From a virus, in IMG/VR virus record IMGVR_UViG_3300025319_000059, positions 1-38,142 of that record: a stretch of DNA of 38,142 nt; one strand, given 5' to 3'. The notes beneath the pieces were generated by a model. The model was not told the origin of the DNA and ran no database searches. It saw only the letters and a program-made list of their open reading frames with translations. Of this stretch, positions 1 to 38,142 are shown one piece after another. The translations under genes and the position numbers were made by a program. The stretch's first letter is position 1, and every line of letters starts with the position of its first letter.

Positions 1-1030
1 CAGCCCCTGATACTCGGTAACAATTTCTCTGAGATCTTTAAGCATCTCGCCTATTACTGGCTTGTAATACTTGCCATCTTCTTTGAGAAACTCTTTTACA
101 AGATTAGGGTATTTTGAAGTTATTGTTGTGGGAATCTCCGTATATTTCTCCATCAGTGTTGCAAACCCCTCAACTGCTCTTTTCTTCAGCTTGTGAGTAG
201 TCTTGCCTCCCGGATAGTATTCAGTGTAAAGATTAGTTATTTCCTTCCGGAGTCCTTTGGTTTCAGGAGAATATATAGGATTGCCGTTTTTGGCCCATCC
301 CTTAACTTCCAATAATCTGTCGCTTATATTGTAAGCAGCATCCAGTAAATGACTGTCCTCATGGGCAGTAACTCCCAAATCATTCATTCCGTTAACTCTT
401 ACGTTGTATGTGTCGGAGTAAAAGACACCCAATGCGCGTCTCGGAGTATATTTCTCACCCAAAGTTCCCTTACCGATCATCTTAATATACTTATCGGTTA
501 ATGCTCTTGTTTTCTCAAATAACTTAAAATTAGAAGCTTCGGTTAATTCTGCAGGTATGTTTTCAAATTCACCTATTTTTCCTGTACCTGTACTTGCAGT
601 GCCTGTTGGAACACTTATTTTTTCTGTGGAAGGAGTGACAGGAGCTTCACCGCCGCCTTTTGCAACTTCGGCTTTTGCTTTTGTAGCGCCGACTGAAACA
701 GGAGTCCCACGTTTTGCACTGAAAGTGGCTCTTTTTTCAATTTGTTCTTTGAAGGATTTTTTAAAACTTTCATAATCTGCTCCGTCAATATCTCCGGCTT
801 TTATATTTTCGGATATACTTGTAAATATTTTATCAAACTTCAATGATAGAAGTCTAATATTTTTGCCAAACCCTTCTATATCTGTTGAGAAGATCAGATC
901 GTCAAAAGCTTTTTTAGCATCCCCTCCTACAGTTAATATTCCTTCCGGGGTTTTATACTGCCTTTCCTTGCCAACAATTTTATACAATGCACCCGGACCC
1001 TTGAAGTGGGCGCTTAGTTTGTCAGCTATC
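1..1030. repeat. Left copy of diverged end-to-end duplication
   Basis: This segment aligns along its whole length with 36957-38142. The first 60 bases are identical. After that, differences are scattered, mostly synonymous, at roughly one in ten bases by eye. The left copy lacks about 156 bases (52 codons) that the right copy has in the low-complexity part before GKIGEFENIPAE. Both copies keep the same reading frame and the HEDSH motif. An exact terminal repeat would be identical, so this is either two haplotypes of one gene overlapping at contig ends or two related genes. Confidence 0.9.
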
Positions 1031-3396
1031 TTAAGAATCTTGTTTGTCGGATCATCAATCTCTCCTCCTGAAACTTCTGCCTTTAGATCTTTGCTTACTT
1101 CATTAAGTGTTTGCTCCTGATAACTTTCCATTTCACCAATCAAATTATCAAAACTTGGCAGATCCGGATTACCTATAAGCGCATCTTCATGTAAAACTCT
1201 TGCTACTTCTATGTCTCCTGTAAATATTGCATCCTTAATTGTGTCCAAAAGTTCTGTTTTCTGTTTTTCTTCTTGTTTAGTTAGCTGCTTTTCCTTATTT
1301 ACTAACTCTTTTTGTTTTTTGGGTAAATCAAACTCAACTTTAGATTTTGATTCAATTTCCGCAATATCTCCGATATCTTTACTTGTTAGCCTGTCAGATG
1401 GTATCTTTTCAAGATCTGCCACTAGGGGATCCCCTTCCTGAACCTGAATAGGGGAGACTACCCCAGTAGGGGAGAGTGGGGGAGTGGTCTTAATTATTTT
1501 TGCATCTCCCCCTACTCCTTTAGGTTTCTTACCAAACATAAAATCTATAGCCTGTCTTATTTTCTCTGTTGGGGTTGTTGATGGTCTTAATGGATTTATA
1601 TCAGTTGTCGGGTCGGGTTTAAACTTCGCTGGCTGTAAAAATCCTTCCGTTTGTCCCAACATTTGTGCGGATTTCTTGTCTGGTAAATACCAACCTAAGA
1701 TATTTCCCTGAGCATCTTTGCCTTGAATTAACACCTGCTTAACACCCAAACCGCCTAATTCTTGTTCATAAACCTCACCAGGTAAGAATTTTCCTGTTCC
1801 TTGTTTAGCGGACTTTAACGCTGTTGCTTCATCAATTAAGCCCCCTACTCCTTTAGGTTGGGTGTAATCTATTGTTTTGGATACATTAATGGGAAACTCT
1901 TTTATGTTTGCATCAAATAGTGCTTCTGCTCTATTTCTACCATCTAAAACATCATAAGTAATTTTTCCATCTAATCCCTCAATTTCTCTTACAATTATTG
2001 GTTCAAGTTTTCCTTCTTTGTATTGGCTTACCACACTTTTTTTGAAGGATTCCCATTCTTTTCCTTGTTTTCTGTTAATATCTTCCAATTCCCAGTTAAT
2101 TTTACTTACAGGAACATATTTAATCCCTACTCCTTTAGGTTGGGTGGGGAGTAATTCTGTCACTTTTTTAGCTTCAGGAACTTCTGGTTTTGGTTTTCTT
2201 TCTAGTAGTTTTTCTTTCTCTTTAGCAGTAAATATATCTGGTTGTTTTCTGTCTGGTTGTTCTTTTTTTGTAGTTATTTCTGATTCAATTCCGGAAAGTA
2301 AACTCTTTGGTTTCTCAGGAACAGCGGGAGCTTTTACTTCTACGCCCACTTTACCTAATTTACTCTGTATAAAATCATAGGCGGCAGCATACTTTTTATC
2401 TATCACTCCGGCATTAGAAAGGATGTCATATGCAGTTTGCAGTTCTTTTCTTTTAATTAAGTTTTCGGGTTTTGGATTGGATGTAAAAGTGTCCGGAAGT
2501 TCTTTTATTTTTCTTCTGAAAGCTTCGCTTATTTCCCTTAAGGTAGCGTTAGGCTTTACATCAAGGACTTTACTTACTTTACTGATTTCCTCAGCTTTTA
2601 AATTAAGGGATCCAAGCTTTTTTCTGGCAAAAGGCTCAACAAACATGGTAGCCAAAAATACAATATCTATCGCTTCGGCCAATTTAACATTATCCGTAAA
2701 CACTTCTCCGAACCCCGGCTGGTTATTTATACCCTTTAACGGAGTTTCAAGTAACTCTCCTGCACTTATTTTTCCCTGTAAATACTGCCTTACGCCCTTC
2801 CATGAGTTAAGTCCGGTTCCTATCAGTGGAGCAGCCAGATTTGCTCTCCAAGCTACATTGAGTATGCCTACTCCGTTTTTCAATAATGTACTTGCATATT
2901 CCTTCGGTTTAATCGGTTTTCCTATTGCTGCCCTATAAACCATATAAGCAGGGGTTAGTTTGCCAATACCTTCAATTTCACCAACCGCCTTAGCTGTATC
3001 TTCTACATACTGGATTGCTGGCGCAAAATCACTGACAAACTTTTTGGGTAATTGAGGTATCCCTTCTTTCAGCCTTTGAACTCCTCCCTTAAAGCCTCCT
3101 GGAACTTCAGTAAGGGGATTGTATGTTACATAAGGCTTTACTTTTTCAAACAAGGGCTGAATTTTAATACCGCTTAGTTTACTTGCTACAGTATCAGATA
3201 TTTGCTTGAAAAGACTTCCGGCTTTCTCTTTAAAGCCTGATTTTTTTTCAGCTTGGGGTTGTTCCGTAAATAATAACTTGTTACGTCTTTCCTGAAAACT
3301 ATTCCCTCCTGAAGTTGATTGTACAAAAGGCGTGGGCGTAAGGTTTTCTCCTCCACCTATTAGCTGGTTACGTCTTTCCTGAAAAGAGGGTTGCAT
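1..3396 (-). CDS. Giant polyvalent virion protein, N-terminal 1132 residues (3' end off window)
   Basis: The frame is open from an ATG at 3396 to the left edge, with no stop in the window. In order I see: two N-terminal SFQERRN motifs; a helical hydrophobic stretch near 165-250; a J-domain-like helix pair (about 276-328) with Leu-Pro-Asp at 300-302 where active J domains have His-Pro-Asp; a ParB/sulfiredoxin-like domain (about 425-505) with DGRNRAEA at 485-492; a charged linker holding three PKGVG motifs; and a zincin motif HEDSH at 1012-1016, with a candidate third ligand Glu1076. Long chains of unrelated domains are typical of phage polyvalent proteins injected with the DNA. The region from residue 804 on is homologous to the partial gene at the right edge, which probably supplies the missing C-terminus. 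It starts 8 nt after the preceding stop with no clear Shine-Dalgarno. Function beyond the domain calls is inferred. Confidence 0.8.
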   Translation of the reverse strand, partial: MQPSFQERRNQLIGGGENLTPTPFVQSTSGGNSFQERRNKLLFTEQPQAEKKSGFKEKAGSLFKQISDTVASKLSGIKIQPLFEKVKPYVTYNPLTEVPGGFKGGVQRLKEGIPQLPKKFVSDFAPAIQYVEDTAKAVGEIEGIGKLTPAYMVYRAAIGKPIKPKEYASTLLKNGVGILNVAWRANLAAPLIGTGLNSWKGVRQYLQGKISAGELLETPLKGINNQPGFGEVFTDNVKLAEAIDIVFLATMFVEPFARKKLGSLNLKAEEISKVSKVLDVKPNATLREISEAFRRKIKELPDTFTSNPKPENLIKRKELQTAYDILSNAGVIDKKYAAAYDFIQSKLGKVGVEVKAPAVPEKPKSLLSGIESEITTKKEQPDRKQPDIFTAKEKEKLLERKPKPEVPEAKKVTELLPTQPKGVGIKYVPVSKINWELEDINRKQGKEWESFKKSVVSQYKEGKLEPIIVREIEGLDGKITYDVLDGRNRAEALFDANIKEFPINVSKTIDYTQPKGVGGLIDEATALKSAKQGTGKFLPGEVYEQELGGLGVKQVLIQGKDAQGNILGWYLPDKKSAQMLGQTEGFLQPAKFKPDPTTDINPLRPSTTPTEKIRQAIDFMFGKKPKGVGGDAKIIKTTPPLSPTGVVSPIQVQEGDPLVADLEKIPSDRLTSKDIGDIAEIESKSKVEFDLPKKQKELVNKEKQLTKQEEKQKTELLDTIKDAIFTGDIEVARVLHEDALIGNPDLPSFDNLIGEMESYQEQTLNEVSKDLKAEVSGGEIDDPTNKILKIADKLSAHFKGPGALYKIVGKERQYKTPEGILTVGGDAKKAFDDLIFSTDIEGFGKNIRLLSLKFDKIFTSISENIKAGDIDGADYESFKKSFKEQIEKRATFSAKRGTPVSVGATKAKAEVAKGGGEAPVTPSTEKISVPTGTASTGTGKIGEFENIPAELTEASNFKLFEKTRALTDKYIKMIGKGTLGEKYTPRRALGVFYSDTYNVRVNGMNDLGVTAHEDSHLLDAAYNISDRLLEVKGWAKNGNPIYSPETKGLRKEITNLYTEYYPGGKTTHKLKKRAVEGFATLMEKYTEIPTTITSKYPNLVKEFLKEDGKYYKPVIGEMLKDLREIVTEYQGL
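1510..2146 (-). repeat. Three in-frame copies of a 17-22 nt repeat encoding PKGVG
   Basis: The plus-strand 17-mer ccctactcctttaggtt occurs at 1510-1526, 1843-1859 and 2125-2141. The last two copies continue identically for five more bases (to 1864 and 2146). All three lie in the same frame of the polyvalent gene and give Pro-Lys-Gly-Val-Gly, twice preceded by Thr-Gln. The copies sit in linkers around the ParB-like domain, so they look like inserted short repeats tolerated between domains. Origin is unknown. Confidence 0.75.
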
Positions 3397-3404
3397 AATC
3401 TATC

Positions 3405-4682
3405 TTAAATATATGGCGCATATTCCGGATAAGCTTGTACGGCTTCTTCTCTTGTATAAAGTTTGTTTTTTATATCATCCTTAATTTGATTGACATTAGC
3501 TTTATCCCCGGAAGTTAAAGATTCAACCCCTCCTGCTTTGCTTACTCCGAAGATCTTATTCAGTTGTTCCGAAGATTCACTGGCAGGTCCCCAATCATCA
3601 TTTTGATGGAAAGTATTATAAACCGAAAGGACCTCATCTTTTGAAAAGACTCCGACATACTTTTTAGCAAGTTCTGTCAAATTCATCCAATTGGAGACAT
3701 CTGTCTTTAGTTTTTGCAGGTTTTTACTTCCTAACTCTCCTCCGCCCCCGGATCCGCCTCCAACTTTCCCTAGTGAAGTTGTATTTATAATATTTCCTGT
3801 ATTTACATCAACAATGGATAATGTTACGTTTCCATTATCGTCTGTATTATCAAATACTTGGGGTTTGATAGCCTCCTGTTTTTGCTTGTCTGCAATTCCT
3901 TGAATCAAAGAAGTGGGAATCCCTGTTGCAACCGCATAACTGGCAATATCTTCTCCTGTTGCATTAGTCAATCCTCCGGCAGAAAGAAGCGAATTAAAAA
4001 CACTCAGTTGGTTTTTATAAGCTTCATTGCTTATATCATATTGCTTCATAGCCAAATTGACCTTAATTTCAGCATCAGCTAACTTCATGGCTCTTTCATT
4101 TTGAAGCGTTGTAGCATCATCATTATACTTTTCGTTTATCTTTGCTATTTTACCCACCCTTGTTGCTTCAGAATAAAAAGGATTGTCATTGACGATTGCT
4201 ACCGCTTCATCTCTTGCTTTTTGTTTCGCCGTTATTTCCTCATTTAACTTCTGGATCTCAGGGCTTTTGTAACTGCTTTCATAAATTGCATTTAAGTCTA
4301 TTGTTGGTTGTGTCAATCCGAATCCTGCTCTAGCACCCATCCCGGTTCCAACTCCGTATTCTGCTGCCAATTCAGCCGCCCTCGGTCCGTTTGCCGCATT
4401 TCTGGCATCTGTGGGGTTATAACCTTTAGATATTAATGCCTGTTCCAAAGCACTTGACCCTCCACCTCCACCCGGAGACACAGGCTGAGCAGTTGCCTGT
4501 GTCTGTATGGGGGAAGGAACTAAAGATGGTTGTGTAGCTTGCAAAACTCCTGTTTTACCAACAGCATAAGCAGCATTTCCCTTGCCTTGACCGCCTGTTG
4601 CATTATAATCGGCAATCAATTCCGGATCTTGCCAGCCAGTATAGCCTGGATAAGCTTGTCTTATTTGTTGTGCAGTAGCCAT
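3405..4682 (-). CDS. Virion-associated protein of unknown fold, Gly-rich linkers and coiled coil
   Basis: A 425-residue protein. The N-terminus (MATAQQIRQAYPGYTGWQDP) is followed by a Gln/Pro/Ala-rich stretch and a Gly run near 72-77. A long charged helix, probably coiled coil, spans about 140-215. A second Gly/Ser linker lies near 305-315, with a charged C-terminal helical domain after it. Its ATG directly follows the TAA of the adaptor-like gene, and the giant polyvalent gene begins 8 nt after its own stop. This places it among late structural genes. Position and composition suggest an internal virion or ejection protein, or a chaperone of the polyvalent protein. I do not recognise the family. 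Confidence 0.7.
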   Translation of the reverse strand: MATAQQIRQAYPGYTGWQDPELIADYNATGGQGKGNAAYAVGKTGVLQATQPSLVPSPIQTQATAQPVSPGGGGGSSALEQALISKGYNPTDARNAANGPRAAELAAEYGVGTGMGARAGFGLTQPTIDLNAIYESSYKSPEIQKLNEEITAKQKARDEAVAIVNDNPFYSEATRVGKIAKINEKYNDDATTLQNERAMKLADAEIKVNLAMKQYDISNEAYKNQLSVFNSLLSAGGLTNATGEDIASYAVATGIPTSLIQGIADKQKQEAIKPQVFDNTDDNGNVTLSIVDVNTGNIINTTSLGKVGGGSGGGGELGSKNLQKLKTDVSNWMNLTELAKKYVGVFSKDEVLSVYNTFHQNDDWGPASESSEQLNKIFGVSKAGGVESLTSGDKANVNQIKDDIKNKLYTREEAVQAYPEYAPYI

Positions 4683-5366
4683 TTATATTGAGAATTTACC
4701 TATTTCTCCTACTTGTTTTCCATAATAATTAGGAATATCAAATTGCGGATGGTCTTTACGTTGATCTCTTTGTTGTCTCTGGAGGACTTTTCTGAAGATT
4801 CTGCTTAAAATATTGGTAGCTTCTGATTCTTCTGCCTGTGAAAGTTTTTTATCAATTTTTGCAATAGCCACACTTAATGCCTTTTTAACAATAGCTTCGT
4901 TTCCAGAATCGTCATGGTCCGAAAAGATTGTCTTATCTCCACTTGCAGATAGTTGAGTAGCCTGTATAGAACCCCAAATATCAAAATTGTCAGTTCCTGT
5001 CCCAGGAGTAGGGAAAATAAATATCTGCCTGCCAAAATCCGCAAAAATTCGGGTATTAGTATCTGTGGAATTATTTAATTTATAATCAAGCCAGTCCTCA
5101 AAAGCTTTTCTGTCATATTCTTTATCATCTATGATAATCCGGCTTATAGAATCTGTCCTAAAGTCCGTTGGATAGTCATAGTAGTAGTCTCCGTTTGTAG
5201 AAGTATACTTGTCTCTTTCAAGCTGGGGCCAAAGATAAAGCGAAGTAGCCCATAAATGAGCATCTTTAATCAAAGTTTGAATACGCGCAGTCGGGAAAAG
5301 AGTACTGTTGGTACTTGCCATTAAGCGAGCAAGTAATTCTGTCTGCATTTCGGAGTATGTTTGCAT
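4683..5366 (-). CDS. Head-tail adaptor-like protein (podovirus connector)
   Basis: A 227-residue protein. It begins with a helical segment (MQTYSEMQTELLARLMAS) and an helix carrying WATSLYLWPQLERDKY. Next comes a beta segment ending in a YYDYPTDFR turn, then RQIFIFPTPG. The C-terminal half is helical and charged, and tolerates repeated Arg/Gln. This order (helix, W-x-L, Y-x-Y-P-x-D-F, beta hairpin with IFPTPG, helical C-terminus) resembles the adaptor proteins that sit under the portal in SU10/P22-like podoviruses. It lies between tail and internal-protein genes, as expected. The call rests on pattern resemblance only. Its stop abuts the next ATG. Confidence 0.55.
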   Translation of the reverse strand: MQTYSEMQTELLARLMASTNSTLFPTARIQTLIKDAHLWATSLYLWPQLERDKYTSTNGDYYYDYPTDFRTDSISRIIIDDKEYDRKAFEDWLDYKLNNSTDTNTRIFADFGRQIFIFPTPGTGTDNFDIWGSIQATQLSASGDKTIFSDHDDSGNEAIVKKALSVAIAKIDKKLSQAEESEATNILSRIFRKVLQRQQRDQRKDHPQFDIPNYYGKQVGEIGKFSI

Positions 5367-5405
5367 ATTCTTATTCTAATTACTTTATTATGATTTGTCT
5401 AACAA

Positions 5406-6032
5406 TTATTTACCTAAAATAATGTAAGTTAATGATGTATCAACAACTTCAGCAGTTAAATTATCTAACAGGTGTCTGCAAAATTGCAATTTAGCGGTGT
5501 GATCTCCTTTTATAACAGTAACAAGCGTTGATGCAGACCAAAACGGCCTGCATCTGGTAAAACCAGCATCACTTGTGTCATGCCAATATAAAACAGAGTT
5601 AAAGCCATAAGTAGAATTAGGATAGAGAACACCATTTATATTTAGTCCGATAAACACCCTGATAATCCCTTCATTGGCCCAATCAGAAGCCCCTGCGGAG
5701 GCAGAACATAAAAACAAAACTCTTGTATCTCTGTCTGTTGAGAAAGTTAAAGTAGTGCTAGTCAAATCAACAAAAGCTGTTGATGTTGTCATTCTTGAGT
5801 TACCATAACTTTCAACACTGTCTATTGTAAAGTTATTAACTGATACCAAACCCTTACTGTCAATCACGCTTCCCTTAACACCAGTCGTATTTATTCTTTC
5901 GTTGATAACTTCAGTTGCAACTATATTAGTAAAAATCGGTTTATCCTCAACTTCAATCGGGAAGTAAACCTTATCTTTTTCTTCTGTTTTGTTTGATTCC
6001 GGTTTATAAGTTTCTATTAAATTATCTTCCAT
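5406..6032 (-). CDS. Beta-rich virion appendage protein, unknown family
   Basis: About 208 residues from the ATG at 6032. A TTG at 6041 would add three residues and overlap the preceding gene by 8 nt, and I prefer the ATG. The first ~60 residues are charged and likely flexible. From about residue 70 the protein alternates short Ser/Thr-rich beta strands (RMTTSTAFVDLTSTTLTFS, RVLFLCSASAGASDW, GIIRVFIGLNINGVLYP), a pattern typical of jelly-roll trimeric tips on phage fibres. It follows the nozzle-like gene immediately and precedes the adaptor-like gene. A receptor-binding or fibre-tip role is plausible but not shown. Confidence 0.6.
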   Translation of the reverse strand: MEDNLIETYKPESNKTEEKDKVYFPIEVEDKPIFTNIVATEVINERINTTGVKGSVIDSKGLVSVNNFTIDSVESYGNSRMTTSTAFVDLTSTTLTFSTDRDTRVLFLCSASAGASDWANEGIIRVFIGLNINGVLYPNSTYGFNSVLYWHDTSDAGFTRCRPFWSASTLVTVIKGDHTAKLQFCRHLLDNLTAEVVDTSLTYIILGK

Positions 6033-6033
6033 G

Positions 6034-7485
6034 TTATTCAAAAAATACTTCTATAGGCGGATAAACTTCCGGGGATGTACTTCCTGTTGGTGTTAAAGTT
6101 ATCTGAAATTCAAAAATCTTTCCTTCGGCCCCGACAAAAAATACCGCTTCTGTTTCGCCTACTGCATTAAAGGTTGTTCCTCCTCCTTCAAGTCTTGCAG
6201 AAGTCCATGAACTTGCTTTGTTTATTTTATACTTAAGGGAAATACTTGTTCCGGAAGCAATCGGCTTTGTAGATAACCTTACAGAGTGCCAATTTATAGT
6301 CTTATTCGGATATCCGGGAGGAGCTTTTAATTCCAGTGATTCATAAACAGCCGCTTTTTTAGTTTGGGCATAATCTATTACTTGAAGTTTATAATTATAT
6401 CCAATCCCTGTAGGCTGCCTGTAAGAAACAAAGATACCGCTTGTCCACTTTCTGACGGAGTAAATATAGTCACAATCCAATGGATAATCCAAATTAAGAA
6501 CATAAGGTGAGTTTTTATTTTTCCGGCCAAAAGTATAAATTCCATTTGAACTGCGGTCCTGAGCATAAGTATCAGTATCAAACATTCCGAAAAGAGCTAA
6601 ACTTCCATCTACATCAGTGTTTTCCATACTACCAAAAAGTCCTCCTGTTGCATCTACAGGAAAGGAAGTAATAGGAACAGTACTTACAAAATCTGATGAG
6701 TAAATCTGGGAATTAGTATTAGGAGCTAAAGAATATTCACCTAAAAGTAATTTTAAATCCGTATCTACCAAAGATTTTATATTATCAATTGGAATAGTGG
6801 TTTTTTTATTCCACGATAGAGAAACTGTGTCCCACAAAAATAATTCCGAATTGCTTAAATCATTAGCGTAGGATGCTCCTATTAGAGCATAACCTTCTCT
6901 ATCAAGAAGTGAATTTGAAATTAAATTTTTACCCAAATCAAGGGCATTAGTAGTATATGAGCTGTCATACGCAATCATACCTATATATCTGCCGTTACAA
7001 AAAAGCAAATTACCGTTAATCCATCTCATTGTATGGTTTGAACTATCAGTTATGTTTTTTGGGTAACCACCTGTTGCATCCACATCACTCCAATTTGCAA
7101 GTCCGGGAATCTCTTTGCGGTGAATCGTATTAACTGCAACCCAGTAAATGTAGCTTTTTCCGTCACTTTCATGCCCTATTCCCACCCCTGTTAATCCAAG
7201 CATATTAGAAGCATGGGTATATACCAAAGTAGCTTGCCAATCATCTGCAATCTGATATATTTTAGAAGATCCGAAAGCATACATATTAAAATCAGGAGCA
7301 GGAAGAAGGTGTGAAATATATTCGGTAATAGGAGTATCAAGGTCAACAAAAGCCTGTTGGCAGGATAATGAATCAGTTTTTTTTTCTTTATCAAGCGCGG
7401 ATCCGAATTTAAAAGATCCGGTAATACCTTTTTCATCAAAATCTGAAATACCACCCCTGAAAGATTTTATAATGTAGCTGCTCAT
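6034..7485 (-). CDS. Tail nozzle / beta-propeller-like virion protein
   Basis: A 483-residue protein. The N-terminus (SFRGGISDFDEKGITGSFKFGSALD) is a form common at the start of phage tail-tube or nozzle proteins. Repeated blade-like segments follow, with Trp/Tyr-rich strands (MYAFGSSKIYQIADDW, YIYWVAVNTIHR, TMRWINGNLLFCNG, ELFLWDTVSLSWNKK), consistent with a beta-propeller. The C-terminal 100 residues (SVRLSTKPIASGTSISLKY onwards) look like a separate beta-sandwich. In podoviruses such a protein forms the nozzle below the adaptor, which suits its place near the adaptor-like gene. The start at 7485 has no strong Shine-Dalgarno. Confidence 0.55.
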   Translation of the reverse strand: MSSYIIKSFRGGISDFDEKGITGSFKFGSALDKEKKTDSLSCQQAFVDLDTPITEYISHLLPAPDFNMYAFGSSKIYQIADDWQATLVYTHASNMLGLTGVGIGHESDGKSYIYWVAVNTIHRKEIPGLANWSDVDATGGYPKNITDSSNHTMRWINGNLLFCNGRYIGMIAYDSSYTTNALDLGKNLISNSLLDREGYALIGASYANDLSNSELFLWDTVSLSWNKKTTIPIDNIKSLVDTDLKLLLGEYSLAPNTNSQIYSSDFVSTVPITSFPVDATGGLFGSMENTDVDGSLALFGMFDTDTYAQDRSSNGIYTFGRKNKNSPYVLNLDYPLDCDYIYSVRKWTSGIFVSYRQPTGIGYNYKLQVIDYAQTKKAAVYESLELKAPPGYPNKTINWHSVRLSTKPIASGTSISLKYKINKASSWTSARLEGGGTTFNAVGETEAVFFVGAEGKIFEFQITLTPTGSTSPEVYPPIEVFFE

Positions 7486-7499
7486 ATATTTATTTTACA

Positions 7500-10442
7500 C
7501 TAATACCTTGTATTCCAACCTGTACCTCTTGTTGAATACCTTGTATTCCAACCTGTACCTCTTGTTGAATACCTGTCAAGCCACACTTCAGGACTTGGGC
7601 TTGGTGAAGGACTAATTGAAACTGATGGACTGACCGAAACCGAAGGACTCACAGAAGGGCTTAAACTCTGACTTTTGCTTGGACTCTCACTTGGACTTAA
7701 AGACGGACTTTTTGATGGACTTAAAGACGGACTAACTGACCCTGATGGCGAGATAGATGGACTCAGACTAGGGCTTTTACTTGGTGAAAGAGAAATGCTG
7801 GGTGAGACAGATGGGCTTAGACTTGGGCTTTTTGATGGACTCAGACTAGGACTAACTGAAATAGATGGACTAACCGAAGGAGATACTGATGGGCTTTTTG
7901 AAACTGATGGACTAACACTAGGCGAGGCTGATGGACTTAAAGACGGACTTAAAGAAAGTCCTGTTTCAAATGTATAGTAAGCAACCAAACTCGGATCATT
8001 TGTGGGACTGGGAATTTCTGAATCCTTATAAGTACTAATTTCAGTAAGAGTTCTTACATCATTCCAAGCTCTTGCTTCATCCATTAAACCGTCATTTTCT
8101 GCACCAGCACCGACACTTCCTAATTCAAAATCTCCGGAAGAATTTTGAGTTGATGTAAGAGTTGTAATAACGTCGCTTCCAAGTTGGACACCATTAACAT
8201 AAAACTTTGCGACACCGCTTGCAAAGGTTACTGCGTAATGATAATAAACTCCAAGCGTGGGAATGTGTGCAATTGAAACGGCCGATTCCAACGCCGGATT
8301 AAATAAGAAAAGTCTAAGTTTATAAACACCTCCACCACTGTCCCAAATGTTTAAAGAATATGCTGATATTTTAGAAATTAGTCCAGTAGATAATCCACTT
8401 GGTAAAGACTCCCACTTAAACGAACATTCCAAGGTAAAATTATTTAATAAATCCAGTCCATTTTGACTAGCATCCGGAATATATAATCTTTGGGCTGAGC
8501 TTCTTTCAAAGTCAGCAGCAACAGAAGAGGCAGCAAAAGGAGTATCACCTGATCCTGTAACCCCATTTTCGTTAGTTAAATGATTACCACTCGCACTCTT
8601 GTCGGTTATATCCAAAACTACAACAGACGGGGAAACTGATGGGCTGATAGAGGGTGAGATACTAGGAGACAAACTTGGTGAAAAGCTTGGAGACAGAGAT
8701 GGGCTTTTTGACGGACTTAAGCTAGGACTAGGTGAGGGAGAAAGACTTACAGACGGAGATATACTTGGACTCTTGCTTGGACTTACAGACGGACTTAATG
8801 AGACCGATGGACTGACTGAAGGACTAGCACTAGGACTTAAGGAAGGGCTTTTTGACAGACTTAAGCTAGGAGATAAAGAAGGACTCACACTAGGTGACAA
8901 GCTGGGGCTTAAAGATACTGATGGACTTACAGACGGACTTAATGAGACCGATGGACTGACTGAAGGCGACACACTTGGACTCAGAGATGGGGAAAGACTG
9001 GGACTTAAAGATACCGAAGGACTAACCGAGGGGCTTACTGACGGACTAATGCTGGGTGATAGGCTTACACTCGGCGAAACCGAAGGTGAAAGGCTCGGTG
9101 ATAAGCTCGGACTCAGACTGACCGATGGTGATACCGAGGGGCTTATACTTGGTGACAAAGATGGACTTAAGCTCACACTGGGAGAAACACTGGGAGATAG
9201 ACTTGGACTCAGCGATACACTGGGAGAAACGGAGGGTGAAGCACTGGGAGATAATGAGGGTGAAAAGCTAGTTCCCCCTCCTGCTGTATAGGTAGCGTAG
9301 ATGGAATGCTTTCTATTTTGGGGCGAATCTTCAACTAACGTACTAGGCCAACCAGCATCAAAATCAATACCTAAGTCTCCAAATGTATCTCCGACTGTAT
9401 CGTAAGCAAAATAACACGAACGCGCTGCAACACCGTCGTAATCGGAATTACTAGCTAAAGCATATGTTCCTGCTACTAATGTCGGATTTGTTGTAAAGGT
9501 ATAATTTAACCAACCTTGTGAAGCAGAAGTTATAGTTGTATTTTGTGTAGCTCCATTAGTTTGTAGATTATGAGTAGCTGCATTATCGTAAATTGCAGAC
9601 GAAGAAGGGACTTCGGTTGTTATAGTTCTTCTCCAAGAAGCCGTTAATTTAGTTATTTCGCCATCTTCACTTAAAGTTGCAGCAGTCCCCCAAGGTCTAT
9701 CTCCGGCAAAAATATCACTAGCACCGATACTTTCGTACCCAAACGTTGGGTCAACAATTACTGGATAAACTGCATTATCAAGCCATGTTTGGTCTATAGT
9801 TACTGTCAGAAGTCCATTTTGTTCATTTATATTTAACTGTCCCCATGTTTCCTTTCCATTGGCGTCTGTTATTTTTGGTCTATAAATATGAAATGCTTTA
9901 CCTACCTTATACTCCATTCCTGCCGCATCATTCATTCCGCCTTTAGTTTTGTGATAAACGGCGTAGCTTCCCTCTACGTTGGCAGGTCTTGAGGCCCCTT
10001 CGTCTATTTCTTGTTGGGTTAGAGCTGGTTGGTAGAAGAAATCTAAAGATTTCGTTTCAATCGTAAATTCAAGTACATTAGAAGCTGGTTTTTCTTTTAA
10101 AATGACTTCAAATTCATATCCACCATCTTCTGATAACTCTGGTTTGTCGTAGAAGTGGACTTCTTTAGTTCCGTTGACCCATTTGATTACTTCTTTGTCG
10201 GTTTCTACTGTGGCTTTTGTGTAGTCATCTTCTTTTAAACGGACTGAAGTATTTACTTCATTGTCCCATCTGGAAATTTTAATCTGAGGATAAAATAAGT
10301 CAGGTTGTTTGTCATCACCAACAATTACTTCTATACGGTCTTTTGGATTGCTTTTAGCAGTTTGTTTGAAAGATTCATTAGCAAATTCGTATTTTGCCGA
10401 TATCTCTGAACTTATCTTGGTTAGATCAACTTTCTTTTCCAT
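7500..10442 (-). CDS. Large Ser-Pro repeat (mucin-like) appendage protein with LamG-like domain
   Basis: A 980-residue protein in five parts. Residues 1-390 form a beta-rich anchor domain, including QTWLDNAVYPVIVDPTFGYES. Residues ~392-608 are an almost pure Ser-Pro-Ser-x repeat, x being mostly Val, Leu, Ile or Ala. Residues ~609-820 look like a laminin-G/concanavalin jelly roll: DKSASGNHLTN, YYHYAVTFASGVAKFYVNGVQ and the end motif MDEARAWNDVRTLTEI. A second Ser-Pro block covers ~823-951. The tail carries an exact 11-residue tandem duplication (YSTRGTGWNTR). LamG domains bind carbohydrate, so a host-binding fibre is likely. The Ser-rich linkers resemble O-glycosylated mucin regions, and a sugar-modification operon ends just upstream. 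Confidence 0.8.
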   Translation of the reverse strand: MEKKVDLTKISSEISAKYEFANESFKQTAKSNPKDRIEVIVGDDKQPDLFYPQIKISRWDNEVNTSVRLKEDDYTKATVETDKEVIKWVNGTKEVHFYDKPELSEDGGYEFEVILKEKPASNVLEFTIETKSLDFFYQPALTQQEIDEGASRPANVEGSYAVYHKTKGGMNDAAGMEYKVGKAFHIYRPKITDANGKETWGQLNINEQNGLLTVTIDQTWLDNAVYPVIVDPTFGYESIGASDIFAGDRPWGTAATLSEDGEITKLTASWRRTITTEVPSSSAIYDNAATHNLQTNGATQNTTITSASQGWLNYTFTTNPTLVAGTYALASNSDYDGVAARSCYFAYDTVGDTFGDLGIDFDAGWPSTLVEDSPQNRKHSIYATYTAGGGTSFSPSLSPSASPSVSPSVSLSPSLSPSVSPSVSLSPSLSPSISPSVSPSVSLSPSLSPSLSPSVSPSVSLSPSISPSVSPSVSPSVSLSPSLSPSLSPSVSPSVSPSVSLSPSVSPSVSLSPSLSPSVSPSLSPSLSLSKSPSLSPSASPSVSPSVSLSPSVSPSKSPSISPSVSLSPSPSPSLSPSKSPSLSPSFSPSLSPSISPSISPSVSPSVVVLDITDKSASGNHLTNENGVTGSGDTPFAASSVAADFERSSAQRLYIPDASQNGLDLLNNFTLECSFKWESLPSGLSTGLISKISAYSLNIWDSGGGVYKLRLFLFNPALESAVSIAHIPTLGVYYHYAVTFASGVAKFYVNGVQLGSDVITTLTSTQNSSGDFELGSVGAGAENDGLMDEARAWNDVRTLTEISTYKDSEIPSPTNDPSLVAYYTFETGLSLSPSLSPSASPSVSPSVSKSPSVSPSVSPSISVSPSLSPSKSPSLSPSVSPSISLSPSKSPSLSPSISPSGSVSPSLSPSKSPSLSPSESPSKSQSLSPSVSPSVSVSPSVSISPSPSPSPEVWLDRYSTRGTGWNTRYSTRGTGWNTRY
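7502..7573 (-). repeat. Exact 33-nt tandem repeat at the fibre C-terminus
   Basis: Two exact 33-nt copies (7502-7534 and 7535-7567) are followed by 6 nt of a third. They encode the 11-residue unit YSTRGTGWNTR and end at the TAG stop. The copies have no synonymous differences, which indicates a very recent duplication or ongoing length change at the tip. Confidence 0.95.
7590..7975 (-). repeat. Second Ser-Pro-Ser-x coding repeat block of the large fibre
   Basis: About 128 codons of degenerate 12-nt units encoding Ser-Pro-Ser-x, with Lys, Gly, Glu and Gln more frequent at x than in the first block. It lies between the LamG-like domain and the C-terminal tandem duplication, so it works as a stalk segment. 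Confidence 0.85.
8620..9270 (-). repeat. First Ser-Pro-Ser-x coding repeat block of the large fibre
   Basis: About 217 codons of 12-nt units, some expanded to Ser-x-Ser-Pro-Ser-x. Codons vary between units (Ser as AGT, AGC, TCC, TCA and others), so the array is old enough to have diverged yet keeps its protein pattern. This implies selection on the peptide. The opposite strand is also open here and mimics a Gly/Leu/Asp-rich protein. Confidence 0.9.
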
Positions 10443-10459
10443 ATAACAAAGTATGAAGT

Positions 10460-10488
10460 TTCCTTACCAGTCCCGAAGGTGTTAGGAA
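10460..10488 (-). promoter_or_regulatory. Hairpin in the 5' leader of the large fibre gene
   Basis: The 62-nt gap before the fibre ATG holds an imperfect stem, TTCCT paired with AGGAA, plus partly pairing inner arms. On the minus strand the leader reads CCTAACACC, then about ten bases, then CTGGTAA. Nearly the same layout (CCTAACACC, then CTGGCAA) occurs in the major capsid leader at 20612-20649. A shared RNA element in front of highly expressed virion genes is possible. Confidence 0.4.
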
Positions 10489-10504
10489 GAATTAACTACT
10501 AAAC

Positions 10505-11458
10505 TTATTCTACTACACTTTTAAGTCTATCTAAATCTTTTTGTTCCCAATCAGGCACAGGCCAGAACTTTTCAACCAGCCAGGAGACAGGATGAATTGC
10601 CTTGTCCCACTTGTTTTTCCAGAAGAGATCCCTCACATTTTTTTTCACTTTTTCTTGATCGCGGCCAGAGACGGGCCAAGGAAAACCAAAGTTACTTTTA
10701 GTTCTGAAAAGATGTGCATACCAAGTATTATGATTACAAAGAACCATACCGCCGGAAAGCCAAGTTTTACAAGCTACTTCAATTCCCTGATTTCCCCAAT
10801 TACCAAGCTTTTCATCACACAGATTAAGTTCCCAATACTTTTTCCGGGTACACATAAAAGAGGATCCCTGTAAAGACATTGATTGTGTAAGTCCTTTTTC
10901 TTCTTTGTCTTTTATATACTCCGGTCTATGTTTGTAATCTTCAAAATACTTGAACTGAGGAGTTTTGTTAAAACAATAAGAAGTACTCTGTGGCCTTCTT
11001 TTACCGATCCAGAGCATTTTCCGCTTCATTTCATTACCGCAGTTAGGACACTTAGGGATTCTATCCTGATATTCCCTCTTTCCGCATTTATAGCACTTCC
11101 AGTCAAATGCCCAAAGATTGCGCATAATAGGAACCATAGTTACGTTATCTCCGGTTTTCTTAAAAGCCTCTATCATTTTTCTGTCAAATCCCTGGTCAAA
11201 AGAACAATGAGCATCAACCTTCATAATATATTTAGCTTTGCTTAATTTACATGCTAAATTAGCAGCTCCTCTCTGGCCTACACTTTTAGGAACATAAATG
11301 ATGTTTACCCTGTCATTTTGCGGGACCGGAGGATCAGTCCACTCTCCATCTAATAAAGCAATTATTTCTGTGTCTGCTTCTCTATGTTGAAGAATGTCCT
11401 CAATAGTATTTTTGAGGAACATTTCATTTCTTGAAGGTATTAAGATTGAAAGATCCAT
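10505..11458 (-). CDS. Family 2 glycosyltransferase with inserted zinc ribbon
   Basis: A 317-residue GT-A glycosyltransferase. It starts with the nucleotide-sugar fold (MDLSILIPSRNEMFLKNTI, EIIALLDGEW). The metal site is VDAHCSF, with Asp82 and His84 in place of the usual DxD. An acceptor-site region follows (SMSLQGSSFMCTRKKYWEL, then GNWGNQGIEVACKTWLSGG), as in polypeptide GalNAc-transferase-like GT2 enzymes. Cys122, Cys125, Cys137 and Cys140 form a two-knuckle zinc ribbon inserted in the middle, which is unusual. The C-terminal region is Trp-rich. It is a distant paralogue of the gene at 17308-18102. It is the last gene of the sugar-modification operon, just before the large fibre. The natural target (virion Ser/Thr, or glycan) is unknown. 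Confidence 0.8.
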   Translation of the reverse strand: MDLSILIPSRNEMFLKNTIEDILQHREADTEIIALLDGEWTDPPVPQNDRVNIIYVPKSVGQRGAANLACKLSKAKYIMKVDAHCSFDQGFDRKMIEAFKKTGDNVTMVPIMRNLWAFDWKCYKCGKREYQDRIPKCPNCGNEMKRKMLWIGKRRPQSTSYCFNKTPQFKYFEDYKHRPEYIKDKEEKGLTQSMSLQGSSFMCTRKKYWELNLCDEKLGNWGNQGIEVACKTWLSGGMVLCNHNTWYAHLFRTKSNFGFPWPVSGRDQEKVKKNVRDLFWKNKWDKAIHPVSWLVEKFWPVPDWEQKDLDRLKSVVE

Positions 11459-11910
11459 TTTTTGTTCTTTTCTAATATCCCTCTTTCAGCAAGAAATCTA
11501 GCCTTTAATGCCTTGAATAAGTTTTTATATCTTCCAAGATTTATCGTCTTTCCGTTTAATTGAATACCAGCCCTCCATTTTTTATTCTGTTTATCCCAAT
11601 AAACACCCTTGAATCCCGACTTATTGTGTTTGTACATCCCTATATTAAAGTGATTGATACTATTGGTAACAGTTCGGAGATTCTTTTTTCTGTTATCTAA
11701 TTTATTACGATTTATATGATCTGTTTGAAAATCTTCAGGCGTGTTGTGAATAAGTCGGTGTAAAGTTATATTTTTCCCATTCTCTTTTCTTATAACATAT
11801 CCTTTTGTACTGATTCCCCACTTCCATTGATTGAAGAAAACGAAATCTTCGTCATCAACTAAAGTAAAGAGGTTTGAGTATTTCTTGGTACTAATGTTTA
11901 TTTTCTTCAT
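11440..11910 (-). CDS. HNH homing-type endonuclease with AP2 DNA-binding domain
   Basis: A 156-residue protein. An N-terminal segment precedes the HNH core: LHRLI (His51), QTDHINRN (Asp64, His65, Asn67) and DNRKKNLR (Asn77). An AP2-like DNA-binding domain follows (about 96-140: NKSGFKGVYWDKQNKKWRAGI, LGRYKNLFKAL). This is the standard layout of free-standing phage homing endonucleases. It overlaps the upstream gene by 20 nt and the downstream gene by 19 nt. Its last 13 residues (GILEKNKKWIFQS) repeat the end of the upstream dehydrogenase-like protein (GILEKNKEWIKSN). The repeat suggests the HNH cassette was inserted at that gene's 3' end and the old end became its own C-terminus. Confidence 0.85.
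   Translation of the reverse strand: MKKINISTKKYSNLFTLVDDEDFVFFNQWKWGISTKGYVIRKENGKNITLHRLIHNTPEDFQTDHINRNKLDNRKKNLRTVTNSINHFNIGMYKHNKSGFKGVYWDKQNKKWRAGIQLNGKTINLGRYKNLFKALKARFLAERGILEKNKKWIFQS
11453..11486. repeat. Direct repeat A flanking the HNH gene
   Basis: 34 bases matching 11919-11952 with about seven differences. On the minus strand it encodes RGILEKNKKW at the HNH C-terminus and also contains the ATG of the glycosyltransferase gene. It is probably the original 3' end of the dehydrogenase-like gene, displaced by the insertion. Confidence 0.75.
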
Positions 11911-12703
11911 TTGATTTAATCCATTCCTTATTTTTTTCTAATATACCTCTTGTTATTTTAGGATTATACCCTAAAGATTCGGCAAATGCACACCAAGCAT
12001 AGATATCTTTAGGTATACACTTAGAATTGAAACCCCTTTTCTCCGGATATATAAAAGTCCACCAAAGATTAAACCGGGGATCATCTCCGTAAACCGCATC
12101 TCTTATTGTGTAATAATCAATTCCTGCTTTTTGACAGACATCGTATAGCTCCTGACATTGAGCTACTTTAAAGGAAATTGCGCGGTTTTCAGTAAGCTTA
12201 ATTACTTCAGCTTCATAGGCAGTAACTTGCCGAATATTGGTATTAGCATTATAAACAGTCGTGTATAAATCTATAAGTTCTTTCCTGTCTTTTGCTTCAC
12301 CACCAATTATTAAAAACTGCCTAGTTCTCGGATCCAACATTGGATGAGCAGGCGTTTCCCCAAGATACTCAGGCTGCATAACGATATTCTTTTTATACTT
12401 TTCAATCAAATAATCACAAGTTCCCGGATTAACAGTTGAACGGATAACTATAATAGGACATTCACACCAGGCAACGACTTCTTCAACTATTGAAGTATCT
12501 AACTTTCCCTCTCCAATATTCGGAGTCGGTACACAAACAAATACAATCTCACTCTCGTTTACCTGTTCTTTATTCCCCCAATTCAAACTATTATCTTTAT
12601 TTTCAAGTACTCTTAACTTCGGATCATAAAGAACGGCGTCAGGGAAAAGCTTCTGCATGGCTTTTCCAACCCAACCATAGCCAATAATTGCAACTTTTTT
12701 CAT
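11891..12703 (-). CDS. Short UDP-glucose/GDP-mannose dehydrogenase-like protein
   Basis: A 270-residue member of the nucleotide-sugar dehydrogenase superfamily, which oxidises UDP- or GDP-sugars to uronic acids with NAD. It has the Rossmann motif GYGWVG (8-13), CVPTP (57-61), RSTVNPGT (88-95), PEYLGE (111-116), a helix with VIKLTENRAISFKVAQCQEL, and the catalytic-type motif FNSKCIPKD with Cys229 and Lys232. Cellular enzymes have over 400 residues. The C-terminal sugar-nucleotide domain is missing, so dimerisation or substrate use may differ. Its ATG overlaps the preceding stop (ATGA), placing it inside the coupled sugar operon. The C-terminus was probably altered when the HNH gene inserted. 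Confidence 0.75.
   Translation of the reverse strand: MKKVAIIGYGWVGKAMQKLFPDAVLYDPKLRVLENKDNSLNWGNKEQVNESEIVFVCVPTPNIGEGKLDTSIVEEVVAWCECPIIVIRSTVNPGTCDYLIEKYKKNIVMQPEYLGETPAHPMLDPRTRQFLIIGGEAKDRKELIDLYTTVYNANTNIRQVTAYEAEVIKLTENRAISFKVAQCQELYDVCQKAGIDYYTIRDAVYGDDPRFNLWWTFIYPEKRGFNSKCIPKDIYAWCAFAESLGYNPKITRGILEKNKEWIKSNEENKH
11919..11952. repeat. Direct repeat B flanking the HNH gene
   Basis: Counterpart of 11453-11486, lying at the present 3' end of the dehydrogenase-like gene and encoding RGILEKNKEW. Similarity stops sharply outside the 34 bases. The pair brackets the HNH coding region and marks the probable insertion boundaries. Confidence 0.75.
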
Positions 12704-13422
12704 AGGTCAAACATCTTTTTTATATCCTGCCAACCATCTATTTTGTCCAAGCTTGTTTCTCTCCAACTTTTAGTATCAGGCTTGTGTTTAAATTCTTCAA
12801 GATTTACTTTACGTCTACTAAAAGTCCTATTATGCCTGATATCTATATTAGGATATTTAGATTTCCAAGTATCGCTTTTTTCATCCGAGAAGCCTCCTCT
12901 TTTTGTTCTTTTACGACCAGGTTCATAACCCCATTTTCTTGCCCACTCCGGTTCTTTTCCTTCTTTATTGTATAGTCCATCTTTTAAGACTCTATTCAAT
13001 CGTTTTTTGTACTGCATTAGTGCTAACTGGCGATTACAACACATCATAGACAAAGAAGTTAAACCGTCATAGTTAATAAGTCTGTCTTTCGGATAATCCC
13101 ATCTCCAGTCATTAGTGTTGTAGTAATAAACATCACCAAAGGTAAGAGTAAACTCAAAGTGTGACGGATGATACAAAACGTCATGCTCGGTAAAAAAAAC
13201 AACGTCAGAACTTGATACTTCAAGTGCAGTTACTATCTGTCTAAGCATTGTAAAATAACTCGGTATTAAACCTTCTATATATATGTTTGTACCAAAGTCC
13301 ATCGGTTTAAGTGATACAGAGACTATCTTGCCATCAAAAGCTTTTCTTAATTGCTTCTGACAAACTTCCATAATTACAGGATTCAGTCTATTGTCTGTAT
13401 AGTAAATACATCCTTTTGTCAT
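12700..13422 (-). CDS. Phage glycosyltransferase-like protein, paralogue 1 of 3
   Basis: A 240-residue protein with the shared pattern of three genes in this operon: a starting strand (GCIYYTDNRL), then IVSVSLKPMDFGTNIYI, a helix with FTMLRQIVTALEVS, and a metal-site-like VFFTEHDVLYHPSHFEF. This fits a GT-A glycosyltransferase fold with Glu-His-Asp in the DxD position. The C-terminal third is basic and Lys/Arg-rich (GYEPGRKRTKRGGFSDEK). It overlaps both neighbours by 4 nt (ATGA). Donor and acceptor are unknown. The paralogues at 14011-14655 and 16185-16838 share the core. Confidence 0.6.
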   Translation of the reverse strand: MTKGCIYYTDNRLNPVIMEVCQKQLRKAFDGKIVSVSLKPMDFGTNIYIEGLIPSYFTMLRQIVTALEVSSSDVVFFTEHDVLYHPSHFEFTLTFGDVYYYNTNDWRWDYPKDRLINYDGLTSLSMMCCNRQLALMQYKKRLNRVLKDGLYNKEGKEPEWARKWGYEPGRKRTKRGGFSDEKSDTWKSKYPNIDIRHNRTFSRRKVNLEEFKHKPDTKSWRETSLDKIDGWQDIKKMFDL

Positions 13423-14024
13423 GGCTTAAACCACATAAAACTTCTCCACTTATCTCTCTTTTCTCCTTCTATTTCATCTTTCCTTCCAAGAACAAACCAG
13501 TTGTGGATATCAAATGCTTGGGTATAAGTATCTACCATATATCTAACGTACGAATCTGTAGACTCCGGAAAGTAAACATAGTCATGTCCAGAAATAACTC
13601 CACCCTTCTTTACTTTTTTAGACCACTCAACTAAATCTTCAGCTATATATCTGAATCCATGATTCCCATCAATATAAACGTAATCCAAAGATTCGTCTTT
13701 AAAATCGGCTAAAGCATCCATTGAAGTCTTTTTTATAATCGTGCAATTTTTGTAAGGCTCCAAAAGCTTCTTAGCACGTTCATATTGAGTACTCAAGGTA
13801 TTCCCTCCAGCTACAGAATAACCTTTATAAGACACCCAAGGATCAATCGCATAGTGTATCAAACTCGCTTTACAGAATAACTCCGAATATTCACCCTTCC
13901 AGACACCAATTTCAGCCCCAATCTTAAATCCTAAATCTACAAATAACTTAGGCAGACCATCTCTGGTAGAATCCGGGATTTCTACTGGCCTTCCTTTTAA
14001 CTTAATACCTTCAATTAATTCCAT
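13419..14024 (-). CDS. Class I SAM-dependent methyltransferase (Methyltransf_24 type)
   Basis: A 201-residue protein. The SAM-binding loop is GAEIGVWKGEYS (36-47). Later motifs are LDYVYIDGNHGFRYIAEDL (Asp119, His122) and KKGGVISGHDY (His147, Asp148). This set is typical of the Methyltransf_24 family, often found in glycan biosynthesis clusters, where members O-methylate sugars. It overlaps the upstream glycosyltransferase-like gene by 14 nt and the downstream one by 4 nt, so the three are probably translated together. The methyl acceptor is unknown. A modified sugar is the context-based guess. Confidence 0.75.
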   Translation of the reverse strand: MELIEGIKLKGRPVEIPDSTRDGLPKLFVDLGFKIGAEIGVWKGEYSELFCKASLIHYAIDPWVSYKGYSVAGGNTLSTQYERAKKLLEPYKNCTIIKKTSMDALADFKDESLDYVYIDGNHGFRYIAEDLVEWSKKVKKGGVISGHDYVYFPESTDSYVRYMVDTYTQAFDIHNWFVLGRKDEIEGEKRDKWRSFMWFKP

Positions 14025-14655
14025 ATTTCTTTTTTAAATCTTTTATGTTTCCCCAGTAAGGTAACTCATAAACCGGAACTTCGGTTGAAGGACTGTGTTT
14101 TCTCATGCCCTTTCCGGTTTTGAAAGAAACACAAGAAAAGTCTGTCTGGAAGTACTCGTACTTATCAAAGTATAGTTTGCGTATCTCTTTCGGAAAGTTT
14201 TTATATTCAGTACTCCACTGAGGCATATCGCGGAAAAGATATTCAAGCCTATCAAGATAAAATCTCCGCCCGACTATGCTAGAAAATGTTGATCCTTCCT
14301 TTTTGCATACAAAGTCCTGATGGTATTTCTGGACATAGACATTGGAGTTTCGGTAACAAATATCCAGTTTTGGAGGTATAAAATCAAAATAATCGGGAGA
14401 ATATAAACAATCCGCTTCTGCATGAATAACAAAGTCACTTTTTGCCGTCTCGCAAGCTATCTGAACTTGCCTGATAAAATTAAATCCTGAAGTCCCGACA
14501 TTACCTACACAAATGTTTGTACCTAAATCAATTGGCTTCTGGGTAACACTGATAATCGGTACATCTTTAGCCTTTGATAAAAGATCTTCCTGAATCTTCT
14601 TTTCAAATTCCGGATCTTCCCTATTACTTGAAAGATAAATTATTGTTCCATTCAT
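14011..14655 (-). CDS. Phage glycosyltransferase-like protein, paralogue 2 of 3
   Basis: A 214-residue protein with the shared core: GTIIYLSSNREDPEFEKKI, IISVTQKPIDLGTNICVG, GFNFIRQVQIACETA, then FVIHAEADCLYSPDYFDFIPP with Glu-Ala-Asp at the metal position. A C-terminal segment has aromatic residues and PVYELPYWGNIKDLKKKYG, which paralogue 3 also ends with (FDIPYWGKAEELVKHF). The family pattern suggests transfer of a sugar from a nucleotide donor. Overlaps of 4 and 14 nt with neighbours indicate translational coupling. Specific function is not known. Confidence 0.6.
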   Translation of the reverse strand: MNGTIIYLSSNREDPEFEKKIQEDLLSKAKDVPIISVTQKPIDLGTNICVGNVGTSGFNFIRQVQIACETAKSDFVIHAEADCLYSPDYFDFIPPKLDICYRNSNVYVQKYHQDFVCKKEGSTFSSIVGRRFYLDRLEYLFRDMPQWSTEYKNFPKEIRKLYFDKYEYFQTDFSCVSFKTGKGMRKHSPSTEVPVYELPYWGNIKDLKKKYGIN

Positions 14656-15575
14656 GTTTTCCTTATAAATACATCCTTATATCCTAAAGTCCTCATCATC
14701 GCATATCTATGATTGCCATCAAGAATCAGGCCAGCATGGTTTACAATAATTGGCTTCAAAAGTCCGTTTTTCTTTAAATCCTCATACACACGGATCCTTT
14801 CTTCTGTCCATCTGTTTAATTTCTCAATACCCCATCTTTTGCGGTATTTTACTAAAATCCGGTAGTATCTGGTGTCTTGATACTTAGTTCCTTTATCCAA
14901 CTCCTCGTAGAATCTATCCTGCACATGGTTTCCGCAGTCCAAGCTATCTATGACCGATCTTTCAACAAAAGGGCTTTTAAAGCATAAACTCCACAGTTTC
15001 CGGGGCATTGGATCACCAGTGGTAGGTAACTCGTCTATAAATCCGGCTTCCTCCCAGTTTTTGAAATAAGTTCTGATATCTTTTACATCTGCCGAAGCCC
15101 AACAACGATTTAAGTGGTGTTTCTCCGCAGTGACTATTATGCAATAACGGGTTTTATATTGAAGCTTATCAAGATAGTCAAGCCAGTCATTGACTGTAAA
15201 ATAATAATGTGCATTAGCAAGAACAGTATAATCGGCAACAGGAAGCGAATCTATACATTCCTCCATTCTCATATTAAGTATTTTATATTTTCCACCCTGT
15301 TCATCACGCCACTTAAGACCTCTTTCTACTGCTCGCCTGTCTGAATCAACTCCAACAACTCTGTCAAATTCCATATCCTCAGCAAACTTAAGAAAAAGTC
15401 CGGCATTACAACCCATATCAACAAAAACAGACTCTTTAAGATCTACTTTCAAAAATGGTTTAACAAAGTTGTTCCACTTACCTTCATTCCAGAAATTACT
15501 GCCTATTTCTCGTTTATCACGTTCAGTCATTATTGTATTCTCTAAATACTGGTAAGTTGAAAATGGTTTAGTCAT
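14652..15575 (-). CDS. Methyltransferase fused to a C-terminal ParB-like domain
   Basis: A 307-residue fusion. The N-terminal half is a class I methyltransferase: VFVDMGCNAG (50-59, SAM loop), then FDRVVGVDSDRRAVERGL, and a later YTVLANAHYYF. The last ~45 residues (from about 264) match a ParB/sulfiredoxin-type module: YEDLKKNGLLKPIIVNHAGL, then DGNHRYAMMRTLGYKDVFI with Asp286 to Arg290. ParB-like modules bind nucleotides (CTP) or cut or modify nucleic acid in phage contexts. Joining one to a methyltransferase inside a sugar operon is uncommon. It could modify DNA, a nucleotide-sugar or a glycan. It overlaps neighbours by 8 and 4 nt. Confidence 0.7.
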   Translation of the reverse strand: MTKPFSTYQYLENTIMTERDKREIGSNFWNEGKWNNFVKPFLKVDLKESVFVDMGCNAGLFLKFAEDMEFDRVVGVDSDRRAVERGLKWRDEQGGKYKILNMRMEECIDSLPVADYTVLANAHYYFTVNDWLDYLDKLQYKTRYCIIVTAEKHHLNRCWASADVKDIRTYFKNWEEAGFIDELPTTGDPMPRKLWSLCFKSPFVERSVIDSLDCGNHVQDRFYEELDKGTKYQDTRYYRILVKYRKRWGIEKLNRWTEERIRVYEDLKKNGLLKPIIVNHAGLILDGNHRYAMMRTLGYKDVFIRKT

Positions 15576-16188
15576 ATTTTACTTCTATAAAATCAGTTAT
15601 AAAATGCCACTCAGTATCTCTCGGTAAACTCAATAAATTATCAAGACATCTTGCTACGTCATTTTTGGTTCCATAAATATGACCGTGTAGTTTCAGTAGA
15701 TCGGCCCCAGAGTCCCGGTAAGATTCATCCAGTAAAAAGTTATATTTATAAAATCTCTTAGGGTAAGGCATTACCTTATCCCTATCTACCGCCCCCCACC
15801 ATCCGGATTCATCTAAAGCCTTAACCACATCTTCAGTCCATCTCCAATGAGGAGCACAAAAGCCTTGTTCAAAAGGTAACCCATCTATAAAGAAATTTCT
15901 TTTAATCATTGGTAAAACATAATCTCTTGTATAATGGTAACTCCACCTTAAAGCTTCAGATCCTTTATGGTAAAGTCCATGCGGTATTATCTGAATCCAA
16001 TCCAGATTTCCCCTGATTTTCTCTCTCAATCTGTTCCTGATAATATAAGATCCCCAATCTGCCTTCATATCAATAGGTACGGTAAATAAAGACACTTTAA
16101 AGTCCGGAAAACTCTCTTTAAGTCTTAAAAGTACATCCAATCTGTTATTAACCACGCTAAAGTCATGTAAATCCAATGCTACTTTCAT
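15568..16188 (-). CDS. Polysaccharide deacetylase-like protein
   Basis: A 206-residue protein with the motif order of NodB-type carbohydrate deacetylases, which use a divalent metal to remove N-acetyl groups from sugars. The first motif is ALDLHDF (Asp6, His8, Asp9), the metal motif is PHGLYH (His70, His74), the third is GFCAPHWRW (Pro113, Trp115), and the last is LKLHGH (His168, His170). Motif 1 differs from the usual TFDDG. It overlaps the flanking genes by 8 and 4 nt in the operon. A role in trimming phage-made glycan, or host-wall sugar, is plausible from context. Confidence 0.65.
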   Translation of the reverse strand: MKVALDLHDFSVVNNRLDVLLRLKESFPDFKVSLFTVPIDMKADWGSYIIRNRLREKIRGNLDWIQIIPHGLYHKGSEALRWSYHYTRDYVLPMIKRNFFIDGLPFEQGFCAPHWRWTEDVVKALDESGWWGAVDRDKVMPYPKRFYKYNFLLDESYRDSGADLLKLHGHIYGTKNDVARCLDNLLSLPRDTEWHFITDFIEVKYD

Positions 16189-16838
16189 ATAAAGTGTTTA
16201 ACTAATTCTTCTGCTTTTCCCCAGTACGGAATATCAAAGGCTTTAACCGCACCCGGTTTTTTGCTTTTATGCTGTTCTGTAGGATCTAAAGAGTTTTTAT
16301 GGCTAAAATAAACCATTCCCACAGAAGGCCAATACATTACGGACTTTCGCCTATCTATTACTGTCCCTTTTTCTTTACCCAGTTCACCTATGTTATTTTC
16401 CGGATAGTTAGCAAACCTTTCTTCAAGTGATTCAATTACCAATTTTCTCGGAGCAATCATAGCAGCATTAGATATCCGGTCCTTATAGTAGTAGACTGGC
16501 TTACCCCAAGTAAAAATCCCCCATCTGTGACCATCATAAGCATAAGTATCTTCCGGAGGCCGGAATATAAAATGTTCTTTATGGTATAAAGTATCATCTT
16601 CCGCGATAGCAATATAAGGAGTAACAGCTAATTTTGCTGCTCTTAATATCTGCCTATAAATATTTGACACACTTGGTTCTTCATCCTGAATCAAGTTTAA
16701 TCCCCAGTCCATAGGTTTTTTAGAAACAGTGATAAGCAAAGTATCTCCAATTGCTTCATTTAAAACTTTTTTATGATACTCTGCCCATTTTTCCGGAACT
16801 TTATTGACAGTTAAAAATATTACAGTTAGATCGTTCAT
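16185..16838 (-). CDS. Phage glycosyltransferase-like protein, paralogue 3 of 3
   Basis: A 217-residue protein sharing the core of the two paralogues further down the operon: DLTVIFLTVNKV, LLITVSKKPMDWGLNLI, SNIYRQILRAAKLA, then YIAIAEDDTLYHKEHFIFRPP with Glu-Asp-Asp at the metal position. This copy has the most conventional DxD-like site of the three. The C-terminus ends FDIPYWGKAEELVKHF. Its start and stop overlap neighbours by 4 nt (ATGA). The sugar and target are unknown. Confidence 0.65.
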   Translation of the reverse strand: MNDLTVIFLTVNKVPEKWAEYHKKVLNEAIGDTLLITVSKKPMDWGLNLIQDEEPSVSNIYRQILRAAKLAVTPYIAIAEDDTLYHKEHFIFRPPEDTYAYDGHRWGIFTWGKPVYYYKDRISNAAMIAPRKLVIESLEERFANYPENNIGELGKEKGTVIDRRKSVMYWPSVGMVYFSHKNSLDPTEQHKSKKPGAVKAFDIPYWGKAEELVKHFI

Positions 16839-17320
16839 TTTATTGCCTCAAAATATAAAGTACCCCTTCCAGGGCGGTTATCTACTCTTGCAAATTCCAA
16901 AATTGTAGAGTTTTGATAATCTCGTTGTAAAAACAACCTGAATCCTATCCGGTCAACCAAAACCCTTTTCAAAAGATCATAACTAAACAAATTGATATTA
17001 TTCCAACCCAAAAGATAATCCAAATCCTTTTCCATTATCTCTACCATTGGAACACCCATCCTCAATATTCCGCCATTTCTAAGCACACGATAAGCTTCTC
17101 TGAAAGCCACAACAAGTTCCCTCCAAGTAAGTTGTTGGAAAACGTGCATACCTACTATTCCATCAACACTTTTATCTTTATAAGGCCAGGGTTTACCCAA
17201 ATCCATCACTTCATCAAGCTTAAATGGCTTACCCTTCCATTCAGTACGGAAATCGCTGTTGATAAAACCTTCATAATATAGGTTAGCACATCCGACATGA
17301 AGTAATACTAAATCCCCCAC
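16835..17320 (-). CDS. SAM-dependent methyltransferase (Methyltransf_11 type), GTG start
   Basis: A 161-residue protein. The SAM-loop motif is LLHVGCANLYYEGFINSDF near the N-terminus, then WPYKDKSVDGIVGMHVFQQL and FREAYRVLRNGGILRMGVP, the usual Methyltransf_11 pattern. I choose the GTG at 17320 because a full AAAGGAGGT lies 9 nt upstream, inside the end of the preceding glycosyltransferase gene. An ATG at 17356 would extend it by 12 residues without a ribosome site. The overlap with the upstream gene is 13 nt. The substrate is unknown; glycan or nucleotide-sugar methylation fits the operon. Confidence 0.75.
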   Translation of the reverse strand: MGDLVLLHVGCANLYYEGFINSDFRTEWKGKPFKLDEVMDLGKPWPYKDKSVDGIVGMHVFQQLTWRELVVAFREAYRVLRNGGILRMGVPMVEIMEKDLDYLLGWNNINLFSYDLLKRVLVDRIGFRLFLQRDYQNSTILEFARVDNRPGRGTLYFEAIK

Positions 17321-18102
17321 TTTGGTTTGACCTCCTTTTCGTAGTAATCCTTCCAAACTTTCAAGGCGTAAAGACCGCTTTCACCCCTTAAAGAAGGATT
17401 TTCTTTTGTTCCCTCATGCCTACCCTCAACAAAACTCCTGTGTTTATGAGCAAACCATGTATTTTTATTGAGCATCATCTTCCCCCCGGCCTTCCAAGTC
17501 TTAAAGATCATCTCATGGGAGTCCTGATACATTTGTCCGTAACCCTCTGTCTGAAGCTCTACGATCACCTTATCCCACCATGAATGAGGCATAAGCCACA
17601 TAGATCCCTGCATAGCCATAGTTTCATCTATCATTATGTCTTTTCTTTCTTGAGTCCGGCTGTCCCATCTTTGACCGGAAAATTTAATTCCCCCTTGTAT
17701 AACCAACTTTTCATAATCAACCGGAGGCAAGTCCATGACTTCCCACTTAATAGGATCAAGGAAGTATCTTCTAGCAGTTACAATCCAGTCTGACTTGCAG
17801 GTATCGGTTAATACGCGGTCATAACCTTTGGCAAACATACAATGCTGGTCTGATCTCATTATAAATCTTCCTCTAGCTACAGAGACTCCGGCATTGATAG
17901 CTCCCCTCATTCCACGATTCTTGCCCAAGTGAACATATTTAACTCTGGGATCTTCTATAAAAATATCCGGTTCGGGCCAATAACCATCCAAAACAACAAC
18001 TACTTCCATATTATCTTCCAATTCTGAATTATCTAAGAGTGATCTTACTGTAGGTTTAAGAAGCCGATCTTTATATGCAGGAATGACAACTGAAAGTCTC
18101 AT
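17308..18102 (-). CDS. Family 2 glycosyltransferase, first gene of the sugar operon
   Basis: A 264-residue GT2 enzyme. The nucleotide fold is MRLSVVIPAYKDRLLKPTV, then VVVVLDGYWPEP. The metal site is MRSDQHCMF (Asp85, His87), and the acceptor region is AMQGSMWLMPHSWWDKV followed by GQMYQDSHEMIFKTWKAGG. It is a paralogue of 10505-11458 without the zinc ribbon. The gene has its own strong promoter, whose -10 element ends about five bases before the ATG, so the mRNA could be leaderless. It begins a run of ten overlapping genes reaching 10505. It probably transfers a sugar to a protein or glycan acceptor in the cytoplasm. Confidence 0.8.
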   Translation of the reverse strand: MRLSVVIPAYKDRLLKPTVRSLLDNSELEDNMEVVVVLDGYWPEPDIFIEDPRVKYVHLGKNRGMRGAINAGVSVARGRFIMRSDQHCMFAKGYDRVLTDTCKSDWIVTARRYFLDPIKWEVMDLPPVDYEKLVIQGGIKFSGQRWDSRTQERKDIMIDETMAMQGSMWLMPHSWWDKVIVELQTEGYGQMYQDSHEMIFKTWKAGGKMMLNKNTWFAHKHRSFVEGRHEGTKENPSLRGESGLYALKVWKDYYEKEVKPKWGI

Positions 18103-18107
18103 TATCT

Positions 18108-18137
18108 AATATAACCAAACCGAGCAAGGTATGTCAA
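18108..18137 (-). promoter_or_regulatory. Sigma-70-like promoter of the sugar operon
   Basis: On the minus strand TTGACA (18137-18132) follows the stop codon of the repeat protein directly. After an 18-nt spacer comes TATATT (18113-18108); TTATAT with a 17-nt spacer is equally good. Predicted starts fall at 18102-18101, that is, on the ATG of the first glycosyltransferase, so transcripts would have no leader. Confidence 0.65.
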
Positions 18138-19421
18138 CTAGACAGATGGAGATACTGATGGGCTTATAGAAGGACTTAAGCTCGGACTCAAGCTTACTGA
18201 TGGGCTAACTGATGGCGATAAGCTAGGTGACAGTGACGGACTCAAGCTAGGGCTCAAAGATGGACTAGGTGACGGACTCAAGCTAGGGCTAAGAGATGGT
18301 GATGCACTAGGACTCAAAGAAACTGATGGACTGACAGATGATGATGGCGACTCTGATGGGCTAAGAGATGGTGATAAGCTCACTGATGGCGAATTTGATG
18401 GACTGACTGATGGCGATAAGCTCGGTGATAGTGACGGACTCAAGGAAACTGATGGTGAGACTGATGGACTCAAGCTAGGGCTAAGAGATGGTGAAAGGCT
18501 AGGTGATAGTGATGGTGATGGGCTTGGGCTAAGAGACACTGATGGACTAACTGATGGACTAACTGATGGGCTAAGAGATGGTGATGCACTAGGACTCAAA
18601 GACGGACTGCCTGACGGACTCAAGGATGGACTAAGTGATGGACTCAAGGAAACTGATGGACTAACTGATGAACTGGCAGAAGGTGAGGTACTTGGTGATA
18701 AGCTCGGACTCAAAGACTCAGATGGTGAAACTGATGGACTTGGGCTAGGACTCAAAGAAGTTGATGGGCTTACACTTTCAGATGGGCTAGTTGATGGACT
18801 TGGGCTAGGTGATAGAGATGGTGATGCACTTGGGCTTACACTAGGACTCAAGCTAGGACTGATAGATGGGCTAATAGATCCAGATGGGCTAGTTGATGGG
18901 CTTACACTAGGACTCAAAGACTCAGATGGGCTAGTTGATGGGCTTACACTAGGACTCTTTGATGGTGACGGAGAAGGAGAAATAGAAGTCTGTGATCCCA
19001 AAAGTCTAAAATCAGCAACTGTTGAACTACCTAAATTAATATAGTAACCTGTTGCAGCAGGATCATCTAAGTTTTGATAAAGACAACCATATTTAAAACC
19101 TGCTTCCCCACTTGGATCGTAAACAGCTTCGCACTTCGTTATCAAACCGGAATCAGAATCCTTTTCAAAAATTCTATTAACCAGATAATTAGTCCTACTC
19201 GTTAAATAATCATCTTCTTCTTGAGTAATAATACCTGCAGCTCCATAACCACTACCTATTCCATAACCTATTACAGCCCAGTCGGTTCGTTTAAGATAAT
19301 CTAATTCACCAAACGTAGCAATAATCCAAGGATGGGCCATAAGTTTCCTAAAGATTTCATAAATCTTATCTTGTTCTTCTTGTGGTAAGTTTTCTAATTG
19401 TTCGTCTACAAAACTAGACAT
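18138..19421 (-). CDS. Ser-Pro repeat (mucin-like) appendage protein without C-terminal domain
   Basis: A 427-residue protein. Residues 1-145 form a unique domain (EEQDKIYEIFRKLMAHPWII, then DWAVIGYGIGSGYGAAGI, then FKYGCLYQNLDDPAATGYYINL). From about 146 to the last residue it is only Ser-Pro-Ser-x repeat, ending directly at a TAG. No tip domain follows, unlike the large fibre. It may display the repeat itself, as a glycan carrier, or it may be a truncated relative of a longer fibre. An AGAAGGA ribosome site lies 8 nt before the ATG. It sits between the major capsid gene and the sugar operon, which suggests high expression and a head or collar decoration role. Confidence 0.75.
   Translation of the reverse strand: MSSFVDEQLENLPQEEQDKIYEIFRKLMAHPWIIATFGELDYLKRTDWAVIGYGIGSGYGAAGIITQEEDDYLTSRTNYLVNRIFEKDSDSGLITKCEAVYDPSGEAGFKYGCLYQNLDDPAATGYYINLGSSTVADFRLLGSQTSISPSPSPSKSPSVSPSTSPSESLSPSVSPSTSPSGSISPSISPSLSPSVSPSASPSLSPSPSPSTSPSESVSPSTSLSPSPSPSVSPSESLSPSLSPSTSPSASSSVSPSVSLSPSLSPSLSPSGSPSLSPSASPSLSPSVSPSVSPSVSLSPSPSPSLSPSLSPSLSPSLSPSVSPSVSLSPSLSPSLSPSVSPSNSPSVSLSPSLSPSESPSSSVSPSVSLSPSASPSLSPSLSPSPSPSLSPSLSPSLSPSLSPSVSPSVSLSPSLSPSISPSVSPSV
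18140..18990 (-). repeat. Ser-Pro-Ser-x coding repeat block of the smaller appendage protein
   Basis: About 282 codons of imperfect 12-nt units. Several multi-unit stretches recur nearly exactly within the block and resemble the large fibre's first block. Such tracts allow slippage and recombination between the two fibre genes, which lie about 9 kb apart in the same orientation. Confidence 0.85.
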
Positions 19422-19448
19422 AATTTATATCCTTCTAATTTTCTTATT

Positions 19449-19483
19449 AATCCTGCCCTGAAGGGGGACTACAGAGCAGGATT
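19449..19483 (-). promoter_or_regulatory. Stable hairpin between major capsid and appendage genes
   Basis: AATCCTGC (19449-19456) pairs perfectly with GCAGGATT (19476-19483). A G-T pair and CTG/CAG extend the stem to 12 pairs around an 11-nt loop. No T-run follows on either strand, so it is not a standard terminator. It may stabilise capsid mRNA or tune read-through into the appendage gene. Confidence 0.6.
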
Positions 19484-19501
19484 GTAAAAAAACAAAAGCC
19501 T

Positions 19502-20587
19502 TTAAAGCTTCAAGAAAGCATGGACTAATGCTTTTCTGCGTTCATCTATGACTTTTGCACCATAGACGTTCAGACCTTTGTAAGCTTTACCAAAATCTCC
19601 AATCAGATCTTCTATGCCTGATTCAGTCATTCCCATAGCATAGGTGATTGCAGACTTGTGACCTGCAAGGATGTGCCATCCGTTTGTAGAGTCACCAGCA
19701 ATTTGTTGATTTTCAAAAACTTCAAAACCAGCAAGCATCCCAATAAGACCTCGCCTAACTACTTCGTTATAAGCGGTTTCAACTGCCGGAATGTACTCCG
19801 GAGCCTGTCTTATAAGAGATCCAACACCAGCAGGAACAACTAACCAACGGTTAGACTTTGGAACTTTTGCCTCATTGAGGTATTGTGCCAAAGTGTTCAC
19901 ATGAGCATTGATAAGCGCCTTTGTGGTTTGAAGGGCTGTGTTAGCCTGAATTTCGTAAGTTGCACCAGCCGTAATTGCTCCACCTGTATAAGCAGACGTT
20001 TCATCATCCTTATCATCCTCAATTGTTATCTGAACTGTGGATGTGAATGTCTTTACTCTATACCAGGTCGTATGACCTGATGCTTTAAACGGCTTACCTA
20101 CCATTCCGGAGGTAAATGTGGTCCCTGAACCAGTTACTACACCAGTGGTTGCGGCAACCGCTACAGTTCCAGTAGTGTAGGAGGTCCCGAGCCAGTTACC
20201 GGATCCGGCATCACCCCAAAGACCAAGAACAAAAGCATCAATGGTTTCTGCCAATAATGCTCTGCACTGATCAAGTATTGTTCCTTCTGGGTTCTTGATG
20301 TAGCTCTTGAACTTATCAAGATCGCGAACCTTGAAATACCAGGCTTTTTGCTGATCTGTTACCAATTGGGCATTACTTTCAGTCAAATCATCTGCTGTTA
20401 ATGCAGTGCCTGTGTAATTCTTGAGGGCTAATGCTCCGAAAGTTAGTATGTTTACCTTAGAAGCTTTATCACGAACCTCTCCTTCATAGTCCTGGTTTGT
20501 GATTCTTTCTGATACTGCTGATTCGTAGTAAAGTTCAATAACCTTACTAGCAAATGCCTCTGCTAACTTTGTTGCGTAAGCTGACAT
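19502..20587 (-). CDS. Major capsid protein, HK97 fold
   Basis: A 361-residue protein with the length and layout of a podovirus coat protein. An N-terminal helix (KLAEAFASKVIELYYESAVSERI) is followed by a short beta segment (KVNILTFGALALKNYTG), then a spine-helix region (KAWYFKVRDLDKFKSYI, DQCRALLAETIDAFVLGLW). A Gly/Thr-rich insertion domain covers about 130-215. P-domain-like helices (NTLAQYLNEAKVPKSNRWLVVPAGVGSLI) and a C-terminal beta strand (ITYAMGMTESGIEDLIGDF) close the fold. It follows the acidic scaffold candidate. Its own promoter, an AAAGGAG ribosome site and a start-codon hairpin all point to strong, controlled expression. Family assignment is by layout and context. Confidence 0.8.
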   Translation of the reverse strand: MSAYATKLAEAFASKVIELYYESAVSERITNQDYEGEVRDKASKVNILTFGALALKNYTGTALTADDLTESNAQLVTDQQKAWYFKVRDLDKFKSYIKNPEGTILDQCRALLAETIDAFVLGLWGDAGSGNWLGTSYTTGTVAVAATTGVVTGSGTTFTSGMVGKPFKASGHTTWYRVKTFTSTVQITIEDDKDDETSAYTGGAITAGATYEIQANTALQTTKALINAHVNTLAQYLNEAKVPKSNRWLVVPAGVGSLIRQAPEYIPAVETAYNEVVRRGLIGMLAGFEVFENQQIAGDSTNGWHILAGHKSAITYAMGMTESGIEDLIGDFGKAYKGLNVYGAKVIDERRKALVHAFLKL

Positions 20588-20641
20588 AATCGGTTTCTCC
20601 TTTCTAAGATACTTTTGAAGATTTTTGCCAGACCGATTATG
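20585..20641 (-). promoter_or_regulatory. Start-codon hairpin of the major capsid gene
   Basis: CATAATCGGT (from 20641 on the minus strand) pairs perfectly over 10 bp with ACCGATTATG, which ends at the ATG of the capsid gene (20594-20585). The AAAGGAG ribosome site lies in the loop. Closing the stem would hide the start codon, as in translational operators. This could time capsid synthesis or allow coat-protein feedback. Confidence 0.65.
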
Positions 20642-20673
20642 GTGTTAGGGGTAATCTAATGTATCAATCTAAG

Positions 20674-20701
20674 AATATATCAATAAGTTATTTATTGTCA
20701 A
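20674..20701 (-). promoter_or_regulatory. Promoter upstream of the major capsid gene
   Basis: TTGACA (20701-20696), a 16-nt AT-rich spacer and TATATT (20679-20674) lie just after the scaffold stop codon. The transcript would carry an approximately 80-nt leader that includes the CCTAACACC element and the start-codon hairpin. Confidence 0.55.
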
Positions 20702-20707
20702 GTCAGA

Positions 20708-21598
20708 CTAAACTTCAATATTAATCTTGTGATCTTTAATAAGCTGTTTATATTTTCTGGGTTCAGTTTCTCTTATAAATTTTACTTCTTCCGGAGTCAG
20801 TTCCTTGACCTTTGGCGCGGACCCTCCTCCTTTTGTCTCAAATAGAGACTTCCTTTGCGGTCTTTCCGGGGGCAAGTCAAACAAAAATGCCTTAACGAGA
20901 TCTTCAAACGCAACACCAACCCTTGATGGCATTGAACAAAACTGAGTAAATTCAGTTTCTTTTCCTTTTAACTTAGGAAAAAACTCCACTGTCTTGGGAT
21001 CCTGTGTAAATTCTTTGACTTTTTCTATCCATTCTTCAGACTTTTTTGTTCTTTGAACCGCCTGATCAACCACTTCAAACCTGCGCTTGTTTAAAAGACT
21101 CTCTTTAGCAATTTTCTTCTGGACATTATCCATCATATCCCAATCTTCACCATATTCTTTTTGCATTTCTTCATCCGTAGGATCCGGCAACTTAGCCGCT
21201 TCATCAACAGAATCTACTAAATCTTTATTTTTAGAAGCCAATACTTGTGCTTCCTGTGTAGATCCTCTATAGCGTGCCTTCCAATCAGTATCATCAGTTA
21301 CTTCAGGAGTTTCAGTGGGAGTTTCAGGGGTTGTAACAGGAGTTACTTCAGGAGTTTCTTCTATTATACTGAATTTAACTTTTTCCTCGTCAGTGAGATT
21401 ATCAGCATTTTCTTCCAAAAATGTCTGTTCTTCATCTTTTAATTCAGAAGGATCTTTAGCACGGACTTCTTCCAAACTAAGTTCTGTAGGAGTTTCAGGA
21501 GTTACTTCAGGAGTTTCCGATTCATCTATAGCTTCTATCTTTTCTTTTAATTCTTCAGGTTTTGCCTGATTAGTTATTGTCTTTTTAAGTTTTGGCAT
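20708..21598 (-). CDS. Scaffolding protein candidate
   Basis: A 296-residue, highly charged protein. It has an acidic, Pro/Thr/Glu-rich first third (TPEVTPETPTELSLEEV and a repeated TPEVTP motif), a helical middle (DWKARYRGSTQEAQVLASKN, EWIEKVKEFTQDPKTVEFF) and a C-terminal segment with KELTPEEVKFIRETEPRKYK. Scaffold proteins have little sequence conservation but share this acidic helical composition and the position between portal and capsid genes. An AAAGGAAC ribosome site lies 4 nt before the ATG. No protease motif is visible, so it probably acts as a removable internal scaffold. Confidence 0.65.
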   Translation of the reverse strand: MPKLKKTITNQAKPEELKEKIEAIDESETPEVTPETPTELSLEEVRAKDPSELKDEEQTFLEENADNLTDEEKVKFSIIEETPEVTPVTTPETPTETPEVTDDTDWKARYRGSTQEAQVLASKNKDLVDSVDEAAKLPDPTDEEMQKEYGEDWDMMDNVQKKIAKESLLNKRRFEVVDQAVQRTKKSEEWIEKVKEFTQDPKTVEFFPKLKGKETEFTQFCSMPSRVGVAFEDLVKAFLFDLPPERPQRKSLFETKGGGSAPKVKELTPEEVKFIRETEPRKYKQLIKDHKINIEV

Positions 21599-21642
21599 AT
21601 CAGTTCCTTTTGGGAAGTTAGATATTACAACTTTTTATTATA

Positions 21643-21855
21643 CTACTTTTTCTTTTTTCCTATTACCTCAATGGGTTCTTTAGCTTGGGTTTTCTTTTCA
21701 GATAAAACAGATTCAAATTTACTTAACTGCTTTCCAGTTAAATAGGAAATCCTGGCTTTCAGAAAAGCAACATTCTCCGGAGTAAGCTGATCCAAGTCTA
21801 AATCACAAATCCTAGCTACTTCCTTTAAAACTTTCGGATCTAAATTTTCTTCCAT
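21643..21855 (-). CDS. Small helical protein between portal and scaffold, unknown
   Basis: A 70-residue, mainly helical, acidic-to-basic protein (DPKVLKEVARICDLDLDQL, then FLKARISYLTGKQLSKFESVL, then a lysine-rich end). It lies between two small genes and the scaffold gene in one orientation with short gaps. I do not recognise the family. Head-region position suggests a minor capsid or assembly factor. Confidence 0.6.
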   Translation of the reverse strand: MEENLDPKVLKEVARICDLDLDQLTPENVAFLKARISYLTGKQLSKFESVLSEKKTQAKEPIEVIGKKKK

Positions 21856-21864
21856 TAATTTATA

Positions 21865-22026
21865 TTACTTTCTTTTCTTCTTTTTTGTCAAATTTTTCTT
21901 TGTTTTGACATACCCGGCATAGCTTTTACCATTCAAAATACAAATGTGCATATACTTTCCGCCACCCATTTGTTTGGTTCTTACCTTACCACCCTTTGCT
22001 ACGCACATATCAAATCCTGCTGGCAT
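21865..22026 (-). CDS. Very small basic Cys/Gly protein
   Basis: A 53-residue protein: GFDMCVAKGGKVRTKQMGGG, then KYMHICILNGKSYAGYVKTK and a Lys/Arg tail. The GFDxCVxxGG plus KYMHICxxNGKSYxGxVK pattern resembles small proteins seen in several environmental phages, function unknown. A strong GAGGGTGA ribosome site lies 6 nt before the ATG and overlaps the preceding stop, so the two are coupled. The basic tail could contact DNA in the head. Confidence 0.65.
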   Translation of the reverse strand: MPAGFDMCVAKGGKVRTKQMGGGKYMHICILNGKSYAGYVKTKKNLTKKKKRK

Positions 22027-22032
22027 AATTAC

Positions 22033-22377
22033 TCACCCTCTTTTTCTATCTAAATTATTTAAGTAATCTTCCAATGCTTTCTTAGACTTTGACGGACCCT
22101 GCAAAAACCCTTCAATAAGAATCAAATTTCTTAATCTTGCTTTTAACGCAAAATCATTCTTCCATCCAAAAAACCATGAGAAAAAACTTGGCTCATTTTT
22201 TGATAGTTCATTCTCTATAACAGACTTCCAGCTTGATATTAAATTCTTAAGTCCCTCAAGTGTAGGCTCCTTCTGGGAAAGATTATCTATCCAACCCTTT
22301 ACAACACTGCGAGTTTCATAATTAAGATCTTCAAACTTCTTGCCTGTTATTTCTTCTACTTTTCCGATTATATCCAT
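22033..22377 (-). CDS. Helical head-region protein, unknown
   Basis: A 114-residue, helical protein: IIGKVEEITGKKFEDLNYET, then GLKNLISSWKSVIENEL, a Trp/Phe-rich turn (SFFSWFFGWKND), then charged helices. It begins one base after the portal stop and ends inside the ribosome site of the next gene. Position suggests a minor head or portal-associated factor. No family is recognised. Confidence 0.6.
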   Translation of the reverse strand: MDIIGKVEEITGKKFEDLNYETRSVVKGWIDNLSQKEPTLEGLKNLISSWKSVIENELSKNEPSFFSWFFGWKNDFALKARLRNLILIEGFLQGPSKSKKALEDYLNNLDRKRG

Positions 22378-22378
22378 A

Positions 22379-24094
22379 TTAGGCTGTTGCTACCGGAGGC
22401 ATGGTTGCTCCCCCTGTTAAAAGACTCGGCTGATTAGGCTGCATTGGATTCATGGGGTTTGGAGGAGGATTCTTTTCCGCCTCCATTACATCTTTAACCT
22501 CATTAGCATTAAGTTCTGCAAATTCCAGTGATTTCTGTTTAACAATTTCATCTAAGGGCTTATTCAAAGGCATCAAAGACTTTGAGTACTGTAATTTTTG
22601 CAAAGTATCTGCAGTCTGTCCTGCAGAAGCGGAAAGATCTTTAACTTCACATTGATAACCCAATTCAGTGTCCCAATCTTTAGGACTTACCTCTTGACTA
22701 TAAATATGAGAAGTTTTTGAACCCTTCTTAAAAATCTTAACTGCATCTATCATATCTCCTGCAGCTTCCAATAACTTTATATACTTATTCCCAAATTCAA
22801 GCCAGGAATCCGAATAAAGAATAGCCATGCTTTTAACCCTTTCCTTTGCATTAGCCAAAGCAAGCTGAATCTCACCCAAAGTCACTTTTTGGGATTCAAC
22901 TGTTCCTTGTTGTGTAGAAGTAGCTGCAGTTGCTTTTTCGGCCAAAGTTAAAATAAATTGCAATTCATCAAGGGATTCTGACAAATCAGGAATTTCAACT
23001 CTCTTTATACCTTCATTAGGATTACCCGGATAAGGATACCAGCCAAAAGCAACCGCTTCAAAAGTCTGGGGTACAAAAAGCTCACCATCAGCATTGGCAG
23101 TAGAATCGTAATACTGCATACCAAAGTTTCTTAAAGTTCTATTCTCTACCATCTGACTAATCCAGCTATTTAAAATCTTATTAGGAGTCCGGATAATATC
23201 TGCAACACCATCAGACCAAAAATCTGTTCTTTCAACATCACTTCCCCATGAAGTAAAAGGAATATGATCCATCCAGTAATCATCTCTTGTCTCACCAATA
23301 AACTTATACAAAGGATCTTTGTATAAAATTTCCCGGCCTTCAGCAATTACTGAAAAAATAAAAATATCTCTCTTAAGTGTTTCATCATACACTTGTAAAT
23401 AATCTTCATTAAGTTCAACATAAGTCTCTCCCAACTCCGGATTAGAGAAATCAATTAATCCCAACTGAGCCATTCTTTCATTTTTTTCTTCCAAACTTCT
23501 TACATTATCTTCAGCCTTAATGAGTCCTGCTGCAGTAGCATAGAAATCTTTAAGCCTATTAATAGCTTTTTTATTGTAAAGAGGATTATTGAACAATGAA
23601 GAAAGGGGTCTAAATATGTGTTCCTGGCAAACGTGCCTAGCTGTATCTATGCTGGAAGGATCAACATATCTATTAACAAGCATATCTTGGGGATCTATCA
23701 CCTCAAAATAAAATTGACCATTAACAATGTTTAACTTTTTGAAAGTCCTGCCAAATAGGAAATTCTGCTTTTTATCTATAATATCCTTGATAACTAACTT
23801 ATTCTCCAATCCGCGTAATTTCCAATACTCATTGTAAAAAACTTCTTTTTGTGTATCATTATCGCGGTTACTGAAGTAAAGCATTGGAGGATCATCTACA
23901 TCTTTAAGATTTGTCTGGATGGAATATTTCATTAAGGGAACATTGACAGACTGTCTTTGAGTAAGCTGGTTAATCAAAACTTTATCGCGGTATAGGGTAT
24001 AATTGTCAGTCCAATCTTCGTGCCTTCTTTCCCTGAAGTTAAAGTCAGAATCTTTGTTTTTTGTTACAGCTACTAAAAATTGCTCGTCTGTCAT
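22379..24094 (-). CDS. Portal protein, P22-like podovirus type
   Basis: A 571-residue protein directly after the large terminase. It has a charged N-terminus (DFNFRERRHEDWTDNYTLYRDKV), a beta segment with FEVIDPQDMLVNRYVDPSSI, typical of portal proteins, a region with FTSWGSDVERTDFWSDGVADI, RTPNKILNSWISQMVENRTL and a helical clip or stem part (STQQGTVESQKVTLGEIQLAL, LYSDSWLEFGNKYIKLLE). The C-terminus is Pro/Asn/Met-rich. The ring would form the DNA channel and dock the terminase. Length and motif order agree with P22-like portals. Call by pattern and synteny. Confidence 0.8.
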   Translation of the reverse strand: MTDEQFLVAVTKNKDSDFNFRERRHEDWTDNYTLYRDKVLINQLTQRQSVNVPLMKYSIQTNLKDVDDPPMLYFSNRDNDTQKEVFYNEYWKLRGLENKLVIKDIIDKKQNFLFGRTFKKLNIVNGQFYFEVIDPQDMLVNRYVDPSSIDTARHVCQEHIFRPLSSLFNNPLYNKKAINRLKDFYATAAGLIKAEDNVRSLEEKNERMAQLGLIDFSNPELGETYVELNEDYLQVYDETLKRDIFIFSVIAEGREILYKDPLYKFIGETRDDYWMDHIPFTSWGSDVERTDFWSDGVADIIRTPNKILNSWISQMVENRTLRNFGMQYYDSTANADGELFVPQTFEAVAFGWYPYPGNPNEGIKRVEIPDLSESLDELQFILTLAEKATAATSTQQGTVESQKVTLGEIQLALANAKERVKSMAILYSDSWLEFGNKYIKLLEAAGDMIDAVKIFKKGSKTSHIYSQEVSPKDWDTELGYQCEVKDLSASAGQTADTLQKLQYSKSLMPLNKPLDEIVKQKSLEFAELNANEVKDVMEAEKNPPPNPMNPMQPNQPSLLTGGATMPPVATA

Positions 24095-24100
24095 AGTTTA

Positions 24101-25537
24101 TTATCCCGGAAGTCCTTTATAAAAGGGTTTTACGCCACTTTGCAAGATAACAGCCGGATCAATTCCATGATATATCTTAATTTTATTCTTGGCAAATGTT
24201 AATGCAAGTGCATCCGCGACATCAGGGGATTCAACACCTCGTTTACGCACATCTTCTTTCGGTTCAATCCTAATTTTACCACCACTGTCTTTCCTGTAAC
24301 GTATTTCAGTTAGCTGGATCCAGTCGCGGTCAGCTATTAATAAACCAGTTGATTTAATCCAAGTAAGAAGTCCATCCGGTCCTGCATATACTTCAGCCCT
24401 TACATTAGAAAAGTCCGATACTTTCTTTTTAGTATCCTTATCCAACTCTTTTTCTGCCGCTTCCCCAAAATTTACTGCATTAACTTTAGCTCCTTTACTT
24501 CTTAAATAATCAGTAACCCCTCCTCCAACCCCTCCATCATCTATAAATACATCTCTATCCCTAATACTGTTGTCTCGCATGAAGTTAAGTGTCTTGTCTC
24601 CTGTTAAGATCAGATCAGCCCCGGAGTCCTTGTCCAGTTTTTGTGCAGTTGAATCGGTCCTGAGTACCCAACAATTGTAGTTCCTGCCCCCCCTGGCTAC
24701 GTCTAGGCCCAGCCTACGGATCCCTGTCGGCTGATTCTGCCTATTTTCTGCAATACTTACATCTTCATCAGTAAATAAGTACATCCAGCCGGATTCATCA
24801 ACTTCGGATGCTTCCGGAAATCTACACTCATATAGCACCTTGAAAAAAGAATAGTTTTTATTTTCATCTATTACTTGTTGACTGATTCTCAATCCCTCAT
24901 TTAAACTTCTGTAGCAATCCCAAATTACCTTTTGATAAGCCGGGTCCTTAAAACTTGCAAGAAAATGGTTGCGGTTGAAGGGATTACCTATCTTACACAA
25001 AAAATTCTCAATAGGATTATCTCCTAACATCCTCATTACAAATGAATGGTCATTATCATCAATTAAAGCAGCCTCATCTTCCACAACATTAGGCGCTCCA
25101 AAACCCATAGCTTCCTTAGCAGATCCGATAAATACCTCACTGTACTGGTTATCTTTAATTTTGAAGGTGACATGACTTTTATTTCTGTAACGTCTTAATT
25201 CTTCCAGACTTTCCCCTTTGTCCGGCATATAACGGCTTTTGATATAATCATTATCAAAAATATGTGCATTAATTACTGCCATGATAATGTGAGCTTTTTC
25301 TTTGGTCCCTGCTACAATTGCCCATTTTTCCGGAAAACTGGCAGCACGAGTTAGTACAGCCAATCCAGCACTCATTGACTTGCCATAGCGCGTGTGACAC
25401 ATGATATGAAGTCTGGGAGAAGTTTTTTTTGCTATTGCAGAAAATATCTCATCTTCGCCTCCGGAAAGAAGAATAGGTTGGCCTGTATCATCTTTATAGA
25501 ATTTGTAAACCAACTCCTGAGTATCTGTTAAGTTCAT
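24101..25537 (-). CDS. terL: Terminase large subunit (packaging ATPase-nuclease)
   Basis: A 478-residue protein with both terminase domains. The ATPase has a Walker A variant CHTRYGKS (47-54), an IVAGTKEKA segment and Walker B VVEDEA (Asp154, Glu155). The RNase H-like nuclease has LGLDVARGGRN (Asp279), VFIDDGGVGGGV (Asp333, Asp334) and VESPDVADALAL (Asp439, Asp442). It overlaps the small terminase candidate by 4 nt (ATGA) and is followed by the portal gene at 6 nt. It cuts and pumps concatemeric DNA into the prohead. The short length is usual for small podovirus-type terminases. Confidence 0.92.
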   Translation of the reverse strand: MNLTDTQELVYKFYKDDTGQPILLSGGEDEIFSAIAKKTSPRLHIMCHTRYGKSMSAGLAVLTRAASFPEKWAIVAGTKEKAHIIMAVINAHIFDNDYIKSRYMPDKGESLEELRRYRNKSHVTFKIKDNQYSEVFIGSAKEAMGFGAPNVVEDEAALIDDNDHSFVMRMLGDNPIENFLCKIGNPFNRNHFLASFKDPAYQKVIWDCYRSLNEGLRISQQVIDENKNYSFFKVLYECRFPEASEVDESGWMYLFTDEDVSIAENRQNQPTGIRRLGLDVARGGRNYNCWVLRTDSTAQKLDKDSGADLILTGDKTLNFMRDNSIRDRDVFIDDGGVGGGVTDYLRSKGAKVNAVNFGEAAEKELDKDTKKKVSDFSNVRAEVYAGPDGLLTWIKSTGLLIADRDWIQLTEIRYRKDSGGKIRIEPKEDVRKRGVESPDVADALALTFAKNKIKIYHGIDPAVILQSGVKPFYKGLPG

Positions 25538-25878
25538 TTCTTACTTAAAATTATCCGGATATCGTTTGCGAGTTGATCCAGTTGGGGAAGATTAATACCA
25601 CCGGAGATTTCCTGTCTTGCTTTTCCTATTATCGTTTCAATTATATCCTGAAGCATTTTACCATCTGGGGCTTTAGTATATATCCTCATAAACTTTCCTT
25701 TATTGTCTAATACTTGAAGTTCTCCCAATCCCAACTGAAGTGCTGTCCTGGCGATCTCCTCCCACTTTTCTAAATATATCCTAGTTAAAGCATCTCTGGC
25801 AGCTGCCGCCTCTATAGTCTTTTTATGTTTTGAACCTTTCTTTGGGCCAGATCCGGGCCTTGCTCCACCTTTTGACAT
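25534..25878 (-). CDS. Terminase small subunit candidate
   Basis: A 114-residue protein starting KGGARPGSGPKKGSKHKK, a basic N-terminus common in phage small terminases and related DNA-binding proteins. Helices follow (EAAAARDALTRIYLEKWEEIA; LQDIIETIIGKARQEI). It overlaps the large terminase by ATGA, the usual place for the small subunit, which recognises packaging sites on DNA. No classical helix-turn-helix motif is obvious by eye, so the call rests mainly on position and N-terminal style. Confidence 0.65.
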   Translation of the reverse strand: MSKGGARPGSGPKKGSKHKKTIEAAAARDALTRIYLEKWEEIARTALQLGLGELQVLDNKGKFMRIYTKAPDGKMLQDIIETIIGKARQEISGGINLPQLDQLANDIRIILSKK

Positions 25879-25896
25879 ATTAAGAAGTTAGACAGC

Positions 25897-25926
25897 ATTT
25901 TATTGAATAAAAATTCAATAGTTCAA
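25897..25926 (-). promoter_or_regulatory. Possible promoter before the terminase genes
   Basis: TTGAAC (25926-25921), an 18-nt spacer and TAAAAT (25902-25897) on the minus strand. The spacer is almost all a perfect inverted repeat, TATTGAAT, four T, ATTCAATA (25901-25920). The -35 match is weak. The palindrome could be an operator or an AT-only stem. Confidence 0.4.
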
Positions 25927-25962
25927 GCCATCAGTTCTACAGAATAATATTAACACGAAGGT

Positions 25963-26202
25963 CTAATTCTTCACAACTTTTTTCTTTTTAAGGACTTCCC
26001 GGGGATCAACCACAACAGTTTTACCTGTAAACTTGTCGTGTATATTAAGGATGGGATCATTGTAAGGAGCCATTTCCATTTCCTTTAAATACTTTTTCTG
26101 ATCCTCCGGAGAAGCAATCAAATAAACAACCTTACACTTCTTGTAACTTAATCCGCGAAGCTTTGCATACTTCCTGATTAACTTAAAAATCTTAGCACTC
26201 AT
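25963..26202 (-). CDS. Small basic protein of unknown function
   Basis: A 79-residue, Lys-rich protein (KIFKLIRKYAKLRGLSYKKCK, then YLIASPEDQKKYLKEMEM, then a KKKKVV end). It follows the Tad2-like gene by one base. No family is recognised. Basic composition could suit nucleic-acid binding. Confidence 0.55.
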   Translation of the reverse strand: MSAKIFKLIRKYAKLRGLSYKKCKVVYLIASPEDQKKYLKEMEMAPYNDPILNIHDKFTGKTVVVDPREVLKKKKVVKN

Positions 26203-26203
26203 A

Positions 26204-26458
26204 TTAGTTTTCTTGTAAGATAACCCAGTCTACTCCAAGCAAATCTCCATCATTTATAACCCACGAATGGAAACTTCCATCAGCATTATGAATTTGCAAA
26301 AAACCATCTTTAAGTAAACCATATACATTTTCGTCATGCCATTCAAGTTTAGTTATTCTCTCTCCACTAATAACTGCTCTAATTGCATCCGGAAAGTCAA
26401 CTTCTTTTTTTGCTTTTTGTTTTATTAGCGGACTTGTGATTCTAATTTCTTCATCCAT
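26204..26458 (-). CDS. Tad2-like protein (DUF2829 pattern), anti-Thoeris family candidate
   Basis: An 84-residue protein from the ATG at 26458, chosen because AGGTGA lies 6 nt upstream. A GTG at 26464 is an alternative. The pattern from residue 20 on is VDFPDAIRAVISGERITKLEW, then a short loop, VYGLLKDGFLQI, and SWVINDGDLLGVDWVILQ. This matches the small SH3-like phage family that includes Tad2, whose studied members bind the Thoeris signal molecule and block that defence. Many relatives are untested, so activity is inferred. It sits in the early-type region near the SSB-like gene. Confidence 0.6.
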   Translation of the reverse strand: MDEEIRITSPLIKQKAKKEVDFPDAIRAVISGERITKLEWHDENVYGLLKDGFLQIHNADGSFHSWVINDGDLLGVDWVILQEN

Positions 26459-26488
26459 AATCACTCACCTCATTTCATTAATCTTTTC

Positions 26489-26516
26489 AGTCCTCCACCT
26501 ATTAAGATAGAGGACT
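26489..26516 (-). promoter_or_regulatory. Hairpin between SSB-like and Tad2-like genes
   Basis: AGTCCTC pairs with GAGGACT over 7 bp, with a further TAT/ATA pair inside. No T-run follows, so it is not an ordinary terminator. It may control translation of the Tad2-like gene, which starts about 30 nt later. Confidence 0.45.
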
Positions 26517-26523
26517 CAAGAGA

Positions 26524-27306
26524 CTAAAATGGAACTTCCTCATTTTCTACATCAACCGGAGGGGGAGGAGATTCTTCGCCCTCCTCCGCAGATCTAACTG
26601 CAATTAAAGATGCTAAAGTATCTTCAAAACTATCTACTTGATCTCTCAAGAAGGTAAACACTCCCGGATCGGCAACAACAATAGGAAACTCTTTTTCATC
26701 TTTCATTATCTCAAAGTTTATAATCCATGTTGGACCATAATCTGTTTTCTGCTTTTCAGTTGTCAATTTAACCCTCATAGCAAACATAGGAATTGGAACT
26801 GGCTTTGCATTGGTATATTTGCTTGCTTCCTTGCCAAATTCCCACATCTTCTTTAACTTAGTTCCAGTCAGATACATGATAAAGGGTTTCAAATCCCCTC
26901 CATTAACAATAGCTCCGGCCATAATCTGATTAAAAACATCCTTTTTATTAAGTCCGTCTACTCTAAAACCCTTGCTGATTGTTAAAATATGGCACTCTAC
27001 TGATTCAAATTGTTCACCTGTAGACTTATAGAAAAACCATCCATCATTAGGTTCTGATCCGTCTGCTAATTGGTTTGTAGTACTTTTACCAAGCTTATGT
27101 ACTTTCAGAAGCGGTGATTGACCACCCAGGTTGGCAGTACCCACCTTAGCATTATCTTTATAAAGTTGCATCAAGACCGGATTAGTCTGGACTTCAGCCA
27201 AAGCATTTTCAGCTTCCTTTTTTTCTTCTTCTTTGACTTCTATTTCAACTTTGTTTTTAGCTTTGATTGCTTCAGCAGCTTTTTTTGCTTTTTCGTAACC
27301 TGTCAT
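26524..27306 (-). CDS. Single-stranded-DNA-binding-like protein with SSB-type tail
   Basis: A 260-residue protein. A Lys/Glu-rich N-terminal helix (1-40) precedes a beta-rich body: SPLLKVHKLGKSTTNQ, GWFFYKSTGEQFESVECHILTISKG, PIPMFAMRVKLTTEKQ, PTWIINFEIMKD. The acidic C-terminal tail ends ENEEVPF. Acidic tails finishing in Pro-Phe are the protein-interaction hook of SSB-type proteins. This suggests a phage ssDNA-binding protein that recruits host replication factors. No other replication protein is seen, which fits host dependence. A GGGGGTGA ribosome site lies 5 nt upstream, within the previous gene's stop. Confidence 0.55.
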   Translation of the reverse strand: MTGYEKAKKAAEAIKAKNKVEIEVKEEEKKEAENALAEVQTNPVLMQLYKDNAKVGTANLGGQSPLLKVHKLGKSTTNQLADGSEPNDGWFFYKSTGEQFESVECHILTISKGFRVDGLNKKDVFNQIMAGAIVNGGDLKPFIMYLTGTKLKKMWEFGKEASKYTNAKPVPIPMFAMRVKLTTEKQKTDYGPTWIINFEIMKDEKEFPIVVADPGVFTFLRDQVDSFEDTLASLIAVRSAEEGEESPPPPVDVENEEVPF

Positions 27307-27312
27307 AATTTC

Positions 27313-27435
27313 TCACCCCCTTGTATGTATACTCTCACTCAAGTTCCTAGTAAAAAATTCATCTTCCGGAAAGATGTCTATCAAATACGGTTCTTTTTCT
27401 TTTTCCCAAATCTTTTTAATTTTATAAATCTTCAT
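27313..27435 (-). CDS. Small acidic/aromatic protein coupled to the SSB-like gene
   Basis: A 40-residue protein: MKIYKIKKIWEKEKEPYLID, then IFPEDEFFTRNLSESIHTRG. I choose the ATG at 27435 because AAAGGAA lies 8 nt upstream. The frame is open further up, but that part is low-complexity and has no ribosome site. Its stop lies in the ribosome site of the SSB-like gene, so the two are probably coupled. Function is unknown. Confidence 0.55.
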   Translation of the reverse strand: MKIYKIKKIWEKEKEPYLIDIFPEDEFFTRNLSESIHTRG

Positions 27436-27574
27436 TCGGAATTTCCTTTTGGAAAAAGAAAAATGGGAAAATTTAATACGTTTGAAAAAAATAGGAAAAT
27501 TCCATCTTATAAACCAAATAAACTTTGTCTTAAAGTTAAGCCTTTTAAATACATCTGTGGAGTTCATATAACTC

Positions 27575-27604
27575 ATATTACCAAGCAACCGCTTGCTCTG
27601 TCAA
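27575..27604 (-). promoter_or_regulatory. Promoter before the SSB-like gene pair
   Basis: TTGACA (27604-27599), an 18-nt spacer and TAATAT (27580-27575). The spacer starts GAGCAA and holds CAAGC-GGTT-GCTTG, a short palindrome. The layout nearly duplicates the promoter at 30957-30986. Transcripts would have a leader of about 130 nt before the 27435 start, which I found otherwise empty. Confidence 0.6.
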
Positions 27605-27867
27605 GAGTCAGTTTTTTCCGGATCCGAAGGAGGAATTATAGCATCTACAACTTTTTCTATAAGTGGCTTAGAAGCTTCTATTTTAGCTTGTCTAGCTGCA
27701 ACAGCCTTCTTAGACAGTTCTTTATAATAATCAGTACCATACTTCTTCAAATTAGCCCTAGCTCCCTTTTTACCAATATTTTTATAAAATTCCCTACCAT
27801 GTCTTTTGAACGTAGTAAGTCCTCCGCGCCGGGAAAAGTTTTTATGTTCTAAATTATTTTTAGTCAT
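27601..27867 (-). CDS. KGG-repeat-like small basic protein
   Basis: An 88-residue, basic protein. Three copies of a short motif are visible: RRGGLTTFKRHGREFYKNIG, then KKGARANLKKYGTDYYKELS, then KKAVAARQAKIE. The spacing (GG, variable, G-x-x-[FY]-Y-x-x-[IL]) matches the KGG motif of stress-type proteins in which a Gly pair is followed by an aromatic turn. The C-terminus has a short acidic-proline end. It is preceded by one copy of the shared intergenic leader. Function in phages is unknown. Confidence 0.6.
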   Translation of the reverse strand: MTKNNLEHKNFSRRGGLTTFKRHGREFYKNIGKKGARANLKKYGTDYYKELSKKAVAARQAKIEASKPLIEKVVDAIIPPSDPEKTDS

Positions 27868-27889
27868 ATTCTCTTTGGTAATAAGTTAT

Positions 27890-28063
27890 TTAATCCGATA
27901 AATCTATTTCTTCTACTTCTAAACAATCTTCATTCCTAATGGTTTCACTTGTTAGTATTTTTCCACATCTTGAACACACAACGGTCATCAATGGATTTCT
28001 AAGACTAAAGTCCCAATCATGCTTTAATGGATTTTTCTTTTCATCTACAAATGGTTTATTCAT
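27890..28063 (-). CDS. Small protein with one CxxC knuckle
   Basis: A 57-residue protein: MNKPFVDEKKNPLKHDWDFS, then LMTVVCSRCGKILTSETI and an acidic end. The Cys-Ser-Arg-Cys pair suggests a half zinc ribbon, with a later single Cys. Its start overlaps the preceding stop (ATGA). Function is unknown; it may bind nucleic acid or a host protein. Confidence 0.6.
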   Translation of the reverse strand: MNKPFVDEKKNPLKHDWDFSLRNPLMTVVCSRCGKILTSETIRNEDCLEVEEIDLSD

Positions 28064-28209
28064 TTCTTTTTAAGTAACTTCTTAATATATTCAATTATTC
28101 TCTCTTTAGTTGCATTTGGTTCTACTCCCCATTCATCAAAAATAAATAGTAAATGTTCTAGTACAAATCTTTCTGGTTTTATCTTCCCCTCTTTTGGTTT
28201 ATTTTTCAT
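28060..28209 (-). CDS. Small helical protein, unknown
   Basis: A 49-residue protein: MKNKPKEGKIKPERFVLEHL, then LFIFDEWGVEPNATKERIIE and a Lys-rich helix. It is preceded by the shared leader and its stop overlaps the next start by ATGA. Length, ribosome site and overlap support a real gene. No family is recognised. Confidence 0.55.
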   Translation of the reverse strand: MKNKPKEGKIKPERFVLEHLLFIFDEWGVEPNATKERIIEYIKKLLKKK

Positions 28210-28227
28210 ATTTCTCTTTAGTAAAAG

Positions 28228-28449
28228 TTATTTAATGTCTGATGATGATATAAACCTGACTCCGTAAAGTTCGCCATACTCACCGCTTTTAAGTGCTTTA
28301 TTAAGTGGCTTAATTCTTTCCGATTTGTTGCTATATGGAACACGCTTGTTAATTTTGAATGTAAACGATAATCCAAACAAATTAAAAACCTTCTCAAACT
28401 TGGTTCTGTTGTAAGTTACACTAATCCATCTTGTTTTCTTCTTTTTCAT
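28228..28449 (-). CDS. Small basic protein, unknown
   Basis: A 73-residue, Lys/Arg-rich protein (MKKKKTRWISVTYNRTKFEK, then FNLFGLSFTFKINKRVPYSN). It is preceded by the shared leader with AAAGAGG, and the leader for the next gene begins at its TAA. Basic character suggests RNA or DNA contact. No family is recognised. Confidence 0.55.
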   Translation of the reverse strand: MKKKKTRWISVTYNRTKFEKVFNLFGLSFTFKINKRVPYSNKSERIKPLNKALKSGEYGELYGVRFISSSDIK

Positions 28450-28470
28450 ATCCTCTTTGGTAAAAGTTAT

Positions 28471-28605
28471 TTAATTTGGCACTCTCATTTCTCTACCGCA
28501 TTTATCACAAGTTACTTTCTTAAAAGGCTTTACTCCCACAAAGACTATAATTATCTGGTTTCCACAAACACAACTAAATTCTTTTTCTGGTATTTTCTTT
28601 TTCAT
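28471..28605 (-). CDS. Small zinc-ribbon protein
   Basis: A 44-residue protein: MKKKIPEKEFSCVCGNQIII, then VFVGVKPFKKVTCDKCGREM. CxC and CxxC pairs separated by about 20 residues form a compact zinc ribbon. The shared leader precedes it. Such tiny ribbons often adapt transcription or bind nucleic acid in phages. Specific role is unknown. Confidence 0.6.
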   Translation of the reverse strand: MKKKIPEKEFSCVCGNQIIIVFVGVKPFKKVTCDKCGREMRVPN

Positions 28606-28632
28606 ATCCTCTTTGGTAAAAGTTATTATATT

Positions 28633-28660
28633 AAGAAGCCCGATATTTTTCAGGCTTCTT
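28633..28660 (-). terminator. Hairpin terminator candidate after the hexapeptide-repeat gene
   Basis: AAGAAGCCTGA and TCGGGCTTCTT form an 11-bp stem (one G-U pair) with a 6-nt loop. The stop codon lies in the first arm. The tail is AT-rich with a late TTTT rather than a tight T-run, so termination may be partial. Confidence 0.5.
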
Positions 28661-29336
28661 GTATAACCGCTTTGTAAACCTTTTCATCAATCTTTACTTC
28701 CACTTCTTTTCCAACTAAACTTTCTTCTTTGGTTTCGTCTAACTTCGGATTGCTACAAAGTAATTCATAACCATCTTCCAATTCAACTTTTTCTATTTCT
28801 TCAGTTTTGCTTTTAAGATGATAGAAATACCCTCCGATAAGTTTTAACTCACCATAAACCCGAGCATCACCATAAACCCAAGCATCACCAGAAACCTGAG
28901 CATTACCATAAACCCGAGCATCACCATAAACCCAAGCATCACCAGAAACCTGAGCATTACCAGAAACCTGAGCATCACCAGAAACCTGAGCATTACCATA
29001 AACCTGAGCATTACCATAAACCTGAGCATTACCATAAACCTGAGCATTACTAGAAACCTGAGCATTACCATAAACCCAAGCATTACCATAAACCCAAGCA
29101 TCACCATAAACCTGAGCATTACCAGAAACCTGAGCATTACCAGAAACCTGAGCATTACCAGAAACCTGAGCATTACCATAAACCCAAGCATTTTCGTCTT
29201 GTGATAGATTTCCCTCTTTTTCAACCCATCCACCTTTTTCTCCTTTTTTTATATCATTAAAGTCTTTTAGAGATTCTATTCTGTGTAAAGTTTTTCCAAA
29301 ATATTCTTTGGTTTCTTTTATTAGTTTAAACTTCAT
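28650..29336 (-). CDS. Hexapeptide-repeat (beta-helix) protein
   Basis: A 228-residue protein. The N-terminal 48 residues include KLIKETKEYFGKTLHRIESL and KGEKGGWVEKEGNLSQDE, a common lead-in of phage proteins of this kind. Nineteen consecutive hexapeptides follow (49-162), each [ND]-A-[QWR]-V-[YS]-[GS], which would stack as a left-handed beta-helix. The C-terminal 66 residues form a separate charged domain. An AGAAGGTGA ribosome site lies 7 nt before the ATG. It also lies inside a five-codon mini-ORF (29357-29340) that starts from the shared leader, so the gene may be translationally tuned. Role is unknown. Confidence 0.7.
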   Translation of the reverse strand: MKFKLIKETKEYFGKTLHRIESLKDFNDIKKGEKGGWVEKEGNLSQDENAWVYGNAQVSGNAQVSGNAQVSGNAQVYGDAWVYGNAWVYGNAQVSSNAQVYGNAQVYGNAQVYGNAQVSGDAQVSGNAQVSGDAWVYGDARVYGNAQVSGDAWVYGDARVYGELKLIGGYFYHLKSKTEEIEKVELEDGYELLCSNPKLDETKEESLVGKEVEVKIDEKVYKAVIQEA

Positions 29337-29378
29337 AATTTATTCACCTTCTTTCATATTCCTCTTTGGTAAGTTATT

Positions 29379-29590
29379 AAAAAACTTACAACGACTTCCG
29401 AATAGTACGTTGCCATTCGGTTGTCGTCTCCTTGCAAGGGAGAGAGCTTGTTCCGTCTAGGGTTCGTCAGGACTCTCTTATTGTAAACGTTTTCACAGAG
29501 CCAGTTATAAGCTGGTTGCACCCTAGTCGTTGTAAATCTTCTAAATAATCTTTAATTGGGTTGAGTAAGATTGTCCGATACTCAACCCTC
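29379..29590 (-). ncRNA. Candidate structured RNA or attenuator between secreted-protein and hexapeptide genes
   Basis: The 267-nt gap holds dense inverted repeats on the minus strand. TTACAACGACT (29535-29525) pairs over 11 bp with AGTCGTTGTAA (29396-29386), enclosing about 130 nt. Inside, CTAGGGT pairs with ACCCTAG (7 bp), CCAG with CTGG, and CCGAAT with ATTCGG. The ACGAC next to CCGAAT can also take the last strand, giving a competing terminator-like hairpin before TTTTTT (29384-29379). A separate 10-bp stem lies at 29558-29588. This looks like a folded RNA with two alternative ends. Known families are not matched with confidence. A 60-codon open frame (29649-29467) also crosses it. Confidence 0.5.
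29558..29588 (-). other. Perfect 10-bp hairpin after the secreted-protein gene
   Basis: GGGTTGAGTA pairs exactly with TACTCAACCC around an 11-nt loop, 15 nt after the stop codon at 29604. No T-run follows. It may protect the mRNA end or form the first domain of the folded RNA region. Confidence 0.6.
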
Positions 29591-29603
29591 AAAAGACTAC
29601 TTC

Positions 29604-30500
29604 TTACAAGCGTTCCCACCTTGTAAAGGAAAAGACCTGCGGAAGCCAACTATCAACTATAACTGCGATTATCTCGCCTCCTGCACATCCGTTTGAGGCT
29701 TGAATACCAAAGTCATAATCTCCTGTCGGATTAAGGTCGTGTATCGTTACGGAAAGGTAGCCATTCGTTACAGGAACATCCCTTAAAGCGTGTTGCCATT
29801 CTGTCTGTCCGCTTGTCCTGAAATAGATGTTCACCCTGTCTCCCTCCGGAACAAATGAATTAACTGTTGCATCACTTCCGTTTCTTACAACATGAGGGTT
29901 TTTCAAATCAAGATCAGGTACGTTATTCGTACAAACCGGAGCAGCCGCCGGACTTGGATCTGGAGTTGGCACTGGTTCGGGAGTTGGCAAATATTCACTA
30001 CAATCATAAATACGGATTGTTTCACAAAATTCACCCTCGCAAACCTCCTGATCCTCAAAATCATAATTGCTATTACAGAATTTCTGTTGTGGTTCATAGC
30101 ATCTGTGTTCTTGATTAACTATTGGATCATTACATTCCTGGCAAGTCCAAACATTCTCCTCGCAAACTTCCGGATCGGGAACAAAACAATAACCATCATT
30201 ATTTTCATAACTCTCAGGAGTATCTTCCTGAACTCCCTCTAAATTATCACAGACATCTGCTAAACAAGCTCCAGGATGATCGGAGTCATGCTGTGTTAAA
30301 TGCGCAAGCGCAGCAGGAATAGAAATATGCAGTGTCTGGCATTGAGAAAAATCCTCACCATCCGGCTGTTCACAATGACAGATATTAACAAGGGGAGTTA
30401 CTATTGCTTCCGCCTCTTTAACTCTTTCTGAATAAGTAGCAAATAAAACCAAAGTAATAAAAAAAAGGATTCCAAATAAAGATAATAATAATTTCTTCAA
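29604..30500 (-). CDS. Secreted Cys-rich protein with signal peptide
   Basis: A 298-residue protein from the TTG at 30500, chosen because GGGGGGTGA lies 5 nt upstream. An ATG at 30527 would translate through the ribosome site. It has a signal peptide (KKLLLSLFGILFFITLVLFA, cleavage likely after EAEA). Next comes NICHCEQPDGE with HISIPAALAHLTQHDSDHPG, a Cys/His pattern I associate with exported proteins of candidate phyla bacteria. A region with at least 17 Cys follows, then a Pro/Thr linker and a beta-sandwich (fibronectin-like: VNIYFRTSGQTEWQHALRDV). It is likely exported and disulphide-rich. A moron or host-surface-altering role is an inference. Confidence 0.65.
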   Translation of the reverse strand: MKKLLLSLFGILFFITLVLFATYSERVKEAEAIVTPLVNICHCEQPDGEDFSQCQTLHISIPAALAHLTQHDSDHPGACLADVCDNLEGVQEDTPESYENNDGYCFVPDPEVCEENVWTCQECNDPIVNQEHRCYEPQQKFCNSNYDFEDQEVCEGEFCETIRIYDCSEYLPTPEPVPTPDPSPAAAPVCTNNVPDLDLKNPHVVRNGSDATVNSFVPEGDRVNIYFRTSGQTEWQHALRDVPVTNGYLSVTIHDLNPTGDYDFGIQASNGCAGGEIIAVIVDSWLPQVFSFTRWERL

Positions 30501-30501
30501 T

Positions 30502-30663
30502 TTAATCACCCCCCTCCTTCCTATCATTATTCCTTAAAATTGAAGTGATAATCAAATAAAAATGAGTAGGCAGCTTATCTTCCCATTCCATAATAAGCTT
30601 ATTAATAGCTTTTAGTTTTGCCTCGTAATTTGCAAATAAATAATCCGATCTTTTGTTACTCAT
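30502..30663 (-). CDS. Small helical protein coupled to the secreted-protein gene
   Basis: A 53-residue protein: MSNKRSDYLFANYEAKLKAI, then NKLIMEWEDKLPTHFYLIIT and SILRNNDRKEGGD. Its start overlaps the preceding stop (ATGA). Its last codons form the ribosome site of the secreted-protein gene, so these genes are coupled. Function is unknown. Confidence 0.6.
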   Translation of the reverse strand: MSNKRSDYLFANYEAKLKAINKLIMEWEDKLPTHFYLIITSILRNNDRKEGGD

Positions 30664-30950
30664 AAATTATCACACATTTTAAAATAACCTAATGTATATG
30701 CTCCCCTGCCCCACTTATCCATAAACCTCCTGAACCTCTCCGCCCTATTCCAACTTTTAACTTCCTTCTCTACTTCAACAAAAACAAGCTCATCATTTTT
30801 GGTTCTGGGATAAATAAAATAAATTTTGAAGGGCCTATCCTTAAAACCCCGATCCGGAATTGCAGCATAGTAACCACTTAAACCAGATTCTATCTCATGT
30901 CCGGGAATTAATTTTTTCGGTTTATAAATAAGGAGTTTCTTTTTTCTCAC
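30660..30950 (-). CDS. Small basic protein, GTG start, possibly leaderless
   Basis: A 96-residue, basic and aromatic protein (MRKKKLLIYKPKKLIPGHEI, then GYYAAIPDRGFKDRPFKIYF, then SWNRAERFRRFMDKWGRGAY). The GTG start lies four bases after the previous stop, and exactly six bases after the -10 of a strong promoter, so transcription may start at the GTG itself. No ribosome site is visible. No family is recognised. Confidence 0.6.
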   Translation of the reverse strand: MRKKKLLIYKPKKLIPGHEIESGLSGYYAAIPDRGFKDRPFKIYFIYPRTKNDELVFVEVEKEVKSWNRAERFRRFMDKWGRGAYTLGYFKMCDNL

Positions 30951-30954
30951 TAAA

Positions 30955-31155
30955 TCATTTTATCAAGCTAGCGGTTGCTCTGTCAATAGTTAAAGAGTAT
31001 TTGCCTAATTTCCGGCAGTATAGGCACTTTGCAACATATTGAGTAGGATTGTAATAGTTACCATCAAACTTAATAATTCTAAAAACCAGATGTAAACATT
31101 TTTTAACCACTGTTTTAAAAGCCCCCCCTCCCCCCAACGGCTCCATAAACTCCAT
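30955..31155 (-). CDS. Small zinc-finger-like protein, first early gene with a clear ribosome site
   Basis: A 66-residue protein (KTVVKKCLHLVFRIIKFDGN, then YNPTQYVAKCLYCRKLGKYS). A His plus a CxxC pair (KCLYCRK) could bind zinc. GGGAGG lies 9 nt before the ATG. The region's own promoter (30957-30986) lies inside its 3' end. It might be an early regulator. Family is unknown. Confidence 0.6.
   Translation of the reverse strand: MEFMEPLGGGGAFKTVVKKCLHLVFRIIKFDGNYYNPTQYVAKCLYCRKLGKYSLTIDRATASLIK
30957..30986 (-). promoter_or_regulatory. Promoter inside the end of the 66-residue gene
   Basis: TTGACA (30986-30981), an 18-nt spacer starting GAGCAA and ending GCTTGA, and TAAAAT (30962-30957). Predicted start is 30950, the G of the GTG codon of the next gene. 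The spacer nearly duplicates that of 27575-27604, so both may answer to one regulator. Confidence 0.6.
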
Positions 31156-31184
31156 GTTACACTACCTCCCTTAATAACTTCTCC

Positions 31185-31298
31185 CTAAAAGACAAAAGAA
31201 AGGAAAAGGATAAAAGGAAAGAAAAGAGAAAACAAAGTAGATGAAAGACTTGCAATTGGAGTCTGTTTGTGAGTAAACTGGAGTAGTTTATTTAACAT
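31185..31298 (-). CDS. Possible 37-residue hydrophobic leader peptide
   Basis: An open frame whose ATG (31298) lies 7 nt after the -10 of the leftward promoter, which would make it leaderless or nearly so. It encodes MLNKLLQFTHKQTPIASLSS, then a Phe/Leu-rich tail that could be a membrane segment. The DNA is a strong pyrimidine tract, which alone can give such a peptide, so coding is uncertain. Confidence 0.3.
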   Translation of the reverse strand: MLNKLLQFTHKQTPIASLSSTLFSLFFPFILFLSFVF

Positions 31299-31305
31299 TA
31301 AACTC

Positions 31306-31334
31306 AGTATAAAAGTCCTCCGGGCAGTTGTCAA
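31306..31334 (-). promoter_or_regulatory. Consensus leftward early promoter
   Basis: TTGACA (31334-31329), a 17-nt spacer and TATACT (31311-31306), the best promoter match in the window. The -35 and spacer are built from one arm of the symmetric inverted repeat. It drives the early-type region to the left. Confidence 0.7.
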
Positions 31335-31357
31335 TAGCAAACTGACAATCCCGGAGG
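31317..31357. promoter_or_regulatory. Symmetric inverted repeat between divergent promoters (operator candidate)
   Basis: CCTCCGGG (31317-31324) pairs with CCCGGAGG (31350-31357), and inside it TTGTCA (31328-31333) pairs with TGACAA (31343-31348). The same CCCGGAGG lies in the spacer of both the leftward and rightward promoters, with the -35 elements formed by the inner arms. This is more like a two-sided operator than a terminator. As RNA it would also be a very stable hairpin downstream of the holin-candidate gene. Confidence 0.6.
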
Positions 31358-31372
31358 CTTACTGTTTATAAA
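31342..31372 (+). promoter_or_regulatory. Possible rightward promoter of the only plus-strand gene
   Basis: CTGACA (31342-31347) and TATAAA (31367-31372) with a 19-nt spacer, or TTTATA with 17. It mirrors the leftward promoter around the inverted repeat. Predicted starts fall at or just inside the ATG at 31374, so the ATG at 31410 might be the used start. Confidence 0.45.
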
Positions 31373-31373
31373 C

Positions 31374-31565
31374 ATGGAAAGGTTATTTGAATCACCATTT
31401 ATTTCATTCATGGCCGAACCGAAAAATATAGATGGAAAGAAAGATGATGCTAAGCATGATGGCAGATACTCAAACGTCAAAAGGGAACAAGAGGCCACAC
31501 AACATTTGAAAGAAGCATTAGAAGATCTTGCCTCAAAACCTCAAATTAAACCGGATCAAGGATAA
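31374..31565 (+). CDS. Only plus-strand gene: small charged protein, possible regulator
   Basis: A 63-residue frame, or 51 residues from the ATG at 31410 (MAEPKNIDGKKDDAKHDGRY, then SNVKREQEATQHLKEALEDL). It is hydrophilic, with a C-terminal amphipathic helix. No ribosome site lies before either ATG. It ends three bases before the stop of the converging holin candidate. Divergent transcription from a symmetric operator suggests a regulatory role, but no DNA-binding motif is visible. It is also possible that it is not expressed. Confidence 0.5.
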   Translation: MERLFESPFISFMAEPKNIDGKKDDAKHDGRYSNVKREQEATQHLKEALEDLASKPQIKPDQG

Positions 31566-31567
31566 TA

Positions 31568-31828
31568 CTAAAGAGTAAGCTTAAGACGCTCTCTTACTTG
31601 TGACTTCTCCCAATAAAGTTTATAAACTGTTTGTGCTTCAGCAAAGATTAAACCAAAAGAAGTGAAAAAGCTTTCAGCGTCTCCCAGTTGTACTGCTTTG
31701 AAATTAACAACTACAGAAACTACAAAACAAATAACTACAGAAACGATATATCTGACCTTTGTATTAGGAATCCAACGATTAACAAAGTCTATAGCAATTG
31801 GAAGAATAAGACCTATTAAATTTTGCAT
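31568..31828 (-). CDS. Holin-like membrane protein
   Basis: An 86-residue protein from the ATG at 31828, chosen because AAGGTGA lies 5 nt upstream (a GTG at 31837 is an alternative). It has two hydrophobic segments (IGLILPIAIDFVNRWI and YIVSVVICFVVSVVVNF), then a helical charged end (EAQTVYKLYWEKSQVRERLK). Size, topology and place after the endolysin suit a holin. No family-specific motif is seen, so the call is by layout. Confidence 0.55.
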   Translation of the reverse strand: MQNLIGLILPIAIDFVNRWIPNTKVRYIVSVVICFVVSVVVNFKAVQLGDAESFFTSFGLIFAEAQTVYKLYWEKSQVRERLKLTL

Positions 31829-31833
31829 ATTAA

Positions 31834-32019
31834 TCACCTTCTTCTCAACACATCCTGAATATCATTAATACTTTTTTTAATCCAACTAAGTCTCGTTTTA
31901 ATTTCCTGCTGATCCTTATTGCCCTTCTTAGTTTCTTTTAATACCGATCCCAGCTTTACCGAGATGGCAATTAAATAGATTGTAAAGACTCCTATTATTA
32001 TTGACTGTAACTCATTCAT
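31834..32019 (-). CDS. Small single-pass membrane protein with coiled coil
   Basis: A 61-residue protein from the ATG at 32019 (AAGAGG lies 9 nt upstream). A longer frame reaching 32064 would run through the endolysin end and the ribosome site. One membrane segment (SIIIGVFTIYLIAISVKLGS) is followed by a charged helix (RLSWIKKSINDIQDVLRRR). Between endolysin and holin candidate, it may be a lysis accessory or antiholin. Confidence 0.5.
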   Translation of the reverse strand: MNELQSIIIGVFTIYLIAISVKLGSVLKETKKGNKDQQEIKTRLSWIKKSINDIQDVLRRR

Positions 32020-32024
32020 GTAAA

Positions 32025-32825
32025 TTATCCTCTTTTCCCTGCCCAAAAGTTCTTCCAGCCCCAACTTAACAGAATTTTATAGGAAATTTTAGAAAATTCC
32101 TGATTGTAAATAGCTTGGATAGTTTCTTTAGCACTCTCCAACTGTATCTGCCATTTTACATCACTTTCCGCTATTGCCTTGGCTATCGCCTCTTTTTGGG
32201 CCATTTCAATCCCGTTTTTATAATTTTCAAAATCTTCCTTTAATTTACCTAGCTCGGTTGTCTTAGTTTTTATTATTTCAGTTTGCTCAAACAATGTACT
32301 CCTAACTTTTTGAAATTCCATCTCTCCGAAAACACCACCTATATTTAATTTTGTTTGGTCTGTTATAACAGGTTGCGGAATTGGCTCATTATCCGTCTTA
32401 ACTTTCAGCCAGCCCACAACATTGGTATAGTCATGGACCTGCAAATGCGCATACCTACCATTCCAATTCTGGTCAAAGCTGGTAAAAGCATTTACGTCTC
32501 CGGAAACAAAAATAGCAATATGGCCATATCCTCCACCAACACTCGTATTCCAGATAATAATATCTCCTTTTTGAGGTACTCTTGTCAGAGTATTTTGTAC
32601 TTTTTCAAAGAATGTAGGTAGGGGATTGGGAAAGTTTATCCAGTAACCATAAGCTGAATTGCTACCACTAGGAGGAGCATCAACACCAAAGATCTCTTTT
32701 ATACAAAGCTTAACGATACTAAGACACTCTCCGAAGTAATTACTGTCTGTCGGATAGCCTTTTTGTTGGCCTTTATACTTATTAACAAACTCGTCTACTT
32801 TTTTAGATAATTCTTCTCTTGTCAT
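32025..32825 (-). CDS. CHAP-domain endolysin with C-terminal coiled coil
   Basis: A 266-residue protein. The CHAP domain spans about 15-145: catalytic Cys34 in FGECLSIVKLC, His102 in GGGYGHIAIFV and Asn120 in TSFDQNWNGRY. CHAP enzymes cut peptidoglycan peptide or amide bonds. The second half (about 165-250) is a long charged coiled coil (EIIKTKTTELGKLKEDFENYKNG), unusual for an endolysin, where a wall-binding domain is normally found. There is no signal peptide, so release probably depends on the neighbouring holin-like proteins. It ends 5 nt before the next start. Confidence 0.8.
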   Translation of the reverse strand: MTREELSKKVDEFVNKYKGQQKGYPTDSNYFGECLSIVKLCIKEIFGVDAPPSGSNSAYGYWINFPNPLPTFFEKVQNTLTRVPQKGDIIIWNTSVGGGYGHIAIFVSGDVNAFTSFDQNWNGRYAHLQVHDYTNVVGWLKVKTDNEPIPQPVITDQTKLNIGGVFGEMEFQKVRSTLFEQTEIIKTKTTELGKLKEDFENYKNGIEMAQKEAIAKAIAESDVKWQIQLESAKETIQAIYNQEFSKISYKILLSWGWKNFWAGKRG

Positions 32826-32829
32826 AACA

Positions 32830-33099
32830 TTATTTAAGAAACTTGATCCTTCTATTATCTAACAAAATCGCTGTAAGAGCAAAAGGATAGAAAACGCCCG
32901 TAATAGCTCTCGTCTGTTGTAAATTAAGGAATCCAGCAATAGCACCAAAACGTACGGAACTGATAACTAAGAATGTAACTCCCACCCAAAATAAAACGAC
33001 AGGCTTAGAATTACCATTCCTGTAAGCTCTAAAACAGACGAATCCCAAAAGAAAAGTTGAAATAAATCCTATTATCTCTGTTATTTCTGATAAATTCAT
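32830..33099 (-). CDS. Small multi-pass membrane protein (lysis region)
   Basis: An 89-residue protein with three hydrophobic segments (ITEIIGFISTFLLGFVCF, VVLFWVGVTFLVISSVRFGA and GVFYPFALTAILL) and a basic end. Its start overlaps the previous stop (ATGA). With the neighbouring gene it resembles a holin pair. Which of the membrane proteins is the true holin cannot be told. Confidence 0.55.
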   Translation of the reverse strand: MNLSEITEIIGFISTFLLGFVCFRAYRNGNSKPVVLFWVGVTFLVISSVRFGAIAGFLNLQQTRAITGVFYPFALTAILLDNRRIKFLK

Positions 33100-33341
33100 A
33101 ACTTTTTAAAAGGAGTGACTATCGCGGAAATCACGCCAGCTACTCCTCCTATTACTGCCGCAATTAACTTTTGATTATTAAGTTGGTTCTGCAAGCTACT
33201 ATTTGATTCTTGTAGATCCTGAATGTTCTTATTGATATACTGTAAGGCATTGATGGTTGCTCCCTTAAACTCAGCCATTGACATTTTGTAACCTTCGTCA
33301 ACACCAATATCATTAATATTTACACTTCTTTTTGTTGACAT
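33096..33341 (-). CDS. XhlA-like coiled-coil membrane protein
   Basis: An 81-residue protein from the ATG at 33341, two bases after the previous stop; the frame extends to 33368. It has a helix with a coiled-coil pattern (INKNIQDLQESNSSLQNQLN) followed by one C-terminal membrane segment (LIAAVIGGVAGVISAIVTPF). This layout matches the XhlA type of phage lysis proteins, which act with a holin and an endolysin. Family call is by layout only. Confidence 0.5.
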   Translation of the reverse strand: MSTKRSVNINDIGVDEGYKMSMAEFKGATINALQYINKNIQDLQESNSSLQNQLNNQKLIAAVIGGVAGVISAIVTPFKKL

Positions 33342-33342
33342 T

Positions 33343-33453
33343 TTAAAAATACGATAAAAACAAATCAAACATGATACCTACTACCATCATTATGAACGAT
33401 ACAACTATAGCAAGTCCAATTCTTTTAAGAAAAGCCAAGTCATCATATATCAT
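33343..33453 (-). CDS. 36-residue membrane peptide coupled to the polyvalent gene
   Basis: The ATG overlaps the stop of the giant gene (ATGA). It encodes MIYDDLAFLKRIGLAIVVSF, then IMMVVGIMFDLFLSYF, one membrane segment with a short charged head. Tight coupling at both ends supports translation. It may be the first lysis protein or a membrane helper. Confidence 0.5.
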   Translation of the reverse strand: MIYDDLAFLKRIGLAIVVSFIMMVVGIMFDLFLSYF

Positions 33454-36400
33454 CTTTTGGCCAATAAATCAGGAGGGGCAGCAAACCACCTTCCCCAACC
33501 GCCCTCATCATAAATAATTTTAGCCATCTTAATATTTTTTTCCGGATCAAGCATTTCATCCCAAGCTTCCTCCGGACTCTCAATAGTGATTCCTGCAGCC
33601 TTTAATCTCTTTTTATATCTTTTAAATTCTCTGTCTGTAAAATTCCTTGAGTTTATCCTGTAAAGTCCTCTGTCCTGCGAGTACCAAAGTCCATCTTTCC
33701 CCAGTACATCACCCGGAGATTGTTTTGAATTAACCCCTTTCTGATAACCCTCATTGGAAACATCAACTTCCCTTCCTGCTCTATAACCCGGATTCTCCCC
33801 ATGAACCTCGCCCTTTTCATTGGTATAGCGCAAGACTCGCTTGGCATTTTCAGCTTGATCTCCAAATTCTTCATTAATTAAATCTTCGTATTCTTTGGGA
33901 ATAACCTTTTTAATATCTTCAGGTTTGGCTTCTAATACTCCCTTTGGCTGTTGCATTGGTTCAGTGAATCCCGGACCTGTTTTCTTAGGCTTTTCTACTG
34001 TCGCGTTTATTTGATCGTTATAACTAAGAAGCTCGTTTATCCTTTCCTCCTTACTTCTGTAACCCAGTTTTTCAGAAACATTAAGTTCAGGAAGCCCTAA
34101 TTTTGTTCCTATATCACCAAGTACCTTACCAACAGACTGCAATATGCTTAAATCACTATCAATATTTTTATGAGATTCTTTGTACACTCCCTCACTATCT
34201 TCATATCTTGTTATCACATCATCCCCTTTAACTTCTATTCCCAAGACTTTCTTTCCACCCTCCATAGCATTAACAGTAGGAGTAAGTTTGCTTATTATGT
34301 TTCCGGCTCCTTTAACAAGACTTGCAAGGGAATCTCTCATCTTTATACTGGATTGTTTTCCTTCACCACTTAGTTTATCTATTTCTTTTATAATCATATT
34401 CCTCAGCTTCTGGGCCTTAAGAGGATCTTTTTGCAGATCTATGTCTCTGTATACTTTCAGGAGATCATTTATATTTTTAACCTGGCCGTATTTTTTGGCT
34501 ACTGCAGCCCTTTGCTCTCTGGGAAGCGTATCAATTTGTTTATACTGTGCTTGGGCTTTATTGTATTCATCATAAAAGTTTTCAACACGCCTTCCAGTTG
34601 TAAAGTAATAATCCCTTAAATAAGCATTTTGAACACTGTATATTCCGGGTTTGCCTGTAAAAAAACCTGTATACCTTCCGAATATACCTGTAACAAGAAA
34701 ATCTATTTTAAGAGGTGATATATTAAGTTTCTTACCCAAAACCTTAGCCAAAGTTGAAGTTGATTCATTATAGCGCTCACCCGGAGCTTTATATTGCATA
34801 CCTGCCCCTTCAATTGGTCTGACACTGGGATAGTCCTTAATGTTTGCAATCAACTCAAAGGGAACTTTAACGAGGGGATTAAACCAGGAAAGAAACATGG
34901 CAGCAGGATCGTTAATCTGCATTTGCTGTGGAAGTATGTTAAAAAGCGCGTCTGCATATTCAGCGAGCTTATATTTAACCCCAAATACCTGTTCGTTAAT
35001 CTTTAATGCCATCATTGTTGCTATGACCGACAACTCCGGAGATACTTTTACCCTTACCAAACCCTTGCCGTTTGTAAAGGGGAAGTATAAAAACATCCCT
35101 ATTTCGTTTGTCTTAAGATCTTTATACTGTTCCTTCTGATCGTCACTTCCGAACTGAGAAACGGCGGCGATACTACTTAGGTATAGTCCTACAAGTGCTG
35201 CCATAGCAAAAGCGATTCTTTTTCTTCCTTCTGTGCTATCCTGCCCGGTCCTGATAAGTTGTGTCATTATCTGCAAGGAAGCGTTGGCAAAGGGCATGGC
35301 CTTAATCATATTCTTGCCCGAAATACCTTTTACACGCCAACTGCCTATGTGATGGAATGGTCCGGTGATTCTTGCCGCTTCCTCCAGTGCTACAACTTGT
35401 GACTTTCCGGCTTTTATAGCTTTATAGAACTCCGCGAACCTTGTAACAGTCTCTGAAGTGTTTGAGGGAATTGAAAAGACGTTTATACCTTTATTAATAA
35501 GGTCAAGTGATTTTTGTATGCCGTTTCTTTCATTGATAACCGCTTTTACCGCCTGGTCCGCAGGTAATGACAAAAAGTTAGCAAGAGTAAGCCTGGAACC
35601 GCCCAGAACCTCATACATTTCATAAATCCGGCCTACTTCACCCTTTTGTCCTGTCATGCCTTCTTTGAGTATGCGTAGCGAGTCCACAAGGGGAGTATAT
35701 TTGTTTCTGCTATTAACGATAGCGTTCCACTGGTCTGCCGCAAAATTGGTAGCTGCAAAAGCAGGGTACATTCCGGTAGTACCTACTGTGAACATCCTTG
35801 ATGCAGATACCAACACCTGCTCAAATATGTTCATTGACTGGAAAGTTAAAACATTATCTATTGTTGACTTAATAAGGCTATGGGTAAGGATAGGAACTCT
35901 TTTATAATCAATCCTAGCCATAATGATATTCGGATCCTTCTCCTGCGGATAATAGATACGGTTTTTCGCATCAGCAGTTATCTGAAGCTGTAACTTCTGA
36001 AACATATCCGGAACAACCGCTTCTTCCGCGATCTTGCCTATTTTGTTATAGACAATCTGCCTCATGCTCTTTTTAACCGCTTCTATATGGTTTCTGACAC
36101 TTGAGGCAACCGGATTTATAATTGCCCTTGCACTTCCTGCTCTGGACTTTAAGAATGAAGCTTTTACTCCACCTTTGACTGTCATAGCTCCGTAACCCTC
36201 CTCGCCTACAAGTTCATCCTCAAACCTTCTTTTGAAGGTAGCATAGCCTTTTTTGTCTGTTAATTTCTGGAAAGTTTCATTATTTACCAACTGGACTTCC
36301 GGATCATGGAGCATTTTCAGATCTTCACTTACTAATACATCAAAGACTTCTTCTTCTTTTTTAAATCTCTCTGCATTTGCAAGGTAAGCTTCAGATACTT

Positions 36401-38142
36401 CTTCTTCAGTAAATCCGTCATTATCAAGCACTTTCTTTAATTTGCTGTATTCTTCCTGGGCTTGGCGTAAGTTATCAAGCGGAGTATTTCCGTTTTCATC
36501 CGCAACTTCCCCGGCCTCTTTTCCCAGATCTTTGACAACCTGTTTGGCTTTGTCTACTTTAGCTTTATATTCGGCCAATTCTTCATAGGCATAGTGTTCG
36601 CGCCTTGCAACAAGGTAATAACCAAATGAATCATGCGTTTTTTCCTTGTTTAAGTGGTCTATCAGAGTTTTCCAGTTAAAATCGTGTACTTTGACAAAAT
36701 CCCCATTCCTAAAAGCCCAGTAACCTCTTTTGGTCAAGACATTGTTGGCATAGACTCCTCCGCCTGTCTGCATAGCCCTAAGCCACAGTGAAGGATCATC
36801 TTTGGTAAAATGCACTCCTGCAACTCTGGCAACCTTTTCAACCGGATATATCTCATCTTCTACAAAAGTTCTGACTTTCTCAGCCAAGTTCAGAAATTGT
36901 TTTTTAGGTTCAAGGGCATTTTTAGTAACTCTTGCCCCGATTTTATCCAATGGATCCAGCCCCTGATACTCGGTAACAATTTCTCTGAGATCTTTAAGCA
37001 TCTCGCCTATTACTGGCTTGTAGTACTTGCCCTCTTCTTTGAGAAATTCCTTTACAAGATTAGGAAACTTAGTAGTAATTGTTGTCGGAATCTCCGTATA
37101 TTTCTCCATCAGGGTTGCAAATCCCTCAACTGCCCTTTTCTTCAATTTGTGAGTTTTTTTACCTCCTGCGTAGTATTCCGTATAAAGATCAGTTATTTCC
37201 TTCCGGAGTCCTTTTGTTGTTGGAGAATATATAGGATTACCGTTTTTAGCCCATCCCTTAACTTCCAACAATCTATCACTTATGTTGTAAGCAGCATCCA
37301 GTAAATGACTGTCCTCATGGGCAGTAACTCCTAAATCATTCATTCCATTGACTCTTACGTTGTATGTGTCGGAGTAAAAGACACCTAGTGCGCGTCTTGG
37401 AGTATACCTTTCACCCAAAGTCCCCTTACCGATCATCTTAATATACTTATCGGTTAATACCCTTGTTTTTTCAAATAACTTGAAATTAGAAGCTTCAGTC
37501 AATTCAGCAGGTATGTTTTCAAATTCTCCTATCTTACCTACGCTAGTACTTGCAAGACCTGAAGGAGCTTTTTGAGTAAATAAATCTCCTCCGTACTGCA
37601 TTTCTTCCCCCAGAGGAGTCCCTAATAATTCTCCACCAGTACCTTTTTTGACAGGAGTGGCTTCTTCAATTGTTTTTTCTACTCTTTCTTTTCTTTGAGC
37701 TTCTGTTTCTAATGGAGCTTCAATTCTTGCTTGCCTTTCGGCAGTAGTGATAGGAGCTTTACCGCCACCTTTTGCAACTTCGGCTTTTGCTTTTGTAGTG
37801 CTTGCTGGAATAGGAGTCCCACGTTTTGCACTGAAAGTAGCTCTTTTTTCAATTTGTTCTTTAAAAGCTTTTTTGAAACTTTCATAATCTGCTCCGTCAA
37901 TATCTCCGGCTTTTATACTTTCGGAAATACTTGTAAATATCTTATCAAACTTTAGTGATAGAAGTCTAATCTTTTTGCCAAATCCTTCTATGTCTGTAGA
38001 AAAGATCAGATCATCAAAGGCTTTTTTAGCATCCCCACCAACAACCAATACGCCTTCCGGAGTTTTATATTGCCTTTCCCTACCGACAATTTTATACAAT
38101 GCCCCGGGGCCTTTAAAATGAGCACTTAATTTATCAGCTATT
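33450..38142 (-). CDS. Giant polyvalent ejection protein, C-terminal ~1560 residues (5' end off window)
   Basis: The frame is open to the right edge; a TTG at 38099 is only an internal codon aligned with Leu804 of the left gene. Regions from 38099: charged linker (1-205), zincin motif HEDSH near 261, coiled coil around 520-600, then a hydrophobic, membrane-interacting region (about 760-1130: YPAFAATNFAADQWNAIVNS, INVFSIPSNTSETVTRFAEF, IAFAMAALVGLYLSSIAAVS) resembling the LPD38-type domain of phage polyvalent proteins. A Lys/Pro linker precedes a lysozyme/transglycosylase-like end (from ~1400: WYSQDRGLYRINSRNFTDRE, then LDPEKNIKMAKIIYDEGGWG). Such proteins form the core of podovirus heads and enter the cell with DNA. 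The catalytic Glu of the lysozyme-like part is not certain. Confidence 0.8.
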   Translation of the reverse strand, partial: IADKLSAHFKGPGALYKIVGRERQYKTPEGVLVVGGDAKKAFDDLIFSTDIEGFGKKIRLLSLKFDKIFTSISESIKAGDIDGADYESFKKAFKEQIEKRATFSAKRGTPIPASTTKAKAEVAKGGGKAPITTAERQARIEAPLETEAQRKERVEKTIEEATPVKKGTGGELLGTPLGEEMQYGGDLFTQKAPSGLASTSVGKIGEFENIPAELTEASNFKLFEKTRVLTDKYIKMIGKGTLGERYTPRRALGVFYSDTYNVRVNGMNDLGVTAHEDSHLLDAAYNISDRLLEVKGWAKNGNPIYSPTTKGLRKEITDLYTEYYAGGKKTHKLKKRAVEGFATLMEKYTEIPTTITTKFPNLVKEFLKEEGKYYKPVIGEMLKDLREIVTEYQGLDPLDKIGARVTKNALEPKKQFLNLAEKVRTFVEDEIYPVEKVARVAGVHFTKDDPSLWLRAMQTGGGVYANNVLTKRGYWAFRNGDFVKVHDFNWKTLIDHLNKEKTHDSFGYYLVARREHYAYEELAEYKAKVDKAKQVVKDLGKEAGEVADENGNTPLDNLRQAQEEYSKLKKVLDNDGFTEEEVSEAYLANAERFKKEEEVFDVLVSEDLKMLHDPEVQLVNNETFQKLTDKKGYATFKRRFEDELVGEEGYGAMTVKGGVKASFLKSRAGSARAIINPVASSVRNHIEAVKKSMRQIVYNKIGKIAEEAVVPDMFQKLQLQITADAKNRIYYPQEKDPNIIMARIDYKRVPILTHSLIKSTIDNVLTFQSMNIFEQVLVSASRMFTVGTTGMYPAFAATNFAADQWNAIVNSRNKYTPLVDSLRILKEGMTGQKGEVGRIYEMYEVLGGSRLTLANFLSLPADQAVKAVINERNGIQKSLDLINKGINVFSIPSNTSETVTRFAEFYKAIKAGKSQVVALEEAARITGPFHHIGSWRVKGISGKNMIKAMPFANASLQIMTQLIRTGQDSTEGRKRIAFAMAALVGLYLSSIAAVSQFGSDDQKEQYKDLKTNEIGMFLYFPFTNGKGLVRVKVSPELSVIATMMALKINEQVFGVKYKLAEYADALFNILPQQMQINDPAAMFLSWFNPLVKVPFELIANIKDYPSVRPIEGAGMQYKAPGERYNESTSTLAKVLGKKLNISPLKIDFLVTGIFGRYTGFFTGKPGIYSVQNAYLRDYYFTTGRRVENFYDEYNKAQAQYKQIDTLPREQRAAVAKKYGQVKNINDLLKVYRDIDLQKDPLKAQKLRNMIIKEIDKLSGEGKQSSIKMRDSLASLVKGAGNIISKLTPTVNAMEGGKKVLGIEVKGDDVITRYEDSEGVYKESHKNIDSDLSILQSVGKVLGDIGTKLGLPELNVSEKLGYRSKEERINELLSYNDQINATVEKPKKTGPGFTEPMQQPKGVLEAKPEDIKKVIPKEYEDLINEEFGDQAENAKRVLRYTNEKGEVHGENPGYRAGREVDVSNEGYQKGVNSKQSPGDVLGKDGLWYSQDRGLYRINSRNFTDREFKRYKKRLKAAGITIESPEEAWDEMLDPEKNIKMAKIIYDEGGWGRWFAAPPDLLAKR
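36957..38142. repeat. Right copy of diverged end-to-end duplication
   Basis: Homologous to 1-1030 from its first base to the right edge. It contains about 52 extra codons (the stretch from TAERQARIEAPLETEAQ to SGLASTSV) in the linker before the zincin domain. If both copies are one locus, the genome length is about 36,956 bases. Confidence 0.9.

Follow-up and report, generated by a model that had tools for sequence, protein, structure and literature searches.

A candidate adapter-bounded payload slot in a giant LPD38-type polyvalent protein of an uncultivated phage

Background

Polymorphic toxin systems exchange C-terminal toxin cassettes, and T7 gp16 and the N4 virion RNA polymerase are very large proteins inside the virion that carry wall-opening or effector domains. 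The phage polyvalent proteins are a known class (Iyer 2017, PMC5512222), of which the phage-only domain LPD38 (Pfam PF18857) is a recognised marker, and one kinase locus among them has been likened to the recombining cassettes of polymorphic toxins (PMC5512222). A DarB-like giant LPD38 protein, gp69 of phage JC1, was found in CsCl-purified virions by mass spectrometry, with 51 unique peptides (PMC9144972). Polyvalent proteins are noted for the variety of their domains, and the question that follows is how new ones enter without breaking a frame of 2,000 residues.

The protein described here, encoded in a 38,142-nucleotide stretch of viral DNA (the window, meaning the whole stretch analysed), belongs to the polyvalent proteins, a class that gp69 shows to occur in virions. 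The class is already known; what is new is an adapter repeat at which cassettes are swapped, the most unusual feature of the locus and one missed by the domain list of an earlier note on this DNA. We consider it rather probable that the gene encodes an injected, LPD38-type polyvalent virion protein whose payload slot is bounded by adapters.

Results and discussion

One minus-strand open reading frame leaves the window at base 1 and re-enters it at base 38141 (Table 1). Window positions 1-1029 and approximately 36957-38141 are diverged copies (88-90% nucleotide identity), and direct joining of the two ends as the true protein was ruled out, the ends being different alleles. A contig of 9,862 bp (L004) matches the window from 8196 to 1 at 99.96% and crosses into the right part, the frame staying open for 1,687 aa with one residue difference; the gene is therefore a single open reading frame encoding one chain, as the earlier note held. 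The left allele read through L004 gives a chain of 2,300 aa, and pasting in the right-end allele gives 2,352; because the ends hold different alleles, the previously proposed length of about 2,350 residues mixes two of them. Two genes upstream lies a gene for an SU10-type neck adaptor, and the phage is tailed and probably podovirus-like.

The single frame contains J-like, ParB/sulfiredoxin-like, zincin, LPD38 and lysozyme-like domains, which agrees with its description as a giant polyvalent protein, and all of the motifs first listed for it (LPD, DGRNRAEA, HEDSH, a hydrophobic region and DRGLYRINS) were located in the joined chain.

Table 1. Features of the polyvalent protein gene and its surroundings in the window
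Feature	Position	Strand	Basis
SU10-type neck adaptor, two genes upstream	4683..5366	-	Pfam SU10_adaptor 1.5e-13
Polyvalent protein gene, 5' part (allele A, aa 1-1132)	3396->1	-	open frame; no stop; start at 3396
Constant N-terminal module, aa 1-265	2602..3396	-	141 leading codons same in alleles A and B
J-like domain, aa 266-345, LPD in place of HPD	2362..2601	-	Pfam DnaJ 1.5e-6
Adapter copy 1 (PTQPKGVG; CCCACCCAACCTAAAGGAGTAGGG)	2125..2148	-	repeat comparison
ParB/sulfiredoxin-like cassette, aa 425-510 (DGRNRAEA)	1867..2124	-	Pfam ParB_N; PDB profile
Adapter copy 2 (TQPKGVGG)	1840..1863	-	repeat comparison
Small beta-strand cassette ('GTGKF'), aa 520-622	1531..1839	-	related stretch in L012, phmmer 1.4e-10
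Adapter copy 3 (KKPKGVGG)	1507..1530	-	18-nt core with 1 mismatch
Conserved domain, aa 786-905	682..1041	-	dN/dS 0.07 between alleles; common to L012
Zincin-like metallopeptidase domain	61..582	-	HEDSH 349-363; third-ligand Glu1076 at 169-171
Polyvalent protein gene, 3' part (1,563 aa)	38141->33450	-	stop at 33450
Second, diverged allele of zincin region (first 395 aa of 3' part)	36957-38141	-	end overlap; L021 match
Conserved C-terminal core ('chassis')	34362..36956	-	alignment of 12 relatives
Hydrophobic helix IAFAMAALVGLYLSSIAAV, aa 1713-1731	35160..35216	-	KD window 2.16
LPD38	34662..35132	-	Pfam PF18857, 5.7e-11, above cut-off
Adapter-like linker QQPKGVL, diverged, ahead of lysozyme-like tail	33933..33953	-	repeat comparison
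C-type-lysozyme-like tail (weakly supported)	33453..33890	-	GEN and DRGL.RIN unchanged across 3 sequences

The adapter repeat

The ParB-like cassette is flanked on both sides by an exact 22-nt repeat, CACCCAACCTAAAGGAGTAGGG, which encodes the peptide TQPKGVG; the window has three matches to the repeat, against 0.02 expected. The same DNA recurs, read in the same frame, in roughly twelve further giant open reading frames of phages, whose cassettes are unrelated. When 2.9 M viral contigs were scanned for all synonymous codings of PTQPKGVG, every giant open reading frame recovered was found to code CCC ACC CAA CCT AAA GGA GTR GGR. The chance of five independent open reading frames sharing these codons is about 1e-10 (a product, from the frames' own codon usage), a statistic limited to the five from the all-codon scan, loci selected by exact DNA match being left out as circular. 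Two other sets of matches were set aside as coincidence: PTQPKGVG in an unrelated 188-aa protein (L034, L036), where the codons differ, and the 18-mer in an unrelated family of open reading frames (L022, L023, L029). The adapter was absent or at chance level in isolated phages, plasmids and 84,980 prokaryote genomes (GTDB; exact 19-mer) and is therefore a feature of one ecological set. In the literature searched, neither the string QPKGVG nor a description of such an adapter socket was found.

Tentatively, and with slightly less than even confidence, we propose that this adapter of approximately 22-26 nt, in frame PTQPKGVG(G), may be a recombination socket shared across uncultivated phage lineages on at least three unrelated backbones of giant virion proteins, at which single-domain effector cassettes (ParB, ART-like, nucleotidyltransferase and others) are swapped, added or lost. 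A different explanation, possible though somewhat doubtful, is that PTQPKGVG is kept for protein function as a cleavage site or flexible linker, with the DNA identity reflecting recent common descent. In giant open reading frames the adapter does always mark domain borders and is always read in one frame, in the window it sits upstream of the zincin, and self-processing of the chain has been proposed for polyvalent metallopeptidases (PMC5512222); however, its codons are identical across otherwise non-homologous proteins, it is also present in open reading frames with no recognised zincin (L032, L035, L041), and most zincin-LPD38 relatives lack it.

Exchange of cassettes among relatives

Exchange was inferred from metagenome contigs. 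Near-identical phages (about 100% identical otherwise) differ between the adapters, some having the ParB-like and beta domains and others two ART-like domains, the latter with an alignment too poor to use. Contig L021 is about 100% identical to the window over approximately 9.4 kb upstream and the first 141 codons; its allele B and allele A reconverge past codon 1110, with dS of 0.4-0.65 and non-homologous cassettes in between. The left boundary of this exchange, at about codon 142, is far from the adapter, and only the right boundary of the cassette falls on it. Contigs L035 and L038 are identical over 5.9 kb (100%) and nearly so over 3.9 kb (99.98%), and differ by one in-frame cassette of 507 bp (169 codons) at the right edge of the adapter. 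The relative L041 has the same N-terminal and J-like part (59% aa identity) and lysozyme-like tail, with another cassette between two adapters and another middle; two adapters also enclose a nucleotidyltransferase-like cassette in L037 and a ParB-like one in L024. Cassettes also vary in most relatives of the core (L006-L010, L012, L014-L018), which lack the exact adapter; the adapter is therefore not required for exchange. These comparisons show that what the slot holds differs between near-identical phages as well as from one relative to another, and that its boundaries fall on the adapter or close to it. A search of genome contigs with the zincin-LPD38 alignment found no prophages or hosts.

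Chimeric contigs joining two strains at the repeat could imitate such exchange, since mis-joining is well known at repeats of such a length (22 nt) and the two ends of the window are themselves different alleles. We regard this assembly artefact as highly improbable, because allele B of L021 overlaps the right end of the window with 2 mismatches in 317 nt, allele A recurs in L004, L019 and L020, no junction interrupts the reading frame, L035 and L038, with their two cassette states, derive from different metagenomes, and L041, a different phage, has the same slot. The occurrence of the same 24-26 nt or so in unrelated giant open reading frames, with imperfect ends (a C-run and a G-run), might also reflect a tiny self-spreading in-frame insertion element to which the adjoining cassettes are incidental. 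This too is quite improbable: the adapter is found at domain borders of giant phage open reading frames but in none of the bacterial genomes, plasmids and isolated phages, no site was observed both with the adapter and without it, and the difference between L035 and L038 is a cassette, not an adapter.

The socket proposal would make the adapter a sequence tag for phage effector domains, anything between two adapters being a candidate payload, and the before-and-after pairs (L021 and the window, L035 and L038) make the question of domain entry directly testable.

Payload and constant parts of the chain

In the slot, the ParB_N match of the single sequence is below the Pfam cut-off (0.0017), and the cassette profile matches sulfiredoxin (7e-5) and ParB (1.4e-4) structures in the PDB; together with DGRNR, a D-G-x-x-R-type motif, this places the segment in the ParB/sulfiredoxin superfamily, in keeping with the ParB-like domain first read there. 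The neighbouring 'GTGKF' cassette has three predicted strands at low pLDDT.

For the J-like domain, the Pfam match exceeds the gathering score, and among 34 PDB sequences the profile matched only DnaJ or J-domain chains and one J-domain RabJ (best 3.3e-5). Model helices at 268-277, 286-298, 310-328 and 331-348 agree with this J-domain fold, and the J-domain matches of the model in a Foldseek search of the PDB were not significant. The HPD tripeptide is LPD in the window (aa 300-302) and YPD in L021 and L041; because the histidine is thus absent in all three, stimulation of DnaK is unlikely, and by this motif the domain would not be a functional co-chaperone. It is retained in L041 while cassettes and even the middle change, and so looks like a constant part rather than a host-directed payload; its constancy amid cassette swaps suggests a role in assembly or packaging. 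The description of the domain as a chaperone mimic is not supported in the form first given. It is likewise unlikely that a J-like chaperone mimic, a ParB-like nucleotide binder and a protease jointly hit host targets after entering as one chain: profile matches indicate that the J-like and ParB/sulfiredoxin folds are real, but the missing histidine and the constancy of the J-like part speak against it.

The zincin had been correctly recognised from HEDSH (aa 1012-1016): HExxH and the downstream glutamate of EG.A are kept in 12 of 12 sequences, and dN/dS between the alleles is 0.05, by which measure the domain is under strong purifying selection. In structure prediction, suggested earlier as a check, zincin helices at 999-1022 and 1070-1087, the first with HExxH and the later one with the glutamate ligand, were recovered with pLDDT of about 80-94 across most of 1010-1131, confident helices being confined to the C-terminal half of the zincin; the J-like helices were of moderate pLDDT, and on the ParB fold the model is neutral. 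The AlphaFold model of the N-terminal part has a mean pLDDT of 45 and is useful for the zincin helices only; MAFFT misplaced the J and ParB segments from distant relatives, and these were left out of the folding alignment. A Foldseek search of the PDB with this low-confidence model gave no significant match, for the zincin included.

The C-terminal core model matches 31 viral proteins at E<1e-3, many of them annotated LPD38. A relation to T7 gp16 was sought in Pfam, PHROGs and BFVD and none was found, so that the likeness to gp16 suggested before stands as analogy only, the core matching LPD38 polyvalent proteins instead. The tail may be C-type-lysozyme-like, as also suggested before, a weakly supported assignment: GEN and DRGL.RIN would provide the catalytic Glu and the Asp of a DYG-like motif (DRGLYRINS, 33648-33674, is aa 2227-2235 of the joined chain), and PDB matches are weak (E 0.03-0.1), all of them to C-type lysozymes or alpha-lactalbumins. 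An SLT domain occupies the same end in L009 and L014.

The chain is ordered as a constant N-terminal module with the J-like domain, the payload slot, the zincin, a conserved core of about 1,000 aa with one hydrophobic helix and LPD38, and the lysozyme-like tail. By analogy with JC1 gp69, it may be packaged in the virion and ejected along with the DNA; the tail would then open the wall, the core, with its hydrophobic helix, would cross or anchor in the membrane, and the slot domains would act on the host. The adapter may serve as a short homology at which phage or host annealing machinery joins cassettes in frame and, in the protein, as a tolerant linker, perhaps where the zincin separates the pieces.

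Comparison with known systems

The polyvalent proteins of Iyer 2017 share with this one a giant multidomain build, zincin metallopeptidase, ParB-like and lysozyme-like domains, an LPD38 core, and a gene placed after neck or structural genes and before lysis genes. Unlike the protein described here, they have no J domain named in the main text of that paper, which also mentions no linker, sliding clamp or inter-cassette DNA repeat (PMC5512222). Burkholderia phage JC1 gp69 has in common with it a C-terminal LPD38, an LT-like lysozyme and a position before the lysis module, but differs in its length of 4,515 aa, its methylase and helicase cargo, and its N-terminal rather than C-terminal lysozyme (PMC9144972). 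No sequence relation to T7 gp16 or the N4 virion RNA polymerase was found; the protein may be functionally like gp16. With polymorphic toxins the protein shares a constant part joined to an exchangeable effector, whereas its slot is internal, is bounded by a short repeated adapter and lies in a phage virion-type protein.

A single gene with two alleles

The giant gene lies across the two ends of the window record, a linear virus contig of 38,142 bp whose ends have in common a diverged stretch of ~1.2 kb (88-90% nucleotide identity). Contig L004 matches the window from 8196 to 1 at 99.96% and continues into the right part in a single open frame; thus, the two parts are one gene, as the earlier note had proposed, encoding 2,300 aa. 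The length of about 2,350 residues given there must be corrected, since naive joining (2,352) fuses two alleles. Contig L021 has 2 mismatches to the right end of the window in a 317-nt overlap, which makes this end a second allele.

Features of the window and of the compared contigs (L numbers)
Feature	Position	Strand	Size or match
Giant gene, first part	3396 to left edge of window	minus	1,132 aa
Giant gene, second part	38141 to stop at 33450	minus	1,563 aa
SU10-type neck adaptor	two genes upstream of giant gene		1.5e-13
Small membrane protein (probable) and endolysin	directly downstream of giant gene		
Two proteins with long S-P-S repeats	7500-10442; 18138-19421		
Glycosyltransferase, methyltransferase and UDP-sugar dehydrogenase genes, a block amid structural genes	10505-18102		
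HNH-AP2 homing-endonuclease-like gene within glycosyltransferase block	11440-11910		
YdcK-like beta-solenoid protein, numerous near-identical repeats of VYGNAQVSGNAQ type	28650-29336		
Giant proteins with 2H phosphoesterase cargo	L006:6003-11966; L007:7385-13129		
Giant LPD38 virion-type proteins containing beta sliding clamp	L009:6428-14197; L014:6416-14230; L015:6332-13153		
Adapter-bearing giant protein, HPD-containing J-like stretch (LHPDRGG) and DNA methyltransferase	L032:2024-8371		2,116 aa
In-frame deletion (EPFARKKL) immediately before J-like domain; contig otherwise 99.8% identical	L019:10001-12343		24 nt

The adapter and probable exchange of cassettes

The most interesting feature of the protein, overlooked in the earlier note, is a slot bounded by adapters. 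The ParB-like cassette has on either side a copy of CACCCAACCTAAAGGAGTAGGG, a short repeat read in frame as PTQPKGVG, and a third copy, changed at its left end, closes the next cassette; 0.02 adapter matches are expected in the window by chance. The adapter DNA recurs in the same reading frame in the giant ORFs of L024, L026, L028, L030, L031, L032, L035/L038, L037, L041, L043, L046/L050 and L047, with pairs around a ParB-like domain (L024) and a nucleotidyltransferase-like motif (L037). These backbones include some without the zincin-LPD38 core, such as L030, with a match to an internal virion protein (5e-24), and L032, with one to a DNA methyltransferase (1e-12). Nearly all of the longest exact stretches common to the giant ORFs of different phages are the adapter, always in frame. 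Every synonymous coding of PTQPKGVG was scanned to tell peptide from DNA conservation: all giant ORFs have identical codons, and the sole other protein found uses different ones. The probability of this for five independent ORFs, given their own codon usage, is ~1e-10, a figure that leaves out loci found by exact DNA, as these would be circular. A second exact stretch, of 26 nt (EPLAQEARK), is common to the otherwise different giant ORFs of L012 and L030, coming after a QPKGV adapter in L030, and may represent another kind of adapter.

The window and L021 agree at ~100% across ~9.4 kb upstream and through the initial 141 codons of the gene, beyond which L021 diverges (76-85% nucleotide identity); the alleles converge again past codon 1110. 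Because dS is 0.4-0.65 in the divergent block and ~0 outside, the block comes from a different lineage. In place of the ParB and beta cassettes, the L021 slot holds two domains that appear ART-like from their motifs (no ART match in Pfam), and its right boundary falls on an adapter. Matches below the cut-off were obtained for L031 (ART-PolyVal, 1.2e-5) and for the L041 cassette (DUF3990, an ART-type family, 3e-5). L035 and L038 represent a single phage (5,941 bp at 100%, 3,928 bp at 99.98%) and are distinguished by a 507-bp, 169-codon cassette inserted directly after the adapter. L041 retains the N-terminal/J part (59% amino acid identity) and the lysozyme tail (48%), with a different cassette between two adapters and a different middle. 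Cassettes would be joined at the adapter through short homology.

Domains and relatives of the giant protein

The earlier note had the facts and the protein class right. The J-like domain matches Pfam DnaJ (1.5e-6), and a profile from the window, L021 and L041 matches J-domain chains of the PDB (best 3.3e-5). The note's reading of this domain as a host-directed chaperone mimic is less likely than a part in assembly or packaging, because the catalytic histidine of HPD is absent (LPD in the window, YPD in both L021 and L041) and the domain is constant while payloads change. The ParB-like domain is weak by single sequence (0.0017); a six-cassette profile from several relatives matches sulfiredoxin (7e-5) and ParB (1.4e-4). 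All 12 of the 12 sequences compared keep the zincin HExxH and the later glutamate of EG.A, dN/dS between alleles is 0.05, and in the structure model most of each of the two zincin helices reaches pLDDT ~80-94. LPD38 (5.7e-11) lies in the C-terminal ~1,000 aa, and the core model matched 31 viral proteins at E<1e-3, many of which carry an LPD38 or LT_GEWL annotation. The tail has C-type lysozyme residues (GEN, DRGLYRINS) and matches solely lysozymes and alpha-lactalbumins (E 0.03); L009 and L014 have a clear SLT domain at the corresponding end.

Alignment of the zincin-to-LPD38 region identified additional phages that each encode a single giant ORF of 1,734-2,605 aa (L018 is N-terminally cut), in which the core is constant and the N-terminal cargo variable: a ParB-like domain with a 2H phosphoesterase/Acb1-like domain (L006, L007), up to three domains of the DNA polymerase III beta clamp (L009, L014, L015; best 3e-10), or RadC (L016). 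The 2H phosphoesterase is related to 2'-5' RNA ligase (1e-10) and anti-CBASS Acb1 (2e-5, below the cut-off), and is possibly an injected anti-CBASS enzyme.

Genome context and particle type

PHROGs matches in the window include TerL (1.8e-19), major capsid protein (2e-27), endolysin (3e-20) and, weakly, portal (0.0013). Neither a tail tube nor a tape-measure gene was recognised in the window, and the particle is probably podovirus-like. L008 also has S/P-rich repeats resembling the S-P-S proteins of the window. Relatives among isolated phages are distant (22-25% over 27-39%).

Comparison with known polyvalent proteins

By its class, the giant protein would be packaged and ejected, and the zincin may carry out processing. 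The nearest published support for packaging and ejection is gp69 of phage JC1, likewise an LPD38 giant protein, of which 51 unique peptides were detected in purified virions (PMC9144972). The main text of the polyvalent-protein paper (PMC5512222) makes no mention of J domain, DnaJ, clamp or DnaN. The giant protein joins the phage polyvalent proteins as a new member, and its adapter-bounded slot sets it apart as a new variant among them.
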